DNA from: Paenibacillus sp. BIHB 4019
GTDB lineage: Bacteria; Bacillota; Bacilli; Paenibacillales; Paenibacillaceae
Direction: 5' to 3'
DNA: 64,000 nt
NCBI RefSeq assembly: GCF_002741035.1
Contig: NZ_CP016808.1
Span: 3,892,501-3,956,500, forward strand
Under the pieces are notes generated by a model. That model was not told where the DNA came from. It saw only the letters and a list, made by a program, of their open reading frames with translations, and made no database searches. How positions within the stretch are numbered: the stretch's first letter is position 1; each line of letters opens with the position of its first letter. This document shows positions 1 to 64,000 of the stretch, piece by piece. Made by a program: the position numbers and the translations under genes.

Positions 1-2
1 TT

Positions 3-113
3 GGCGGCGCGGAGCTGGAGGAGCTGGGGCTCAGTGGCCGGGATTATTTGGAGGCGCATTTGCGCAAGGAAATATCGCTTAATAAGTATCGCAAGCTGCT
101 GCTTTCAATATAA
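3..113 (+). CDS. C-terminal end of a protein, probably a glycosyltransferase (partial)
   Basis: Only the last 36 codons are present; the gene enters from the left edge and stops at a TAA at 111-113. The peptide is a short charged helical end (GRDYLEAHLRKEISLNKYRK region). It resembles the tail of family-1 glycosyltransferases, in which a helix follows the second Rossmann domain, but that is a guess from character and context. The next genes make and use nucleotide sugars, so a glycosyltransferase fits. The stop lies 18 bp before the start of manC, which suggests one transcript. Confidence 0.5.
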   Translation, partial: GGAELEELGLSGRDYLEAHLRKEISLNKYRKLLLSI

Positions 114-131
114 GAATGGGAGGAATCCATG

Positions 132-1532
132 ATGAAGCTGGTATTATTGTCCGGAGGTTCAGGCAAGCGTCTATGGCCGTTATCGAATGATGCGAGATCG
201 AAGCAATTTCTGAAGGTGCTGGAAAATGAGAACCAGGAAATGGTTTCCATGGTGCAGCGTGTATGGGGACAAATTAATGAAAATGGCTTGGGCGATTCCA
301 GTTATATTGCGACGAGCCAGGCCCAAATCGAAATGATGCAGACCCAAATTTCACTGGACGTTCCGCTCATTATCGAGCCGGATCGGCGGGATACATTCGC
401 GGCGATAGCGCTGGCCGCCACCTATCTATATTCCCATGCGGGAGTAGGGCTGGATGAGGCAGTGGCGATTTTGCCCGTTGATCCCTATGTGGAAAGCCAT
501 TTTTTTGAAGCGGTAAAGCAACTGGAGGAGGTTCTGAACCGCTCGGATGCCGAGATTGCGCTCATTGGCGTGAAACCAACGTATCCGTCGTCCAAATACG
601 GCTATATTATACCGGAAAAGGCTGCTTCAACAGCAGCGGGTACGGCGATGCCAAGCAAGGCAGACGGTGAATATGTTGCGGTCAGCCACTTCCGGGAAAA
701 ACCGACGGAGGAAATCGCTGAGCGGCTTATTGCCGACAATGCCTTCTGGAATTGTGGCGTTTTTGCCTTCAAGCTGGGTTATGTGATTGAGCTGCTGGCG
801 AGCAGAGGGCTGCCGATTCAATATGAGGAGCTTGCGAAGCAATACCAGCTGCTGCCGAAAATCAGCTTTGATTATGAAGTAGTCGAGAAGGCGTCGAGCA
901 TCGTCGTTCTGCCTTATGAGGGCTACTGGAAAGACCTTGGCACGTGGAATACGCTGACCGAAGAAATGCAGAACAAGCAAATAGGCAGAGGCATTATCAG
1001 CGAGGATTGCATTAACACGCATCTGATTAATGAAATCGATATCCCCGTTTCCATTCTCGGCTTGTCAAATGTTGTAGTCGCGGTGAGTCCCGATGGCATA
1101 TTGGTGACCGATAAAAGCGCGAGTCCGCGCATTAAAGATTTTATCAGCTCCGACCAGGGGCCGATGTATATCGAGCGCCAATGGGGCTGGATCAGAGTGC
1201 TTGACGACCGCACTTATGAGGATGGCCGCTGTGTATCTACGAAGCGCGTAGGCATTCAGCTCGGCAAAAACCTCAGCTATCGCCTGCATTCGGCGCGCGA
1301 GGAAGTGTGGACCATCGTCAAAGGCAGCGGCGAGTTTATTCAAAATGGCAATTTTATGCGCGTCGGTGCGGGCAATGTGCTGCATATTCCGATGAAGATG
1401 CTGCACAGCATCCGTGCATTGACGGAGCTTGAGATTATAGTCGTGCAAAGCGGCATGGCTGAGGAGCGCAATCAGGTTGTGGAAATTTATCATACCTGGG
1501 ACGAAGTGTCCGAGCATTGCATTAAGGTATAA
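132..1532 (+). CDS. manC: mannose-1-phosphate guanylyltransferase with cupin domain
   Basis: Makes GDP-mannose from mannose-1-phosphate and GTP for cell-surface polysaccharide. The N-terminal nucleotidyltransferase domain shows the signature LSGGSGKRLWPLS near residues 6-18, then SKYGYI, FREKP and FWNCGVFAF blocks. The last ~110 residues form a cupin domain (SYRLHSAREEVWTIVKGSG), as in AlgA/ManC proteins. Two ATGs stand in tandem at 129 and 132; the second has the better distance from GGGAGGA at 118-124. Length of 466 residues is normal for the family. It is followed after 2 bp by a glycosyltransferase gene, so the two are probably translationally coupled. Whether the cupin half also has phosphomannose isomerase activity cannot be told from sequence. 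Confidence 0.93.
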   Translation: MKLVLLSGGSGKRLWPLSNDARSKQFLKVLENENQEMVSMVQRVWGQINENGLGDSSYIATSQAQIEMMQTQISLDVPLIIEPDRRDTFAAIALAATYLYSHAGVGLDEAVAILPVDPYVESHFFEAVKQLEEVLNRSDAEIALIGVKPTYPSSKYGYIIPEKAASTAAGTAMPSKADGEYVAVSHFREKPTEEIAERLIADNAFWNCGVFAFKLGYVIELLASRGLPIQYEELAKQYQLLPKISFDYEVVEKASSIVVLPYEGYWKDLGTWNTLTEEMQNKQIGRGIISEDCINTHLINEIDIPVSILGLSNVVVAVSPDGILVTDKSASPRIKDFISSDQGPMYIERQWGWIRVLDDRTYEDGRCVSTKRVGIQLGKNLSYRLHSAREEVWTIVKGSGEFIQNGNFMRVGAGNVLHIPMKMLHSIRALTELEIIVVQSGMAEERNQVVEIYHTWDEVSEHCIKV

Positions 1533-1534
1533 CC

Positions 1535-2725
1535 ATGCCTGGCGCTCGCGGCACGAACGGCCGTTTAACAACGATTGGCTATTATATTTCGGATTATGGC
1601 TATGGCCACGCAACGCGCAGCATTGCGCTTATTCGAACGCTGCTGCTTTATTCGCCGCGGCGTTACCGGCTCATAATCTGCTCGGGCAAAACGCTTTCCT
1701 TTATTCAGGCTTCATTAGCGGAATACAGCGCTGAATATAGCCCGGAACGGATAGAGTTCCGCAGCTGTTCATCGGATCTTGGCTATGTGCTTGGCGGAGG
1801 AACAGGCTCGGTTGAGCCTGATCAGGAAAGGTTCAAGCTAGGTTATGAGCAATATATGGCTGGGTTCTCAGCTGAGGTAAGGCGAGAAGCCGATTTTATG
1901 ATGAGTGAGCGGCTGGATATGGTCATTTCGGATATTTCTCCGATTCCGATTGCTGCAGCCTCGCTTGCAGGAGTGAAATCGGTGGGCATATCCAACTTCA
2001 CCTGGCATACCGCATATGCGGCTTTTGTGGAGCGGGAGCAGTTGGCGCCGCTGCGCCAGGCGTATGAACAGCTGGACTATTTTATTCCGCTTGCCGGATC
2101 GGGTACTGAGGAACGGAAATGGGCAGCGGGTGGCGGGCCGGAGGCAGGCTTTTATTGCCGAACGCCGCAAGCGGCTGAGGTGCAGCGGATCGTGCGGGAG
2201 CTGAATCCGGACGGCGGCAAAACGATCGTTTATTTTGCCCTAGGCATGGGAATAGAGACAGAAGCGCTGGACTCGCTTTCTCTGTGGAACGATCAGTCCT
2301 ATGTATTTATCGTATCGGAAAATATGCGGGTGAATGGGCCGAATATTTTCCGAATTCCGCAAGGCTACACCGAATCGCAAAATTACGCGGCGGCGGCGGA
2401 TCTCATCATTTCGAAGCCAGGCTGGGGTGTAGTCGGAGAGGCGGTCTCGCTAGGGAAGCCATTGATTGTGCTGGCCAGGACATCCATGACGGAGGATCGG
2501 AATACGATTCTAGCATTGCAGGGCAAGCATCCGCATATGCTGGTAACTTGGCAGGCACTAAGAGAGCTGAGCCTACAGCAAAGCTTATCGCAGCTAACAA
2601 TGGAAGGATGGAGCCGTGGCGCTTCTATCGCCATGAATGAGCGGTGTAAATACCAGATTGTTCAATGGATTGAGCAAATTGCCGATGAAACGAATGCCGA
2701 TCGTACCTATCGCACCTCGGTTTAG
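1535..2725 (+). CDS. glycosyltransferase of the GT-B fold (GT28/MurG-like)
   Basis: The N-terminus (GYYISDYGYGHATRSIALIRTLL region) carries the GHATR loop seen in MurG-type transferases and in the N-terminal half of bacterial/plant arabinokinase-like proteins. The C-terminal half holds LIISKPGWGVVGEAVSLGKPLIVL, the typical GT28 donor-binding loop (GG/GWG plus E after the loop). No membrane segment or signal peptide is seen, so it should act in the cytoplasm on a lipid- or sugar-linked acceptor. The start ATG lies 2 bp after the manC stop with no clear ribosome binding site, which indicates coupling. Donor and acceptor are unknown; GDP-mannose or UDP-glucuronate are plausible from neighbours only. 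Confidence 0.75.
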   Translation: MPGARGTNGRLTTIGYYISDYGYGHATRSIALIRTLLLYSPRRYRLIICSGKTLSFIQASLAEYSAEYSPERIEFRSCSSDLGYVLGGGTGSVEPDQERFKLGYEQYMAGFSAEVRREADFMMSERLDMVISDISPIPIAAASLAGVKSVGISNFTWHTAYAAFVEREQLAPLRQAYEQLDYFIPLAGSGTEERKWAAGGGPEAGFYCRTPQAAEVQRIVRELNPDGGKTIVYFALGMGIETEALDSLSLWNDQSYVFIVSENMRVNGPNIFRIPQGYTESQNYAAAADLIISKPGWGVVGEAVSLGKPLIVLARTSMTEDRNTILALQGKHPHMLVTWQALRELSLQQSLSQLTMEGWSRGASIAMNERCKYQIVQWIEQIADETNADRTYRTSV

Positions 2726-2790
2726 CATTTAGTATATAAAGCAGCAGCCCGATCAGGCGTCGAGGCTGCAAATGGAGAGGAGTGGGCAGC

Positions 2791-4128
2791 ATGAAGCTTG
2801 CTGTAATTGGAACGGGTTATGTAGGTTTAGTATCGGGCGTATGCTTCTCGGAACTGGGCAACGATGTCATCTGCGTTGACCACCTGAAGGAGAAGGTTGC
2901 CTTGTTGAATAAAGGGGAGGTGCCGATTTATGAGCCGGGCTTGAAAGAGCTCATAGCGAGCAATAAATCGGCGGGACGCTTGCAATTTACGACGGATTTG
3001 CCAGAAGCGGTGAGGAAATCCGACATTATTATTATTGCGGTAGGGACGCCATCGCTCCCAAGCGGCAAAGCGAATTTGAACTACATTGAGCAGGCTGCCC
3101 GCGAAATCGGCCTGGCGATGAATGGCTTTAAAATTATTGCGACCAAAAGCACGGTGCCAGTCGGCACGAATGAGCATATTCAAACGATTATAGCGAGCCA
3201 GACGGCTTTTCCGTTCGAGGTCGCGTCCGTCCCTGAATTTCTCCGGGAAGGCACGGCGGTTCAAGATACGCTGCACCCGGACCGCATTGTCATTGGCACA
3301 TCAGGGGAGACGGCACGCAAGTATTTAACAGAACTGCATAGGCCGCTCACCGAGCACATTATGAGCACCGATATTCGCAGCGCCGAAATGATTAAATATG
3401 CCTCCAATGCTTTCCTCGCTGCCAAAATTTCCTTCATTAATGAAATTGCCAACATTTGCGAGAAGGTGGGCGCCGATGTGACCGAGGTAGCGGAAGGAAT
3501 GGGTTATGATCAGCGAATTGGTTCTTCATTCTTGAAAGCCGGAATAGGCTACGGGGGTTCCTGTTTCCCTAAGGATACGCAGGCGCTTATTCAAATTGCC
3601 GGACAAATGGATTATGACTTTAAGCTGCTTAAATCGGTCGTAGATGTGAATCGCGACCAGCGCTTTAACGTCATTCGCAAGCTGGAAGCCTCGCTTGGCG
3701 ATTTGGCGGGCCGCACCGTTGCGATTTGGGGCTTGGCATTCAAGCCGGAAACGGATGATGTGCGCGATGCCCCAGCCTTTGAAATTATTGATGCGCTGGT
3801 AAAGCGAGGCGCAAATGTCAAAGCCTACGATCCGATAGCGACGGCTAATTTTCGCCAACAATTTGGCGAATCGGGCGTTGTTTATTGCGCTGAGCCGGAA
3901 GAAGCGGCGATTCAGGCGGATGCGCTGTGTATTTTGACCGAATGGAAGGAATTTCGCGACATTAAACCGCTAACTATCCAAGCCTGGCTGAGAACGCCTA
4001 ATCTCATTGATGGGCGCAACATTTATAGTGAGCATGAACTAGCCAATACGCAGCTCATTTATTATTCGGTGGGCCGCCCCAATATGAACCATGGAGTAAA
4101 AGAACAAAAACCATTATTGTCGCTGTGA
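2791..4128 (+). CDS. ugd: UDP-glucose 6-dehydrogenase
   Basis: Oxidises UDP-glucose to UDP-glucuronate using two NAD+. The N-terminal Rossmann motif GTGYVGLVSG is at the very start. The central block FINEIANICEKVGAD and the active-site block GIGYGGSCFPKDTQAL contain the catalytic Cys. A C-terminal UDP-binding domain (WGLAFKPETDDVRDAP) follows. I chose ATG 2791 because GGAGAGG at 2774-2780 is about 10 bp upstream; the GTG at 2782 is too close to it. Length of 445 residues is normal. It probably closes the polysaccharide gene set, since the next gene has its own promoter. Confidence 0.95.
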   Translation: MKLAVIGTGYVGLVSGVCFSELGNDVICVDHLKEKVALLNKGEVPIYEPGLKELIASNKSAGRLQFTTDLPEAVRKSDIIIIAVGTPSLPSGKANLNYIEQAAREIGLAMNGFKIIATKSTVPVGTNEHIQTIIASQTAFPFEVASVPEFLREGTAVQDTLHPDRIVIGTSGETARKYLTELHRPLTEHIMSTDIRSAEMIKYASNAFLAAKISFINEIANICEKVGADVTEVAEGMGYDQRIGSSFLKAGIGYGGSCFPKDTQALIQIAGQMDYDFKLLKSVVDVNRDQRFNVIRKLEASLGDLAGRTVAIWGLAFKPETDDVRDAPAFEIIDALVKRGANVKAYDPIATANFRQQFGESGVVYCAEPEEAAIQADALCILTEWKEFRDIKPLTIQAWLRTPNLIDGRNIYSEHELANTQLIYYSVGRPNMNHGVKEQKPLLSL

Positions 4129-4176
4129 AAAATGGTGAAGCATAGGAAAAAAACGCATAATTATTTTAATAAAAAT

Positions 4177-4206
4177 GATACAAAATGTATCTTTATATGC
4201 TATAAT
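4177..4206 (+). promoter_or_regulatory. promoter with overlapping dyad operator for the lasso-peptide operon
   Basis: TATAAT at 4201-4206 is preceded by TGC, which makes an extended -10 element. The place where a -35 box should lie (about 4178-4183) falls inside a perfect 6-3-6 palindrome, GATACAAAATGTATC, at 4177-4191. No good TTGACA is present, so the extended -10 may compensate or an activator may be needed. A dimeric regulator binding the dyad would cover the -35 region. The regulator is not encoded in this cluster. The site stands 52 bp before the cyclase ATG. Confidence 0.6.
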
Positions 4207-4242
4207 AAATACAGTTAGTATCAAGAAGAAAAGAGGTACCGC

Positions 4243-6198
4243 ATGAGCGCAATCGCCGCTATTTATCAGAAGGATTCCGAAGCTCCCGTTTCCGTAGAAG
4301 CGGGGTTGCGCCTAATGCAAGCCTTGCAAAAATATCCAGCTGATGCCGTCGATACTTGGCATGACGGCCGCGTTTTCCTAGGCTGCCATGCCCAGTGGAT
4401 TACGCCTGAATCGGTCGAACAGCCGCAGCCCTTTCACTCAGCTGGGCTGGGGCTAACGATTACGGCTGACGCTATGATCGATAATCGTCCATTTCTGTGG
4501 GAGCAGCTGCTTATCGACCGCGAGCGGCGAGCCAGCATGCCGGATAGCGAGCTGATTATGCTGGCCTATGCCAAATGGGGAGAGGAAGCGCCGCGTTATT
4601 TAATAGGCGACTATGCCTTCATCATTTGGGATCAGCGTAAATCCCAGCTGTTCGGTGCGACCGATCTTTTCGGCAGCCGTACGCTGTATAGCCACTCTGA
4701 TGCTCAGCAAAGCTCCTTTTGCACGACCATTGCTCCGCTGCTTGCCGCCCATCATGTGGAGAAAAAGCTGAATGAAAGCTGGCTCGCCGATTATTTGGCA
4801 GTTGCTATTGTCCATGAGTCGAGCGACCTCTTCGCAACGCCCTATGAGCATATTCGCCAAGTGCCGCCGGGGCATGCTTTTCGCCTAAAGGACGGACGGC
4901 TCGATTTTTGGCAGCACAGCAAGGTCGAGCTCCCGGAGCAGCTGCGGTTGAAGCGGCGTGAGGAGTATACGGAGGCTTTCCAGGAGGTTTTTCAGGAAGC
5001 GGTCAGTGCCCGGATGAGGACGTTTCGGAAGGTAGGCGCGACGCTTAGCGGCGGCCTCGATTCCGGCTCGGTCGTCAGCTTCGCGGCAAAAACGCTGCAA
5101 AAGCAGCAAAAGCAGCTGCATACCTTCAGTTATGTGCCGGAGCCGGATTTTCAGGATTGGACGTCCAGGCGGCATATGGCAGACGAACGTCCCTTTATCC
5201 AGGAAACCGTAGGGTTTGTCGGCAATATTGCCGATCAATATTTGGATATGCAGGGCCGCAGTCCATTGTCGGAAGCGGATGAATGGCTGGAAATGCTGGA
5301 AATTCCCTTTAAATTTGTAGAAAATTCATTTTGGATTAAAGGGGTTTACGAACAGTCGCATCAGCAGGGAATGGGCATTTTGCTCACGGGAGCAATGGGG
5401 AACCATTCGATCTCGTGGGGACCTGCCATCGATTATTATTCCTTGCTACTTAAGCGGCTGCAATGGCTGCGGCTATACCGGGAAGTGACGATGTTCGGCA
5501 AGCGCAAGGCAGTCGGGCGCAAACGGATTATGTATTATGTTGGAAAAAATGCTTTTCCAAAGCTATTTCCCCAAGAGCAGGAGCAAGGGCATCAGGAGAT
5601 GCCGCTCATGATCAATCCGGCTTTTGCCAAGCGGATGAACGTCTTTGCCAGATTGAAGGAGCGGCAGGCAGGAGCTGGCAGCGTTTTTGAAAAGGATGCG
5701 ATTAAAGCGCAGCCAGGGCCTTTTCAGGATATGGCGATGACCAATATGAGCGGTACGCAGCGCACGAAGCTATCGCTTAACTACGCGCTGTGGGAACGGG
5801 ACCCGACCAGCGATCCGCGGGTTGTGAAGTTTTGCTTGTCTGTTCCGATTGAGCAATTCGTTCATGATGGCTATGACCGTGCTTTAATCCGCGAGTCTAC
5901 GGCGAATTATTTGCCTGATCAAATTCGGTTAAACCAGCGGGTGCGAGGCATTCAAGCGGCAGATTGGGTTCATCGAATGACGCCGGTATGGCCTGCTTTT
6001 GTAGAGGAACTGATGCAATATTGCAAGGATCCGTATCTTGCGCAGTTTTTCAATGTAGAGCAGATGAGGGCTTCGCTGGAGCAGGTGGGCTTAGTGCCTA
6101 AGCCGGAATACGCGGTTGATCTGAACAGCCGTTATTTATTGCATTGCCTCGTAGCCTGTCGATTTGTCCGGCAGTTCAATTTGAAAGGAGGTGAATAA
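4243..6198 (+). CDS. lasso-peptide macrolactam synthetase (asparagine-synthetase-like, protein C)
   Basis: Closes the lasso ring: it activates an Asp/Glu side chain of the core peptide with ATP and joins it to the core N-terminus. The protein has the two-domain build of asparagine synthase B. The N-terminal class II amidotransferase domain starts MSAIAAIY and lacks the Cys2 needed for glutaminase activity, as known for lasso cyclases. The synthetase domain carries the PP-loop SGGLDS at residues 269-274. At 651 residues it has the usual length. AAGAGG at 4231-4236 lies 7 bp before the ATG. The stop is 2 bp before the precursor gene. The gene is the first of seven in one direction. Confidence 0.92.
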   Translation: MSAIAAIYQKDSEAPVSVEAGLRLMQALQKYPADAVDTWHDGRVFLGCHAQWITPESVEQPQPFHSAGLGLTITADAMIDNRPFLWEQLLIDRERRASMPDSELIMLAYAKWGEEAPRYLIGDYAFIIWDQRKSQLFGATDLFGSRTLYSHSDAQQSSFCTTIAPLLAAHHVEKKLNESWLADYLAVAIVHESSDLFATPYEHIRQVPPGHAFRLKDGRLDFWQHSKVELPEQLRLKRREEYTEAFQEVFQEAVSARMRTFRKVGATLSGGLDSGSVVSFAAKTLQKQQKQLHTFSYVPEPDFQDWTSRRHMADERPFIQETVGFVGNIADQYLDMQGRSPLSEADEWLEMLEIPFKFVENSFWIKGVYEQSHQQGMGILLTGAMGNHSISWGPAIDYYSLLLKRLQWLRLYREVTMFGKRKAVGRKRIMYYVGKNAFPKLFPQEQEQGHQEMPLMINPAFAKRMNVFARLKERQAGAGSVFEKDAIKAQPGPFQDMAMTNMSGTQRTKLSLNYALWERDPTSDPRVVKFCLSVPIEQFVHDGYDRALIRESTANYLPDQIRLNQRVRGIQAADWVHRMTPVWPAFVEELMQYCKDPYLAQFFNVEQMRASLEQVGLVPKPEYAVDLNSRYLLHCLVACRFVRQFNLKGGE

Positions 6199-6200
6199 AC

Positions 6201-6365
6201 ATGGAAAAACAACAATGGCAAGCTCCGGTTCTTGAAACGCTGCAAGTAAGCGAGACGATGGCTGGCATAGGTACACGTTACATTGATTTTGTAAAAGCGG
6301 GGGACTTTGACGTTACTGATGACCCAACTCCGTACCCTATCGATCCAGGCATTTCCTTTTCCTAG
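6201..6365 (+). CDS. lasso-peptide precursor (paeninodin-like, protein A)
   Basis: A 54-residue peptide starting at ATG 6201, 10 bp after the strong site AAAGGAGGTG (6184-6193 region). The leader of 20 residues has a W6-Q-A-P9 motif, like the YxxP recognition motif read by the RRE protein, and ends in T19-M20. Thr at the penultimate leader position is the known cleavage and recognition mark. The core would start at A21 and run AGIGTRYID, so that core residue 9 is Asp: an Ala1-Asp9 ring, the same ring size and pattern that I recall for paeninodin (AGPGTSTPD). The rest of the core is a 25-residue acidic tail with several Asp and Pro and ends in ISFS, giving a C-terminal Ser as in tail-phosphorylated lasso peptides. 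A 34-residue core is long for the class. Identity rests on the gene context and motifs, which agree fully. Confidence 0.9.
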   Translation: MEKQQWQAPVLETLQVSETMAGIGTRYIDFVKAGDFDVTDDPTPYPIDPGISFS

Positions 6366-6398
6366 AAATAAATCCATTATACTTATGCAGTAAAAGTG

Positions 6399-6450
6399 AT
6401 CAACAAGGTCCTTATACAGCAGAGCATCATTGTACAAGGACTTTGTTGAT
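6399..6450 (+). terminator. hairpin after the precursor gene (partial terminator or RNA stabiliser)
   Basis: A 19-bp stem pairs 6399-6417 (ATCAACAAGGTCCTTATAC) with 6432-6450, with one mismatch and one G-U pair and a 14-nt loop. It is followed by TTTTGTTC. It sits between the precursor and the kinase gene, the usual place for an attenuator that keeps the precursor mRNA more abundant than the enzyme mRNAs. The short T run suggests incomplete termination. Confidence 0.7.
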
Positions 6451-6541
6451 TTTGTTCAAAGGATAGGAGAGTGTAGGTTTCACCTTGTTTTTGATTGATG
6501 GCTTGAAGCAACGCGATTTTATTCATATAAGGGTGAACGCG

Positions 6542-7492
6542 ATGATATTAACGGAGAAAACAGCAATCTACGACGCTTTCGGCCTGCGAATCAGGAGTGA
6601 AATCGAGCTTCCTGAGCTGCTTGCGGCGGCAAATTCGGAAGCGTTTTCAGATGTTGAAATAGAGCTGGCTAAGCCAGAATTTACGTGGCCGATTTGGGAT
6701 CAAACGCAGGATCATTATGCTGTTCACGGCGCAAAATTGTTTTTTTATATTCACGAGGTCGCAAGCTTCTGCATTCAAGAGGGCAAACGGATTATTGTGG
6801 CGCCATGCGAAAACATGGATGAGGGCAGGCTTCGGCTTTACCTGCTCGGAACATGCATAGGAGCACTGCTCCTGCAGAGAAAGCAACTGCCGCTGCATGG
6901 GAGTGCCGTAGCCATAGACGGCAAGGCCTATGCATTCGTAGGAGACTCGGGGGCAGGAAAATCGACACTGGCCGCAGCTTTTATAGACCGGGGTTATCCA
7001 TTGCTAAGCGATGATGTAATTGCCTTAAAGGAACCGGAGGCTGGCGCACATGGCGCGGCCATAGTCATGCCCTCCTATCCGCAGCAAAAGCTGTGGCAGC
7101 AAAGTGTCGAGCAGCTGGGAAGAACGGGCCAGCCTTACAAGCCGCTTGCCTATTCCGTATCCAAATTCGCTGTTCCGTTATCTGCCAGCTTCCTATCCTC
7201 TCCACTTCCACTCGCCGCCGTATTTGAGCTTTCGCGCACAGAAGCAAATGCGGTATCGCTATCACAGCTGCATTCGTTAGCGAAGCTGCCTGTATTGCAA
7301 AACCACACCTTCCGGCATTTTCTAATCGCGCCTTTAAAGCTTCAAAATTGGCATTTTTCTGCCACAGTCCGGCTTGCGGCAAGCGTGCAGGCTTATCAAT
7401 TGCAGCGTCCCATAGAAGGTGCATTCTCCGCTTATGAAATGGTTGATCTAATCCTAGCAGCGACTCAGAAAGGACGTGAGGCAAATGTCTAA
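6542..7492 (+). CDS. HPr-kinase-like lasso-peptide tail kinase (protein K)
   Basis: Predicted to phosphorylate the C-terminal Ser of the lasso precursor, as reported for the homologue of the paeninodin cluster. The family is related to HPr serine kinase. Visible motifs are LPLHGSAVAIDG around residue 120, the Walker A loop GDSGAGKS at 134-141, and LLSDDVIAL shortly after. The start ATG 6542 follows AAGGGTGA; upstream in-frame TTG codons lack a good ribosome binding site. Length is 316 residues. The end overlaps the next gene by 8 bp. Substrate assignment is by family and context; the precursor here does end in Ser. Confidence 0.85.
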   Translation: MILTEKTAIYDAFGLRIRSEIELPELLAAANSEAFSDVEIELAKPEFTWPIWDQTQDHYAVHGAKLFFYIHEVASFCIQEGKRIIVAPCENMDEGRLRLYLLGTCIGALLLQRKQLPLHGSAVAIDGKAYAFVGDSGAGKSTLAAAFIDRGYPLLSDDVIALKEPEAGAHGAAIVMPSYPQQKLWQQSVEQLGRTGQPYKPLAYSVSKFAVPLSASFLSSPLPLAAVFELSRTEANAVSLSQLHSLAKLPVLQNHTFRHFLIAPLKLQNWHFSATVRLAASVQAYQLQRPIEGAFSAYEMVDLILAATQKGREANV

Positions 7493-7826
7493 ACAGACTA
7501 AACCGTTTCTGCAGCCTGAACAAAGGATTCAGCGGGCAGAAGGCCATTTGGCTGCCGATATGGATGGAGACAAAGTGCTGCTAAGCCTGTCTTCGGGCAA
7601 ATATTATAACATGGGCAAGCTGGGCGGCATCATTTGGGAACGGACGGTTTCGCCCGTGACACGGCGCGACATTGTGGACCAATTGCTCAAAGAGTATGAA
7701 GTAGAGCCAGCGGTATGCGACCAGCAGGTGGCAGACTTTTTACAGGACCTGTATGCGGAAGGGCTGCTTGAGCCTGTCTCGAATGCAGGCGCGCAGGATG
7801 GCGGAACAGAAGATACGGCGGGTTAG
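7485..7826 (+). CDS. PqqD-like RiPP recognition element (lasso protein B1)
   Basis: A 113-residue protein with the PqqD-type winged-helix pattern: a beta region with AADMDGDKVLLSLSSGKYYNMGKLGGIIWE, followed by helices ending in VADFLQDLYAEGLL. In lasso pathways this protein binds the precursor leader and brings it to the leader peptidase. The ATG at 7485 overlaps the kinase end and is preceded by AGGACGTGAGG; an in-frame GTG at 7476 is too close to that site. The last ~20 residues are acidic and Gly-rich and probably disordered. Confidence 0.88.
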   Translation: MSKQTKPFLQPEQRIQRAEGHLAADMDGDKVLLSLSSGKYYNMGKLGGIIWERTVSPVTRRDIVDQLLKEYEVEPAVCDQQVADFLQDLYAEGLLEPVSNAGAQDGGTEDTAG

Positions 7827-7859
7827 CGAATAGTTCAAGGGAAGGGCGGTTCGATCGTT

Positions 7860-8330
7860 TTGCTTAAAAAATGGAGCCATTTCATCGCGCTGCCGCCTCG
7901 CAGCAAGTTGCTTCTGTTCGAAGCCTATACGCTGCTCGCCTGGGCACGCCTTCTCAAGCTGATTCCTTTCGCTAAAGTTGCCCCTACGCTAGGTGTTCCG
8001 ATGAAGGAGACGCCCTATGAACGGGTTGCGGAGCATGAGCAGATGCTTGGTGAGGTGTCGAAAGCGATACGGCAGATGAGCCGTTACACTTGGTGGGAAA
8101 GCGAGTGTCTCGTTAAGGGAATCGCCGCGATGAAGCTGCTGAAACGCAGAAACATAGCGAGCACGCTCTATTTGGGCACCGCCAAGGATGCATCTGGCAA
8201 AATGATTGCCCATGCTTGGCTTCGCAGCGGCCCCTACTACATAACGGGCGTGGAGGAAATGGGACGTTTCACCGTCGTTGGATTGTTCGGTAATCAGATG
8301 AAGCGGAAGAAGGAGCATCGCTATGGATAA
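7860..8330 (+). CDS. transglutaminase-like leader peptidase (lasso protein B2)
   Basis: Cuts the leader from the lasso precursor. The 156-residue protein has the Transglut_core3-type pattern: C83 in WESECLVKGIAAMKLL and H118 in IAHAWLRSG are the likely catalytic Cys and His. I could not place the third catalytic residue with confidence. The start is TTG 7860, with AAGGGCGG upstream at a rather long spacing, so the exact start is less sure. It overlaps the next gene by 8 bp. B1 and B2 are separate proteins here, as usual in Firmicutes. Confidence 0.86.
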   Translation: MLKKWSHFIALPPRSKLLLFEAYTLLAWARLLKLIPFAKVAPTLGVPMKETPYERVAEHEQMLGEVSKAIRQMSRYTWWESECLVKGIAAMKLLKRRNIASTLYLGTAKDASGKMIAHAWLRSGPYYITGVEEMGRFTVVGLFGNQMKRKKEHRYG

Positions 8331-9519
8331 AACGTATGAATGGGAAGTGGCCAACCTTCCGCTTGAATTGCAATTTATGCTCGATTGCCTGAAGCCGGAT
8401 GCCGATCCGGCAATTATTGGCCGCCGCTGGGCAGGCAGCAGGCTGAACGGGGAGAAGATTATCGACTTGGCGCGGCATCACCGCTTATATCCAAGCCTCT
8501 ATATAAAACTGAAGCAGCTTGCGAAGCCGGAGCTGCCGAAGTCGGTGCTGCTGACGCTCCAGCAGGATTATTACGCCAATACGCTGATGATGCTGAGGCT
8601 CAGCGCCGAGATGAAGCGAGTGGTAGCGGCTTTGGCAGATCGCGGCATCCGCTCCTTGCAATTGAAAGGGCCCGTTATTGCTCATGAGCTGTACGGCGAT
8701 ATTTCCCAGCGCACAAGCAAGGACCTGGATATTTTGGTTCCAATAGAGGATGTTGACCGGGCCGAGGCGGTGCTCGAAGAGCTTGGTTATTATGATCGTG
8801 ACCCGGCTCCGCGTTTGTTTAATGATTTGAAGTGGAAAACGCATCATAGCTGCTTCGAGCATACGGTTAATCAGACGCAAATTGAGCTGCACTGGCGACT
8901 CAGCCCTGATGCGGTGAAGGAAGTGTCCTTCGAGCAGCTATGGGCACAGCGCAGAATCTATGAGCAGACAGGTAGCCCGATTCCCTATTTGGGGCCGGAG
9001 CATCTGTTTCATTATCTCGTCAGCCATGGCGCCAGACATGGCTGGTTCCGGCTGCGCTGGCTGCATGATATTGCCCAGCTTGCTTCTGCCTGCGAGGATG
9101 GCGGCGATTCGCTGATGGAGGATACCCGTAAAAACGGAGGGGCGGCGGCTGTAGGGCAGGCGCTTATTTTGGCGCGGGAGCTGTTTGGGGTGAAGCCTCC
9201 CCAAGAGCTGCTGCCGTTGGCCGACAGCCCGCTTGCGCATAGGCTCGTCCGCTGCATTTTTCCATTTATTCAGGAGACCGTTACGATCAGCCCGATTCCA
9301 GAGGAGAAAAAGATGGCGCTGCTTTATAAGCGTTATACGTATATGCTGCTGACAAGCCGGGAGAAGCTGACCCACTTCATTGGCAAGCTATATCCGAGTG
9401 CCTGGGATGCACAGACGTTGCCTTTGCCTAAGGGACTGCATTTTCTTTATTTTCCGCTGCGGCCGTTTCTGTATTTTTATCGAAGGCTCAAGCAGCCTCG
9501 CAAAAGGGTGAGTATATGA
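8323..9519 (+). CDS. nucleotidyltransferase-family protein of the lasso operon (protein N)
   Basis: A 398-residue protein of the NTP_transf_5-like family. The core motif is the short stretch from QLKGPVIAHELYG to SKDLDILVPIEDVDRAEAVLEELGY, where the DLDILV aspartates match the metal-binding pair of nucleotidyltransferase folds. Homologues occur with the tail kinase in Bacillus and Paenibacillus lasso clusters. From what I recall of the pseudomycoidin work, such a protein adds a sugar to the phosphorylated tail. By analogy this gene would act after protein K. It overlaps the genes on both sides (8 bp and 4 bp), so it belongs to the operon. Confidence 0.8.
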   Translation: MDKTYEWEVANLPLELQFMLDCLKPDADPAIIGRRWAGSRLNGEKIIDLARHHRLYPSLYIKLKQLAKPELPKSVLLTLQQDYYANTLMMLRLSAEMKRVVAALADRGIRSLQLKGPVIAHELYGDISQRTSKDLDILVPIEDVDRAEAVLEELGYYDRDPAPRLFNDLKWKTHHSCFEHTVNQTQIELHWRLSPDAVKEVSFEQLWAQRRIYEQTGSPIPYLGPEHLFHYLVSHGARHGWFRLRWLHDIAQLASACEDGGDSLMEDTRKNGGAAAVGQALILARELFGVKPPQELLPLADSPLAHRLVRCIFPFIQETVTISPIPEEKKMALLYKRYTYMLLTSREKLTHFIGKLYPSAWDAQTLPLPKGLHFLYFPLRPFLYFYRRLKQPRKRVSI

Positions 9520-11342
9520 AACCGATTATGCTCTACATGAAAAAGCTGCATCAGTTTGCAGGGAAAAAGCTGTACCTGAACATGCTGGGCATTATGATCG
9601 TCAGCTCGCTTGAGGGCGTAGGGCTGCTCATCTTAATACCGCTGCTGGGCATCATCGGTTTAATTAATGTTCAAAGCGTAAACCTGCCAGTCGTACCGCA
9701 AGTCAGCCACTGGCTTGGCGAGCTGCCGCAGGAGCTGCTGCTGGTAGCTGTTCTGGCTCTCTTCATGGGCATAAACGTCGGGCAGGGCCTGCTGCAAAGA
9801 CAGCTGACGAATCAGGGCTTTGCCCTGCTTCAAAGCTTTGTAACGAAATTGCGGATGGATATTTATCAGGCGCTGCTGCAATCGAACTGGGCTTTTTTTC
9901 TCGGCAAACGCAAGTCGGACTTCAATCATATTTTGTCTTCCGAGCTTTCCCGGGTTAATCAGGGGATGCAGCTCTCGCTGCGTTTGGTTACGACGGGTAT
10001 TTTTACAATTGTGCAAATCGCTCTGGCGTTTTATTTGTCGTACCAGCTAACGCTGCTTATTTTAATTTGCGGAGGCCTGCTCAGCTTGTTCTCACGTAAA
10101 TATACACGAGGGGCAAGGTCGCTTGGCACCCGATTGACTGAGCTGTCGCAGAGCTATGTGGCGGGCATAACGGACCATTTCAATGGCATTAAGGAGATCA
10201 AAAGCAATCGGCTGGAGGAAAGCCATTTGTCCTGGTTCAGCAAGCTGACGCAGCAAATGGAGCACAATAATGTGCAGTTTGTGAAGCTGCAATCCAATAG
10301 CCAGCTCATCTTTAAAAGTATTTCAGCATTGATGATTGCGGGCTGCGTATTTTTATCGGTGCAGGTTCTGCAGGTTGGGGTAGCCCAGCTCACATTAATT
10401 GTGCTGATTTTTACAAGGCTGTGGCCAAAGCTGACGCTCATTCAAGCCTCTATGGAGCAAATCGTGCTGACGCTCCCGGCGTTCAAGAGCTTGAATGACT
10501 TGATGGAGGAATGTGGCGTTGCTGAGGAGCTGCAGCTGAATGAGCCTGTTGCGCGGACAGAACGTACAGAGCGGACAGAGCCTGATGCGCTGAAGCTTGC
10601 GCATGAGCTGGTCTGCCAAGATGTGTATTATCGCTACCGGGAGCAGGATAAGACGTATGCGCTGAAGCATATTAATTTGCGTATTCCAGCGAACAGCATG
10701 ACGGCTATCGTCGGCAAGTCTGGGGCGGGAAAAAGCACGCTAATCGATACGTTGATCGGGCTGATCGTACCCCAGCATGGAGCGGTGCTGCTTGACGGTG
10801 CCCCGCTGGACGACAGCAATCGCTTTGCTTACCGCAGTGCGGTCAGCTATGTCTCGCAGGACCCGTTTCTTTTTAATGCCAGCATTCGTGAAAATTTAAA
10901 GCTCGTATTGCCGGAGGCAACGGAGGAGCAATTGTGGGAGGCGCTCGCTTTTTCGGCGTCTGATGCCTTCGTTCGCGCGCTGCCGCGGGGATTGGACACG
11001 ATCGTGGGTGATCGCGGAGTACGGCTGTCTGGCGGGGAACGGCAGCGCATCGTATTGGCGCGGGCGATGCTCAGGAACCCATCGATCCTCGTACTGGATG
11101 AGGCGACCAGCTCGCTCGACAGCGAAAATGAGCTGAAAATTCAGCAGGCGCTTGAGCAGCTGAAGGGCAAATTAACGATTATTGTCATTGCCCACCGTCT
11201 GTCGACGATTCGTGACGCCGACCAGGTTATCGTTTTGGAAGAGGGTAGAATCATCCAGCAAGGCGGCTATAATCAGCTGTATCGCGAGTCCAAGGGGACG
11301 TTCAGCAAGCTGCTGGAGTATCAAGCGGGCGGGCCGGGTTGA
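9516..11342 (+). CDS. ABC exporter for the mature lasso peptide (protein D)
   Basis: A 608-residue half-transporter with the membrane domain fused to the ATPase, so it should work as a homodimer. The first ~310 residues hold about six hydrophobic helices. The ATPase has Walker A GKSGAGKST at about 400-408, Q-loop YVSQDPF, signature LSGGERQR and Walker B ILVLDEATS. A short linker before the ATPase has a small repeat, ARTERTERTE. No N-terminal C39 peptidase domain is present, as expected since B2 removes the leader. In lasso systems this exporter also gives self-immunity. It is the last gene of the operon. Confidence 0.92.
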   Translation: MKPIMLYMKKLHQFAGKKLYLNMLGIMIVSSLEGVGLLILIPLLGIIGLINVQSVNLPVVPQVSHWLGELPQELLLVAVLALFMGINVGQGLLQRQLTNQGFALLQSFVTKLRMDIYQALLQSNWAFFLGKRKSDFNHILSSELSRVNQGMQLSLRLVTTGIFTIVQIALAFYLSYQLTLLILICGGLLSLFSRKYTRGARSLGTRLTELSQSYVAGITDHFNGIKEIKSNRLEESHLSWFSKLTQQMEHNNVQFVKLQSNSQLIFKSISALMIAGCVFLSVQVLQVGVAQLTLIVLIFTRLWPKLTLIQASMEQIVLTLPAFKSLNDLMEECGVAEELQLNEPVARTERTERTEPDALKLAHELVCQDVYYRYREQDKTYALKHINLRIPANSMTAIVGKSGAGKSTLIDTLIGLIVPQHGAVLLDGAPLDDSNRFAYRSAVSYVSQDPFLFNASIRENLKLVLPEATEEQLWEALAFSASDAFVRALPRGLDTIVGDRGVRLSGGERQRIVLARAMLRNPSILVLDEATSSLDSENELKIQQALEQLKGKLTIIVIAHRLSTIRDADQVIVLEEGRIIQQGGYNQLYRESKGTFSKLLEYQAGGPG

Positions 11343-11386
11343 CCTTCATCAGAAGCTGACCGAGTAAATATATTACGCATAACGAC

Positions 11387-11467
11387 AAGCGCTATATAAG
11401 CTTCTTTAACTGTCTTTTTAGCCTGTTGGGCTGGCTGACAGTAGAAAAGAAAGCTTATATAGCGCTT
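11387..11467. terminator. large inverted repeat between convergent operons
   Basis: The left arm 11387-11414 (AAGCGCTATATAAGC at its outer end) pairs with 11437-11467. The outer 15 bp are perfect and the rest pairs after a few bulged A residues. A small AGCC...GGCT hairpin sits in the loop. It lies between the ends of the exporter gene and the minus-strand beta-helix gene and is probably a bidirectional terminator. There is no long T run on either side. Confidence 0.65.
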
Positions 11468-11483
11468 ATTTGTGCTTGTGGAA

Positions 11484-13979
11484 TTAAGGACATACGATCA
11501 GATTGACAAACTGCGGTGGACTGAGTGTTATGGCAGCGCCGGATGTGGAAGCGGTAAATACGCTGTCAAACGTAATTCGATTGGTTTTGTAATCGACGGC
11601 TAGCACATATTTGACGCTGTCTCCTACGAGTAAATATTGACCCCGGCCTATATTGGCGACGCTGGTAACGTTTGTCGCAATGGCGGAACCATTAGTTACC
11701 GTGCAGGTAAGCGGTTTAGTTGGCGCTTTGCCATACATGCCAGGCTGTACGCAAATTTTTTCATACACCTGTCCACTGACAATTGCCGTGCTTTGAATAC
11801 GGTCATGCTTATGCCAGATTCGGGCTGTGTAGGTGGCGGAAGGAACCGCAGCGGCAAATTGATTCGAAAGCAGCGGCCTGCTGTTGATACGATCCCCTTC
11901 CCATACCGCGCAGCGCCCATGAAAATAAAAATCATTTCCCGTCGTCCCGGTTGTTAGATGAGGCGTGCCGACATCGACAAAATCGTTGTTTCGTACAATA
12001 ATGGTACCGCCTGCAGCAAGGCCCATGTCCTCGCCCGTATATTTTTTTCCGCTTTTAAGCGGGATATAGTCGCTGGCGAGGTTGCCGGGACGAAGCTCGA
12101 TGCCTTTGGTGCATTGGTTAAAATGGTTGTCTTCAACCGTCGTATAAGGGGAGTTGCGCACGGACAGGCCAAGCGTACAATTATGCAGCCGATTGGAACG
12201 AATCAAGGTGCCGCTTACCCGGAATGTATCCAGCGTAATGGCTTCACCGGTGCAATTTTTAATGATATTTCCTTCAATGGAGGATTTCTCTACCTCGGTA
12301 TGCTCTTTTGGGCTGCCTGCCCACAAAATCCCCGTTTGAAAATAATCGATTCGGTTGCCGCGAATATCAGCATTCAGCAGGGATTCACTATTATCGACGA
12401 TAATCGCAGGGCCGGGCGCAAGATTTGGAAACTTTACTTTTTCCCGGATAATATCATTGTTGACGACACGGCAGTTCGGGATTTTGATATGAATGGCTCC
12501 GTCAATCGTATGATTGTTTCTTCCAGGATTCACAATGCGATTGTTGAAAATATCAATGCCAACCTGATCCGAAGGCAATGGCGAATGCGGCTCCGTTTTG
12601 AAAGGATTCACCCTCGTCACGATAGCTCCGACTGAAGATCCCGCTCCATCTGCATTGCCTCCCGGCTTTTGCGCCGCATATTCAATATAGTTGTTGGATA
12701 CGACGATGCTGTTTGTGCCTCGAATATAAATGGCCTGCTCCCATGATGCGTAGAGGCGATTCAGGTCAATTTGAATATTTCCTCTATACGTTTCCGCCGT
12801 CAGCGGATCGGCATAGCTCCCCCTATACACCTGTATGGAGCATTGCGCACCCAAAATAATATTGCGTGAAATGATACACGGATTCTCGTCATACGTTTGT
12901 GCAAGCGCATCAATGCCGAGATCGAGTCCCATGACCTCCATGTAATTGTCGGATATCATGAAATTGCTGGCTTTGCGGGGTTCAGGCGAAGCTCCTAAGT
13001 GCCCGAAAACAATGGCTCCCGTGTAAGCATACGTTCCAAAAGGCTGGTAAGTCCCGTCAAGCATGGATGCAATAGTTTTTCCAGTATCGGAATAAAAGGA
13101 ATTGTCTTTAATGACAAAATTGCTGCAGCCGCGATAAATAATGCCCTGGGAAAATTTTCTGAATACGCAGTCTTTGACATTCCAGTCATGGGAGTGATAA
13201 GCATCAATACAGGAGTTATTTTTGGAAGGGGAGAAGCCTGTTTTAATATCTTTAAGGAGTCTGGTACCGTGGTCGATGGCTTCAAATTCCATGCCTCTAA
13301 TGGACCAGGTTTTCGTGTTTTCTGGGGCGTATACAAGAGTAAAGCCCATGCCACTGGGATTGGCATTGTCCATTCTCCGAAGCTTAGCCTTATAGCCGAA
13401 CCAGTGGGAGTTTGATTTTTTGACAATGGAGGCGCTGATGGCGAACTCTCCAGCGAAAACGACGGTAGCCGTGCTGGTGCTTGCTATATCCTCCGCATTT
13501 TGAATGGCCAAATAGTCATTGGTTACGTTATCAGCTTTCGCGCCAAACCATTGGGGATAAATCGTGTCAATTTTTATATAGCCAGCAATCTTTCCGCCCA
13601 ATGTCAGATCGAAAATCCAATCGAAAGCGTCCGCATCGACAGGGCCATTTACCGTAAGCGTTATATTTTTTTTAGGACGAAAGCGGGCATTTTGATCGAA
13701 GACTAGCCTTTTAGTGGCGGGTATCGACACGTTGGAGTGGAGCGCATATATTCCTTTTGGGACTATGATGGTATCGGAATCCTCCGCAATAGCGCTGAGA
13801 AGAGCGGCTGAGCTATCCGTTGCTCCTGTAGGGTCAGCATCTTTCCAAAGGAGATTCGTGCCGCGCTTTGCAAATTCCGCATCAATCGATTCAAAGTTCA
13901 CATTCATCTCTGTACGCGCCACGCCATCTGTACCAATGCAATCCGATAAACTCAAATTAGGTGTTTTATTCGTAGTCAC
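11484..13979 (-). CDS. right-handed beta-helix (pectate-lyase-like) repeat protein
   Basis: An 831-residue protein. After a ~70-residue N-terminal region it has a pectate_lyase_3-type start (LLWKDADPTGATDSSAALLSAIAE, then IIVPKGIYAL) and then many turns of an Asn-rich parallel beta-helix (SRNIILGAQ, VSNNYIEYA, IFNNRIVNPG, VEDNHFNQC). Such folds occur in polysaccharide lyases and in phage tailspikes. The N-terminal block NVNFESIDAEF has a tailspike-like character. There is no signal peptide, so export route and substrate are unknown. The start is GTG 13979, preceded by AAAGGAGGCG. It stands alone, convergent to the lasso operon and divergent from the pilus operon. GC content looks like the rest of the chromosome. 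Confidence 0.75.
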   Translation of the reverse strand: MTTNKTPNLSLSDCIGTDGVARTEMNVNFESIDAEFAKRGTNLLWKDADPTGATDSSAALLSAIAEDSDTIIVPKGIYALHSNVSIPATKRLVFDQNARFRPKKNITLTVNGPVDADAFDWIFDLTLGGKIAGYIKIDTIYPQWFGAKADNVTNDYLAIQNAEDIASTSTATVVFAGEFAISASIVKKSNSHWFGYKAKLRRMDNANPSGMGFTLVYAPENTKTWSIRGMEFEAIDHGTRLLKDIKTGFSPSKNNSCIDAYHSHDWNVKDCVFRKFSQGIIYRGCSNFVIKDNSFYSDTGKTIASMLDGTYQPFGTYAYTGAIVFGHLGASPEPRKASNFMISDNYMEVMGLDLGIDALAQTYDENPCIISRNIILGAQCSIQVYRGSYADPLTAETYRGNIQIDLNRLYASWEQAIYIRGTNSIVVSNNYIEYAAQKPGGNADGAGSSVGAIVTRVNPFKTEPHSPLPSDQVGIDIFNNRIVNPGRNNHTIDGAIHIKIPNCRVVNNDIIREKVKFPNLAPGPAIIVDNSESLLNADIRGNRIDYFQTGILWAGSPKEHTEVEKSSIEGNIIKNCTGEAITLDTFRVSGTLIRSNRLHNCTLGLSVRNSPYTTVEDNHFNQCTKGIELRPGNLASDYIPLKSGKKYTGEDMGLAAGGTIIVRNNDFVDVGTPHLTTGTTGNDFYFHGRCAVWEGDRINSRPLLSNQFAAAVPSATYTARIWHKHDRIQSTAIVSGQVYEKICVQPGMYGKAPTKPLTCTVTNGSAIATNVTSVANIGRGQYLLVGDSVKYVLAVDYKTNRITFDSVFTASTSGAAITLSPPQFVNLIVCP

Positions 13980-14161
13980 AGGTTTATTCGCCTCCTTTGT
14001 TTATAATAAGAATTTTGGGGCGTTAACGTCCTAGGTCATTGCCCGAATCTAATATTATTTTTGTATTACAAGGTGAGTTTTATAGGTTTGATTGTTTAAG
14101 TTATGCGCTTATGTCCTTGTTCTTTACTCTCGATGAAATGAAATATACGATCAAAGGATGG

Positions 14162-14226
14162 CCAGCACCTTGCTGGGGATTTCTAGAAAAAAAGCAGTTG
14201 ACAGTACATACTTAAACGTGATAAAT
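14162..14226 (+). promoter_or_regulatory. promoter of the Tad pilus operon with an upstream dyad
   Basis: TTGACA at 14198-14203 is followed after exactly 17 bp by ATAAAT at 14221-14226. A 6-3-6 palindrome, CCAGCACCTTGCTGG, lies at 14162-14176 just upstream and could bind a regulator. The rest of 14,035-14,160 shows no gene. Confidence 0.65.
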
Positions 14227-14256
14227 TTTTCTCAATCTTAAATCGGATAACTACGG

Positions 14257-14305
14257 AAGCACCGTAAAGGACCGCAGGTAAACTGCGCCTTTACGGTGCT
14301 TTTTT
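14257..14305 (+). terminator. leader terminator or small RNA 3' end before the pilus operon
   Basis: A perfect 14-bp stem (AAGCACCGTAAAGG at 14257-14270 with its complement ending at 14300) encloses a second perfect stem CGCAG-GTAAA-CTGCG, and is followed by six T. Transcription from the promoter at 14198-14226 would meet it after about 73 nt, before the first gene at 14360. It is therefore either an attenuator or the end of a short RNA. No known riboswitch pattern was recognised. Confidence 0.8.
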
Positions 14306-14359
14306 GCGTTGTCTGAACTCAGATTGCAGGTTGTAGCAGTGCCTCGGAAGGAGGAATGA

Positions 14360-15535
14360 ATGGTGCGTTATCAACTAGCTGTTGCAGTAAGTGAGCTGGA
14401 GTATGCAAGAAGGCTTGCAGAATATGTGAGGGATAGTCCCTTCGGCGAGCAGTGGCAGCTTACAGCTTTTACGAATCCAGCCTCTCTCATCCAGTTTCTC
14501 AAGGGAGGTTATGCCGTCGATTTGATTGCGGCCCAGCCTGCCATGCTGGCTGCGGCATCTCCGCACCTGCCCGCTGGAGTGCCAGTGGCGGCATTCGTAG
14601 CTGCCAAGGGGCAATATGCCCAGTATGATGCGGAGCTGCAGCAATTTCAGCCGCTCCCGGAATTATTGCAGAGCTTGGCGGCTTTGCATGGTGCAGTCCG
14701 GTCGAGCGCAAGTAGTGCAAGCAATGAGGGTGGAGCGTCAGTTATTGCAATCGGCTCGGCATCAGGGGGAGTTGGCAAGACTGCGCTTGCGCTCAAGCTG
14801 GCGAATACAGCTGCCAAGCATGGCTGCCGCGTCTTTTATTTGACGCTGGAGCGCTGGAGCGCCCTTGAGGTGTGGCTAGGAGCGGGGGACCAGCGCATGC
14901 TGCCCGAGGGAGAAGGCATGTCACAGCTGCTTTATCATCTGAAGGCTGAGCCAGATAAGGCAGGAGCGTGGCTTGCGCAGCATCGAAAGCGCCACCCGGC
15001 GCTGAAAGCCGATTTTATTTTGCCCTGCGACAACGAAGAGGATCGTTACAGCCTATTGCCGGCGGATGCAGCGGCGATGGTGGAGCTGCTGCGAGCTTCA
15101 ATGCAATATGATCTCATTTTAATCGATTTGCAGGATGGGATGGGGGAGATCGAGCTGCAAATTTGCAGGCAGAGCAGCTTGGTTTTGTGGCTGGTTACAG
15201 ATGATCCATCCGTTCAGCGGAAGACAGAGCTGGCGCTTGGCTACGCAGAACGCAGGTGGAAAGAAGATTTCCAGTCGCTTAGCCGCAGCATCCGACTTGT
15301 TGTTAACCGCCGTATTGCATCAGTGGCAGGTGATGAAGCAGAGGGGAGGCCTCCACATATGTTTACGATTAAGCTGCGAAATGGTAGCCGTTCGATTGCC
15401 GCAGCGCTGCCTGAAGCTGCTGAAGGGCGTTCATCGCCGGAGGCAGTTGCTGCATCGCCATTGTATAAAGCTGCCGTGGAGCGGTTGTTTCAGCAATTGG
15501 CAAGCGAGGGAGGTATTCGGATTGCTAACCGATGA
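14360..15535 (+). CDS. tadZ: Tad pilus ATPase TadZ/CpaE-like
   Basis: A MinD/ParA-like ATPase with a receiver-like N-terminal half (residues ~1-115) and a C-terminal P-loop domain with the deviant Walker A motif SGGVGKT at 135-141. In Tad systems this protein places the pilus assembly machine in the cell. The region LILIDLQDGMGEIELQI fits the Walker B part. It is the first gene of an eleven-kilobase operon. The stop TGA overlaps the start of tadA. Length is 391 residues, normal for CpaE. Confidence 0.85.
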   Translation: MVRYQLAVAVSELEYARRLAEYVRDSPFGEQWQLTAFTNPASLIQFLKGGYAVDLIAAQPAMLAAASPHLPAGVPVAAFVAAKGQYAQYDAELQQFQPLPELLQSLAALHGAVRSSASSASNEGGASVIAIGSASGGVGKTALALKLANTAAKHGCRVFYLTLERWSALEVWLGAGDQRMLPEGEGMSQLLYHLKAEPDKAGAWLAQHRKRHPALKADFILPCDNEEDRYSLLPADAAAMVELLRASMQYDLILIDLQDGMGEIELQICRQSSLVLWLVTDDPSVQRKTELALGYAERRWKEDFQSLSRSIRLVVNRRIASVAGDEAEGRPPHMFTIKLRNGSRSIAAALPEAAEGRSSPEAVAASPLYKAAVERLFQQLASEGGIRIANR

Positions 15536-16793
15536 GCTGGTGCTTGTATTAAGAAACCAGATTAGGTCGCAGCTTGATTTCAGCGGTGCTGTAACGGATG
15601 AAGAGCTGACGCGAAGCGTGGAACAGACGGTATTTAACTATTGCAGCAGCGGACATCCGCTTACAGCGGCGGAGAAAGTCCAGTTGGTGCAGAGACTGTT
15701 TCATTCCTTTCGGGGCTTGGACATATTGCAGCCGCTGATGGATGATCCGACAGTTACTGAAATTATGATTAACCATCACGGCGAAATTTTTATTGAACGA
15801 AGCGGAACGATGACGCAGCTGCCAGCTGCCTTTGAAAGCAAAGAGCGGTTGGAGGACTTGATTCAGGCTGTCGTTGCAGGTGTCAATCGTGTTGTAAACG
15901 AGTCTTCGCCCATCGTGGATGCCCGTCTCAAGGATGGCTCTCGCGTTCATGTTGTGCTGCCACCAGTAGCTTTGCGCGGGCCAGCGATGACGATTCGCAA
16001 ATTTCCTGAGCGCCCGATGACAATGGAGCTGCTTGTTGCGGCGGGAGCTTTAACCGCAGAAGCAGCAAGCTTCCTGCAGCAGCTGACCGCAGCGCAATAC
16101 AATATTTTTATTAGCGGAGGGACAGGGACGGGCAAGACGACCTTTCTGAATGCGTTGTCGCAGTTCATTCCTGCTGATGAGCGAGTTGTAACGATTGAAG
16201 ATTCAGCTGAGCTGCAAATTCGCAGCGTTGCCAATCTGGTGTCGCTGGAGACGCGCAATGCCAACACCGAGGGCAAAGGTGAAATTACGGTTCGCGATCT
16301 CATTCGCGCATCGCTGCGGATGCGTCCGAATCGAATCATCGTTGGCGAGGTGCGCGGAGCGGAAACGCTGGATATGCTGCAAGCGATGAATACCGGGCAC
16401 TCGGGTATGTCAACAGGTCACAGCAACGGTGCGCGCGACATGATGGCAAGGCTCGAGACGATGGCTCTAGGGGCAGCTGATTTGCCCGTTCAAGTCATTC
16501 GGAAGCAAATCGTTTCAGCTCTGGATATTGTCATTCATCTATCGCGGTTTCGCGACCGTTCGCGGCGTGTAACGGAAATAGGCGAAATTGCCGGCATAGA
16601 TGGCGGGGAAATCGAGATTCGCCCCTTGTTCCGTTTTGAGGAGGAGGGCGAGAAGGATGGCAAGGTGCTAGGAGCTTTAAAGCGTACCGTTCATTCACTC
16701 CTTCACCGGGACAAGCTGCAAATGGCAGGTTTATCACTGGAGGGGGACCGTTATGGAGATACCGGGGAATGCCAGAAATGCGAGGAAAGCTGA
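15522..16793 (+). CDS. tadA: Tad pilus motor ATPase TadA/CpaF
   Basis: Secretion-type hexameric ATPase that powers Flp pilus assembly. Walker A GGTGTGKT is at residues 199-206. It is followed by the Asp box VVTIEDSAELQI, Walker B-like RIIVGEVRGAETLDMLQAMNTGHSG and the His box. The frame is open much further upstream (to 15135), but that part overlaps tadZ and is not family-like. TTG 15522 has GGGAGG 8 bp before it and gives a normal 423-residue CpaF. It overlaps tadZ by 14 bp and tadB by 41 bp. Confidence 0.9.
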   Translation: MLTDELVLVLRNQIRSQLDFSGAVTDEELTRSVEQTVFNYCSSGHPLTAAEKVQLVQRLFHSFRGLDILQPLMDDPTVTEIMINHHGEIFIERSGTMTQLPAAFESKERLEDLIQAVVAGVNRVVNESSPIVDARLKDGSRVHVVLPPVALRGPAMTIRKFPERPMTMELLVAAGALTAEAASFLQQLTAAQYNIFISGGTGTGKTTFLNALSQFIPADERVVTIEDSAELQIRSVANLVSLETRNANTEGKGEITVRDLIRASLRMRPNRIIVGEVRGAETLDMLQAMNTGHSGMSTGHSNGARDMMARLETMALGAADLPVQVIRKQIVSALDIVIHLSRFRDRSRRVTEIGEIAGIDGGEIEIRPLFRFEEEGEKDGKVLGALKRTVHSLLHRDKLQMAGLSLEGDRYGDTGECQKCEES

Positions 16794-17772
16794 GAAAGCC
16801 AAGAAAACGGAAAAAGCGGAAAAAGCGGAAAAAGCGGAAAGAGCGGAAAGAGCGGAAAGAGCGGAGAAAACAGAGAAAACGGAGAAAACAGGGAAAGCCA
16901 AGAATACAGGGAAGGTCGGGCAATCGCTGCTCACTAGAGTGCTTTTCTGGTGCGGGCTTGAGCTTCAAAGCGGCAAAGGTGAGGAAGGGAATGGGAGTAA
17001 TACGAGCTGGCAGCCAGCCAAGACCGGATATTTAACAAATTATGATAGGTATGTGCTGTCTTATCGCGAGTTCGCAGTGGCGGCAATTATCGGTTATGCA
17101 GCTTTTTTTATAGCATTGTATACGGTGTATCATTCTCTTCTTGTTTGCCTTTCCGCAGCTGGATTTGGATTTTGCGCACCACGTTATTACAAAGCTTCAT
17201 TAATTTCGCGACGCAAGGAGCGGCTGAAGCTGCAATTCAAGGAGGCGCTTTATTCGCTGACATCCTGTCTTGCAGCAGGAAGATCAGTGGAAAATGCTTT
17301 TATTGCCACGCTGGATGATTTAAAGCTGTTATATCCTGATCCAAGAACGGAGCTGCTGCTTGAGTTTCAAATCGTGAAGCACCGTCTTGAGCATGCGGAG
17401 CCGTTGGAGCAGGCACTGCGGAGTTTAGCGGTCCGCTCCCATGTAGAGGATATCGTACAGTTCGTTGATGTGTTTGCAGCTTGCAAGCGTTCGGGTGGCG
17501 ATTTGGTAGAGGTGATGAAGCGTACGGCGCAGACGATTGGCGAAAAACTGGAAATCCAGCAGGACATTATGGTGCTGCTGGCACAAAAACGCTTTGAGGC
17601 ACGCATTATGATGGCGATTCCCTTTATATTTCTTGGTTTTTTGAACCTAATGGCTCCAGATTATATGGCGCCTCTATATGGAGGCATGGGCTATCTGCTG
17701 CTGACGATTGGTCTTGGTGCATTGTTAGTATGCTTTTGGTTTATCCATAAAATAATGAGCATTCGAGTATAG
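16753..17772 (+). CDS. tadB: Tad pilus inner-membrane protein TadB (T2SF domain) with a Lys/Glu/Ala repeat
   Basis: A platform protein for pilus assembly. The last ~250 residues match the GspF/T2SF type, with hydrophobic segments near YREFAVAAIIGYAAFFIALYT and near the C-terminus (IMMAIPFIFLGFLNLMAPDYMAPLYGGMGYLLLTIGL). The first ~60 residues are unusual: an AEKAEKAERAER-type low-complexity tract, highly charged and probably a long helix facing the cytoplasm. The ATG at 16753 is preceded by GGAGGGGG. It overlaps tadA and is followed after 12 bp by tadC. Confidence 0.87.
   Translation: MEIPGNARNARKAEKAKKTEKAEKAEKAERAERAERAEKTEKTEKTGKAKNTGKVGQSLLTRVLFWCGLELQSGKGEEGNGSNTSWQPAKTGYLTNYDRYVLSYREFAVAAIIGYAAFFIALYTVYHSLLVCLSAAGFGFCAPRYYKASLISRRKERLKLQFKEALYSLTSCLAAGRSVENAFIATLDDLKLLYPDPRTELLLEFQIVKHRLEHAEPLEQALRSLAVRSHVEDIVQFVDVFAACKRSGGDLVEVMKRTAQTIGEKLEIQQDIMVLLAQKRFEARIMMAIPFIFLGFLNLMAPDYMAPLYGGMGYLLLTIGLGALLVCFWFIHKIMSIRV
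16785..16905 (+). repeat. 9-bp tandem repeat tract inside tadB
   Basis: About a dozen units of the type GCGGAAARA or near variants (AAAACGGAG) run without a break from about 16785 to 16905. Each unit codes for three residues (Lys/Arg-Ala/Thr-Glu). Slippage would change the protein by three residues at a time and keep the frame. The strand bias to purines is extreme here. Confidence 0.85.
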
Positions 17773-17784
17773 GAGCGGGCGCAA

Positions 17785-18651
17785 ATGACAGCAATTCCGA
17801 TTGTGCTCATGGTGGCATGGCTATTTATTATCGGTGGGAAGCGACTCCGAATGATTCTGGCTGCATCCCGCCAAATAAAAAGCAAGCAGAATGCTTTAAA
17901 GTATTTGCTTTTCATTGAGCCGTTCAGCGAACTATTGGAAAGAAGCCGCTTGTATGAATACATGGCACTTTCACTTAGCAGCTATCACGCTAAGCTCGTA
18001 ATTTTACGGGGAATTCGGTGGCAGCTGCAGCAGACGAAAGAGCTGCTCGGAGGTGCTGCTGGTTACGGATATGCCGCGATGATAGGCTGCGCTTGGCTAG
18101 CTTGTGCAGCAGGCGAACCGCTTCTGCTGGCAATGGGTGCGCTGCTTGGATTGCTGCTGCCTGTGCGCCAGCTGCTGGAAGCAGGGAAGCTGATCAAGCA
18201 GCGCAAGCAGGAAATTATTTTGGAGCTGCCGGAAATGATCAGCAAGCTGATGCTTTTGGTGGGGGCAGGCGAAACCGCCTTGCAGGCGCTGGGACGCTGT
18301 CTTGAAGGCAAGGATACTGCTCAGCATCCGCTGTATAAAGAATGGAACAAAGTCGTATATTCGCTGCACAATGGCGAGTCGTTTAGTACGGCAGCAGAGA
18401 AATTCAATCGAAGCTGCGCGGTGCAGGAGGTTTCGATTTTTACGACGGTGCTGCTGCTGAATTATCGCCGGGGCGGGGAGCATTTTGTGCTGGCGCTGCG
18501 GGAGCTGTCTTATACGCTGTGGGAGAAGCGAAAGGCGGTTGCGCGTGCGCGCGGCGAGGAGGCATCCTCCAAGCTCGTTTTTCCGCTAGTTGGCATTTTG
18601 CTCGTGTTGATGGTTTTTATCGCTGCTCCTGCCATGCTGTTAATGTCTTAA
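17785..18651 (+). CDS. tadC: Tad pilus inner-membrane protein TadC (T2SF domain)
   Basis: Partner of TadB in the membrane platform. The 288-residue protein has an N-terminal hydrophobic segment (IPIVLMVAWLFIIGG), a middle pair (AAMIGCAWLACAAGEPLLLAMGALLGLLLPV) and a C-terminal segment (LVFPLVGILLVLMVFIAAPAMLLM). The cytoplasmic part QEIILELPEMISKLMLLVGAGETALQAL is the typical T2SF start. GGAGCGGG lies before the ATG. Confidence 0.87.
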   Translation: MTAIPIVLMVAWLFIIGGKRLRMILAASRQIKSKQNALKYLLFIEPFSELLERSRLYEYMALSLSSYHAKLVILRGIRWQLQQTKELLGGAAGYGYAAMIGCAWLACAAGEPLLLAMGALLGLLLPVRQLLEAGKLIKQRKQEIILELPEMISKLMLLVGAGETALQALGRCLEGKDTAQHPLYKEWNKVVYSLHNGESFSTAAEKFNRSCAVQEVSIFTTVLLLNYRRGGEHFVLALRELSYTLWEKRKAVARARGEEASSKLVFPLVGILLVLMVFIAAPAMLLMS

Positions 18652-18689
18652 GCGTTATCGGGGCAATTGAAAATAGAGAGGAAGCTGAA

Positions 18690-18878
18690 ATGATGACAAC
18701 AGTAAAAAAAGCATGGAAACGATTCTGGAAATCAGAGAGCGGCTTAGGCACGCTGGAAATTATTTTAATTATTGCCGTCGTTATCATTATTGCATTGCTG
18801 TTCAAGGATTGGATTATAGAACTTATTGAGCGTTTAATGGGCAAGGCCGATGACCAAGCAGATAAAATTTTCTCTTAG
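18690..18878 (+). CDS. flp: Flp1-like pilin
   Basis: A 62-residue small pilin: a basic N-terminus, then SGLGTLEIILIIAVVIIIALLF, a hydrophobic helix with the G-x-x-T/F-L-E mark of a prepilin, then an amphipathic end. The prepilin peptidase encoded at 22837 would cut it before the hydrophobic helix. AGAGGAAG lies 5-6 bp before ATG 18690. The frame is open upstream to 18519 but that part overlaps tadC and is not coding. It overlaps the next gene by 29 bp. Confidence 0.85.
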   Translation: MMTTVKKAWKRFWKSESGLGTLEIILIIAVVIIIALLFKDWIIELIERLMGKADDQADKIFS

Positions 18879-19599
18879 GCCGCTGGTTCGCAAGTGGCTG
18901 CTCGGGGAGCAGGGAAGCTTTACGCTGGAATCAACGCTTGTGTTCCCGCTGCTGCTCACTGTTATTTTATTGTTTCTCCTGCTTGGGATGTACATGTACC
19001 AGAAGACCGTACTTTATTATTCGGCTTCCGTTACGACGGAGCGGACGGCCTTTGGTTGGGATAACAGCTTCCGTAATCCGCGGACGGGCCTGCTGCCTGA
19101 AGGGGAATACGACAGCCTATACTGGCGAATGAATGAGGATCGGATGCTTAGCTCTTTGTTTGGCTTAGGCGAAGAATCAGCGGATGTGCAGCTGGCTTTG
19201 CCTTTGCACGGGGCGGCAGGAGATATCTTGCCTGAACAAAAAATGGCTGCTGCCTCAGGGTGGATAAATGCTGAGCGAGGGCTTCCTTTTGAGGGGAGCA
19301 TTGGCTACCATCGTACGGTCATTCAGCGCCATATTGAGACGAAGCTTTTACAGCCTGTGTCGCTGGAGCCGCTTGAGCGTGTATTAGGCATTGGGGAGCC
19401 TAAGACGATTGCTTCCAGTCCGGTTACCGATCCTGTCGATTTTATTCGCGGCGTTGATTTGGTTAGGTATTATACGGCTAAGTTTGCTGGAAGCCCTCCG
19501 GGCAGCGGGAAGGATCAGGCTAGTCAGGTACTATCCTCCTACAGCAAACAAAATAGCAATAGCAAAGCCAAAGGCCTGTTGAATGGAGGCGAAAAATGA
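18850..19599 (+). CDS. TadE-like pseudopilin / pilus assembly protein
   Basis: The N-terminus has a basic stretch and then EQGSFTLESTLVFPLLLTVILLFLLLG, the TadE-type prepilin-like segment with Glu at the +5-like position. The rest of the 249-residue protein is outside the membrane and of unknown fold. It starts inside the pilin gene end and ends 4 bp into the next gene, so the operon is tightly coupled. TadE proteins are minor pilins or surface parts of the Tad system. Confidence 0.75.
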   Translation: MTKQIKFSLRPLVRKWLLGEQGSFTLESTLVFPLLLTVILLFLLLGMYMYQKTVLYYSASVTTERTAFGWDNSFRNPRTGLLPEGEYDSLYWRMNEDRMLSSLFGLGEESADVQLALPLHGAAGDILPEQKMAAASGWINAERGLPFEGSIGYHRTVIQRHIETKLLQPVSLEPLERVLGIGEPKTIASSPVTDPVDFIRGVDLVRYYTAKFAGSPPGSGKDQASQVLSSYSKQNSNSKAKGLLNGGEK

Positions 19600-21872
19600 A
19601 AGCAAGTCGATCTGTTAGATTGAGTCAGCATTTAGCCAGGAAAAGCTGCTTATGCAAACGGCTGTGGCGGCGTGACGGTGCAGTCACTATATTTTCCGCT
19701 ATGGTGCTGTCGTCGCTTTTGCTGTTCATGTCGATTCTTATTGATTACGCCAGAATAGCATCTCTCCATAAAATAACTGAGGATGCCGCGAGAGCAGGTG
19801 CAAGATCTGTATTATCAGCCTTCGACAGTCAGCTTTATGAGCAATACGGATTATTTGGGCGAGGAGGGACAAGTGCAGATACCATTTATAGCGAGGTTGT
19901 AAAAGCGAATGTGGAGCGTAGTGTAACATCCGCTGCCTTTTCAAGGCCAATTGATGCCAAAGTAGTTCATTCACATACGGATCAGGCAGCGGTATTGGGC
20001 AGCCATAAGGTATTTGAAAGACAGGTGCTGGAAGAGATGAAATATAAAGCACCGATTGATTTTACGCTGGAGGTGGCTTCAAAGTTTGCTCCCATGGCGG
20101 GGGCGATGAAGGAATCTGCGGTGACAGTGGACTTGCTGGAGCAGCTGCGCAAACTGTATGACAAACGGCAAGCCAGCCTTGATCGTATATTAGCTTTGCA
20201 AAAGCAGTCTGCTGAGAAACTGGGAACAAGCTCCTTGAAGGCGCTGCTGCCGTATGGGGGGCTGGATTCCTCAAGTGCAGAGGAGGACACAGCATCATCA
20301 CTTGCCGGGCGTTATGAAGATTATGCTGGCTGGGTTATCGTTGACGAGCAATTAATAGCCGCAGGCAAAGCGCCCAAATATACGCAGGAAAGAGCGGAAT
20401 ATAAATCAGAAGCAATTGCACTGATTAATGAGCTCAAGAAACGAACGGCCAAGGTGATGAGCGAACATATAAAGCTGCAGAGCACGGCAAAGGAACAGCT
20501 GGAGCAAGCAAGGCTGTTGAACGGGGAAATGCGGCTAATAGAAAGCAAGGAGAGACAGTCTCCTGCTTATAGCGGGTATGACCGCGTTTCTGGCAAACCA
20601 GTAGTAGGCTCTGATGCCTATACTTTGCCGTCTGTAACGGCCTCTGAATTGCAGGATATACAAAAGACAGCAGATCAGCTGATTTTACCAGATGCTTGGT
20701 TTACTGAATATAGTGCTGAACTGGACGATCAGGCACAGTTGTATACAGCATTTCATAATGAAGCGAGTGGATTCACCTCAGCTTTAACGCTGCTGCTTGA
20801 CTCAGTAGATCGTTACACAACACTGCTCCGTACGGGAACAACGAAGATGATTGCGTTATATGGACAATATGAAGGTCTGTATGTCCATCCAGGCTCCATC
20901 GTTGCCAAGCGCCAGCAGGAGCTAGCCAATGGAGGGCTTGAGAAGCAGCGCAAAGAGCAAGAAAAGCAGCTAGGTTCGTTATGGAAACAGGCCGGCAATA
21001 TGCTGGGGGGCTTTCAAAGCGTGGCTGGTTCAGAAGAGCAGCAGGCATTATTTAATCAGCTGGAAGAGCGCTACAAAGGAAATTTGCAATTTAATACAGT
21101 CGCAGCACAAGGTTTAAATGCTGAAACTAAAGCATTCAGCGAGGATGCCCATGCGCAGGCTGAAGCTTCTGCGGAGCTTTCTAATGGCTTGTTCGGCGGA
21201 GTAGCCGATATGCTGGAGCAGGCTAGAGATACTGTATATTTGGGCGAATATGTATTGCAGCGATATTCGGTTTTTGCCCCGCAGCAATTGAAGATGATGC
21301 TTGAAAATGGGGATACCGCTGAGCTTTCGCGGGCGCTGGCCTTTCATAATCAAGAAGCCGAATATGTCATTTATGGTTTTCATAATCGCATAGGCAATGT
21401 GGCCGCAGCTTATGGCGAACTGTTTAGCGTGCGTATGGCTATTCGTACTATGGAAGGCTTATCTACTTGCCGCTCTGCTGGACATCCCCTCTTGATTTTA
21501 TCGTGTTCGCTTATTTACGGCTTGGAGAAGACGATGGAAGATATGCTCGACTTTGCTGATCGAGGATCGGCCCCATTATCTAAATATGCAAATGTGGAAA
21601 TTTCGTACACGGATTATTTGCGGCTTTTTATGCTTCTGCATGGCGGAGCTAATAGAGAAGCATCCGTATCCAGAATGATTGCAGTCATTGAGCAAAATAG
21701 CGGGGTTACTCTATCGGGCGTTTCCACAGCTGTGACAGGAGAGGTACGAATATCTGCACAGCTGTGGTTTTTGCCTGGCGTTATGCAGCTGCTAGGAAGC
21801 TACGGATTATTGCAGGGAAGGGTGACGAATGGCCGCTATGAAACGACGCAGACGATTGGCTGGTCATACTGA
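19596..21872 (+). CDS. TadG-like large pilus-associated membrane protein
   Basis: A 758-residue protein with one N-terminal membrane segment (RDGAVTIFSAMVLSSLLLFMSILIDYARI) in the TadE/G pattern and a long outer region rich in heptad-like Glu/Lys/Leu stretches (for example residues ~240-320 and ~430-480), which look like coiled coils. Proteins of this kind in Firmicute Tad operons are often marked DUF5702. The function is unknown; it may tether or cap the pilus. It overlaps the following gene by 44 bp. Confidence 0.7.
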   Translation: MKASRSVRLSQHLARKSCLCKRLWRRDGAVTIFSAMVLSSLLLFMSILIDYARIASLHKITEDAARAGARSVLSAFDSQLYEQYGLFGRGGTSADTIYSEVVKANVERSVTSAAFSRPIDAKVVHSHTDQAAVLGSHKVFERQVLEEMKYKAPIDFTLEVASKFAPMAGAMKESAVTVDLLEQLRKLYDKRQASLDRILALQKQSAEKLGTSSLKALLPYGGLDSSSAEEDTASSLAGRYEDYAGWVIVDEQLIAAGKAPKYTQERAEYKSEAIALINELKKRTAKVMSEHIKLQSTAKEQLEQARLLNGEMRLIESKERQSPAYSGYDRVSGKPVVGSDAYTLPSVTASELQDIQKTADQLILPDAWFTEYSAELDDQAQLYTAFHNEASGFTSALTLLLDSVDRYTTLLRTGTTKMIALYGQYEGLYVHPGSIVAKRQQELANGGLEKQRKEQEKQLGSLWKQAGNMLGGFQSVAGSEEQQALFNQLEERYKGNLQFNTVAAQGLNAETKAFSEDAHAQAEASAELSNGLFGGVADMLEQARDTVYLGEYVLQRYSVFAPQQLKMMLENGDTAELSRALAFHNQEAEYVIYGFHNRIGNVAAAYGELFSVRMAIRTMEGLSTCRSAGHPLLILSCSLIYGLEKTMEDMLDFADRGSAPLSKYANVEISYTDYLRLFMLLHGGANREASVSRMIAVIEQNSGVTLSGVSTAVTGEVRISAQLWFLPGVMQLLGSYGLLQGRVTNGRYETTQTIGWSY

Positions 21873-22788
21873 TTGCCGAGAGGGAGAGCGCGGCAGCATC
21901 GTTATGGAAGCAGCGCTGGTTATGCCAATGCTTCTGCTTGTGCTGATGGTATTCATTATTTTTATACGCATGAGTACGTTACAAATAGCGCTTCAATCAG
22001 CAGCCTCTCAATCCGCCCGGCAAATTGCCGCGCATATATATCCTGTAGAGTTAGCCTATCAGAGAGCTTCCGCATCAAAACCGGAATTTAGTGCCGCACA
22101 TATGCCGCTGGCAGATTGGAGCGCGGCGGCATCTAATGCTGCTAAGTGGCTGCCTGATCCGGCAGGGGCACTAGCATCCTCTGCATTAAGCGGCGATTGG
22201 AAGCCGCTTATAGATATGGCTGCAACGGAAATTGGACGAGGAGCGATAGAGCCGCTGCTCCGTCAAAATGCAGACGAGGCTGTGCTGGAGACAGCTAGAA
22301 TCAAGCTTTCAAGGCTGGCGCTGCCGGATTTGAAAAATAAGCAGCAGCCTTATTTGATTATTGAAGCGGAATATGAGTTTCCAATGCAGCTTCCTTTCAT
22401 GAAGCAGAAGCTTATTTTAAGAGAGCAGGCTTCAGAGCGGGTATGGATCAGCGACGCTGCGGCGGCGCAAGATACAGCAACGCAAAATGATCCTGAACAT
22501 ATTCCTATTCAGATCATATCGATATCGCCTGTGCCGCTAAGGCCGGGCCACAAAGCAACCGCTATTGTGCTTACAAAGCCGGGAGTGACTGCTTCATTAA
22601 AGGTGATGTACAAAAGTGGGCAAAGCCAGGCCAAGCATCTAGGCGAGGCGACAGCGGGCAGCGACGGAATTGTCCAGTGGACCTGGCTCGTATCGGGCAA
22701 TACGACGCCAGGCATGTGGGAGCTGACAGCAGCAGTGGGCGATCAGCAAGCATCCATGCATTTTCAGGTTGAGAAGAAATCAAATTAG
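21829..22788 (+). CDS. second TadE-like protein
   Basis: A 319-residue protein. It has a basic N-terminus, then GERGSIVMEAALVMPMLLLVLMVFIIFI, again with the Glu of a prepilin-type segment. The last ~100 residues (ISPVPLRPGHKATAIVLTKPGVTASLKVMYKSGQSQ) look like a small beta-sandwich outside the cell. The first ~15 codons overlap the preceding gene. Confidence 0.72.
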   Translation: MAAMKRRRRLAGHTDCREGERGSIVMEAALVMPMLLLVLMVFIIFIRMSTLQIALQSAASQSARQIAAHIYPVELAYQRASASKPEFSAAHMPLADWSAAASNAAKWLPDPAGALASSALSGDWKPLIDMAATEIGRGAIEPLLRQNADEAVLETARIKLSRLALPDLKNKQQPYLIIEAEYEFPMQLPFMKQKLILREQASERVWISDAAAAQDTATQNDPEHIPIQIISISPVPLRPGHKATAIVLTKPGVTASLKVMYKSGQSQAKHLGEATAGSDGIVQWTWLVSGNTTPGMWELTAAVGDQQASMHFQVEKKSN

Positions 22789-22796
22789 TAGTGTGT

Positions 22797-22814
22797 GCAA
22801 GCCTATAGGCTTGC
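22797..22814. repeat. perfect 18-bp palindrome before the prepilin peptidase gene
   Basis: GCAAGCCTATAGGCTTGC is a 7-bp stem with a TATA loop, placed 8 bp after the stop of the preceding gene and 22 bp before the next ATG. No T run follows, so it is not a standard terminator. It may mark an RNA processing site or a protein-binding site. Confidence 0.6.
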
Positions 22815-22836
22815 AAATAGAAAGGGGCAGAGTTTT

Positions 22837-23349
22837 ATGCTCACCTTACCGTTTGCAGCGGCAGCCGTGCTGCTCATCGCTGCATTACTGACAGATTTGC
22901 GTTCCATGCTTATCCCTAACCGCTTGACCGTGTCTTTTTTTGCGGCAGGCTGCTTATATCAGACAATCTCTGGCGGCTGGAGCGGATTGTGGACGGGGCT
23001 ACTCGGAGCTGTTGCAGGGTTTGTCCCGTTGTTCATTTTGCATTTGGCGAGAGGAATTGGCGCAGGGGATGTTAAGCTATTTGCTGCACTGGGTGTGTGG
23101 GTTGGCACAAGTATGGTGCTGCAAATGATGATGTATGCCATTTTATATGCAGGCTTAATTGGCGTGCTGCTAGTCTTGTTTAATAGGCCATTTAGCAGGA
23201 GGATGTTGAGTGGCTTGCTGCTGCTATTGCAACGAAGCACTGGGCCGAGACGCAAGGAGCTTGGAGGCTGGGCAGCGGGGGGAACCACCTTCCCATTTAT
23301 GCTTGCAGTCGTACCCGGGGCAATAACAGCGTGGCTCATGATTACATAA
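22837..23349 (+). CDS. tadV: prepilin peptidase TadV/CpaA-like
   Basis: A membrane aspartyl peptidase that matures the Flp pilin and pseudopilins. The two Asp motifs are visible: LTDLRSMLIPN near residue 20 and RGIGAGDVKLFAALGVW near residue 75. About five hydrophobic segments follow the A24 type IV prepilin peptidase pattern. ATG 22837 has AAAGGGG 9 bp upstream. A longer frame from GTG 22795 would run through the palindrome and is less likely. Length is 170 residues, as usual for TadV. Confidence 0.88.
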   Translation: MLTLPFAAAAVLLIAALLTDLRSMLIPNRLTVSFFAAGCLYQTISGGWSGLWTGLLGAVAGFVPLFILHLARGIGAGDVKLFAALGVWVGTSMVLQMMMYAILYAGLIGVLLVLFNRPFSRRMLSGLLLLLQRSTGPRRKELGGWAAGGTTFPFMLAVVPGAITAWLMIT

Positions 23350-23424
23350 GCCCAGCAGCGTATTTGTTTAACTCAGTTCAGCTGTTCATAAATTAATAGA
23401 GCTGCAAGCTAAGGGGGAGAAGCG

Positions 23425-25056
23425 ATGGGGAACTTTATTGTAGATTATGCGATGAATCGTGGACATGAGCTAATTATGGATCGCGAGGGAGGCATACGCA
23501 GACAAGAGCTTGAAGAAGTAGAGCTGCAAATGCTGCAAGGCAGCTCTATTCCACATCTGCTGCCCATTGAATGGTTCGAGCTGAATGGGCTTATTACGTT
23601 TAGCTATCGCATAAGCGGCAAAAAATTGCTGCTTCATCGCTTGCAGATACAATCGCTGACGATGGAGAAGTTTTATGCCGTACTGCTAGGTATTATAGAA
23701 GCGCTAGATGAGTGCCATCATTATATGCTTCGTCCTGAAGGCTGCCTGCTGGAAGAGTCCTATCTATTTGTTGGCGAGCAGCTAAGTGATATTTTTCTCG
23801 TTTATATGCCTCTAAAATCGATAAATTCAGGCCAGTCTGCTCCTAACTGTATGCACTCCCTGCTAGCACTGGCAATACGATGGTCTTCTTATATAGAAGA
23901 AATAAATGGCGAGGAGTTTCAGTATCTATTGCATTTGTTAAGCAGAGAAGATGCAACGATCAGCACGATTCGTTCTCAATTGCTGGAACGCATTAGCAAA
24001 ATGTATGAGGGTATATATCGCCTTCATGGCTCCGCGCCAAGCACAAGCAGGCCAAATCCAGCTAGCAGTACTAGTAATGCTATCAATGCTAATATTGCTA
24101 GCAGTCCTTATATTGCTGGCAATATGAGGCCGGACAAGGTCGGCGATTACAGCAGCTCTAATCATTATGGAGAAGCTGGCGAGTTCGGCCGTGATAGCGA
24201 CAATATTAAAAAAAGCGAAACGAATCTGCAAGAGTCTTTAAATGATCGTTTTTTTGCCGACGGAGATTGGGATATAGAAGTCGAACCTCTGCCTCAATAT
24301 AACTTTACTGAGGAGGAGACTGCGCCAGCTCGGAAAGGAAAATGGCTGATAAGCGCGATGATTTTTGTAGCAGTAGCATGTATATGGCGCTATATTTATT
24401 TAGCGGCCCCTTCCAGCAGTTTGCTGTTCATATGTCTAGGTTTATCGCTTATTGGTGTTGCCGGACTGCTAGCCCTATGGCTCAAAAAAAGCATAGTAGC
24501 TGAATCAGAATTAGTAGAAGAAGATAACCTAAGGGAAGATAGAAACAAAGAAGAGTTTAGCCGCTCACGTTTTAGAAGAGCCAATGAAAATGGAGAAGAA
24601 GGTGTTCAACATTCTAGCTCATCTATTGATTTGGAAGTAGCTGTGCCCCCGTTTAAAAAGAGCGTGTCATCCCAAACGGGGTCAACTAGAAGAGAGGAAG
24701 CAACGGTGCTTCTAGGGCAGCATAACAAAAAAACCACTGCCGATAGCGGATTCTCACTCCAGAGGGAGTGGGAAGGGCAAGGGCAGAGGCTTATTTGGGA
24801 GAAAGGCCGATTTACAATTGGCCGTATTGGTGAACAGGTCAGCTATGGTGACGAAGCGCAGGGAATATCACGGCTTCACCTTGAATGTAATAGAGACGAT
24901 AAAGGCTGCTTCATCAAAGATCTTGGCTCTCGAAATGGAAGCATGCTGAACGGGCAAACAATGATTGCTTACAAAACCTATCCTTTTTCAGTAGGGGACA
25001 TCGTCCAGCTAGCTGGGGTAAATGGTCCTAAATATGAATTGAAGCAAGGAAGCTGA
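23425..25056 (+). CDS. DUF6382-type protein with C-terminal FHA domain
   Basis: A 543-residue protein. The N-terminal ~190 residues are of the DUF6382 type, often found with Tad operons in Firmicutes. A Ser/Asn-rich linker, two close hydrophobic segments (WLISAMIFVAVACIWRYIYL and LLFICLGLSLIGVAGLLALWL, around residues 310-360) and an acidic linker follow. The last ~95 residues are an FHA domain with FTIGR, ISRLHLEC and LGSRNGSMLNG. FHA domains bind phosphothreonine, so this protein may tie the pilus operon to a Ser/Thr kinase. It is the last gene of the operon. Confidence 0.8.
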   Translation: MGNFIVDYAMNRGHELIMDREGGIRRQELEEVELQMLQGSSIPHLLPIEWFELNGLITFSYRISGKKLLLHRLQIQSLTMEKFYAVLLGIIEALDECHHYMLRPEGCLLEESYLFVGEQLSDIFLVYMPLKSINSGQSAPNCMHSLLALAIRWSSYIEEINGEEFQYLLHLLSREDATISTIRSQLLERISKMYEGIYRLHGSAPSTSRPNPASSTSNAINANIASSPYIAGNMRPDKVGDYSSSNHYGEAGEFGRDSDNIKKSETNLQESLNDRFFADGDWDIEVEPLPQYNFTEEETAPARKGKWLISAMIFVAVACIWRYIYLAAPSSSLLFICLGLSLIGVAGLLALWLKKSIVAESELVEEDNLREDRNKEEFSRSRFRRANENGEEGVQHSSSSIDLEVAVPPFKKSVSSQTGSTRREEATVLLGQHNKKTTADSGFSLQREWEGQGQRLIWEKGRFTIGRIGEQVSYGDEAQGISRLHLECNRDDKGCFIKDLGSRNGSMLNGQTMIAYKTYPFSVGDIVQLAGVNGPKYELKQGS

Positions 25057-25070
25057 TGGAAGGCGCAGGC

Positions 25071-25976
25071 TTAGGGCTTTTTATACATATGCTCCATGGC
25101 GCTCTCGACAGTCGGATAACGGAAAACAAATCCATTGTCCAAGGCGACTCGTGGAAGTGCCCGCTGGCCATCAAGGAGCAGTGTTGCAAGCTCGCCGACC
25201 ACAGCCTTCATGACAAAAGCAGGAACCGGGAACCAGTGGGGCCGATGCATCGCTTTGCCAATCGCTCTTCCAAAGCTGTCATTCGTAACAGGCTCTGGAG
25301 CTGAAGCGTTAACAGGCCCGTTCACCTTTGGCTGATCCACGCAAAAGATAATGAGACGGACAATGTCCTCCAGATGAATCCAAGATATCCATTGCTGCCC
25401 GCTGCCCATTCGTCCACCGCCAAATAACTTATAGGGCAGTGCCATTAATGGGAAAGCACCGCCGGTTTTGTTCAGGACGACGCCTACTCTTAGCTTAATG
25501 AGACGTTCTACCTTAATTGCGTCAGCAGCTTTTTCCCATTGCTTGACCACTTCAGACAAAAAGTCTGTTACGGCAGTCGGGCTGTACTCATCAAAGGTTT
25601 CGGTAGTTGACAGCCCATAGGCTGAAATGCCTGAAGCATTAACGACAACCTTCGGTTTGCCTTTTAGAGCTTGGACGATTTGGGCGATGCGTGCGGTAGC
25701 AGTTAGTCTGGAGCTTAGAATCCGCTGCTTGGCCTGGGCGGTCCATCGTTGATTGATGGATTCGCCAGCAAGGTTAATGATGGCGTCAATGCCCTCCAGC
25801 TTTTGAGGATGCTCGGCAAGCTCGCTCCATGTTACATAATGGAGGCCTTTTCCTACAGGCGAGTTTGGGCTACGTCCAGAGCGCGAAATAATCCATACTT
25901 CATCACGCCGCTCCAGAAGAGCCTTGACCAATGCTTGTCCGACAAAACCAGTACCACCAGCTACCGCGATCCGCAT
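25071..25976 (-). CDS. TIGR01777-family NAD(P)-binding epimerase (YfcH-like)
   Basis: A short-chain-dehydrogenase-like protein of 301 residues. The nucleotide-binding loop GGTGFVGQALVKALLERRDEV starts at residue 7. Further family marks are INLAGESINQRWT, VVNASGISAYG and WISWIHLEDIVRLI. The C-terminal DUF1731-type part (PVNASAPEPVTNDSFGRAIGKAMHRPHWFPVPAF) is typical of this family. The physiological substrate is not known. It converges on the FHA gene with 14 bp between the stops. Confidence 0.88.
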   Translation of the reverse strand: MRIAVAGGTGFVGQALVKALLERRDEVWIISRSGRSPNSPVGKGLHYVTWSELAEHPQKLEGIDAIINLAGESINQRWTAQAKQRILSSRLTATARIAQIVQALKGKPKVVVNASGISAYGLSTTETFDEYSPTAVTDFLSEVVKQWEKAADAIKVERLIKLRVGVVLNKTGGAFPLMALPYKLFGGGRMGSGQQWISWIHLEDIVRLIIFCVDQPKVNGPVNASAPEPVTNDSFGRAIGKAMHRPHWFPVPAFVMKAVVGELATLLLDGQRALPRVALDNGFVFRYPTVESAMEHMYKKP

Positions 25977-25994
25977 GCATCCACCAGCTTTCGA

Positions 25995-26480
25995 TTATTG
26001 TTTCTCGATTTTCTCCGCCCACATTTGTGTGAAGCCGTCTAAATCTTTTTCAACATATTGGTATTTAATTTTACTTTTCTCTGGCAGCGAATTAATGACA
26101 TCAAGCAGTTCATCATTAATTTGCAAAACGATGGTGCCGCTTGGCGTATCTACTTCAATGGAGTGGGTATCGATAAGGCCATTGAATACACCTTCACCAG
26201 TTTTCAAATCTGGGTTGGCGGTCGGTGTGTCTGTGCTGCTTTCTGGCGACGCTTCGCCAGGCTCTGTTACGCTTCCGCCATCACTCGGTGATGGTGCCGC
26301 GCTTTCCTCTGGTGTCGGCGATACGGTAGCTGGCTGCTCATCCGTGGCAACCGGGCTGCTGGATGCAGCGGGAGCGTTATTGCTATTGCTTGAGCAAGCG
26401 GCGGTTGCGAGCATAATTGCTACTAATAGGGAGCTCGTCACCATCAAGCTGCTTTTTTTGGTTTTATTATTTTTTGTCAT
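25995..26480 (-). CDS. small lipoprotein of unknown function
   Basis: A secreted lipoprotein of 161 residues. The signal peptide ends with a lipobox (LATAAC) near residue 28, followed by a Ser/Pro/Thr-rich linker of about 70 residues. A small C-terminal domain of ~65 residues follows (FNGLIDTHSIEVDTPSGTIVLQINDEL). The ATG at 26480 is preceded by GGAGGTG; the frame is open further but without a ribosome binding site. The stop is 18 bp before the start of the epimerase-like gene, so the two may be cotranscribed. The C-terminal domain was not recognised. Confidence 0.75.
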   Translation of the reverse strand: MTKNNKTKKSSLMVTSSLLVAIMLATAACSSNSNNAPAASSSPVATDEQPATVSPTPEESAAPSPSDGGSVTEPGEASPESSTDTPTANPDLKTGEGVFNGLIDTHSIEVDTPSGTIVLQINDELLDVINSLPEKSKIKYQYVEKDLDGFTQMWAEKIEKQ

Positions 26481-26644
26481 TGTGAAGCACCTCCTGGCAA
26501 TATAAACGAAATCTGATCGCAATAGGTTCCAAAAAAAGAGATCAGAGCGAGCCCTCGCCGTGCTCGTACATGTTCTTACACGGACGAAAGACTCGTTAAA
26601 CAGCCAGCGCCAGGCTAATCGTTAATGGATAGAACTAAGAAACG

Positions 26645-27088
26645 CTATTTGTTGAGCAAATGCTTGAATGGGCTGTAATCAATGCCTTGCTTCTCGAGAA
26701 AGGTAACGAGTACTTTGTAGTCTCTTTTGGGGGTAGCCCGTATGTATCCTTCTACACAATGTGCCCTTGTGACCTCTTTGGCTTCATATTCAATAGCCAC
26801 TTGACCGATCTTGGCAGCTATGGAGTGTTTCGCTATATCTCGGAACGCAGATGGGACAGGCGCGACCAGCTCATCAAGAAAAAGCTTCGACTCCTGGGTC
26901 CACATGCTGCGGCTTCTGTCCACCCAATAATTTTGCCAATCGAGCTTTGACTTGCCATCCCGCTGAGGGAGCACCTTCAAAAACTTGCGGAACATAAAGA
27001 AACCGCCGATTGCCATGAATACGACCATGACGATTGCCCAGAAAATGATGAAATACATAAACCAATCAGGAGCTGATTTCATATCCAA
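26645..27088 (-). CDS. DUF2621-family membrane protein (YneK-like)
   Basis: A 147-residue protein with one N-terminal hydrophobic helix (WFMYFIIFWAIVMVVFMAIGGFFMF) and a basic soluble domain (KLDWQNYWVDRSRSMWTQESKLFLDELVAPVPSAFRDIAKHSIAAKIG...). It resembles B. subtilis YneK (DUF2621), whose role is unknown. The start is TTG 27088 or ATG 27082; GAGGTG lies upstream of both. The prophage remnant begins 33 bp upstream of this gene. Confidence 0.8.
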   Translation of the reverse strand: MDMKSAPDWFMYFIIFWAIVMVVFMAIGGFFMFRKFLKVLPQRDGKSKLDWQNYWVDRSRSMWTQESKLFLDELVAPVPSAFRDIAKHSIAAKIGQVAIEYEAKEVTRAHCVEGYIRATPKRDYKVLVTFLEKQGIDYSPFKHLLNK

Positions 27089-27120
27089 TTTTCACCTCAT
27101 GGATGAATTATAGCGTATTC

Positions 27121-27150
27121 CTAGATTTATTTCGACATTCCTTGTAAAAT
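27121..27150. repeat. left attachment-site repeat of the prophage remnant
   Basis: The 30-bp sequence starting CTAGATTTATTTCGACATTC is identical to 34028-34057. The bases just outside differ on both sides, so the repeat is exactly 30 bp. It lies 35 bp before the 3' end of the integrase gene. Confidence 0.9.
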
Positions 27151-27184
27151 CCTTGATTTATAAGGGGTTTAAGGGGCTGATTTC

Positions 27185-27942
27185 TCATTCAGCCCCAGCA
27201 CTAGCCCCAACAGCCCCAGTTAGAGTCTCCGTAAAAATAACCACAGCTCTATTTTCAAGCTCTTTGTAAGAGTGACCGTATACCTTATAAACCATTTCTA
27301 CAGTATTGCCTAATCGGTCTGCTATGGTCTTAGGTGGAACACCATTGTTAATCAAAACCGTGGCGTGAGTATGCCTAAAACCGTGCGGCGAGATACGAGT
27401 GATACTAATCTTTTCAACTTTCATCTTTTTATACGTATATTGCAGGGTATGTTTCATGACCTCTGTGTATATTTTAGTTGCCCCTGCATGGGTTATAAAA
27501 ATGTGATCTGATTGCTCCAATCTTAAACCGAACCTGAATTTTGTCTCAATACACCATTTTTTATAAGCAGTCAATTGGTCTATTACAATTTTGTCAACCG
27601 GAAGCGTATGTAAGTTGATCGATCAAGCTCCTCTAATTTGAATCGACCAAGTAAGGGCTTCATGTGTTTTTTTATAGTCTGTTTCCTTACAACACAAGTG
27701 GAAATTGCCCAGCTATCGCTATACATTTCATACCAGATATCTAGCCATTGCCCTACTGTTATTTGGCTATATTGGACTTTTTTTAGATTACCGTTAGCAA
27801 CATCAACCTTTGCTTGCAATAATGCTCTTTCGGCTTCTTTTCCATTAACATCATGATATTTATAGCGATAACGGTATCGTGCTTCGCCGTTTTTTAATGT
27901 GTATTTCTGTACTTCTTTTTCTTCTTTCTTTTTCATTTTCAT
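27185..27942 (-). pseudogene. int: tyrosine integrase, internally deleted and frameshifted
   Basis: The first 119 codons (27942 to 27583) code for an N-terminal arm-binding domain and the start of the core-binding domain, ending in LDRSTYIRFR and a shifted LTKL stop. The C-terminal catalytic part follows in another frame. It has HGFRHTHATVLINNGV (the HxxR box) and VYKVYGHSYKE (the Tyr and its context), but the part with the first catalytic Arg and the Lys is gone. About 110-120 residues are missing compared with a normal ~370-residue phage integrase. The gene cannot make an active recombinase, so the element is fixed unless helped in trans. Confidence 0.85.
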
Positions 27943-27975
27943 CCTAAAAGCATAGGTTCTGAAACAACCGACTGT

Positions 27976-28296
27976 TTGCGTTATCGTTGGCAGTCTTGGA
28001 CGGATGCAATTGTATCTCCAAGTGTAGGCTCTATTGCTGGTCTTGCACTTACTGCCAATGCGTTGCTTGTTAACCTGAGATACCCTACGCAGATGCGGAT
28101 TGCACCTACCGTAACGGTTACAAACAATAATGTACTAAACCAAGTGCGTAAGACATCGGATGGAGCGGCAATTGCAATAAGCTCCTATACTACATTGACG
28201 TCCAACAAAGGATTTTTACTATTAAGCGTAGCGGGGACGCCATTTACTGTTGGTCAGTATTATGACTTTGATCTTGTGGCGGATGCCGAACTTTAA
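27976..28296 (+). pseudogene. C-terminal fragment of a phage tail or structural protein
   Basis: The frame codes for about 106 residues with no proper start; it runs up to the integrase 5' end. The end VGQYYDFDLVADAEL is of a kind seen at the C-terminus of minor structural proteins of Paenibacillus and Bacillus phages (from memory). Its position next to the integrase head shows that a large deletion joined the left end of the prophage to the late genes. Confidence 0.55.
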
Positions 28297-28357
28297 AAGA
28301 CATCATTGTTCAACAAAACTTAGTTGTGATAACATATTCACAAATAGGGGGGGTCTT

Positions 28358-29158
28358 GTGATAGCATCAATCATCATAGCGTTTATGACATTGTTTTGCC
28401 AAAACTTTAATCAATTACCCACATATAATCCAGAGTATACAGTCTCATATGATACAATTAATGGAGTGGGGGCTATTGCCAGTTTACCAGACTCTTATGA
28501 TCCGAAGATTGAAAATAAGTTTGTGATCTTTTTTCACGGTAATTCTGGACCATCGAAGATGCTTTGGGATCATGAATATGTGAGATCAATCAATGTTGAA
28601 TTACTTAAAGCGGGTTATGTGGTGATTGGATCTGATTATTCTCTTGTACAAAATTGGGGCAATCCTCAGTCTGTAAAAGAAACAAAGGAATTGATTGACT
28701 TTTACCAAGCTAAATATAATCTGGAAGATCAGCCATATGTTTACTTGAGTAGCATGGGTGGGCTTACTGGTCTGAATTCTATAACACAAGGTGTTATTAA
28801 ACCGAAAGCAGTGATTGGTTTATTCCCTGCAATTAACTTGAGATATTTGCAGCAGAACAAATTCGTTGATCAAATAGACCTTGCGTATGGAATTAAATAC
28901 GGCGATAGTCCAGGTAACAAATTGGATGGATATGATCCATTAAGTGATAATGATGGAAACTTGTTTAAAGATATTCCGTTTAAAATCTGGAGTTCAAAAG
29001 ATGATACGATCATCGAGCATCAGCACCATACACAAGCATTTAGTGATAAAATAAATGCGATTGGTGGTAATGTAGAAGTAATCGAAGTAACTGGTGAACA
29101 TGGCGATCTATCTCATTACAGACCAAAAGATGTAGTCAAGTTTTTCGATAAATATTAA
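28358..29158 (+). CDS. secreted alpha/beta-hydrolase-like protein carried by the prophage
   Basis: A 266-residue protein with a short hydrophobic N-terminus (IASIIIAFMTLFCQ) that would act as signal or anchor. The hydrolase pattern is visible: FVIFFHGNSGPSKMLW (oxyanion His-Gly), nucleophile elbow YLSSMGG with Ser in place of the usual first Gly, acid region SSKDDTI and catalytic His in GEHGDLSHY. The GTG at 28358 follows a run of G at 28346-28352; the frame is open upstream but overlaps the tail fragment. It is AT-rich and followed by a strong terminator, so it looks like an independent cargo gene. Substrate unknown. Confidence 0.72.
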   Translation: MIASIIIAFMTLFCQNFNQLPTYNPEYTVSYDTINGVGAIASLPDSYDPKIENKFVIFFHGNSGPSKMLWDHEYVRSINVELLKAGYVVIGSDYSLVQNWGNPQSVKETKELIDFYQAKYNLEDQPYVYLSSMGGLTGLNSITQGVIKPKAVIGLFPAINLRYLQQNKFVDQIDLAYGIKYGDSPGNKLDGYDPLSDNDGNLFKDIPFKIWSSKDDTIIEHQHHTQAFSDKINAIGGNVEVIEVTGEHGDLSHYRPKDVVKFFDKY

Positions 29159-29162
29159 GGCA

Positions 29163-29194
29163 AAAAGAGTCTATCCTTGATAGACTCTTTTTTT
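29163..29194 (+). terminator. terminator after the hydrolase gene
   Basis: A perfect AAAGAGTCTA stem with a short TCCT-type loop is followed by seven or more T. Confidence 0.9.
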
Positions 29195-29219
29195 ATCTAC
29201 TGAGGAGGTTACCATGTGA

Positions 29220-29542
29220 GAACACTAACACTATATCAGGACCAACGAATTCTGGATGATCATATGCGGCTTTTCTTCTGCCTTTGAGCAGCCAAAGGAA
29301 AATGACATTCTACTGTTGGAGGATGGGCCGCGGCATTTCCAAGAGGTGTTTTCTCAGCCGCTGACAAACGGTCAGGGACTCTACACTTATAAATGGGATG
29401 GCAGAGCAAAATAGTCGAGCGAACGGTCGAGGAGCTGGCAACGGATGCGCCAGAGCCGGCAACAACAATTACGCCAGAGCAGCAGCGGCTAATCGATTTG
29501 GAACTTACCATGGCTGATCTTATCGCAGGAGGTGGGCTGTAA
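29220..29542 (+). pseudogene. broken phage tail-region gene
   Basis: AGGAGGTTACC at 29203-29213 is followed by ATG and immediately by TGA. Reading from GTG 29218 gives RTLTLYQDQRILDDH, then the coding sense jumps to a second frame (FEQPKENDILLLEDGPRHFQEVF...QGLYTYKWDG) and then to a third (SKIVERTVEELATDAPEP...LTMADLIAGGG, stop at 29540-29542). The ending EQQRLIDLELTMADLIAGGG is typical of small phage tail-region proteins (XkdW-like position). At least two frameshifts are present. It overlaps the next ATG by one base in TAATG. Confidence 0.65.
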
Positions 29543-29703
29543 TGCCGATGCCGGATTATAAAGTTAGGGTGATGACTAATGCATGTATCACTCGCTATGA
29601 CAAGGGAGAGCGAGGCATAGCTGATATCGTGGACAGTTATGGGCTGCCGTCAGCGGATGCGGAGCTGGTATTAATGGAGATTGCGGTCAAGCGGCCGGAA
29701 TAA
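29542..29703 (+). CDS. small phage protein, 53 residues
   Basis: An intact ORF starting at the ATG of TAATG, so coupled to the broken gene before it, with AGGAGGTGG a few bases upstream. The peptide begins MPMPDYKVRVMTNACITRYD and is mixed charged with no membrane segment. Its place between tail and lysis genes is that of XkdX-like proteins, but the sequence was not recognised as that family. It may no longer be expressed. Confidence 0.55.
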   Translation: MPMPDYKVRVMTNACITRYDKGERGIADIVDSYGLPSADAELVLMEIAVKRPE

Positions 29704-29790
29704 ACTACAAGAATGTAAATCATGATTTACGATGTACTTAATGTCGTACTTTATAGCGAGTTTTTAATACGTATTTTGTATGACAACTGT

Positions 29791-29820
29791 ATGACAAGAT
29801 TTACAACTATGTGTTATAAT
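29791..29820 (+). promoter_or_regulatory. promoter of the antisense antitoxin RNA
   Basis: TATAAT at 29815-29820 lies 18 bp after ATGACA at 29791-29796. A direct repeat TGTATGACAA occurs twice in a row at about 29778-29798 and covers the -35 box. Transcription starts near 29827 and runs towards the 3' end of the toxin gene on the other strand. Confidence 0.7.
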
Positions 29821-29826
29821 ACAGAC

Positions 29827-29958
29827 AAGTTAAGCGTAAAATGAAAAAAAGGGGACGATTCGCGGTCGCCCCCTCATGCACGATACTTGGGTGGGAATCC
29901 TCCAGCCTAGCGAAAAATAACCCGTTACCCTTGCGAGAACTTGGGCGGGTTATTTTCG
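29827..29958 (+). ncRNA. probable RNA antitoxin, antisense to the 3' end of the holin-like toxin mRNA
   Basis: About 130 nt between the promoter at 29791-29820 and the bidirectional terminator at 29911-29958. It holds a GGGGACGA...TCGCCCC hairpin near 29850-29872 and the segment ACTTGGGTGGG at 29885-29895. Its 3' end overlaps the last codons of the toxin ORF and the toxin terminator in antisense. This matches the layout of type I systems such as TxpA/RatA, where the antitoxin overlaps the toxin mRNA 3' end. No ORF is in it. Confidence 0.65.
29911..29958. terminator. bidirectional terminator shared by toxin mRNA and antisense RNA
   Basis: CGAAAAATAACCCG at 29911-29924 pairs with CGGGTTATTTTCG at 29946-29958. 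The A/T flanks give a T run on both strands, so it can end both the plus-strand RNA and the minus-strand toxin mRNA. The last codons of the toxin lie in the right arm. Confidence 0.85.
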
Positions 29959-30036
29959 TTTATGCAGATAAGTAAGTAATGCCAGCAAGAACATGCCAAG
30001 CATAATCACTTCCGTCAACGAAAAATTCATAAGCAT
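29950..30036 (-). CDS. putative holin-like toxin (type I toxin-antitoxin)
   Basis: A 28-residue peptide: a short N-terminus, the hydrophobic helix EVIMLGMFLLALLTYL, and a basic end HKRK. This is the pattern of the putative holin-like toxin family (Hol_Tox), small membrane peptides of Firmicute prophages. GGGGGTG is directly before the ATG at 30036. The stop codon is in the right arm of the shared terminator. The ORF is intact although most of the prophage around it is broken, in line with selection to keep an addiction module or with recent decay. Confidence 0.75.
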   Translation of the reverse strand: MLMNFSLTEVIMLGMFLLALLTYLHKRK

Positions 30037-30133
30037 CACCCCCGATCTGGAGGCGATACTACCCACCCAAGTAAATCGTACCGAATTATTATTCCATATT
30101 TTTACAAATGTATTAATAGAATCATATAACTTT

Positions 30134-30165
30134 AAGCCGTATGGGATTTCAGCCCTACGGCTTTT
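30134..30165. terminator. hairpin before the holin gene
   Basis: AAGCCGTA pairs with TACGGCTT, with a GGG/CCC inner stem, followed by TTTTACTATTTT. It belongs to the same hairpin type as 33006-33040 and 33383-33420. Confidence 0.75.
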
Positions 30166-30187
30166 ACTATTTTAGGAGGTAAACGGG

Positions 30188-30670
30188 ATGATGACAGGTA
30201 AAACGATCTTTGGGGTAATAGGTGCCGTAGTGGTGCCAGCCTTTAAATATATGTATGGGGCAGGGGATGCAGTGGTATCGGCAATGGTTGCACTCACGTT
30301 TTTTATTGTAATGGATTGGATTAGCGGCATCCGAGCTGCAAAACAGGATTACAGCTATAGCAGCAAATATGGGATTGACGGCATTTTTAGGACTTTGTTT
30401 ATGCTGCTGCTACCAGCTGGCGGCCATTTGTTGGATAGCATGTTTGGTCTGCCTGGTATCCTGTTCGGGGCGCTCACAGCTGGGCTCCTGTATCATGTAA
30501 TCCAGTCTATGGTAGCTAACTCATTGCGAGCTGGCTGGGGACAATAGCTGCCACTCAATGTCTTTGAGACACTTCTCAAGTGGGTAGGGTCGGTGCTGGA
30601 CAAAAAAATAAACAGAGCTGCCGAACGCGGCGGCGTTGTGGGAGGCAAGTCTGATGACGATACCCTATAA
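30188..30670 (+). pseudogene. phage holin (holin_4 type) cut by an in-frame TAG
   Basis: The ORF starts with AGGAGG 9 bp before ATG 30188 and codes for a holin with three hydrophobic segments (GVIGAVVVPAFKYMYG, AMVALTFFIVMDWISGI, LFMLLLPAGGHLLDSMFG...). It stops at TAG 30545-30547 after GWGQ. The same frame then continues with LPLNVFETLLKWVGSVLDKKINRAAERGG to a TAA at 30668-30670, which is the normal charged C-terminus of this family. TAG probably replaced a TGG (Trp). The shortened 119-residue protein still holds all membrane segments and might keep some function. Confidence 0.8.
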
Positions 30671-31316
30671 AATTTACCACATACCAAAAGGGACTGCCTG
30701 TAATCGCCGTCCTGCTCTACCAATGACTGCGACGACAATAACTATCCATAACACCGGCAATGTCAGCAGCACGGCAGCAAATGAGCGTGCTTGGCTCACA
30801 AACGCCAGCAATGACCGAACAGCATCATACCATATCGTCGTGGATTAGCTGGGGGCGATAGAGTATCTGCCGCTGACCGAAAACGCATGGCACAGCGGAG
30901 ACGGCAGCAAAGCGACAAGCGGCAATAGGGCAAGCATCGGTATCGAGATTTGCGAAAGCGGCAATTACAGCAAGGTGTTAGATAACGCCGTCGAGCTGGT
31001 AGCCGACATGCTTAAGCAGCGCGGCTGGGGCGTAGAGCGGCTGCGGCGCCACTACGACTGGTCAGGCAAGATATGCCCGCACCTGATGTATGATGGCGGA
31101 AAATGGACAGGCTGGACAACGTTTAAAAATAGAGTGGCAGTTAAGCTACAGGAGGTTGAGCCAGAAATGAAAGCAGAGAACGCGAACGCGATTATCAAGA
31201 AGTATTTACAGCCTGACTGGGCAGCAGCGCATAAAAAGGGTGATGCAGCAGGTAAAGAGGAAACGCACCGGGTAGCTAATGAATTGCGGAAAGCCAGCGG
31301 TCAGAAAGAGCAATAA
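30654..31316 (+). pseudogene. endolysin (N-acetylmuramoyl-L-alanine amidase) cut by an in-frame TAG
   Basis: The amidase_2-type domain is visible: TITIHNTGN (zinc His), SYHIVVD, AWHSGDG (His) and SIGIEICESGNY, HYDWSGKICPHLMY. After VVD the frame meets TAG at 30843-30845 and then goes on with LGAIEYLPLTENAWHSGD without a shift. The stop probably replaced a sense codon such as GAG. The start ATG 30654 overlaps the tail of the holin frame. The last ~50 residues form a Lys/Ala/Glu-rich linker end without a clear cell-wall-binding repeat. As it stands no active amidase can be made because the zinc site is split. Confidence 0.85.
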
Positions 31317-31337
31317 AATATTTCGCACCTTTCTAAG

Positions 31338-31377
31338 AGGCCCTACCGACTATTAATGTTGGTAGGGCCTTTTTTTT
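31338..31377 (+). terminator. terminator after the lysis genes
   Basis: AGGCCCTACC pairs perfectly with GGTAGGGCCT, followed by eight T. Confidence 0.92.
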
Positions 31378-31574
31378 GTCCGTAACGTGTCCGTTCAATG
31401 TCCGTTCATTGTCCGATTAAGTTACGAAAGGAGTTAAAATAGACTATATAGTAATGATGTAATTCAGGAAGATAATCCCATCGAAATAATTGACAGAATT
31501 GTACAAGTGATATTACATTCGATAAAAGCCTGGTTATAGGTCTGGAGGCTAATACATTACTAAAAGAGGGCTCT

Positions 31575-32255
31575 ATGAAACTAGTCAAAGTTTTTACAGA
31601 AGTGCGTTTCGAAAATGCGATTTTATTTAAAGATGCAAGAACGATAAATTCCCTCATAAAAGAGCTGAAAAATATTTTCTCGATATCGGATGATAGCCAT
31701 ATGAATGAGGGGATAATTGCATTTTATTAACCGTCAAGACACATACAATGTTTCGTTCATAACAACAGGGTAGTTATTGATTGTGACACACCTAAAGACT
31801 TTTCTCATTTCAATTCTGTAGCAAGTAAAGTAATTCCTAATGTTATTAGGAAGTTTGAAGTCGAGAAAACCGACCACATAGGGGTTAGGGCGCATTTTGT
31901 TGATGAATCGATTAAGGATGCTAAGCAGTCATCTCTTAAAGTTCTGAATAAGTTCTTTAAAGATGTCGGGTTTCTTAAACGAAATACTGATACTCCATTG
32001 TTGCAGCCTAATCTTGGATTTATGATTGAGGATAACTCCGAGTTTTTCTTGAATGTATCAATTGCTCATCACCAAATTGGCACTGGAAAAATGGCCAATT
32101 CGGGAAAAGTTGAGTTGGAAATTCAATCGACTTCTCCATTAGTTGATTTAGACATATTTACTTCAGTCCCCAAGGAACATCATCAAATTAATGGAGTGTT
32201 GAAATACTGCTGTGACCGTCTGCCGAAATACGTACCTTTAATATGGGAGGTTTGA
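31575..32255 (+). pseudogene. cargo gene 1, unknown function, interrupted by TAA
   Basis: From ATG 31575 (MKLVKVFTEVRFENAILFKD) the frame runs 51 codons to TAA 31728-31730. The same frame then continues (HNNRVVIDCDTPKDFSHFNSVASK ... KYVPLIWEV) to TGA 32253-32255. The ~45 bp around the stop read more naturally in another frame (NRQDTYNVSF), so two small indels are more likely than one point change. In outline it recalls TIGR04255-type proteins often seen in accessory regions, but this is only an impression. A TTGACA at about 31490 may be the promoter. The stretch 31,380-31,574 holds no other gene. AT-rich. Confidence 0.55.
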
Positions 32256-32257
32256 AT

Positions 32258-32716
32258 GTGACTTCATCACTAATGAGACAGACTAACCCCTCTGTATATA
32301 AGTACACAGAATCGGGAACAGTTGTTAACGAGCTAAACATGAATACTGGAAGGTTCACAAAAGGACTCACTCGACATGAAGAGTATAATCTACCTAACCT
32401 GTTTTTAGAAGTTCAGGAAATGGGTATTAGTTCTATTATGATTGATACTGCATATGGTACAATTAGTATATCACTAATAAATGTCGAAGAAGAAATTAGG
32501 AGGGTGATTAGTGTGATGGATAAAAAACATCTCCTCTATAGGTACTACACATTTATTTGGATACTTTGCACAGCTGCCTTAGCGGTTTTTTCAACATCTG
32601 CCATTTCTGGATTACTCGGTCCGTTGAGCTCAATTGCTGGTATTGTATTATCAATAACGGGTATAATTGGAGCGTATCTAGATTGGAAGGATAAGGTTCG
32701 TAAAGATGCTTATTAA
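32258..32716 (+). CDS. cargo gene 2, membrane protein of unknown function
   Basis: A 152-residue protein beginning at GTG 32258, 7 bp after GGGAGG and 2 bp after the preceding stop, so it was coupled to cargo gene 1. The first ~80 residues are soluble (NELNMNTGRFTKGLTRHEEYNLPNLFLEV). Two hydrophobic helices follow (YTFIWILCTAALAVFSTSAISG and LSSIAGIVLSITGIIGAYLD). It ends with a basic tail and overlaps the next gene by 11 bp. Not recognised. Confidence 0.6.
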   Translation: MTSSLMRQTNPSVYKYTESGTVVNELNMNTGRFTKGLTRHEEYNLPNLFLEVQEMGISSIMIDTAYGTISISLINVEEEIRRVISVMDKKHLLYRYYTFIWILCTAALAVFSTSAISGLLGPLSSIAGIVLSITGIIGAYLDWKDKVRKDAY

Positions 32717-32999
32717 TATAGGGGTTTCAGCTCTACCTGATGGGGATGGAGGCTTGCCTAGCCTTGCTAATACGGTAGCTAAAAAGACAACTTTCACAAA
32801 AGGTACTGGCCTAATGTTTTTAGTGTGTCTAGCCATACTTGCTTTTATATTGGCGTACTCCAAGATACCCTTTATCCAACAGAGTGTTTCTTTAGATAAA
32901 GAGGATTTGAGATTTACTTTTATAACGACTGTATGTTTTATGATTGTTTTCGCAGGATTATATATGCTTCCAGAAATAATACAAAATTTAAAGATATAA
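32706..32999 (+). CDS. cargo gene 3, small two-helix membrane protein
   Basis: A 97-residue protein with a soluble N-terminus (GVSALPDGDGGLPSLANTVAKK) and two hydrophobic helices (GLMFLVCLAILAFILAY and FITTVCFMIVFAGLYMLPEII). It overlaps cargo gene 2 and ends just before a hairpin. Its co-directional, overlapping arrangement suggests that the three cargo genes were one functional unit. Not recognised. Confidence 0.6.
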   Translation: MLINIGVSALPDGDGGLPSLANTVAKKTTFTKGTGLMFLVCLAILAFILAYSKIPFIQQSVSLDKEDLRFTFITTVCFMIVFAGLYMLPEIIQNLKI

Positions 33000-33005
33000 G
33001 GTAGA

Positions 33006-33040
33006 AAAGAGCCGTATGGGAAAGCATCCCTGCGGCTCTT
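33006..33040 (+). terminator. terminator-like hairpin after the cargo cassette
   Basis: AAAGAGCCG...CGGCTCTT with an inner GGG/CCC stem; followed by CTCGTT rather than a T run. It is nearly the same as the hairpin at 33383-33420. Confidence 0.7.
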
Positions 33041-33117
33041 CTCGTTCCCTCTGGTTTAAAAATTATGCTATATTAAACTTGGTTACCATAATCCTTATAC
33101 CAGAGAGAGGGATAAAA

Positions 33118-33330
33118 ATGAATAAAAAAAGCAATAATTTTGAATTGGTGCAAGACTATCAGTTGAGGAATTTAGCCGAGAAATTAATCGAGTGTGTCAT
33201 TATTACCGTTAACGGAGTACAAATGAAGGGGATAATCTTATTTTATGATCGATACTGCATTGTACTTCAGAATCATAAAGGTATTAATTGTATGATATAT
33301 AAACATGCTATATCCACGATAAAATTCTAA
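33118..33330 (+). CDS. hfq: prophage-encoded Hfq-like RNA chaperone
   Basis: A 70-residue Sm-like protein. It aligns by eye with B. subtilis Hfq over its whole length: VQDYQLRNL at the N-terminal helix (with the conserved Gln-Asp), ITVNGVQMKGIILFYDRYCIVLQN as Sm1 and MIYKHAISTIKF as Sm2. The YKHAIST motif is diagnostic. The protein ends right after the Sm2 strand and has no C-terminal tail. GAGAGAGGG lies before the ATG. It stands between two similar hairpins as a single-gene unit. The host probably has its own hfq elsewhere (usually near miaA/mutL), so this would be a second copy. Confidence 0.85.
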   Translation: MNKKSNNFELVQDYQLRNLAEKLIECVIITVNGVQMKGIILFYDRYCIVLQNHKGINCMIYKHAISTIKF

Positions 33331-33382
33331 TAATCTAGTTTAGGATAGTTCAATTATTTTTAGTGTGATGTTATAAATTGAA

Positions 33383-33420
33383 AAAGAGCCGTGGGAGAAA
33401 GCGTCCCTGCGGCTCTTTTT
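33383..33420. terminator. terminator after the Hfq gene
   Basis: AAAGAGCCGTGGGA pairs with TCCCTGCGGCTCTTT and is followed by seven T. It serves the Hfq gene and may also end the minus-strand yolD transcript. Confidence 0.85.
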
Positions 33421-33423
33421 TTG

Positions 33424-33748
33424 TTACCAGTCCTCGTATTGTTCTACACGTTCGATGTCCTTAATTTCAAACCAGTCATCCTCTACCCTAAACGCGCCTT
33501 TCAGCTCAGCTATGGCGTTCACAATACCTTCGACACGCCTTTCATCCCAGGGATCGTACTTTTTGTATTACGCGATGCTTAAATGACGTTCTCAGGGTTA
33601 TAGATATCAATTCTTTTTCCTGATCATCCAATTCGATGCGTTCTCTTCGGTGGCGTTCCTTCACCAATTGTAAATATCCGGCTTTGTGCTCAGGCAAAAT
33701 CATTCAGCTGCTTTCCCACAATCCGTTATCTTCAAGCTTCTTGCTCAT
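33424..33748 (-). pseudogene. YolD-like protein gene, broken
   Basis: From ATG 33748 the peptide reads MSKKLEDNGLWESS and meets TGA. The same frame then gives MILPEHKAGYLQLVKERHRRERIELDDQEKE, the classic YolD start (normally ..WESSRMMLPEH). A frameshift later moves the reading to KYDPWDERRVEGIVNAIAELKG and EDDWFEIKDIERVEQYEDW, the YolD C-terminus. YolD proteins are usually encoded beside a UV-damage DNA polymerase of the UvrX/ImpB type, which is absent here. AGGAGG is well placed upstream and sits in the loop of a 9-bp inverted repeat ATAACCAAC...GTTGGTTAT. Confidence 0.75.
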
Positions 33749-33771
33749 AACCAACGCCTCCTTGTTGGTTA

Positions 33772-33794
33772 TATTATATGCAAACATATGTTCT
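33772..33794 (-). promoter_or_regulatory. LexA box and promoter of the yolD remnant
   Basis: CAAACATATGTTCT at 33781-33794 differs in one half-site base from the Firmicute LexA consensus CGAACATATGTTCG. On the minus strand it directly precedes TATAAT (33777-33772). A LexA dimer would therefore block the promoter until DNA damage. This fits the SOS control known for YolD/UvrX operons. The 240 bp beyond it, up to the right attachment repeat, hold no gene that I can support. Confidence 0.7.
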
Positions 33795-34027
33795 TGAATC
33801 AATTGCGAAAAATCCCTGACAACCCTGCTAAGATAATTACTCGTATTCTTGTCAATTTCCGTCAGCGTCTACCCGTATTTTTAAAAAATGCAGCCCCAAT
33901 TTAGCCCCAATTCAGTGCATGTTGATGCATGAGTTTGCGTCCACCCTAAAGTGGGGGTTTATGGTAAACCCTTTATTAGCAAGGATCTAGGCGAATTGGA
34001 CAACTTGTTTGCGTAGTTTGCTCCTTA

Positions 34028-34057
34028 CTAGATTTATTTCGACATTCCTTGTAAAAT
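34028..34057. repeat. right attachment-site repeat of the prophage remnant
   Basis: A perfect copy of 27121-27150. It ends 34 bp before the nfo start codon. Without the element the DUF2621-type gene and nfo would be divergent neighbours with a short shared upstream region. Confidence 0.9.
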
Positions 34058-34091
34058 AGGTGTGATAAACCGAAAGGGGCGTTATATAACG

Positions 34092-35210
34092 ATGTTGAAA
34101 ATCGGTTCCCATGTTTCATTTTCGGACAAAGGGCTGCAGACCGCAGCAACGGAGGCCATTTCTTATGGCTCCAGCACATTCATGATTTATACCGGCGCAC
34201 CGCAGAATACGCGAAGAAAGCCGATAGACACGCTATATATTGAAGAAGGCAAAGCTTTGATGCAAACAGCAGGTATTGATGAGATTGTTGTTCATGCACC
34301 GTATATTGTCAATCTCGGCTCCTACAAGGACAGCACTTATAATCTGGCTGTTGAATTTTTGAAGGAGGAAATCCGCCGTACCGCTGCTATTGGTGTGCAG
34401 AACATCGTGTTGCACCCAGGCGCTTATACCGACAAGGATGCTGAATATGGCATTGGCCGGATCGCCGAAGGGTTGAATGCGGTGCTGGAAGGCACGAAGG
34501 AAACGAATGTTAATATTGCGCTTGAGACGATGGCCGGCAAAGGCACGGAAATTGGCCGCAGCTTTGAAGAGCTGGCAGCGATTATTGATAAGGTGCAAAG
34601 CAACAATCGCTTGACCATTTGTATGGATACTTGCCATATGCATGATGCGGGCTACGATCTTGTTGATGATTTGGACGGCGTGCTGGACAAGTTTGACAAG
34701 CTGGTAGGGCTTAACCGAGTTGCAGTAGTTCACGTGAATGACAGCAAAAATCCGCGCGGAGCGGCAAAGGACCGCCATACGCCGATAGGCTCGGGATATT
34801 TGGGCTATGATGCCATCCAATCCATTGTCCATCATGAGGCACTTAAAGGGCGTCCATTCGTATTGGAGACGCCATGGATTGGCAAGGATGCGAAAACGGA
34901 GCGTCCGATGTACGAAGTAGAAATCGCCTTGCTTCGCGGAGAAGTCCAGCAGCGGTTTGGCGACAGCTTTCTGGAGGATGTTGCGAAGCTCCAGCAGTTT
35001 TTTGCTCCGCAAGGCATTGACCGTGCATTCGTGCTATCGACATGGGAGCTGCTTAAGGCGGATGCCAAAGCAAGAAAAGCTGATCCGCGCGAACCAATGG
35101 AGCGGATTTACGACCTCATTATTGAAGGCGGCGTATTGTCGCCAGCACTGACAGAAGAGCAAATTAATCAACGGATTACAGCATGGTTTGCAGGCAATGC
35201 TGTGCTCTAA
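34092..35210 (+). CDS. nfo: endonuclease IV with a C-terminal extension
   Basis: An AP endonuclease of the TIM-barrel type that cuts abasic sites. The metal-binding blocks are present: KIGSHVSFSDKG at the start, VVHAPYIVNLGS, NIVLHPGAYTD, NIALETMAGKGTEIG, CMDTCHMHDAGYD, VVHVNDSKNPRGAAKDRHTPIGSGYLG and FVLETPW. The barrel ends near residue 285. About 85 further residues follow (from about QQRFGDSFLEDVAKLQQFF), which most endonuclease IV proteins of ~280-300 residues lack. ATG 34092 lies 12 bp after GAAAGGGG, a somewhat long distance. Its natural promoter region now adjoins or lies inside the prophage end. Confidence 0.92.
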   Translation: MLKIGSHVSFSDKGLQTAATEAISYGSSTFMIYTGAPQNTRRKPIDTLYIEEGKALMQTAGIDEIVVHAPYIVNLGSYKDSTYNLAVEFLKEEIRRTAAIGVQNIVLHPGAYTDKDAEYGIGRIAEGLNAVLEGTKETNVNIALETMAGKGTEIGRSFEELAAIIDKVQSNNRLTICMDTCHMHDAGYDLVDDLDGVLDKFDKLVGLNRVAVVHVNDSKNPRGAAKDRHTPIGSGYLGYDAIQSIVHHEALKGRPFVLETPWIGKDAKTERPMYEVEIALLRGEVQQRFGDSFLEDVAKLQQFFAPQGIDRAFVLSTWELLKADAKARKADPREPMERIYDLIIEGGVLSPALTEEQINQRITAWFAGNAVL

Positions 35211-35275
35211 AAATAATGATTTATAATTGATGAATAGAATGAAGATAATAGTTGAAGGAAGGAAGTTTGAAATAC

Positions 35276-36166
35276 ATGTCATCACCATCTATATCGCAGC
35301 AGCCGTCCGCCAAGAGCGGACGGGCTCGCATGCTCATTTCCTGCCCAGACCGTTCGGGCATCGTGGCAGCCGTTTCCCATTTTCTATATGAGCATGGGGC
35401 GAATATTGTGCAGTCCGACCAGTACACCATGAACCCGGAGGGCGGAATGTTTTTTATCCGCTTTGAGTTCGATTTGGCGGACCTCGACAAGGAACTCCCC
35501 GTATTAGTAGAGGATTTTGCCCGCGTTGCCGACCGTTTCGATATGAAATGGCATACGTTCCGTGCAAGCCGCAAAAAACGCCTGGCGATTTTCGTTTCCA
35601 AAGAAGATCATTGCCTGATGGAACTGCTGTGGCAGTGGAAAGCCGGCGATCTTGACGCCGATATTGCCATGGTTGTCAGCAATCATCCGGATATGCGCGA
35701 AATGGTTGAAGGCTTCGGCATTCCTTACCACCACATCCCGGTCACTGCCGATACGAAAGCAGAAGCGGAGCGCAAGCAGATGGAGGTCGTTGCGGATAAA
35801 GCAGACATTATTGTGCTTGCCCGTTATATGCAAATTATTTCGCCGAAATTTATCGAGCAATTTCCGAATCGCATTATTAATATCCATCATTCCTTTTTGC
35901 CTGCTTTTGTTGGCGGCAAGCCGTATGCGCAAGCTTACCAGCGCGGCGTGAAAATTATCGGCGCTACGGCGCATTATGTAACAGAGGAGCTGGATGGCGG
36001 TCCGATTATCGAGCAGGATGTGCAGCGGGTCAGCCACAGGGACAATGTGGACGACTTGAAGCGGATTGGACGCACGATTGAGCGTGTCGTTCTTGCCCGT
36101 GCAGTTAAATGGCATATTGAGGACCGGATTATCGTTCATCATAACAAGACTGTCGTATTTAATTAG
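35276..36166 (+). CDS. purU: formyltetrahydrofolate deformylase
   Basis: Hydrolyses 10-formyl-THF to THF and formate, balancing the one-carbon pool. The N-terminal ACT domain (RMLISCPDRSGIVAAVSHFLYEHGANIVQSDQYT) is followed by a formyltransferase domain with VVSNHPDMREMVEGFGIPYHHIPV, LARYMQIISPKF, IINIHHSFLPAFVGGKPY (catalytic His and neighbours) and ATAHYVTEELDGGPIIEQDV (catalytic Asp). The start may be ATG 35276 or TTG 35267; GGAAGGAAG precedes both. Length of about 297 residues is normal. Confidence 0.94.
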   Translation: MSSPSISQQPSAKSGRARMLISCPDRSGIVAAVSHFLYEHGANIVQSDQYTMNPEGGMFFIRFEFDLADLDKELPVLVEDFARVADRFDMKWHTFRASRKKRLAIFVSKEDHCLMELLWQWKAGDLDADIAMVVSNHPDMREMVEGFGIPYHHIPVTADTKAEAERKQMEVVADKADIIVLARYMQIISPKFIEQFPNRIINIHHSFLPAFVGGKPYAQAYQRGVKIIGATAHYVTEELDGGPIIEQDVQRVSHRDNVDDLKRIGRTIERVVLARAVKWHIEDRIIVHHNKTVVFN

Positions 36167-36311
36167 GATTTTCGCGGTTATTTATCAATATTTTTTAATA
36201 GGCAAACTGCTCTGGCGGGTGTTACAATGTTCAAAGCCATTGTGTTCAATTGCGCACCACCTATAAGCATGTTGAAAAATGCGGGCTTTCCGCAGGAAAG
36301 TTCTTTTTCAA

Positions 36312-36510
36312 AATATAAGAATTTATAAGTTTTACACTTATAAATGGGCTTATATTGCACCCGCGGAACGAAACGCGCCGCGCCACCAGAGGACGGCGAG
36401 AGCCGTTTCACCTTGAAATATAGGAAAGGATATGTTCTCATCCATTCTCTATATTTCTCGGAATGAAACGCGCCGCGCCGCCAGAGGACGGCGAAAGCCG
36501 TTTCACCTTG
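36312..36510 (+). repeat. bipartite hairpin repeat, locus A (upstream of tkt)
   Basis: The stretch alternates an AT-rich and a GC-rich hairpin: 36312-36356 (inner TTTATAAG/CTTATAAA, a degenerate AT type), 36363-36413 (GC type), 36414-36457 (GAAATATAG...CTATATTTC, AT type) and 36461-36510 (GC type). The GC type begins GGAAYGAAACGCGCCGCGCC and ends GCCGTTTCACCTTG, with TGAAACG pairing with CGTTTCA. The GC modules match those at 52713-52860 almost base for base. The repeat ends 70 bp before the transketolase ATG and is oriented with it. The region 36,167-36,311 shows no gene. Confidence 0.85.
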
Positions 36511-36582
36511 CCATGCTTCTAAAGAGAGAGAGCAACACTTAAAACAAGAAGACCAGAATGGATTTTAGGAGGAAACAAGCTA

Positions 36583-38601
36583 ATGACAGTTACTCAAAAA
36601 TCAGTTGACCAGCTTTCGATTGATACGATCCGTACGCTTGCGATCGATGCGATTGAGAAAGCAAAATCTGGACACCCAGGCATGCCTATGGGTGCAGCTC
36701 CAATGGGTTATCAGCTTTTCGCTAAAAACATGGTTCACAATCCGGCTAACCCGAGTTGGGTAAACCGCGACCGTTTCGTACTTTCCGCAGGGCATGGCTC
36801 CATGCTGCTTTACAGCCTGCTGCACCTGTCCGGCTACGATCTTCCAATTGAGGAACTGAAAAACTTCCGTCAATGGGGCTCCCTGACTCCGGGTCACCCT
36901 GAGTTTGGCCACACAGCTGGCGTTGACGCAACGACTGGTCCACTGGGACAAGGCGTGGCTATGGGTGTTGGGATGGCGCTTGCAGAAGCGCAGCTTGCCG
37001 CTACTTACAATAAAGAAGGCTTTAACGTAATCGACCATTATACTTATGCCATTTGTGGCGACGGCGATTTGATGGAAGGTATTTCGCATGAAGCGGCTTC
37101 CATGGCTGGTCACATGCAGCTGGGCAAACTGGTTGTCCTATATGATTCGAATGATATTTCCCTTGATGGCGAGCTGAGCCTGTCCTTCTCGGAGAGCGTT
37201 CAAAAGCGTTTTGAAGGTTACGGCTGGCAAGTGCTGCGCGTAGAAGACGGCAACGATCTGGATGCTTTGTCCAAAGCGGTTGCAGAAGCGCAAACAGACC
37301 ATGCAAAACCGACTTTGATCGAAGTGAAGACGGTTATCGGTTACGGCAGCCCGAACAAAGGCGGCAAAGGCGGACATGCTGGTCCTCACGGATCGCCGCT
37401 GGGTGCTGAAGAAACGAAGCTGACTAAGCAGTTCTACGGATGGGAAGAAGACAATCAATTTTTCGTGCCAGACGAAGTTCGCGCACACTTCGCAGAAGTG
37501 AAGAAGCAAGGCGAAGAGTCCAATGCGAAATGGGATGCTTTGTTTGCTGAATACAAAAAAGCGAATCCTGAGCTTGCGGCTCAATTCGAAATCGCAACTT
37601 CCGGTTCATTGCCAGCTGGCTGGGATGCAGATCTTCCGGTTTACACAACAGAAGACAAGCCTGTATCGACTCGCGTAGCTTCCGGTAATGCCCTGAACGG
37701 CCTAGCGAAAAATGTTCCTAGCCTTGTTGGCGGCTCCGCTGACCTTGAAAGCTCGACGATGACTCACCTGAAAGGCTTGCCAGTGTTCAAGCCAGGCAGC
37801 TACGATGGCCGCAATATTTATTTCGGCGTTCGTGAGTTTGGTATGGCAGCTGCAATGAACGGTATTGCCCTTCATACAGGTCTGAAAGTATTTGGCGGTA
37901 CGTTCTTCGTATTTACCGACTACTTGCGTCCAGCTATTCGTCTGGCAGCACTGATGAAGCTTCCTGTTGTATACGTACTTACGCATGACAGTATTGCTGT
38001 GGGCGAAGACGGTCCTACACATGAGCCAATCGAGCAGCTTGCTTCGATCCGCATCATTCCTGACCTGACCGTTATCCGTCCCGCTGACGGCAACGAAACT
38101 TCCGCAGCATGGGCTTATGCGCTGGAGAACACAAGCAATCCAGTAGCGCTTGTTCTGACTCGCCAAAACCTGCCGATTCTTGAAGGTTCTGTAGATAATG
38201 CTCGCGATGGCATCCGCCGCGGCGGATACGTTGTATCTGATGCAAAAGACGGCAAGCCGCAAGCGCAAATCATTGCTACAGGCTCCGAGGTTCAGCTGGC
38301 TGTTGCTGCTCAGAAAGCTCTTGCAGAAGAAGGCATTCAAGTTCGCGTTATCAGCCTTCCGAGCTGGGATCTGTTCGAGAAGCAAGACAAAGCTTACAGA
38401 GATTCTGTATTGCTTCCTGAAGTTAAAGCTCGTGTTGCTATCGAAATGGCTTCCCCATTCGGCTGGGAGCGTTATGTTGGCGATCAAGGCACGATTATCG
38501 GTATCGACCGTTTCGGCGCTTCGGCTCCTGGCGACCGCGTCATTGCTGAATATGGTTTTACGGTTGAGAACGTAGTAAGCAAAGTGAAATCCGTACTTTA
38601 A
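36583..38601 (+). CDS. tkt: transketolase
   Basis: Transfers two-carbon units between sugar phosphates in the pentose phosphate pathway, with thiamine diphosphate. The N-terminal domain has [33 protein letters not shown], the ThDP loop [20 protein letters not shown] and [10 protein letters not shown]. The pyrimidine domain has [26 protein letters not shown] (catalytic Glu) and [20 protein letters not shown]. Length of 672 residues is normal. TTAGGAGG lies well before the ATG. It is followed after 30 bp by ppnP. Confidence 0.97.
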
Positions 38602-38631
38602 TTTTCGAAATAGAAGGAGATTATACCCGCC

Positions 38632-38949
38632 ATGTCTCAATTTGAAAATGTAACGGTCGTCAAAGAAGCTAACGTTTATTTTGACGGTAAAGTAACAAGC
38701 CGCGCAGTATTGTTCGCGGACGGAACGAAAAAAACGCTCGGCATTATGCTGCCAGGCGACTACGAGTTCGGTACGGACTGCGTAGAAATTATGGAAATTC
38801 TTGCTGGTGATTTGAAAGTGCTGCTTCCAGGCGAGACGGAGTGGCTGCACATTCAAGGCAAAGGCGAGTTCACTGTGCCTGCCAACACGAAATTCAAGCT
38901 TCAAGTTGCGACGGTAGCGGACTACTGCTGCTCGTACATTTACGAATAA
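38632..38949 (+). CDS. ppnP: pyrimidine/purine nucleoside phosphorylase (DUF1255, YaiE type)
   Basis: A one-domain cupin of 105 residues. Family marks are [52 protein letters not shown] and [13 protein letters not shown]. The E. coli homologue splits several nucleosides to base and ribose-1-phosphate. Being in one operon with transketolase it could link nucleoside ribose to the pentose phosphate pathway (inference). AGAAGGAG lies before the ATG. Confidence 0.92.
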
Positions 38950-38964
38950 GAATCACAAATCAAG

Positions 38965-39000
38965 AAAAGGGCTGCTTCGCATATGCGGAGCAGCCCTTTT
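38965..39000 (+). terminator. terminator after tkt-ppnP
   Basis: AAAAGGGCTGCT pairs with AGCAGCCCTTTT around a short CGCATATGCG core. Confidence 0.9.
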
Positions 39001-39246
39001 CGTCGTGCATTTTTCTTTATTGTCATTTATAGTCATTTATGATCTTACATGGACATTCATCATTGTCGTTCATAATTGTCCATCACCGTTCCTTTTCACT
39101 CATCACCGTTCCGCCACCCTCCTCCATCCTTTTCATTCCATCTTGCTCATCATTATTATCCTAACGGGACGTTTCCTTAACTATGCAACATGAATCCTAA
39201 AACATTGTTATATCTCCGCGTTGCTCCAGAAAGCTACAATAGCTTC

Positions 39247-39260
39247 TGTAACCGCTAACA
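39247..39260 (+). promoter_or_regulatory. cre-like CcpA site before the sugar transporter operon
   Basis: TGTAACCGCTAACA fits the cre consensus TGWAANCGNTNWCA at every position. A TACAAT at 39235-39240 could be the -10 box, so CcpA bound here would sit just downstream of the start point. No good -35 was seen. The rest of 39,001-39,246 holds no gene; it contains short direct repeats (CATCACCGTTCC at 39082 and 39102). Confidence 0.65.
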
Positions 39261-39295
39261 ATAAACAAGAAGATGGTTAAATGGAGGGGAAGCTA

Positions 39296-40210
39296 TTGAA
39301 ACAAAGAGCGATGCGGAGGTGGAATTTCAAGCTTGTTTGGCCGTTGCACGTCATGCTCATTCCGGGAATTGTCCTTGTTCTGATCTTTTCATATTTGCCG
39401 ATGCTCGGACTCGTTATGGCCTTTCAGGATTATAAGCCCCAGCTTGGATTTTTGGATTCCGAATGGATCGGCATGGAAAATTTCAAGCTGATGTTTGAAT
39501 ATCCGGATGCAAGGCAAGTGATATGGAATACGCTGCTGATCGCGGGCATCAAAATTGTAGCGCATCTCATTGTTCCATTTGTTTTTGCGCTGCTGCTCAA
39601 TGAAGTGCGTAAAATGCTGTTTAAACGGTTTGTGCAAACGCTGGTCTATTTGCCCCACTTTTTATCCTGGGTCATTCTTGGGGGCATTTTGCTCGATATG
39701 CTCTCTACAGATGGCGGACTTGTCAATCAGCTGCTTGCGGTGTTTGGGATCGAGCCGGTTTTTTTCCTTGGAGATGGGAATTGGTTTAGATTGACGGTCA
39801 TTGTCAGCGACGTATGGAAGGATTTCGGCTTCTCGACCATTATCTTTCTAGCAGCGCTTGCGGGCGTTAATCCTGAATATTATGAAGCGGCGCTTATAGA
39901 TGGAGCGAATCGCTGGCGCCAGACCCTTTCGATAACGATCCCGTCTATTTTGCCCATTACGATTGTGGTTGGGATCTTATCGCTCGGCAACATTTTGAAT
40001 GCCGGCTTCGATCAGATTTTTAATCTATACAACCCGCTTGTGTATGAAAAAGGAGATATTATCGACACCTATGTTTACAGAGTAGGCTTGCTAGGCGGCG
40101 ATTTTGGCTTTGGCACAGCGGTAGGAGTGTTCAAATCGCTAGTGAGCTTTATTTTGATTATTATTTCATACAGGCTTGCCTACAAGCTGGCCAATTATCG
40201 TATTTTTTAA
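39296..40210 (+). CDS. sugar ABC transporter permease (LplB type)
   Basis: One of two membrane subunits of a carbohydrate importer. About six hydrophobic segments are visible (VMLIPGIVLVLIFSYLPMLGLVMAF at the start). The EAA-type loop EYYEAALIDGANRWRQTLSITIPSI contacts the ATPase. The TTG at 39296 has GGAGGGG 6 bp upstream; an ATG at 39281 has none. As usual for this family no dedicated ATPase is encoded nearby, and a shared MsmX-like ATPase probably serves it. The conserved size (304 residues) and partner genes support the call. Confidence 0.9.
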   Translation: MKQRAMRRWNFKLVWPLHVMLIPGIVLVLIFSYLPMLGLVMAFQDYKPQLGFLDSEWIGMENFKLMFEYPDARQVIWNTLLIAGIKIVAHLIVPFVFALLLNEVRKMLFKRFVQTLVYLPHFLSWVILGGILLDMLSTDGGLVNQLLAVFGIEPVFFLGDGNWFRLTVIVSDVWKDFGFSTIIFLAALAGVNPEYYEAALIDGANRWRQTLSITIPSILPITIVVGILSLGNILNAGFDQIFNLYNPLVYEKGDIIDTYVYRVGLLGGDFGFGTAVGVFKSLVSFILIIISYRLAYKLANYRIF

Positions 40211-40222
40211 GGGGGGAGCGGC

Positions 40223-41104
40223 ATGTTTCATCGTTCAATTTCGTATCGTGTTTTCTCTACATTCAACGTTGCTTTTCTAGCCCTGTTGTCCTTCATGTGT
40301 ATAGCACCGCTCCTTCATGTGCTTGCGGTATCGTTCAGTACCGCGGCGGCAGCCGATGCCAATTTGGTAAAGCTGTGGCCGATCGGTTTTTCCCTAGATG
40401 CCTATAAGTCTACCTTGACGAATGTTTTTTTTATCGGCTCTTTTGGAAATTCAATCATTCGGACAGTGCTTGGCACAGCGATTGCGCTTTCCTTGTCGAT
40501 TCTGATTGGCTATGCCTTGTCTAAAGAGAGTTCTGAATTCAGGGGCAGAAATATATATGCCTGGTTTTTCGTATTTACAATGCTGTTTAGCGGCGGATTG
40601 ATTCCCGGTTATATTGTCGTACAAAAGCTGGGGCTGCTCAATACGGTATGGGCACTTGTGCTTCCGGGAGCCGTTAGCGTTTATAATACGATTTTATTGA
40701 TGAATTTTTTTCGCACATCGGTGCCGAAAGCGCTGGAGGAAGCGGCGTTTATCGATGGAGCGGGCCACTTTCGCGCATTATGGCAAATTTATTTGCCGAT
40801 ATCGCTCCCATCACTGGCAACGATTGGCCTCTTTACAATGGTCGGTCATTGGAATGCTTGGTTTGATGGACTTATTTACATGACGCACGCCGAAAAGTAT
40901 CCTATGTCTACGCTTTTGCAGACGATTGTAGTCCAGCGGGACTTAAGCAGCATGAGCGTCAATGCGGATGAAATGAAGGAGCTGTCGAACCGGACGGTGA
41001 AAACGGCGCAAATTTTTATTGCTACGCTGCCCATTATTATCGTGTATCCGTTTCTGCAAAAATTTTTCGTTAAAGGGATTGTGCTCGGTTCCGTGAAGGA
41101 ATAG
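40223..41104 (+). CDS. sugar ABC transporter permease (YtcP/AraQ type)
   Basis: The second membrane subunit, 293 residues, with about six hydrophobic segments and the EAA-type loop KALEEAAFIDGAGHFRALWQIYLPISLPSLATIGL. The C-terminus FFVKGIVLGSVKE is typical of this branch. It starts 12 bp after the first permease, preceded by AGGGGGGAG. Confidence 0.92.
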   Translation: MFHRSISYRVFSTFNVAFLALLSFMCIAPLLHVLAVSFSTAAAADANLVKLWPIGFSLDAYKSTLTNVFFIGSFGNSIIRTVLGTAIALSLSILIGYALSKESSEFRGRNIYAWFFVFTMLFSGGLIPGYIVVQKLGLLNTVWALVLPGAVSVYNTILLMNFFRTSVPKALEEAAFIDGAGHFRALWQIYLPISLPSLATIGLFTMVGHWNAWFDGLIYMTHAEKYPMSTLLQTIVVQRDLSSMSVNADEMKELSNRTVKTAQIFIATLPIIIVYPFLQKFFVKGIVLGSVKE

Positions 41105-41128
41105 AGCCATTAAATAGGGGGATTATCT

Positions 41129-42832
41129 ATGATGAATAAAAGCTGGAGAAAAACGACCGCATTATTGAGCGCATTAATGCTGGGCATGACTGCTTTGACC
41201 GCCTGCTCATCGGCAGTAAATGAGGAAGCGTCAAATAACGCTTCACAGCCGCAAGCTGTGGAAGCCGCAGCTGAAGCGATGAAAGCGGGCAAATACGAGG
41301 AGCCGCTTAAAATCAATATCGTTCGCCAAATGACCACTGATGTGAAGTTTCGCGCCGGGGAGGATATCAACAATAATCCTCATGTCCAGTGGGCCAAGGA
41401 TACGTTCAATATCGATCTCAATTATTTATGGACGGCTGACAGCAGTGCGATTGATACGAAAATCCGCTTGATTTTGTCCGCAAACGAGGATCTTCCAGAT
41501 ATTATTCAATACCGGGGCTCCCAGGATGTTATAGACGCCTTAATTGATTCCGGCAAGTTCGCTGACGTTGGCGACCTGTTTGACAAGTATGCGGGCGATG
41601 CTTACAAATCAGCGATGGCGGAAGACGAAACAGTCTGGTATCCTTATGTTCGTGATGGCAAACGGTACGCGATTCCGATTCTCGATTACTCCAACAATAA
41701 TGATACCGTTTTATGGATCAGAGATGATTGGATGAAAAAGCTTAATTTGAAGGCGCCGCAAACGATCGAAGAGATGGAAAAAATGATGGAGCTGTTCACG
41801 AATGCCGATCCAGACGGCAATGGCAAGAAGGACACCGTAGGGCTGGCTGTTGGCTTGAAAAATGGCATGAACACATGGGGACTCGCTGATGCGGATTTCC
41901 TGTTCGGAGCATACGGTGCGATGCCGGGGCAGTGGAATTTGGACGCCGCGACAGGCAAGCTTGCATACGGCTCGATTGCGCCCGAAGTGAAGACGGTGCT
42001 TGGGAAGCTGAAGGAGTGGATGGAGAAGGGCTACATCCACAAGGAAGCGGGATTGCATGATGAGGGCAAGGCGGCTGAATTATTTTCATCAGGCAAGGCG
42101 GGAATCGTTGTTGCTCCGTATTGGGCAGGAGGCTGGCCGCTGCCAGCGGTTAAAGAGGTGGATAAAAATGCCGACTACAGCGCATATCCGCTGCCTGCTG
42201 GACCGAATGGGAAAATTGGCCGCAGCAAATCGGGTACGGGCAATGGCGTTATTTTAATTAATAAGGACTTCAAGCATCCGGAAGCTTTTTTTATGTATGC
42301 CAATCTGTTATATGAACAGCAGGGCAATCCGCAGTCGGGAAGTCCGTTTGAATACGGCTTTAAAGAAGGCTATGATTTTATGCTTCAGGATGGGCAGCCA
42401 GTCTGGGATGAAGCTAAGTTTCCGGCAGATAAGCCGCTTATGAATGTTGAGAAATATACCCTTCTGTTTGATGGGGCCCGCATCCCTTCTCTGGTTATGG
42501 AGACGATGAACGATTTGGCAAGCGGCAAGGAGCCGGTTACAGCGTTCGAGCAGAAGCAGTCCAGAGGGCTGGATAAAAATATTACCGCGGGTGCTGTCAA
42601 CTACAGCCAGCGGGAATATGCGATGCCTAATCTGTACATTGGCTCTCCGACCAAAACCTACAAGAAGCGTTGGGATTTCCTGAGCAAAAGCGAGAAGGAA
42701 ACGTTTAATAAAATCATTTATGGCGGCAGCCCGATCGATTCCTTTGACACGTTCGTCACACAGTGGAAGGCTTCTGCTGGGGACACCATTACCGAAGAGG
42801 TTAATGAATGGTATGCCGCTGTTCAAAAATAA
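41129..42832 (+). CDS. sugar-binding lipoprotein of the ABC transporter (LplA type)
   Basis: The extracellular substrate receptor, 567 residues. The signal peptide has a lipobox (LTAC, Cys about residue 27) and is followed by a short Ser/Asn/Ala-rich linker. The domain DLPDIIQYRGSQDVIDALIDSGKFADVG and later DPDGNGKKDTVGLAVGLKNGM (a Ca-loop-like DxDGNGxxD) are typical of large oligosaccharide-binding proteins beside YesMN systems. The sugar is unknown, perhaps a plant polysaccharide oligomer (inference). AGGGGG lies before the tandem ATGs. Confidence 0.92.
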   Translation: MMNKSWRKTTALLSALMLGMTALTACSSAVNEEASNNASQPQAVEAAAEAMKAGKYEEPLKINIVRQMTTDVKFRAGEDINNNPHVQWAKDTFNIDLNYLWTADSSAIDTKIRLILSANEDLPDIIQYRGSQDVIDALIDSGKFADVGDLFDKYAGDAYKSAMAEDETVWYPYVRDGKRYAIPILDYSNNNDTVLWIRDDWMKKLNLKAPQTIEEMEKMMELFTNADPDGNGKKDTVGLAVGLKNGMNTWGLADADFLFGAYGAMPGQWNLDAATGKLAYGSIAPEVKTVLGKLKEWMEKGYIHKEAGLHDEGKAAELFSSGKAGIVVAPYWAGGWPLPAVKEVDKNADYSAYPLPAGPNGKIGRSKSGTGNGVILINKDFKHPEAFFMYANLLYEQQGNPQSGSPFEYGFKEGYDFMLQDGQPVWDEAKFPADKPLMNVEKYTLLFDGARIPSLVMETMNDLASGKEPVTAFEQKQSRGLDKNITAGAVNYSQREYAMPNLYIGSPTKTYKKRWDFLSKSEKETFNKIIYGGSPIDSFDTFVTQWKASAGDTITEEVNEWYAAVQK

Positions 42833-42866
42833 GTCATCCAACAATCTAACATCAGGCAAACAACAG

Positions 42867-42905
42867 AAGCGTCCGTTCCCTTAAGGAGGGGAATAGGGCG
42901 CTTTT
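42867..42905 (+). terminator. terminator-like hairpin between transporter and two-component genes
   Basis: AAGCGTCCGTTCCC pairs with GGGGAATAGGGCGCTT, followed by TTCTT. The loop holds AAGGAGGGG. It probably lowers, rather than blocks, read-through into the kinase gene. Confidence 0.75.
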
Positions 42906-42930
42906 CTTGCTCAGGGAGGAAGGCTCCGTA

Positions 42931-44679
42931 ATGGAGAAATCAAATATTTTCAAAAAAATATTAGCCATTATGGGGCTACTGCTCATCCCTATTGTCGGTT
43001 TGTATTCCTATTCGAACCAAATAAGCATTCATGTTGTAGAAGAGCAAATCAGGCAAAACAGCGGGGATAAGCTTTCTTTTTTTGTACAGCAGATAGATGC
43101 CGAATTCGATCAATATATGATCTCAGTCAATAATTTAGGAATTGAGCCGCTAGTACGCGCCTTTATATCGCTGACCCCCTCCAGCACGGATTCAGAGCTG
43201 TTTGAGGCAAAGCTGAGCGTGCAGGAGGATTTGGAGATTAAAGGGAAGGCAGGCATCCTGGAGCGTGCTTATACGTTATTTGCGCCCCTTTCTGGAGAAG
43301 TAGTCAGTACGCATAACTCTATTTCCTACAAGCAAAAGTTTGTCGATATGGTCCACAAAGGCGGGCTCAAGCCTTTCATCTGGACTTATTCCGCAGAGGA
43401 TAATAGCCGTATACCGAACGCTTTCGTCTATCGAATTGTGGAGCCGCTGTTCGTTTATGAGGATTTGGAGCAAGCCGATCTGGTAGGCGAAATTCGGGTC
43501 GATACGAGAGATATTACGGATATGCTGACCCGGTTTAAGGCGGATAGCCCCGGCGACCCTTTTTTATATCATGAAAATGAAGCGCCCATCGTTGCGCGTA
43601 CAGCGGACATGAAGCGAATTAATGAACTGCTGCCTCTGTTTGAGAAAAATAAGGAGGATGTCAAGCAAGGGACTTTTCTAGCCTCGCTGCAAAACGAACA
43701 GTATATGATTCTTTATGCCAAGTCGGAGGCTACAGGCTGGTATTTAATCGAATACATGCCGCTGGAGAACATTTTAACCCCGATAACCTCTAGCCGAAAT
43801 TGGTTTTGGCTATCGCTGAGTTTAATCTTGCTTATTAGCGTGTTATCTGCATTTTTGCTTTATCGTAATGTGCAGGTTCCGATTCGGGAGCTGTTTTTGG
43901 CCGCCAAGCGACTGCGCAGGGGCGATTACTCCGTACGTGTTGGCAGCCGCAAGCATGATGAATTCGGTTATTTATTTGAACAGTTCAATTTAATGAGCGA
44001 GCAAATCCAGCATTTAATCAACAGCATCTATGCGGAGAAGCTGCATGCCAGAGAAGCTACGCTGAAGCAGCTGCAATCGCAAATTAATCCGCATTTCCTA
44101 TACAATTGCTTATTTTTCATTAAAAATATGACGCGCATTGGCGAGCGGGACGCGGTAATGGCAATGGCGGTCAAGCTTGGCGACTATTACCGCTATACAA
44201 CGCATGTAGATCAGCAGGAAACGGCGCTGCGCGAGGAAATCAAGCTGATCCACAACTATTTGTCGATTCAAAATATGAGAATGGACCGCATCGACTTTCA
44301 AATAAAAATTCCGGATGCGATGCTGGAGCTCAAGCTGCCGAGGCTAATCGTGCAGCCAATTATTGAGAACGCCATTATTCATGGCATAGAGCCTAGAGAA
44401 GGGGCAGGCATGATTAGGGTCATGGGTTTAAGCGGCGAGCAGGGATATGAAATCATTTGTGAAGATGATGGTGTGGGTCTCAGTGAGCAGGAGCTGCGGC
44501 GGCTGCGGCAGAAAATCAGCTCTAATGCGGTGCTGGACGAGAGCTGCGGCCTGCGCAACGTCCATCAGCGGCTTGTTCATAAATACGGCGGGACGTCGGG
44601 CCTCACGTTGGAGCAGTCCGCTGAAGGGGGCCTTCGCGCAACGATACGGTGGAGTGCTCTTCCAAGCGAACGCGAGTGA
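42931..44679 (+). CDS. sensor histidine kinase, YesM type
   Basis: A membrane sensor of about 582 residues. A first hydrophobic helix (ILAIMGLLLIPIVGLYSYS), an outer sensing region of ~260 residues and a second helix (WFWLSLSLILLISVLSAFLLY) come first. HAMP (VPIRELFLAAKRLRRGDYSVRV) follows. The His_kinase domain has its phospho-His in QSQINPHFLYNCLFFI. The ATPase part has IIENAIIHGIEPREGAG and a DDGVGL box. ATG 42931 follows GGGAGGAAGG. It likely senses sugar or the loaded binding protein and drives the regulator encoded next. Confidence 0.92.
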   Translation: MEKSNIFKKILAIMGLLLIPIVGLYSYSNQISIHVVEEQIRQNSGDKLSFFVQQIDAEFDQYMISVNNLGIEPLVRAFISLTPSSTDSELFEAKLSVQEDLEIKGKAGILERAYTLFAPLSGEVVSTHNSISYKQKFVDMVHKGGLKPFIWTYSAEDNSRIPNAFVYRIVEPLFVYEDLEQADLVGEIRVDTRDITDMLTRFKADSPGDPFLYHENEAPIVARTADMKRINELLPLFEKNKEDVKQGTFLASLQNEQYMILYAKSEATGWYLIEYMPLENILTPITSSRNWFWLSLSLILLISVLSAFLLYRNVQVPIRELFLAAKRLRRGDYSVRVGSRKHDEFGYLFEQFNLMSEQIQHLINSIYAEKLHAREATLKQLQSQINPHFLYNCLFFIKNMTRIGERDAVMAMAVKLGDYYRYTTHVDQQETALREEIKLIHNYLSIQNMRMDRIDFQIKIPDAMLELKLPRLIVQPIIENAIIHGIEPREGAGMIRVMGLSGEQGYEIICEDDGVGLSEQELRRLRQKISSNAVLDESCGLRNVHQRLVHKYGGTSGLTLEQSAEGGLRATIRWSALPSERE

Positions 44680-44762
44680 GAGCGAGCGGTAGGGTGTAAG
44701 TGGGCGAATGAAGGCTGCACAGGACGCTGTAAGTATGTCGGGAGAAAAAAGGAGATTCGGCC

Positions 44763-46391
44763 ATGTACCAGCTTTTGATCGTTGATGATGAGCGTTCCGT
44801 AGTTGAAGGGGTTGCGGCAACACTGCTTGAATACGGTATGGCCGGCATTGAGATTCATAAAGCTTTTTCAGCTTCGGATGCGCTGGCCATTATGCGCAAA
44901 TGCGCCATTGATCTGATGATTACGGATATACGGATGCCGGGCATTTCCGGTTTGGAACTGATGGAGCGCGTGCGCAAATCGTCAGGCTCGACCGCTGTTA
45001 TTTTGCTGACCGGCTATGCCGAATTTGAATATGCCAAGCAAGCGCTGACTAGCGGCGCCTCTAATTATTTGCTCAAGCCGGTCAATGACGAGGATTTGAT
45101 TAGCGCAGTTAAGAAGGCGCTGTTGACTGTACAGAAGGAAAAGGAAGCAGCCATTTCGCGTGATAACACACAGCGGGCATTACGGGAAAATTTGCCGCTG
45201 CTGCAGCGGAATTTGCTGATTGATTTGCTCGAAAATCGGGTGATCCCACCAGCTGCTTTAGAAAAGAGGCTCCAGAAGCTCGCGCTTCCTTTCTCGCTGG
45301 AGCATGCTGCCAGTTTGCTGCTCATCCGTTTGGAGGAGCCTTTTTTCCAATATGGGCACAATGATCGGGCTTTGCTCGAATATGCGGTCGGCAATATTGC
45401 CGAGGAGGTGCTCAGCGATTTTTATCAAATATGGATGTGCAGCGATTCCCGTGACTATTTGGCCGTTGTGGTTCAGGCTTTGGATGGAAACAGCGGCATC
45501 GCTGGCGCAATGGCGGAGCAGGAGCTTATGCGTCGCTGCCTATATTTACAGGAGCAAGTGCAGCGATATTTGAATGGGTCAATCTCGATTGTCATTAGTG
45601 CTTGGGGAGCGTTTCCCGATCAGTTGTCATCCTCCTATCATCTGGCGCTGACAGCTTATCTCAAGCATATTGGCGCTGGGAGGGGATTGTTTCTCTCGCT
45701 CGGCGAGCAGCGTGTGCTGGCGCCGGTACGCACATTCAAGCATTTGTATGAGCCGCCGCTGCTGCCGGATCTGCTGGAGTCGGGGAGATGGGATTCCTTT
45801 ATGGAGAAGCTGGGCTTGATTTTCGATGAGCTTGAGACCGATTTTGACGGCTCTGCGGAGCATTCATTGGAGGTTTATTGTGCCGTTACAGGCACACTTA
45901 GCTTTATTGCCCATAAAAGCGGGTATGGCTTGTTTGATTTTTTGGAAATAGAAGAGCAGCATATGATGGTATTCGAGTCTTTAAGACAGCAGCGGCGGCT
46001 GCGGGATAAGCTGATGCGATTGGCGGAAAACATACGCAGCGCGCTTGAGACCGAGGCCATGGGCAGCCAATCCAGGCTCATTAAGAAGGTGCAGCGATTC
46101 ATTGACGAGCAGCTGGCTCATACGATTTCCTTGACGATGATCGCAGAGCATGTTTTTTTGCATCCCGTGTATCTCTCTCAAGTGTATAAGGCGGCAACCG
46201 ATGAAAGCTTGAGCGACTATATACAGCGAATACGCATGGAGAAATCAGCCTATTGGCTCCGCAACTCAAAGCTGAAAATCTATGAAATCGGCAGTAAAGT
46301 CGGCTACCAGAATGCGCCTTATTTTATCAAAGTATTCAAGAAGGTGTACGGCATGACCCCGCAAGATTATCGGGAGCTTCATTCGGTATAA
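44763..46391 (+). CDS. response regulator with AraC output domain, YesN type
   Basis: The N-terminal receiver has the acidic pair (VDDE at residues 6-9), the phospho-Asp in LMITDIRMPGISGLE and the Lys in LLKPVNDEDL. A middle region of ~300 residues and a C-terminal AraC-type double helix-turn-helix follow (ISLTMIAEHVFLHPVYLSQVYKAATDESLSDYIQRIRMEKSAYWL ... IGSKVGYQNAPYFIKVFKKVYGMTPQDYRE). The 542-residue length is usual for YesN proteins. It probably activates the transporter operon at 39296. GGAGAAAAAAGGAG lies upstream of ATG 44763. Confidence 0.93.
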   Translation: MYQLLIVDDERSVVEGVAATLLEYGMAGIEIHKAFSASDALAIMRKCAIDLMITDIRMPGISGLELMERVRKSSGSTAVILLTGYAEFEYAKQALTSGASNYLLKPVNDEDLISAVKKALLTVQKEKEAAISRDNTQRALRENLPLLQRNLLIDLLENRVIPPAALEKRLQKLALPFSLEHAASLLLIRLEEPFFQYGHNDRALLEYAVGNIAEEVLSDFYQIWMCSDSRDYLAVVVQALDGNSGIAGAMAEQELMRRCLYLQEQVQRYLNGSISIVISAWGAFPDQLSSSYHLALTAYLKHIGAGRGLFLSLGEQRVLAPVRTFKHLYEPPLLPDLLESGRWDSFMEKLGLIFDELETDFDGSAEHSLEVYCAVTGTLSFIAHKSGYGLFDFLEIEEQHMMVFESLRQQRRLRDKLMRLAENIRSALETEAMGSQSRLIKKVQRFIDEQLAHTISLTMIAEHVFLHPVYLSQVYKAATDESLSDYIQRIRMEKSAYWLRNSKLKIYEIGSKVGYQNAPYFIKVFKKVYGMTPQDYRELHSV

Positions 46392-46438
46392 GCAGCCAAC
46401 GCGCATCGGTTGAGTACCGACGCGCGTTGGCTGCTTAT
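46388..46438. terminator. bidirectional terminator between convergent operons
   Basis: A stem of about 20 bp, ATAAGCAGCCAACGCGC with its complement, closes on a short loop. It ends both the YesN-type gene and the minus-strand MFS gene. Confidence 0.9.
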
Positions 46439-46457
46439 AGCTAGTACATAATCTCGG

Positions 46458-47729
46458 CTACGCGTCTGCTTTCACAGCAATCGGCTTTACGAAAAAGATA
46501 ACGCCAACGGCTCCGATAATCGCGAGTGCTCCTGCCGTCAGGAAGGCGCTGGTGAAATGTCCCGTATACTGTACGATGAACCCTGTAACAGTGGGTGCGA
46601 TAATACCTGAAATGTTTGCCAAAGCATGAACAAAACCTGTAACGCCACCCACTTTATCGCCTTTGACATTGTCGGATATAATCGACCAGTAAGAGGTGGA
46701 GGTCATATACATAAAGAAGATTCCGCAAGCCATTAAAGAAACGGCGCTGACTGGCGTTTGAACGAGTCCAGCAAAAGCGATACAAATCGAGGAAAGAATT
46801 AAACCGCTTACAAGAACGATTTTGCGAGAAAATAATAATTTATTAGTTTTGCGATATAAATAGTCGGATAATACGCCGCTTAATAATAGTCCACAAAAGC
46901 CTACCAGCCATGGAATAGTGGAAGCGATACTCATTTCCTTAATGCTCAGCCCTTTATCCATGGATAGATAGCTAGGGAACCAGGTCATAAAGAAATAGAG
47001 AATGTAGTTGAATCCGAAAAAGGCTAGCGCTGTGAAAAGAATAGTAGGTTGTTTTATAAAATAAGATAGCGATACTTTCTCCGCTTTGCCGCCATTAGAA
47101 GCTGTAAAAGCAGCAGTGGGCTCTTGCATTTCAGCTATTTCTTCCTGGGTTGCTTTTGGATGCTGGGAAGGCTTGTCTGTGACCAGCTTCATCCAGAACA
47201 CTGTCCAGACTAGACCTATTACCGCAAGTACGATAAAAGAAAGCTTCCAGTGCCAGTACAAGGCGATGACGCCGACGATCGGTCCGGCTATGGCTCCGCC
47301 TAGCGGATTTCCAGAGAACGAAATGCCGACAGCTCTAGCGCGCTGCTTGGCAGGAACCCAGTTGCTGATTGTTTTATTAGTTGCCGAGCCCAAAGGCCCT
47401 TCACCCAGCCCGAACAGCATCCGGATAATAAAGAGGGACACAAAGTTGAATGCCGCAATGGTCAGTCCACAGAAGATGGACCAGATGGTCATAGAGGCTC
47501 CGAATATTTTTCTAGGGCCATAAATATCGGAAAGGTATCCGCCAACAAAATTAAACAGCGCGTAGCCAATAGAGAAGCTGCTGAAAATAAAACCGAGCTG
47601 GATGCTGTCGATTCCATACTCCTCTGTAATGAACGGCGCCGCTACGGAGAAGGCAGCACGGTCAACATAGTTGATCACTCCTGCGAGGAATAGCATAAGG
47701 ACCACGAACCAACGAATCTTTTTGAACAT
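46458..47729 (-). CDS. MFS transporter for sugar acids (ACS family, GudP/ExuT-like)
   Basis: A 423-residue permease with about twelve hydrophobic helices. The start FVVLMLFLAGVINYVDRAAFSVAAPFITEEYGI is typical of the anion:cation symporter family of hexuronate and aldarate carriers. So are GGYLSDIYGPRKIFGASMTIWSIFCGLTIAAFNFVSLFIIRMLFGLGEGP and the split after helix six. It is the last gene of the minus-strand catabolic operon and probably brings in the operon's sugar acid. Confidence 0.88.
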   Translation of the reverse strand: MFKKIRWFVVLMLFLAGVINYVDRAAFSVAAPFITEEYGIDSIQLGFIFSSFSIGYALFNFVGGYLSDIYGPRKIFGASMTIWSIFCGLTIAAFNFVSLFIIRMLFGLGEGPLGSATNKTISNWVPAKQRARAVGISFSGNPLGGAIAGPIVGVIALYWHWKLSFIVLAVIGLVWTVFWMKLVTDKPSQHPKATQEEIAEMQEPTAAFTASNGGKAEKVSLSYFIKQPTILFTALAFFGFNYILYFFMTWFPSYLSMDKGLSIKEMSIASTIPWLVGFCGLLLSGVLSDYLYRKTNKLLFSRKIVLVSGLILSSICIAFAGLVQTPVSAVSLMACGIFFMYMTSTSYWSIISDNVKGDKVGGVTGFVHALANISGIIAPTVTGFIVQYTGHFTSAFLTAGALAIIGAVGVIFFVKPIAVKADA

Positions 47730-47762
47730 AGTGGCTCTCCCCTAACTGGTTGAAGTAATTAC

Positions 47763-48611
47763 TTATACACCGGAATAAGCCATAAAACCGCCATCTACTG
47801 GCACCGTAATGCCGGTAACGAAGCCGGACTTTGTCTCATCGACAAGCCAGAGCAGGGTGCCGAGGAGATCCTCTGGTTTTCCGAAGCGGCGCATCGGAGT
47901 ATGGGCAATAATTTTGGTGGAACGCTCGGTCAGCGATCCATCCGCTTGAAGCAGCAGATTGCGGTTTTGATCGGTCAGGAAAAAGCCAGGTGCGATGGCA
48001 TTTACCCGGATGCCTGCATCGGCCAGATGAACGGCGAGCCACTGGGTCACATTATCGATTGCGGCCTTTGCTGCACTATAGGCCGGAACTTTGGTTGCCG
48101 GTGTTGGAGCAGCCATGGAGGAAATATTAATGATAGTAGCCCCCGGGCGCTGAAGCATCGATTTTCCGAAAATTTGCGAAGGGATCCACGAGCCCAATAA
48201 GTTTAAATCTACAACATAGCTGAACCCTTCGGGCGTGATATCGAAAAAGCTGGTGACATCCTTATTGTCGACATCCTCCTGACGGAACGTTTCAAAGGTC
48301 GTATTGCCTTTCGGGTGTCCGCCTCCTGCACCATTAATGAGAATGTCGCACGGGCCAAATGCCTCTTCAACCTGCTGCCGGGCATGCTCAACGCTGGCAG
48401 CATCAGTCACATCGCAGCCGACCGCGATAGCGGTTCCGCCTGCTTCGCGAATGCGTTCGGCCACGGCCAGTCCTTTCGCCTCGGTCCGGTTCAAGATGGC
48501 AACACGGACACCATGACGGGCTAGCTCCTCTGCCATCGCTCCGCACAAAATGCCGCTGCCCCCTGTAATGACGGCTACCCGTCCTTGCAATAGCGTTTGT
48601 TGCTCTTCCAT
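47763..48611 (-). CDS. SDR oxidoreductase, similar to fructuronate/mannonate reductases (UxuB type)
   Basis: A short-chain dehydrogenase of 282 residues. The coenzyme loop [15 protein letters not shown] lies near residue 17; [10 protein letters not shown] follows, the catalytic Ser is in NISSMAAP and the YSAAKAAI box has Tyr and Lys. The pattern GGSGILC is of the group to which B. subtilis UxuB (D-mannonate oxidoreductase) belongs. In this operon it should reduce or oxidise a keto-sugar acid. The exact substrate cannot be given from sequence. Confidence 0.85.
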
Positions 48612-48636
48612 CGCTTATTCCTCCAATGAGTCAAAT

Positions 48637-49446
48637 TTAGAGCAGGCCCCTCAGAAAATGATGCGCGCCAGTCGCCGCTTCTAAAGGGCTTGGCAAGCTA
48701 AGGCATTCGACGGAAAGGGCGCCATTGTATCCGATCTCTTTTAAGGCGCTTATCGTTTCGCTAAAATCATAATGCCCTTTGCCAGGATACTGCCTGTTGC
48801 TGTCGGCGATATGCACATGGCCGATTCGTTTGCCAGCCTTCTTAATATTATTGCCAATCGAATCTTCCTCCATATTCATATGAAAGGTATCGATATGAAT
48901 TTTTAGCTTTTCGGAATGAAAATGGTCTACGAAAAGGATGCTATCCTCAATTGTGTTTAAGAAATCGCTTTCATAACGATTGACAGCTTCTACGACAAGC
49001 GTCACTTCAGCCTGCTCAGCAGCAGCAATACAAGTGAGCATTGCTTCATTCAGCAGCTGATGGTAATGCTGCCCATCGCCGTTGTCTTTGATAATGCCTT
49101 TGATAAGGCCGATAATAACGACGCAATCCAGCTTGCTGGCAAAGTGGATAAACGCGAGCATGCGCTTAATCGCTTCTTTGCGGACGTCAGCATCCGCGTG
49201 GGTCAGGGTAATGCGGTCCCTTAAAAAAGCTAGCCCTGTGCCGATGGAAGAAACAAAGACGCCATGCCGCGAGCATGCAGCTTGTATAGCCTCTAAATCT
49301 ACTTCACTAGGGTCGGCGATATGCAGCTCTACCGCATCGTAGCCAATTTCCGCAGCCTTTTTGATGGAGGCTTCAAAATTCCCGCGAAGCACGAAGGGGG
49401 CTGCTTGTGACGCTTCTTGAACTATCGTAACGGCTAACTTCATCAT
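48637..49446 (-). CDS. sugar isomerase/epimerase, TIM-barrel (xylose-isomerase-like)
   Basis: A 269-residue AP_endonuc_2-type barrel. Visible metal-site blocks are AVELHIADPSEVDL, VVEAVNRYESDFLN, KIHIDTFHMNMEEDSIGNNI, IGHVHIADSNRQYPGKGHYDF and ALSVECLSLPSPL. Such enzymes isomerise or epimerise keto-sugars. GGGG lies 6 bp before the first of two tandem ATGs at 49446. It is 9 bp from the next gene upstream, so one operon. Confidence 0.87.
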   Translation of the reverse strand: MMKLAVTIVQEASQAAPFVLRGNFEASIKKAAEIGYDAVELHIADPSEVDLEAIQAACSRHGVFVSSIGTGLAFLRDRITLTHADADVRKEAIKRMLAFIHFASKLDCVVIIGLIKGIIKDNGDGQHYHQLLNEAMLTCIAAAEQAEVTLVVEAVNRYESDFLNTIEDSILFVDHFHSEKLKIHIDTFHMNMEEDSIGNNIKKAGKRIGHVHIADSNRQYPGKGHYDFSETISALKEIGYNGALSVECLSLPSPLEAATGAHHFLRGLL

Positions 49447-49455
49447 GATCGCCCC

Positions 49456-50469
49456 TTATACCTTGATAATGGCTTTTATGACGCCGCTGCTAGGGTCCAG
49501 CCAATCGTTGAATGAAGTAATGGCTTGATCGAAATCAGCTTGATGTGTAATAAAGGAATCGGCATCCAGTTTATTTTGCCGCAAGCAATCAATAACATGA
49601 TCGAATTCCTCAGCGGTTGCAGCCCGACTGCCAAGCAGCGTCAGTTCCTTCTTATGAAAATCCGGATCATTAAACGTAATATCGCCTTGTACCAGGCTTA
49701 CAAAAACAACATTGCCGCCGTGAGCCGCGTATTTGAACGCATTCATCATCGATTGGGCATTGCCGGTTGCATCTATGACCGATGTCGGCAAATCGCCTCC
49801 TGTTATGCGCTCAAGCTCTTGCACCACATCGTCTCCGGCGTTCACGACATGGTCAACCTCCGCCCATTTGCGGCAGAACGCCAGCCTCTCGGCATTTATA
49901 TCAAGAGCGATGACTTTGGCGCCTGCCAGCTTAGCAAACTTCATTACCGCAAGCCCGATTGGCCCCGCGCCCAGCACGAGCACCCACTCATCCGCCTTAA
50001 CGCCTGCACGGTTCACGCCATGAAGGCCGATGCTCATCGGCTCAATGATGACCGTCTGCTCAAGCGTCAGGCCATCTGCTTTTTTCAAATGATGGATGGG
50101 AACTGAAATATATTCCCGCATGGCGCCATCCACATGGCAGCCGATGACCTTAAGCTCATTGCAGGCATTGGGCTTGCCACGACGGGAAGCGATGCTGTTC
50201 TCATTGAATAAGTAGGGGATAACGGTCACATTATCGCCCTTCTGGATGCCGTAGGCATTATGTTCAATCTCAACGACTTCGGCTGCAATTTCATGGCCAA
50301 GAATGCGGGGATATTCGAAATAAGGCTGCTTGCCCCGATAAGCATGATAGTCGGTTCCGCAAACCCCGATATAATGAACCTTGAGCAAAGCTTCGCCTTG
50401 CCCGCGTACAGGCACTTCTGTATCAATAAGATCGAATTGTTCCGGTTTTGTGCATATAATGGTTTTCAT
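49456..50469 (-). CDS. medium-chain zinc dehydrogenase, similar to L-galactonate dehydrogenase (LgoD type)
   Basis: A 338-residue GroES-like/Rossmann dehydrogenase. Catalytic zinc ligands are C37 (GVCGTD), H59-E60 (GHE) and E143 (EPMSIG); the NAD loop is GAGPIG at 167-172. Blocks such as VIDATGNAQSM and DFHKKELTLLGSRAAT resemble E. coli LgoD. The lobe that normally carries four structural-zinc cysteines (residues ~88-105) keeps only one Cys, so the structural zinc is probably lost. The ATG at 50469 has GGAGGG upstream; the longer open frame is not supported. Confidence 0.85.
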   Translation of the reverse strand: MKTIICTKPEQFDLIDTEVPVRGQGEALLKVHYIGVCGTDYHAYRGKQPYFEYPRILGHEIAAEVVEIEHNAYGIQKGDNVTVIPYLFNENSIASRRGKPNACNELKVIGCHVDGAMREYISVPIHHLKKADGLTLEQTVIIEPMSIGLHGVNRAGVKADEWVLVLGAGPIGLAVMKFAKLAGAKVIALDINAERLAFCRKWAEVDHVVNAGDDVVQELERITGGDLPTSVIDATGNAQSMMNAFKYAAHGGNVVFVSLVQGDITFNDPDFHKKELTLLGSRAATAEEFDHVIDCLRQNKLDADSFITHQADFDQAITSFNDWLDPSSGVIKAIIKV

Positions 50470-50491
50470 CTGAATCCCTCCATGCGGTCGG

Positions 50492-51193
50492 TTAAATGAA
50501 CATCTCTTTATACTTTTCAAAAAAGAGCTCGCGTTCCTTCTCCAGCATCCTTAAATGCTCTCTAAGCAGCTGTCCGCTCAACTCGGCATCGTTGCTTTTA
50601 ATCGCTGCAAAAATCTTCTCGTGGTATTCGATGGCAGCTTTCTCATGATGAGCTTCCTGCAGCTCCAAATAACGCACCCGATTTAAATGTGCCCTCATGT
50701 CGTTGACAATAGCCAGCAGCGTCTGATTGCCCGATAGCTTAATAATGGCGTTATGAAAATCTTCATCCAGCTGCATGAACCGGATATAATCCTGATCGAC
50801 GACAGATTCCTTTTGTTCCTCAATAATGGAGGAAATCGCTCTATCTGCCTGCTTGAAAACATCCTCAGAGCTGTCCCACAGCTCGGCAACTTTGACAAAA
50901 GCGTTATATTCCAAACTTTCCCGAACGAACTGTGCGTCTTTGACCTTCTGGGTCGACAAGTCGGCAATACGCGCCCCGCGCTGCGGCAAAATGCTGATCA
51001 GCTCTTCCTGCGCCAGCATGAAGAAGGCTTGTCTGACGGGCGTGCGGCTTAGACCAAACTCTGTTGCAAAATTATTTTCATATACCATCTCGCCGGGCTT
51101 TAATTGAAGGGTCACAATCCGGCTCCTAATTTCCTGATAAATAACCTCGGCTAGTGTTTGTCTTTCTGGAAGCTTCAAACGGCTTGACATCAT
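50492..51193 (-). CDS. GntR-family regulator (FadR/FCD type)
   Basis: A 233-residue regulator. The N-terminal winged helix-turn-helix reads LAEVIYQEIRSRIVTLQLKPGEMVYENNFATEFGLSRTPVRQAFFMLAQEELI. The C-terminal all-helical FCD domain has a metal-binding pattern (DEDFHNAIIKLSGN, MRAHLNRVRYLE and EYHEKIFAAI). It lies between enzyme genes of the operon and probably represses it until a sugar-acid intermediate binds. GAGGAGG precedes the tandem ATGs. Confidence 0.92.
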   Translation of the reverse strand: MMSSRLKLPERQTLAEVIYQEIRSRIVTLQLKPGEMVYENNFATEFGLSRTPVRQAFFMLAQEELISILPQRGARIADLSTQKVKDAQFVRESLEYNAFVKVAELWDSSEDVFKQADRAISSIIEEQKESVVDQDYIRFMQLDEDFHNAIIKLSGNQTLLAIVNDMRAHLNRVRYLELQEAHHEKAAIEYHEKIFAAIKSNDAELSGQLLREHLRMLEKERELFFEKYKEMFI

Positions 51194-51238
51194 TATTTCC
51201 TCCTCATTGCATGCTTTACCTGATAGCTCAGTATAAAG

Positions 51239-52375
51239 CTATTTGCTTCCGCCCGTAAATGTTTTGCGGACAAGAGAGGAATTTGATTCATAAGCTTTCA
51301 GGGCGCTGCGGTCAAAAATAATGCCATGTCCCGGAGTGGGAGGAGGCGTGCCGACGCCATTAACGACTTCAATCGGATTTTCCAGCAGGCGAAGCTCGGT
51401 TAAAGAGCCGCCGGTAACATTTTCAAGCATATAGCTGTTTTGAACGCCGCACAGCAGCTGCAGGGAAAGCTCCATCATGAAATGCGGCGCCATCAAGCGG
51501 CCAAAGGCGTTCGACAGATGGGCGATTTTATGCCACTCGGTAATACCGCCTACAAACGCGACGTCAGCTTGAACGATATCGACGGCATCTGCTTTCAAAT
51601 ATTCAAGAAACTGATTTTTGCTGTAGAGGCTCTCACCGAGTGCAATCGGCGTTTTTAACGAGCGCTTTAAATTCGAATGGCCTTGAATGTCTTGATATAG
51701 CAGGGGCTCCTCGATCCAGCCCAGATTTAATTCGTCCAGCTTGGCGCCATTCTGGATAGCTTCTGCGGCATTCCATTTTTGATTTAAATCGACGAGCACC
51801 TTGCCGGTCTTGCCCAGCTTTTCCTGCACCCGGACGATTCGCTCGATATCTTCGTTAATATCGTCCTTGCCGATTTTAATTTTTACCGTGCGATAGCCTT
51901 GAGCCACATAATCGTCCACACGGGCAAGCAGGTCTTCGATCTTATCGGTGCGGCTGAGATTGATTTCGCTAATATACGCAGGAATGGAAGGGCGAGCTCC
52001 GCCAAGCAGCTTGTATAGCGGTTGTCCGTAGAATTTGCCCATCAAGTCCCATACGGCAATATCAATCGCAGCAATCGCCATCGAATTGACCCCGAGCCCG
52101 AGCCTGCGGGATTGCCTGGTCAGCTTATTCCAAATTTCTTCATAATTAAGCGGGTCCATACCGACAACCAAATTGGCCAAATAATCCTCGATGAGCCCCT
52201 TGATGACGGTTCCTCCGATATCCACGCTGTAGCTGATGCCAGTTCCAATGAGCCCCGAGTCCGTATGCAAATCCACAAGCACGAATTCCAGGCTTTGCAC
52301 CTTATTGGTAGCATCTTCCCATGGGACGCTAGGAGGAAGACGGTAAACGCTTGCATAAACGCCGGTAATTTTCAA
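51239..52375 (-). CDS. enolase-superfamily sugar-acid dehydratase (mandelate racemase type)
   Basis: A 378-residue protein of the mandelate racemase/muconate lactonizing group. Catalytic positions are K165-x-K167 in TVKIKIGK, metal ligands D196 (LVDLNQ), E222 (IEEPL) and E248 (ALGES), and H298 in MAPHFM. This set suits a dehydratase acting on an aldonate or aldarate; the true substrate is unknown. The TTG at 52375 (protein start KITGVYASVYRLP) fits the family; an ATG at 52402 would add nine residues. First gene of the operon. Confidence 0.87.
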   Translation of the reverse strand: MKITGVYASVYRLPPSVPWEDATNKVQSLEFVLVDLHTDSGLIGTGISYSVDIGGTVIKGLIEDYLANLVVGMDPLNYEEIWNKLTRQSRRLGLGVNSMAIAAIDIAVWDLMGKFYGQPLYKLLGGARPSIPAYISEINLSRTDKIEDLLARVDDYVAQGYRTVKIKIGKDDINEDIERIVRVQEKLGKTGKVLVDLNQKWNAAEAIQNGAKLDELNLGWIEEPLLYQDIQGHSNLKRSLKTPIALGESLYSKNQFLEYLKADAVDIVQADVAFVGGITEWHKIAHLSNAFGRLMAPHFMMELSLQLLCGVQNSYMLENVTGGSLTELRLLENPIEVVNGVGTPPPTPGHGIIFDRSALKAYESNSSLVRKTFTGGSK

Positions 52376-52418
52376 CGAGCATCTTCCCTTTCTGAGTGTC
52401 ATTCATTTCTGCAGCTTT

Positions 52419-52448
52419 AGGATACTAATAAACTTGGATACTAGTCAA
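52419..52448 (-). promoter_or_regulatory. promoter and repeated operator of the sugar-acid operon
   Basis: On the minus strand TTGACT (52448-52443) is followed after 18 bp by TATCCT (52424-52419). The plus strand shows GGATACTA twice, at 52420 and 52436, exactly 16 bp apart. One copy lies on the -10 box and the other beside the -35 box. The GntR regulator encoded in the operon is the likely binder (inference). Confidence 0.55.
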
Positions 52449-52665
52449 CAATTTTTTTTAAATGAGCCGCCATCAAGGAAGGAAAAAATGAGGAAAACAG
52501 CAGAAAAAAGCCCGGCTGCACTTAGAGATCCCCTCATGCCATGCTCGAGCTTCATATGTGTCAACTTTTCTAATTCATAACCAGAATTCGATTTTTTGTG
52601 ACATAAACGTCTGAAAAATCTTCCTTTGGCATGGCATAATCGGGAAGGAAGCTTTTGTTTTCCGC

Positions 52666-52860
52666 TTGAAATATAGGAAAGAATGATTTTTCATCCTTTC
52701 TCTATATTTCGCGGACTGAAACGCGCTACGCCGCCAGAGGACGGCGATAGCCGTTTCACCTTGAAATATAGGAAAGTATATGATTTTTCATCCTTTCTCT
52801 ATATTTCGCGGACTGAAACGCGCTACGCCGCCAGAGGATGGCGATAGCCGTTTCACCTTG
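52666..52860 (+). repeat. bipartite hairpin repeat, locus B (two tandem units, upstream of the DUF420 gene)
   Basis: Two nearly identical ~96-bp units follow each other: AT hairpin 52666-52710 plus GC hairpin 52711-52761, and AT hairpin 52762-52807 plus GC hairpin 52808-52860. The AT hairpin is GAAATATAG...CTATATTTC. The GC hairpin is TGAAACG...CGTTTCA with an inner GCCG/CGGC stem. The units differ by a small indel in the AT loop and one base in the GC part. The end is 33 bp before the next ATG. The stretch 52,449-52,665 shows no gene. Confidence 0.88.
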
Positions 52861-52892
52861 AAGATGAAGCATATTTGTAGGAGGAAGAAGCG

Positions 52893-53450
52893 ATGAATAA
52901 AAGGGAACAGGAGCAGTCGCTTAAACTGCTGCCGGACAAAAACTATACGCCGCTGATTGCGATTTTGACCGTTGTGATCGTAGGGCTGGTGACGGTGCTG
53001 TTTTTTCTGCCGGCTTATGACGGGGAGCTTGGATTTAATGTGAAGCTGCTGCCGCTGCTCAATGCGATTTTTAACTGCTTTACGTTTATTGCTCTGGTCG
53101 TCGCTTTAGTTGCGATTATCAAAAAGAACATCAAGCTGCATCGCCGTTTTATTGGAGCGGCATTCGTTTCGACGACCTTGTTTCTGGTGTCCTATGTGAC
53201 CTACCACTATTTGACGGAATCGACGAAATACGGCGGCGAAGGGGCGTTGAAAAGCATTTATTTCTTCGTGCTGATCACGCATATTTTGCTGGCAATCGTC
53301 GTTGTGCCGCTGGCGCTCATTTCTGTAGCCAGAGGCCTTTCGATGCAGGTGGAGCGCCACCGCAAAATCGCGAGATGGACGATGCCCATCTGGCTCTACG
53401 TCAGCTTTACGGGCGTTGTCGTGTACTTAATGATTTCGCCGTACTATTAA
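52893..53450 (+). CDS. DUF420-family membrane protein (YozB type)
   Basis: A 185-residue protein with five hydrophobic helices (LIAILTVVIVGLVTVLFFL, LLPLLNAIFNCFTFIALVVALVAII, FIGAAFVSTTLFLVSYVTYHY, SIYFFVLITHILLAIVVVPLALI, WTMPIWLYVSFTGVVVYLMI). Conserved His residues (KLHRRF, THILLA, RHRKIARWT) are typical of DUF420. In Bacillus it is linked by location to cytochrome oxidase assembly in some genomes; the role here is unknown. AGGAGGAAG precedes the ATG. Confidence 0.9.
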   Translation: MNKREQEQSLKLLPDKNYTPLIAILTVVIVGLVTVLFFLPAYDGELGFNVKLLPLLNAIFNCFTFIALVVALVAIIKKNIKLHRRFIGAAFVSTTLFLVSYVTYHYLTESTKYGGEGALKSIYFFVLITHILLAIVVVPLALISVARGLSMQVERHRKIARWTMPIWLYVSFTGVVVYLMISPYY

Positions 53451-53484
53451 GGTGGAGCGGAAGGCCGCTTTGCCATGCAAAAAT

Positions 53485-53534
53485 AAAACCGGGTACAGCC
53501 TGTCTCATTAAAGGACAAGCTGTACCCGGTTTTA
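53485..53534 (+). terminator. terminator after the DUF420 gene
   Basis: AAAACCGGGTACAGC pairs with GCTGTACCCGGTTTT; an inner TGTC/GACA pair extends it. The rest of 53,535-53,664 holds no gene. Confidence 0.9.
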
Positions 53535-53664
53535 TAGTCAGATGGGCACTCGAATGGCATTCGCTATTCATGCTCATCCATTCCTATCGCTTCGCGCTTA
53601 AACATTGCTTAGCAAGGCAGGCCTAGCACGTACGGCAAGCCTAGCTTAGGCACTTACCGCAAGC

Positions 53665-54561
53665 CTAAAGGCTGCCGCCGCCGAGCTTGCGCCCGATATA
53701 CTGCTCGTAGGCTTGCGCTACGGCGCACATATCCAGCTCGCTCAGCCCCATCGACTCGCCGACCTGGAACATGCTCTTCGCCGACTCCAGCAGCGGGGTA
53801 GGCACACGCAGGCTGTCTGACAGCACGGAGGACAGTTTGAGGTCCTTGAGCATCAGCTCCAGTGAAAATTGCACATCGTAGTTGGCATTGATCAGCTTAG
53901 GGCCTTTCAGCTCAGCGGATTTGCTCGATGCGCTGCCGGCCTGCACCAGCTCCAGAAACGCATTGCTGTCGAGCCCGCCGCTTGCGGCAATCGCCATGCC
54001 TTCTGTCAGGGCCACAACGTTGATGCCGACAATTGTATTATGCGCCAGCTTGGCGATGGAGCCGCTGCCATTTAGTCCCATATAGATGAGCTTGCCGCCC
54101 ATTGCCAGCAAAATGTCGTCATTGGCGTCGAGCACCGCCTTGCTGCCGCCAATCATAAATACAAGCGTTCCCGCATCGGCTGCCGGCTTGCTGCCTGTAA
54201 CCGGAGCATCCAGGAACGAGGCGCCTTTCTGTTCTGCGGTTGCTGCAAGCTCGCGCGCCAAGCTTGGCGAGATGGTGCTGCTATCGATAAGCACAGTACC
54301 AGAACGGACTTCGCTGAAAATCCCATTTTCACCATAATAAACGTCCCGCACTGCTTGATCATTGCTGATCATCGTAATGACCACGTCATTGCCAGCGGCT
54401 GCTTCAGCCGGGGTCAAGGCTTCTGTGGCGCCAAGCTCGATAAGCGCTGCCGCTTTTCCGGGTGTGCGGTTGTACACGGTGACGCCGTAGCCCTTGCGCA
54501 GCAGGTTCGCCGCCATTCCCATACCCATTACACCAAGTCCGATAAATGCTACTGTTTTCAT
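53665..54561 (-). CDS. 3-hydroxyisobutyrate dehydrogenase family / 2-hydroxy-3-oxopropionate reductase
   Basis: A 298-residue beta-hydroxyacid dehydrogenase. The coenzyme loop IGLGVMGMGMAANL is at the start; the substrate block FLDAPVTGSKPAADAGTL and the catalytic Lys block GSGSIAKLAHNTIVGINVVALTEGMA follow. GGAGGAACC lies before ATG 54561. Tartronate semialdehyde, 3-hydroxyisobutyrate or succinic semialdehyde are all possible substrates for the family. A link to the sugar-acid operon 1.2 kb away is possible but not shown. Confidence 0.9.
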   Translation of the reverse strand: MKTVAFIGLGVMGMGMAANLLRKGYGVTVYNRTPGKAAALIELGATEALTPAEAAAGNDVVITMISNDQAVRDVYYGENGIFSEVRSGTVLIDSSTISPSLARELAATAEQKGASFLDAPVTGSKPAADAGTLVFMIGGSKAVLDANDDILLAMGGKLIYMGLNGSGSIAKLAHNTIVGINVVALTEGMAIAASGGLDSNAFLELVQAGSASSKSAELKGPKLINANYDVQFSLELMLKDLKLSSVLSDSLRVPTPLLESAKSMFQVGESMGLSELDMCAVAQAYEQYIGRKLGGGSL

Positions 54562-54786
54562 CAAAAGGTTCCTCCCATGGCTAGCGTTTTCCTTTCATTA
54601 TACGGTTTCTTCACCAAGATTTCATTGTTATAAGCTTGTTTTTATAGTTTAAATCCGATATTGTAGATTTTGACGCTATATATGATGTTGATTATCAGTG
54701 GGGGAGCTTGAGCCTCGCCGTTAGTCGTACAATATTTTGAAAACGGCTGAGATGCTGTTTATATTCCTAAGGAGGCTTATTTGTTT

Positions 54787-56136
54787 ATGAGTAAAACGGT
54801 ACATTTCGATTACAGCAAAGCACTAACTTTTATTGGGCAAAATGAGATCGACAACTTGACGCAGCAAGTTCGCCTTGCGCATGACCAACTACATAATGGC
54901 ACGGGTACAGGCTCTGACTACCTGGGCTGGATTGACCTACCTGAAAACTATGACAAAGAAGAATTCGCCCGCATCAAGCAAGCGGCTGAAAAAATTAAAT
55001 CGGACTCCGAAGTGCTGATCGTGATCGGCATCGGCGGTTCTTACCTGGGCGCGCGCGCAGCGATCGAAATGCTGTCGCATTCCTTCTATAACCTGCTGCC
55101 GCATGAGCAGCGCAATACGCCGCAAGTGCTTTTTGCCGGCAACAACATCAGCTCGACTTACGTGACGCATTTGACGCAGCTGCTTGAAGGCCGCGACTGG
55201 TCGATCAACGTCATCTCCAAATCCGGCACAACGACTGAGCCAGCAATTGCTTTCCGTCTGTTCCGTGAACTGCTGGAGAAAAAATACGGCAAGGAAGCTG
55301 CCCGCAAGCGCATTTATGCAACGACGGACAAACAGCAAGGCGCGCTCAAGAAGCTCGCATCCGAAGAAGGCTACGAGTCGTTCATCATTCCGGATGACGT
55401 TGGCGGCCGTTATTCCGTATTGACAGCTGTAGGCTTGCTGCCAATCGCAGCAGCTGGCGTTGATATTGATGCAATCATGAAAGGCGCGGCCGACGCTGCC
55501 AAAGAATACAGCAACCCGAATCTGGCTGAAAATGAAGCCTACCAATACGCGGCTGCCCGCAACTCGCTGTATCGCAAAGGCAAAACAACTGAAATTCTCG
55601 TGAACTACGAGCCTTCGCTTCACTTCGTATCGGAGTGGTGGAAGCAGCTGTTTGGCGAGAGCGAAGGTAAAGACTACAAAGGGATTTACCCTTCCTCCGT
55701 TGATTTCTCGACAGACCTTCACTCGATGGGCCAGTTCATCCAAGAGGGCAACCGGAACATTTTCGAAACCGTTATTCAAGTGAAAGAAGTGTCCGAGCAC
55801 ATTTCCATCGGCCATGACGATGCGGATCTGGACGGCCTGAACTTCCTGACGGGCAAAACGATGGATTTCGTCAACAAAAAAGCATTCGAAGGCACTTTGC
55901 TTGCACATACAGACGGACAAGTTCCTAACTTTATCGTCAACATTGCGGATTTCTCGCCATATACCTTCGGCTACCTCGTTTATTTCTTCGAGAAGGCTTG
56001 CGGCATCAGCGGCTACCTGCTCGGCGTAAATCCATTTGACCAACCGGGCGTAGAAGCATACAAGAAAAACATGTTCGCGCTGCTGGGCAAACCGGGCTAC
56101 GAGAAGGAGAAAGCGGAGCTGGAAGCGCGCCTGTAG
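54787..56136 (+). CDS. pgi: glucose-6-phosphate isomerase
   Basis: Interconverts glucose-6-phosphate and fructose-6-phosphate. Family blocks are [66 protein letters not shown] and the catalytic Lys end [32 protein letters not shown] at 54769-54775 lies 11 bp before ATG 54787; a TTG at 54781 is an alternative. Length of 449 residues matches Bacillus pgi. Confidence 0.97.
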
Positions 56137-56160
56137 GCGTCGTTTCAGGCAGCATTCCTG

Positions 56161-56796
56161 ATGAAGCTTGAACGTTACCGAACGGTTAGGCAGCAGGCCC
56201 ATGCCGAAATTGTCATTAAGCGCTCGCGATTTATTGGCCATGCCAAGCCGGTAGAGACCGAGGAAGAAGCGGTGCAGTTTATTGACGAAATCAAGCGGCT
56301 GCACAAAACCGCGACGCATAACTGTTCCGCCTATATGGTGGGGGAGCGCGACCAATTCCAGAAGCAGTCTGACGACGGCGAGCCAAGCGGCACGGCGGGC
56401 AAGCCGATTTTGGAGGTCATTAAGCACAAGGGGCTCAAAAATATCGCCGTCGTCGTCACCCGCTATTTTGGCGGGACGATGCTGGGCGCCGGAGGGCTCG
56501 TCCGCGCTTATACGGACGGTGCAGTTGCCGGAATCGAAGCAGCCGATGAGATCGTCAACGTCCTGCACCGCGAGGTGCGGGTTTCCGTTGACTATACCTG
56601 GTATGGCAAGCTGGAGAACGAGCTGCACGGCCGCGGCATACGCGTAGGCGGCACGGCGTTTACCGACCGCGTCATCGTCAGCTGTTTGCCGGTGGAGCCG
56701 GAGGCGGAAGCTTTTATCGCGTGGATGACGGATTTGACGCAGGGCCAAGCCGAGATCGAAGCAGGCGATAGCGTCTATTATATTGAGGGCGAATAA
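56161..56796 (+). CDS. YigZ/IMPACT-family protein
   Basis: A 211-residue protein. The N-terminal UPF0029 domain has SRFIGHAKPVETEEEAVQFIDEIK, HNCSAYMVG, SDDGEPSGTAGKPILEVI and YFGGTMLGAGGLVRAYTDG, the diagnostic blocks. A C-terminal ferredoxin-like DUF1949 domain follows. The function is unclear; related proteins touch translation or stress response. The gap to pgi is 24 bp, so the two may be cotranscribed. Confidence 0.92.
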   Translation: MKLERYRTVRQQAHAEIVIKRSRFIGHAKPVETEEEAVQFIDEIKRLHKTATHNCSAYMVGERDQFQKQSDDGEPSGTAGKPILEVIKHKGLKNIAVVVTRYFGGTMLGAGGLVRAYTDGAVAGIEAADEIVNVLHREVRVSVDYTWYGKLENELHGRGIRVGGTAFTDRVIVSCLPVEPEAEAFIAWMTDLTQGQAEIEAGDSVYYIEGE

Positions 56797-56829
56797 AACA
56801 AAATCGCCTTGATTTCCATTTTTTTAAAA

Positions 56830-56882
56830 AAAGCGCCTTATTCATAAACCCATCTGATGGGGATAATGAATAAGGCGTTTTT
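56830..56882. terminator. terminator after pgi-yigZ
   Basis: AAAAAGCGCCTTATTCAT pairs with ATGAATAAGGCGTTTTT around a CCCATCTGATGGG core. A/T runs on both sides make it bidirectional. Confidence 0.9.
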
Positions 56883-56996
56883 GCCGTTATTTGACGCGGC
56901 TCAAAGCCGAAATGATTAGCACTTAATAAAGTATATAACGAAGGCGCAAAGCTTTGTAAGAATCAGGCTAATGAGATTTATATCCATAGGGTGGGC

Positions 56997-58358
56997 TTAT
57001 TTCTGCTGTCTTGTATTTTTTGCAAAAAATCGTCTGTCTATATAATAAGCTGCCAGCAAGGAAAGAAGCATAATGAAGGCAGGGACGGCGAATGCCTCAA
57101 ACGAAAAGGAAGACCCTTGCAGGTTTAGATGCTCAGTCGCGCGGTATTCCAGACGTTTGGTGGCGAATTGGGCTGTACGCACATCTTCTTGCTTTGCCAA
57201 GTCTTCAAAGGCAGGCTCCATAGCAAACTGTTCAGCTTTGCCTTCATGCAGCATGAGCAGTGGCGTGTCCTTGTTGCTGGAGATCCAGCGTTCAATGTCC
57301 TGCTCTGCTTCAGTCCGGGCTTCTGATCCGACAACGATCATTTTATCCAGCTTCGGCGCATGATTAATTGCGTTTCTGGCAACCAGAGTTAACTGATGTT
57401 TGGTGATGATTGGCTCATTAAAACGGGATACCGTTATCGTCTTCGTCGTCCCGGATGCCGAATAAGTGTCGAATGCCGCTGACAATGCCAATTCATCAAC
57501 ACCGTTGTATAATAGGACGCCCGCTTTAACTTTATGCCACTGATAAGCATTGTTCACTACATATGTTAAATCACTAAGTCCTGTTGAGAAAGGATCCATT
57601 TCCGGATTTTGCACATAGGCGTAGGATGGATAATTCATTTCGTCAGCTACCTTTGCGGCTGCGGGCTCTCCCAATTGCTGCGAGATCACATACAACGTTG
57701 CATCGATACCGGATGTAAGACCTGCCGAGGACACGATATGATCGACAGGGACATAGCGCTGATTCTTCTTCCAGTCAATATCGGGATACGTCTTAATCAG
57801 CCTGCCAATATCACCCCAGTGTGTCGTAGCAGATTTGCCACTCAGCAAGCCGGTGTCAGCCAAGTTCTCCGCTCCATTGCAGATGGATAGCAAGATCGTT
57901 TGGTCGCTTGCATGCTTTTTTATCCATTCGCGAACGGGGGCATATTTATTTTCGTCCAACATGGGCATGAATGGAATGACTATGATATCCGGACTTCCAT
58001 TCAGCAAATGGTCCATTTCTTCGAATGAATAATGCGGCACAACATCAAGGCCCCCTGTTAATGACTTGATACCACGGTCGGGTGCAACTCCGTACACATT
58101 ATAGGCTTCCGTCATCGCGAACATTTCATAGGGTACTAGGAAATCAAAAACCTCGGTAACTTCCGCAGAGAGAAGAACAGCTACTGTAGGCTTGCCCGAA
58201 TCGTAAGGGAGGGCCTTAACATTTTGCAGAGAAGGAGTGTTTTTATCGTAAAGCGACATGACATCATTCATTGTATACACATAGCCGGCAGCTCCGGCAA
58301 CTCCTACAGGTACAACTAACAAGCACAAGCAAACGATAATTCTCAGAACGACTTTCAT
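56997..58358 (-). CDS. membrane-anchored DJ-1/PfpI-like protein
   Basis: A 453-residue protein. An N-terminal hydrophobic helix (LRIIVCLCLLVVPVGVAGAAGYVY) and a C-terminal one (FAVPAFIMLLSLLAAYYI) frame two outer domains. Domain 1 (residues ~57-245) is of the DJ-1/PfpI class I amidotransferase-like fold, with a nucleophile elbow SICNGAE (C160) and a near His (THW, H180), as in the sensor half of some AraC regulators. Domain 2 (~275-420) may be a second, degenerate copy. Placement suggests the domains face outside. No function is known to me. It has its own ribosome binding site (AAAGGAGAG) and no operon partner. Confidence 0.72.
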   Translation of the reverse strand: MKVVLRIIVCLCLLVVPVGVAGAAGYVYTMNDVMSLYDKNTPSLQNVKALPYDSGKPTVAVLLSAEVTEVFDFLVPYEMFAMTEAYNVYGVAPDRGIKSLTGGLDVVPHYSFEEMDHLLNGSPDIIVIPFMPMLDENKYAPVREWIKKHASDQTILLSICNGAENLADTGLLSGKSATTHWGDIGRLIKTYPDIDWKKNQRYVPVDHIVSSAGLTSGIDATLYVISQQLGEPAAAKVADEMNYPSYAYVQNPEMDPFSTGLSDLTYVVNNAYQWHKVKAGVLLYNGVDELALSAAFDTYSASGTTKTITVSRFNEPIITKHQLTLVARNAINHAPKLDKMIVVGSEARTEAEQDIERWISSNKDTPLLMLHEGKAEQFAMEPAFEDLAKQEDVRTAQFATKRLEYRATEHLNLQGSSFSFEAFAVPAFIMLLSLLAAYYIDRRFFAKNTRQQK

Positions 58359-58498
58359 TATTTACTCTCCTTTGTTTCACGATATTTGGATGAAATCGTA
58401 TGTTTTTTCCTCCTACAGTAGAATATCAGGAATCGGCTGCTTCGGATTCGGTCCCGGGTTGGGAGAGCAGCCAGACTAGGGGCAAAATGGCTCCCAGC

Positions 58499-58657
58499 CT
58501 ATAGTCCAGACATCAAAATTGGCAATAACTCGAAGGAGCTATTTTCGGAGGAATCCTTTTGAGACATCGGAATCGAAGAAATCAAAGGCAGCAGCGATCG
58601 GAAGCCAAACCTTTCACGCAGTGCAGACCCCATTTCCAGCAATCCATTGAACTCCAC
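58499..58657 (-). CDS. possible small protein, 52 residues
   Basis: GTG 58657 opens a frame that reads like a real peptide (FNGLLEMGSALRERFGFRSL ... SSENSSFELLPILMSGL) but has no ribosome binding site. It may be chance or the remnant of a lost gene. Apart from it, 58,380-58,678 shows nothing I can support. Confidence 0.2.
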   Translation of the reverse strand: MEFNGLLEMGSALRERFGFRSLLPLISSIPMSQKDSSENSSFELLPILMSGL

Positions 58658-58678
58658 AAATAAAAGGCCAATTTAGCA

Positions 58679-58739
58679 TTGACTTGGACTAATATGATCT
58701 GCTAAATTGATAATACCAAGTTTGTTAATAGGGATTATC
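58679..58739 (+). promoter_or_regulatory. promoter and dyad operator of the sulfate transport operon
   Basis: TTGACT at 58679-58684 is followed after 18 bp by TAAATT at 58703-58708. Directly downstream GATAATACC (58709-58717) and GGGATTATC (58731-58739) form an inverted repeat with eight of nine bases matching and a 13-bp gap. A repressor here would block the start point. The position and the ATACC/GGNAT arms recall CymR-type cysteine regulation of Firmicutes (inference). The leader to the first codon is about 100 nt. Confidence 0.6.
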
Positions 58740-58820
58740 TTTTTTGAAATTTTTACTTTTCGCTTTTCGTCTGTGGTTTCACCTACGACACGAGTCGATG
58801 GTCTGGAGGGTAATGTCAAC

Positions 58821-59636
58821 GTGAATGCTATGTTTCGAAACAAATGGTGGAGCTTCGGCTTCCGAAGTACGGTTATGCTTTATTTTATTATCCTGATTAT
58901 TATTCCGATATTCGGCATTTACACGCAATCGCTGTCGCTTGGCTGGCAGCCATTCTGGGAGAGCGTAAGCGATCCTCTGGCGTGGAAAGCAGTACTGCTC
59001 ACCGTCAGGCTTGCCGTTATTGCGACGATAATCAACATATTTCTCGGAACGATGATTGGCTGGGTGCTTATTCGCTACAAATTTCCCGGGAAAAGATTTC
59101 TTAACTCGCTCGTCGATTTGCCTTTTGCTTTGCCGACGGCGGTTGCTGGGCTGATGATTTTGCTGCTGCTGGGCCCTCGCAGCTTTGTTGGCGGACTGGC
59201 GACGAAGCTGGGCTTCGATATCGTATTCCATGAACCAGCAATTATAATCGCGATGGTGTTCGTCACCTTCCCATTTGTCATCCGCGCTGTACAGCCTTTG
59301 CTGGAGGAGCTGGATCGCTCGGAGGAAGAAGCGGCTTATACGATGGGAGCATCGAAGGCGCTGACGTTTTTTCGCATTATTTTACCGTCGATGGTTCCGG
59401 GGATCATTAGCGGAGCGATCCTGGCGTTCTCGCGCGGCATAGCCGAGTTTGGGGCAGTTGTGCTTGTAGCGGGCAACATTCCTGGCAAAACGCTCATTGC
59501 ATCGGTTTATATTTTCGGGGAAATCGAAAGCGATAATCCGCAAGGAGCGGCGGCGGTTTCCGTTATTTTGCTCACCTTGTCCTTCGTCATTTTGTGGACG
59601 GTTAACCTGATTCAATCCAGGAGGCCGGGCCAATGA
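58821..59636 (+). CDS. cysT: sulfate ABC transporter permease CysT
   Basis: One of two membrane subunits for sulfate or thiosulfate uptake, 271 residues. Hydrophobic segments include FRSTVMLYFIILIIIPIFGIY, AVLLTVRLAVIATIINIFLGTMIGWVLI and ALPTAVAGLMILLLLG. The EAA loop is EEEAAYTMGASKALTFFRIILPSM. The start is GTG 58821, 10 bp after GGAGGG; the open frame further up covers the promoter. It overlaps cysW by 4 bp. Confidence 0.93.
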   Translation: MNAMFRNKWWSFGFRSTVMLYFIILIIIPIFGIYTQSLSLGWQPFWESVSDPLAWKAVLLTVRLAVIATIINIFLGTMIGWVLIRYKFPGKRFLNSLVDLPFALPTAVAGLMILLLLGPRSFVGGLATKLGFDIVFHEPAIIIAMVFVTFPFVIRAVQPLLEELDRSEEEAAYTMGASKALTFFRIILPSMVPGIISGAILAFSRGIAEFGAVVLVAGNIPGKTLIASVYIFGEIESDNPQGAAAVSVILLTLSFVILWTVNLIQSRRPGQ

Positions 59637-60430
59637 GAAAACTATGGATTACGCTCACTTATGTCGTATTTATACTTCTACTTATCATACCGCTTGTCGA
59701 AATCGTGCGCGGGTCCTGGGCAGAGGGCTGGAGCGGCTTTACTGAAGGGCTGCTAAGGCAGCAATCGCTTCATGCCCTTAAGATGACTGCATTAATCGTC
59801 GTTATTGTAACCGCATTAAATACGCTGTTTGGCGTCATGCTTGCGCTTTATCTGGTACGGGCAAAATGGATTGGGCCGCGTATCAAGCGCCTGCTGAACA
59901 GCTTGGTCGATCTGCCGTTTGCGGTATCGCCTGTTATCGGCGGTTTGATGATCGTCCTTATACTTGGGCCAAGTACAGTTATCGGAACTTTTTTTGAAGC
60001 GTCGGGTTTTAAAATCGTCTATGCCTTGCCAGGCATGGTGCTCGCAACGCTGTTCGTCACCTTCCCGCTTATGGTGCGCGAGGTGCTGCCCGTATTGCAG
60101 GAAATCGGTGCCCAGCAGGAAGAGGCGGCGTCTACGCTTGGCGCATACTCGTGGTATACGTTTTGGCAGGTGACATGGCCGTCGATTCGTTGGGGCGTCA
60201 TTTACGGTGTTGTGCTTACGGTAGCCCGCTCGCTTGGCGAATTCGGAGCCGTGCTCGTCGTATCCGGCAATATTATGAATAAGACGCAGACGGCAACGAC
60301 GCTGGTGTATCAGGATGTGGAAAATTTTAATGTTGTAGCTGCGAACGGGGTTGCGCTCGTGCTTGCGGCGTTCTCGGTTGGATTGCTGCTATTAATGGAA
60401 TGGGCCAAGAAACGAAAGGAAGTGCATTAA
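59633..60430 (+). CDS. cysW: sulfate ABC transporter permease CysW
   Basis: The second membrane subunit, 265 residues. It shares the pattern of CysT: KMTALIVVIVTALNTLFGVMLALYLV, SLVDLPFAVSPVIGGLMIVLILG, and the EAA loop QEEAASTLGAYSWYTFWQVTWPSI. The end QDVENFNVVAANGVALVLAAFSVGLLLLMEW is CysW-like. It starts in ATGA overlap with cysT and ends 3 bp before cysA. Confidence 0.93.
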   Translation: MRKLWITLTYVVFILLLIIPLVEIVRGSWAEGWSGFTEGLLRQQSLHALKMTALIVVIVTALNTLFGVMLALYLVRAKWIGPRIKRLLNSLVDLPFAVSPVIGGLMIVLILGPSTVIGTFFEASGFKIVYALPGMVLATLFVTFPLMVREVLPVLQEIGAQQEEAASTLGAYSWYTFWQVTWPSIRWGVIYGVVLTVARSLGEFGAVLVVSGNIMNKTQTATTLVYQDVENFNVVAANGVALVLAAFSVGLLLLMEWAKKRKEVH

Positions 60431-60433
60431 GCC

Positions 60434-61498
60434 ATGCATATTGAAGTCCGTAATTTAAACAAAAGCTTCGGGGATTTTCATGCGGTGCAGGATGTCAGCT
60501 TCGATATTAAGAAGGGCCAGCTCATTGGCCTGCTCGGGCCGAGCGGCGGCGGCAAAACGTCGATTCTCCGCATGCTGGCAGGGCTTGAGTCGCCTTCCTC
60601 TGGCGACATTGTGTTCCATGGCAAGCGCGTCAATGATTTGCCGCCGCAGGAGCGCGGAATCGGTTTTGTATTCCAGAATTATGCGTTGTTCAAGCATATG
60701 ACCGTTTATGATAATATCGCTTTCGGGCTCAAGGTCAAAAAGCAAACGAAAGAACAAATCCGCGAGCGTGTTATGACGCTTGTTGAGCTTACAGGGCTGA
60801 AGGGCTTTGAGCACCGTTATGCGCATCAGCTATCGGGAGGCCAGCGTCAGCGTGTTGCCTTTGCTAGAGCGCTTGCGCCTGAGCCGCAGCTGCTGCTGCT
60901 CGACGAGCCATTCGCAGCGATTGATGCGAAAATCCGTACAGAGCTGCGCACTTGGCTCAAGGAAATGATAGAGCGCGTCGGCATTACATCGATTTTTGTC
61001 ACGCATGACCAGGATGAGGCGATTGAGGTTGCCGATGAAATTATGATTATCAGCAAGGGAAAGCTGGAGCAGAAGGGCTCTCCTTGGGCGATTTATAAAG
61101 ATCCGCAGACGCCATTCGTAGCGAGCTTCATCGGGGAGTCAACGATTGTCGAGGATGTTGGCGCACTGAAGGGCTTTGACTCTGCCGCTGGCAAACCTGG
61201 TACGAAGGCACTTATCCGTCCCGAATATATTGAAATCGGCAAGCCAGGCGAAATTCGCCTTGCATCTGCCGCGCTGGAAGCAAGCGTCAAGCATATTCAT
61301 TTCCGCGGCAGCGAGTGGCTGGTCGAGCTAGAGGTAGGCTCGGTTAAGCTCGTCACTTACCGTTCGCTGGAGAAGGATGTGCTGCAGCCGGGCGACCGCG
61401 TACATGTGCTGGTACATCGGGCATATTTGTTCAATGATCAAGAGAGCTGGATTCAGGAAAACAGCCTGAAGGAAGATCCAATGCCAATTCATATCTAA
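60434..61498 (+). CDS. cysA: sulfate ABC transporter ATPase CysA
   Basis: The ATPase subunit, 354 residues. Walker A is GPSGGGKTS near residue 37, the Q-loop is FVFQNYALFKHMTV, the signature LSGGQRQRVAFARALAPEP and Walker B LLLLDEPFAAID. The last ~110 residues form a TOBE-type regulatory domain (KALIRPEYIEIG ... VHVLVHRAYLFND), as in CysA. Confidence 0.95.
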   Translation: MHIEVRNLNKSFGDFHAVQDVSFDIKKGQLIGLLGPSGGGKTSILRMLAGLESPSSGDIVFHGKRVNDLPPQERGIGFVFQNYALFKHMTVYDNIAFGLKVKKQTKEQIRERVMTLVELTGLKGFEHRYAHQLSGGQRQRVAFARALAPEPQLLLLDEPFAAIDAKIRTELRTWLKEMIERVGITSIFVTHDQDEAIEVADEIMIISKGKLEQKGSPWAIYKDPQTPFVASFIGESTIVEDVGALKGFDSAAGKPGTKALIRPEYIEIGKPGEIRLASAALEASVKHIHFRGSEWLVELEVGSVKLVTYRSLEKDVLQPGDRVHVLVHRAYLFNDQESWIQENSLKEDPMPIHI

Positions 61499-61543
61499 TA
61501 GCTTGGGTTAGAAAACATCGAGCAGAAAGAGTTGTATGCCATT

Positions 61544-62611
61544 ATGAATGCTATTCAGACAACAAGCCGCCGTTTGCTCGCCCTGCTGCTTGCCATCACC
61601 CTGCTGCTTGTAGCAGCGGGCTGTGGCGACGCGCAGGAGAGTGATCCGGCGGTGGAATCTTCCGTTCCAAACGGCGATGTCACGCTTGTCATTGGTGCAT
61701 ACTCCATAGTGAAGGATGCTTTCGCCGAAATTTTGCCGCAGTTCCAGGCTTACTGGCTGCAGCAAACGGGACAAAAGGTTGTATTTCAGGAATCCTATGA
61801 AGCCTCTGGGACGCAAGCGCGGGCCATTATAGGCGGATTTAATGCTGACGTTGCCGTGCTGGCGATGGAAGGCGACGTGAACAAAATCGCCGATGCGGGA
61901 CTTATCAACCCGAATTGGAAGGAGCAAGCGGACGGCGAATTCGTGACCAAGTCGATTGTGGTGCTTGGCACGCGTGAGGGCAATCCGCTGAACATTCAGG
62001 ATTGGTCCGATCTCACTCGCAGCGGAGTCAAGGTTGTTTATCCGAACCCGAAAACCTCAGGCGGCGCCCAATGGGATATTAATGCGATTTATGGCGCGGG
62101 ATTGAAGCAGTCGGAGGTAGAGACAGGCACCAAGGACCCGGCCTATGCCAAAAACTTCCTTAAGGCCGTCCATGCCAACGTGGAATCGCTCGATAAAAGC
62201 GGCCGTGCTTCTATGGCGGCGTTTGAATACGGTGTAGGCGACGTTATCGTGACGTATGAGAATGAGCTGCTGGCCCGTATTAAGCAGGGCAAGGACTATC
62301 ATATCGTCGTGCCGAAAAGCACCATCTTGATTGAAAACCCGGCAACGGTTGTAGACACAAATGTAGACAAGCATGGCACCCGCGAGGTGGCCGAAGCATT
62401 CATCCATTATTTGCACAGCGATGAAGCCCAGCGTGTTCTTGTCGATTACGGTTTCCGTCCCGTTAATGAAACGGTTGCCAAGGAGACGGCGAACAAATAC
62501 GTAGTTCCTGAGCAGCTGTTCGACATCAGCTACCTCGGCGGCTGGCCCGAGGTAAAGAAGACGCTCTATTCCAAAAAGGGCATCTGGTACCAAGTGCTCG
62601 CGGGTATTTAA
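61544..62611 (+). CDS. sbp: sulfate-binding lipoprotein
   Basis: The extracellular receptor, 355 residues. A lipobox (LVAAGC) ends the signal peptide near residue 26. The binding domain shows GAYSIVKDAFAEILPQFQAYW, FQESYEASGTQARAIIGG, VYPNPKTSGGAQWDINAIYG and FRPVNETVAKE, all typical of Sbp proteins. ATG 61544 is favoured; GAAAGAG is 12 bp upstream. Here the receptor gene comes last in the operon, after cysTWA; in many relatives it comes first. Confidence 0.93.
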   Translation: MNAIQTTSRRLLALLLAITLLLVAAGCGDAQESDPAVESSVPNGDVTLVIGAYSIVKDAFAEILPQFQAYWLQQTGQKVVFQESYEASGTQARAIIGGFNADVAVLAMEGDVNKIADAGLINPNWKEQADGEFVTKSIVVLGTREGNPLNIQDWSDLTRSGVKVVYPNPKTSGGAQWDINAIYGAGLKQSEVETGTKDPAYAKNFLKAVHANVESLDKSGRASMAAFEYGVGDVIVTYENELLARIKQGKDYHIVVPKSTILIENPATVVDTNVDKHGTREVAEAFIHYLHSDEAQRVLVDYGFRPVNETVAKETANKYVVPEQLFDISYLGGWPEVKKTLYSKKGIWYQVLAGI

Positions 62612-62688
62612 TTCCAATCAAAAGCTCAGTTGCACGTAACAATGAAATTAGACATTGTAATAAATCTTGTAACAAATCTTGTAACAAC

Positions 62689-62739
62689 AAACAAACCGTG
62701 GATTTGGCTATTGAATGAGCCAGGTCCACGGTTTGTTTG
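62689..62739. terminator. terminator after the sulfate operon
   Basis: AACAAACCGTGGA pairs with TCCACGGTTTGTT, with an inner GGCT/AGCC stem. It may serve both strands. Confidence 0.88.
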
Positions 62740-62816
62740 ATTGCCCCCAAAAAATCGGTAAACGCTTTAAGGTTGTATAGGTGAGCGAAGAATCCCATTT
62801 CACCTATATCTATCCC

Positions 62817-63614
62817 TTACGAGTTTAAAACGAATTTTTCAAATACGTGACGAACACCCTCATCATTGTTACTAAGCGTCACATAATTCGCAACCTCTTT
62901 CAGCGCCGGAATCGCATTAGCCATCGCTACGCCAAGTCCAGCCGCTTCGATCATCTCGTGATCATTCCACGCATCGCCGATTGCAATCGTTTGATCCATC
63001 GTGCAGCCAAGATGCTCAGCCATAAAACGCAGCGCATGTCCTTTTGTTCCTTCTTTATGCATAAACTCTAAATAATGAGCTTTGGATTTCGTAATATGCA
63101 CGCGGTCGCCGATAAGCGCCTTGAGCTGCTCAGCAATTTCATCGAGATAGTCCGGCTCATCAATAATCAGCATTTTCGTATTTGGCTGCTCCAGCAGCTC
63201 CTCGAAATCCGGTGCTACTGTATAAGGGATTTTGGAAAGCCGCGAATACATGAGCGCCTTCTCATTTGCTTCCTTCACAAACAGCTGGTCATCGACATAA
63301 AGCTGCAAATGCAGGCCATGTTTTTCTGTAAAAGCATACAGCTCCTTGGCCGCATCGGTAGGCACGCTGCGCTCATACAGCACCTTGCCGTCCAGCAGCG
63401 TTTTTACCAGCGACCCCTGATACGTAATGATGGGCACATTGAGCTGGATTTGCTCAGCGATCTGTCTGGCGGAAGCGTACATTCTTCCAGTAGCCAGCGT
63501 CACCGTTACGCCTTTCGCGATAGCTTCCTCCATGGCGCGTTTCGTTCCTTCAGTTACAACGAGTTCATCGTTCAACAGCGTATCATCTACATCAATTGCA
63601 ATTAATTTATACAT
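62817..63614 (-). CDS. Cof-type HAD-IIB sugar-phosphate phosphatase
   Basis: A 265-residue HAD hydrolase. Motif I is IDVDDTLLND at the start (nucleophile Asp), motif II is TLATGR, motif III has the Lys near KSKAHYLEF/KGHALRFMAEHLGC and motif IV is AIGDAWNDHEMIEAAGLGVAMANA. The cap is of the C2B type. These enzymes dephosphorylate sugar phosphates or flavin/pyridoxal phosphates with loose specificity. The ATG at 63614 gives the normal start; the frame is open further upstream without support. Confidence 0.92.
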   Translation of the reverse strand: MYKLIAIDVDDTLLNDELVVTEGTKRAMEEAIAKGVTVTLATGRMYASARQIAEQIQLNVPIITYQGSLVKTLLDGKVLYERSVPTDAAKELYAFTEKHGLHLQLYVDDQLFVKEANEKALMYSRLSKIPYTVAPDFEELLEQPNTKMLIIDEPDYLDEIAEQLKALIGDRVHITKSKAHYLEFMHKEGTKGHALRFMAEHLGCTMDQTIAIGDAWNDHEMIEAAGLGVAMANAIPALKEVANYVTLSNNDEGVRHVFEKFVLNS

Positions 63615-63767
63615 AATGGCAATATGTTCCCCTCTCCAAGCCTCTTTATCGTGTACATAAGCTAGGTTGATTGTAGCGAAAAATCGCCATTCGTACAAGC
63701 GATCAACCGCTTTTCTTGTATAATAGAGGGGGTTGTTAAAGAATGGATAGGGAGAGGATGGGCAAGG

Positions 63768-64000
63768 ATGAAGCTAAGATGGGGGATTTTAAGCGGTGCG
63801 AGCATTGCTATACATACGATGATTCCAGCCATTCAGCAGGCGGAGCGAGGCGAGGCAGTGGCAATTGCAAGCCGCAGCTTGGAACGGGCCGTTGAAGCAG
63901 CAGAGCGGTTGGGCATTGAAAAAGCGTACGGCTCCTACGAGGAGCTGCTCGCTGATCCAAATATCGATGCGGTCTACATTCCGCTGCCGAACCATTTACA
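63768..64000 (+). CDS. Gfo/Idh/MocA-family oxidoreductase (5' part)
   Basis: The first 77 codons before the window ends. The Rossmann start LRWGILSGASIAIHTMIPAIQQAERGEAVAIASR and the block AYGSYEELLADPNIDAVYIPLPNHL match this family of sugar dehydrogenases and related enzymes. GGGAGAGG lies upstream, and TATAAT at 63719-63724 is a likely -10 box. Substrate unknown. Confidence 0.9.
   Translation, partial: MKLRWGILSGASIAIHTMIPAIQQAERGEAVAIASRSLERAVEAAERLGIEKAYGSYEELLADPNIDAVYIPLPNHL

Follow-up and report, generated by a model that had tools for sequence, protein, structure and literature searches.

The gene at positions 6201–6365 on the forward strand of the window, by which we mean the whole stretch of 64,000 nucleotides from Paenibacillus sp. 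BIHB 4019 that was analysed, is the precursor gene of a paeninodin-family lasso peptide and encodes a long representative of a known kind, not a new class. The initial annotation, made from the sequence alone, had placed here a 54-residue open reading frame between a lasso cyclase gene and a kinase gene, and this was confirmed by the sequence, the reading frames and a match to the curated family NF033524 (lasso_PadeA_fam; 49.5 bits against a cut-off of 27, E = 2.4e-13). The match spans precursor residues 3–31 (leader and ring), the 30-position model being silent on the tail. A Pfam scan of the precursor matched no family.

Gene A starts at ATG 6201, two bases past the cyclase stop codon, and ends with its own stop codon at 6363–6365. 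A strong ribosome-binding site was read from the sequence at 6186–6193 (AGGAGGTG), and its GGAGGTG (6187–6193) is identical in all three orthologues. The product consists of a 20-residue leader, MEKQQWQAPVLETLQVSETM (6201–6260), and a 34-residue core, AGIGTRYIDFVKAGDFDVTDDPTPYPIDPGISFS (6261–6362). Four features claimed for it at the outset were all found: a WxxP leader motif (W6-Q-A-P9), Thr at leader position -2 (T19), a core that opens AGIGTRYID and a C-terminal Ser (S34). The predicted acidic ring acceptor within core positions 7–9 is Asp9, the conservation of which points to a predicted macrolactam ring of core residues 1–9 (Ala1 to Asp9; 6261–6287). A paeninodin-type precursor with this nine-residue ring pattern and 25 residues beyond the ring is likewise supported by the profile and by comparison of cores. 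The family comparison further delimits a proline-rich tail extension, core residues 20–34 (DDPTPYPIDPGISFS, 6318–6362), which ends in the predicted phospho-acceptor Ser34.

Three more genomes have an orthologue of A in which the leader is unchanged and the core, also of 34 residues, has diverged somewhat. When 5.8 billion proteins were searched, in a mode confined to relatives with short exact words in common, a single relative was returned at E values up to 1, P0001 of Paenibacillus sp. KS-LC4, which resembles the window precursor in length (54 aa), sequence (87% identical) and NCBI name ('paeninodin family lasso peptide') and differs from it by seven residue changes, each within the core; the same search run with an alignment of five sequences returned five relatives. 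It is very improbable that the cluster is decaying and makes nothing, since all of its seven genes are open and the precursor is conserved in four genomes, the window gene differing from the most distant of the three orthologues by nine synonymous and seven non-synonymous codon changes, none of the seven in the leader.

The biosynthetic operon

Gene A belongs to an intact forward-strand operon with the order C-A-K-B1-B2-N-D. The asparagine-synthetase-like lasso cyclase C (4243–6198) matched Asn_synthase and GATase_7 above cut-off and scored 358 bits with the NCBI model lass_lactam_cya, below the model cut-off of 525; its motif SGGLDSG is invariant in 62 of 62 rows. The HprK-like tail kinase K (6542–7492) matched HprK-related profiles, every one of them under its cut-off. 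Its start was placed at ATG 6542 and not at TTG 6485 because the TTG is missing in two of the three orthologues and the ATG is present in all three. Tail kinases carry a His-Lys-Asp-Asp set (PMC9266682), to which we tentatively assign H119, K140, D157 and D158 of K, each invariant in 50 of 50 rows.

B1 (7476–7826) is a RiPP recognition element of the PqqD family (NF033536, 108 bits, cut-off 80) that aligns without gaps to chain B of PDB 9x90 (PbaB1; E = 2.9e-20). PMC13381572 names the PbaB1 residues that form the pocket for the leader Trp and Pro, and we transferred their numbers through this alignment. Nine of them are unchanged in B1 (Y39, I48, L65, Y69, V71, Q79, F83, L87 and L92) and three are changed (I44 to L, L41 to M and E75 to V); the pocket appears to be largely kept. 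The leader peptidase B2 (7860–8330; NF033537, 100 bits, cut-off 33) has C83 and H118 invariant in 44 of 44 rows, and is followed by the nucleotidyltransferase-like N (8323–9519; NTP_transf_5, PF14907, 195 bits) and the ABC exporter D (9516–11342; ABC_membrane and ABC_tran above cut-off). The initial annotation had allowed for a better-fitting precursor elsewhere in the genome, but profile searches of the whole 7.2-Mb genome gave one match each for the NF033524 precursor, PqqD/B1 and B2, with no second NF033524-family precursor beyond the window gene.

Part of this gene set is shared with the clusters of linear polyphosphorylated peptides (LPPs) of Bacillota, which contain K, the recognition element, N and D and adjoin capsule genes (PMC13381572), but a linear product of this kind is hardly credible for the window. 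By the same source, LPPs have YxxP leaders, a SipW-like peptidase and core clusters that are without a cyclase, whereas the window has a WxxP leader, a cyclase and B2 with kept motif residues, and no signal-peptidase type protein among its seven cluster genes. LPP identity was thus rejected on the leader motif and the enzymes.

Between A and K lies a predicted RNA hairpin with a 16-bp outer stem (6398–6451, forward strand), recognised by fold score and by comparison of the orthologues, in which the stem is mostly retained and the loop is variable. The whole A-K gap of the window folds at a z score of -3.3; among the A-K gaps that were folded z is below -2 in 35 of 44 and not so in the other nine, the 44 including one place twice (L067 = L171) and the near-copy L066. 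A terminator scan gave 13 candidates against 9.2 expected and does not list this hairpin, the inner loop of which is outside the model of the scan; a promoter scan was no better than shuffles (seven found, 7.4 expected). The hairpin is probably an attenuator or weak terminator, and as an attenuator it may keep precursor mRNA above enzyme mRNA, setting the ratio of precursor to enzyme.

Tail length and composition across the family

NF033524 was matched in 44 of the 51 genomes of the genus, and an alignment of the window's close group matched 215 of the 394 genomes of the family. For comparison we assembled 142 distinct Paenibacillaceae cores, 141 from the profile search and one (L189) added separately. 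Their sources were the DNA of all 80 listed genus matches (51 genomes; 65 loci, eight of which, L041, L058 and L060–L065, yielded no core by profile), 30 loci from the family search (394 genomes) among the matches listed, 71 loci for those listed family rows that came without a locus and had an open frame of at least 51 aa, and nine larger loci. One locus each from P. plantiphilus, P. eucommiae and P. algorifonticola completed the sample. Family rows shorter than 51 aa were left out, a frame of that size being too short for a 34-residue core preceded by at least 17 residues of leader. Core starts were placed two residues past a nearby Thr where there was one, so that the Thr count of the sample is partly built in and was not used.

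Core lengths run from 18 to 41 residues, with 112 of the 142 distinct cores at 22–26. At least 34 residues were found in 16 of the 142, from 16 genomes by our count, a ratio that is no frequency in a sample biased towards long frames; five of these have 34 residues, one 35, one 36, one 39, six 40 and two 41. The window core, described initially as unusually long, is so against the bulk of the family but is not unique, and the suggestion that 34 residues lie near the upper limit of the class fails, since nine of the 142 predicted cores have 39–41 residues and all five such precursors that were scanned pass NF033524. Other long precursors (P0004 of P. phyllosphaerae and those of L096, L105, L107, L118, L131, L137 and L165) are like the window's in having a paeninodin-type leader, Asp9 and a final Ser, with tails rich in Pro or Gly/Ser, and unlike it in having cores of 39–41 residues and belonging to other branches of the cyclase tree; P0004, L107, L118, L137 and L165 are the members of this group that were scanned. 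Altogether NF033524 was passed by nine of nine scanned relatives, seven with cores of 34–41 residues and two short.

Acidic residues at ring-acceptor positions are widespread: D or E occurs at positions 7–9 in 120 of the 142 distinct cores, and Asp9 itself in 118 of the 142 and in every one of the 16 long cores. Ser is the last residue of 138 of the 142 cores, among them all 16 long ones. What distinguishes the long ends is proline, which makes up 23% of the 16 long cores from residue 20 onward (final Ser excluded) compared with 1% of their residues 1–19 and 7% of cores under 34 residues, L118 being an exception with a Gly/Ser-rich end. The tail of the window peptide had also been called acidic; with six D against two K/R this is correct, but it is ordinary for the family, since D+E amounts to 16% of long cores from residue 20 onward and to 17% of the short cores.

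The relation of long to short cores can be followed in close relatives. P. plantiphilus, the cyclase of which is 51% identical to that of the window, has two precursors, EGKGTKIIDFVSVHDFDITS and EGTGTLYVDLVTPADFDVTNTPPPS, that share the window's body GxGTxxxDxVxxxDFDxT and have far shorter ends, one core stopping with Ser at residue 20 and the other having NTPPPS. Both lie in one cluster (L067, 11192–11308 and 11362–11496), and their cores, of 20 and 25 residues, start with Glu, not Ala. The sister cyclases of L176 and L178 are accompanied by cores that have a similar body and lengths of 34 and 26 residues. The relatives are built of a body of about 19 residues and a length-variable Pro-rich extension ending in Ser; in the window's group the body and the final Ser are constant, and the spacing between them varies, mostly by proline-rich sequence. 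Such a pattern fits a spacer that would bear the target Ser of the kinase, and makes removal of the tail as waste less likely.

The initial annotation had raised trimming of the tail as a possibility, and truncated lasso products in expression work have been ascribed to endogenous carboxypeptidases (review PMC13352647). Trimming during or after maturation would leave a mature lasso of fewer than 34 residues and make the extension a temporary handle for the kinase or the exporter, and core residues 31–32 are indeed variable among the orthologues (IS, VI and TS). Nevertheless, the final Ser is conserved and a scan of the seven cluster genes gave B2 as the sole peptidase, which argues against trimming, though only against trimming as a routine. 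Prolines and a phosphorylated end should, moreover, slow carboxypeptidases. We consider trimming unlikely, and take the full-length tail as the preferred reading.

Two further groups of paeninodin-type leaders were noted in the survey. In L028, L029, L031, L037, L044 and L057, WxxP leaders precede Gly-Ser repeat 'cores' (GSGSGSGS...FGS) with no acid at positions 7–9; the 5–8 kb pieces of L031, L037, L044 and L057 gave kinase and exporter matches and no cyclase or B2 match. The products of these six loci are perhaps linear phosphopeptides with lasso-type leaders. In L024, L026, L027, L043 and L045 the leaders precede four distinct cores that start DGDV or DEGD and have no final Ser, two of them ending in Trp/Pro-rich sequence.

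Cyclase phylogeny and comparison with characterised lasso peptides

The initial annotation had suggested that the window might represent a new branch. We built a tree of 58 cyclases in which the label 'core of at least 34 residues' (the window's length) was set on 15 rows before the tree was viewed. Left out were L171 (the same place as L067), the split cyclase of L197 and the cyclases without an assigned precursor (L041, L058, L060, L064 and L069); one L189 cyclase had its 41-residue core assigned by hand. The window cyclase and that of P. algorifonticola form a fully supported pair whose branch has a length of 0.72; the nearest other row is at a path distance of 1.18, and in this sense a deep branch of its own exists. 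Long tails, however, are scattered over the tree: the label needs five changes, at least three of them forced by well-supported branches, and the AU test rejects a tree with one clade of long tails (p = 5.7e-48). On these two results we discarded the idea that a long tail marks one branch; given this scatter, tail length does not define a branch. Some long-tail rows have long end branches, so that their exact places are unsure. The history of paeninodins is described as very patchy by Popov et al. (PMC13381572). Gains, losses and gene exchange of long tails appear indistinguishable on the present tree.

Paeninodin has a core of 23 residues with the same ring pattern, Ala1-Asp9, and the window's tail is longer than that of paeninodin by the Pro-rich extension. 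The two are also alike in belonging to the curated precursor family and in the WxxP leader, and paeninodin (PadeA, kinase PadeK, of Paenibacillus dendritiformis C454) has, like the window, a C-terminal Ser and a tail kinase (review PMC9266682); the leader W is nearly invariant in the paeninodin family (PMC13381572). Pandonodin, named as the longest-tailed lasso peptide in the review PMC13352647, shares an exceptionally long tail with the window peptide but is unlike it in having 33 residues in total, a tail of 18 residues and a tail-tail disulfide that places it in class IV (PMC13352647). The pandonodin cluster as described in PMC9266682 has the essential A-D genes only, whereas the window has a kinase gene and its precursor has no Cys. 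A mature product with all 34 core residues would exceed pandonodin by one residue. Set beside the characterised lasso peptides of these sources, the window peptide is at the upper end of the length range, yet it is one of several long-tailed paeninodins. A search of titles and abstract openings for long-tailed paeninodins found no title, which we do not take to mean that long tails are unpublished. Pseudomycoidin (PsmK, PsmN) has the same pair of K and N genes and bears phosphate and hexose on its C-terminal Ser (PMC9266682), modifications that the window peptide may share.

Genomic surroundings and predicted maturation

The lasso operon occupies the 3′ end of an exopolysaccharide locus (129–4128 of the window; 2802–15110 of L202). 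Immediately before the cluster, profile matches identify a ManC-like gene (129–1532), a glycosyltransferase-like gene (1535–2725) and a UDP-glucose dehydrogenase gene (2782–4128), all on the forward strand. Ten proteins scanned further upstream comprise a nucleotidyltransferase, a bacterial sugar transferase, an epimerase, a flippase-like, a Wzy-like and a hexapeptide protein, three group 1 glycosyltransferases and one without a match. Past the exporter, 11484–13979 on the reverse strand encodes a large right-handed beta-helix protein that is pectate-lyase-like, and 16753–22788 contains Tad-pilus-type genes (two T2SSF proteins and a TadE-like protein).

According to PMC13381572, paeninodin clusters are frequently found near capsule loci, and what paeninodins do is unknown. 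We compared 30 related loci of at least 13 kb with a cyclase, leaving out L067 and L069; several were cut by the ends of the fetched sequence. The order C-K-B1-B2-N-D was found in 18 of the 30, 17 of these with cyclases 44–53% identical to that of the window, and the other 12 have a different order or a gene without a match. A UDP-glucose dehydrogenase gene is within reach in 13 of the 30 and a ManC-like gene in 10; in L171, L177, L179, L181 and L182 these two genes are 66–77% identical to those of the window and the cyclases 47–51%.

The sequence itself supplies gene content and order, family membership, the kept motif residues and the body-plus-extension pattern, and with these the product is most probably a phosphorylated, possibly glycosylated lasso peptide with a nine-residue ring and a long spacer tail. 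In the maturation that we propose, B1 would grip the leader through the WxxP motif, K would phosphorylate the C-terminal Ser34, N may attach a sugar to the phosphate, B2 would cleave after Met20, C would close the Ala1-to-Asp9 ring around the chain, and D would export the finished peptide. The core body of about 19 residues would make the ring, loop and plug, while the comparison of cores suggests that the 15-residue proline-rich extension may be a stiff spacer that places the modified Ser far from the knot. The sub-threshold scores of the cyclase (lass_lactam_cya) and of the kinase (HprK profiles) count against this product. A paeninodin-like cluster gave no masses in its native host in the account of Popov et al. 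(PMC13381572); clusters of this type may accordingly be silent, or may make products with modifications that escape prediction.

A more speculative and quite improbable reading is that the Pro-rich extension joins or docks the phospho-sugar end to the exopolysaccharide made by the neighbouring genes, lasso peptides of this kind being decorations of a surface polymer and not free antibiotics; were it true, tail length would be matched to the polymer, not to whatever the knot targets. Returning to the spacer-tailed lasso peptide, its relatives combine a similar body with core lengths that range from 20 to 41 residues. Natural pairs among them, for example the two precursors of P. plantiphilus or those of L176 and L178, offer a way to study the function of a lasso tail, the distance from the knot at which a tail kinase still acts, and the reason why paeninodins often adjoin polysaccharide genes.
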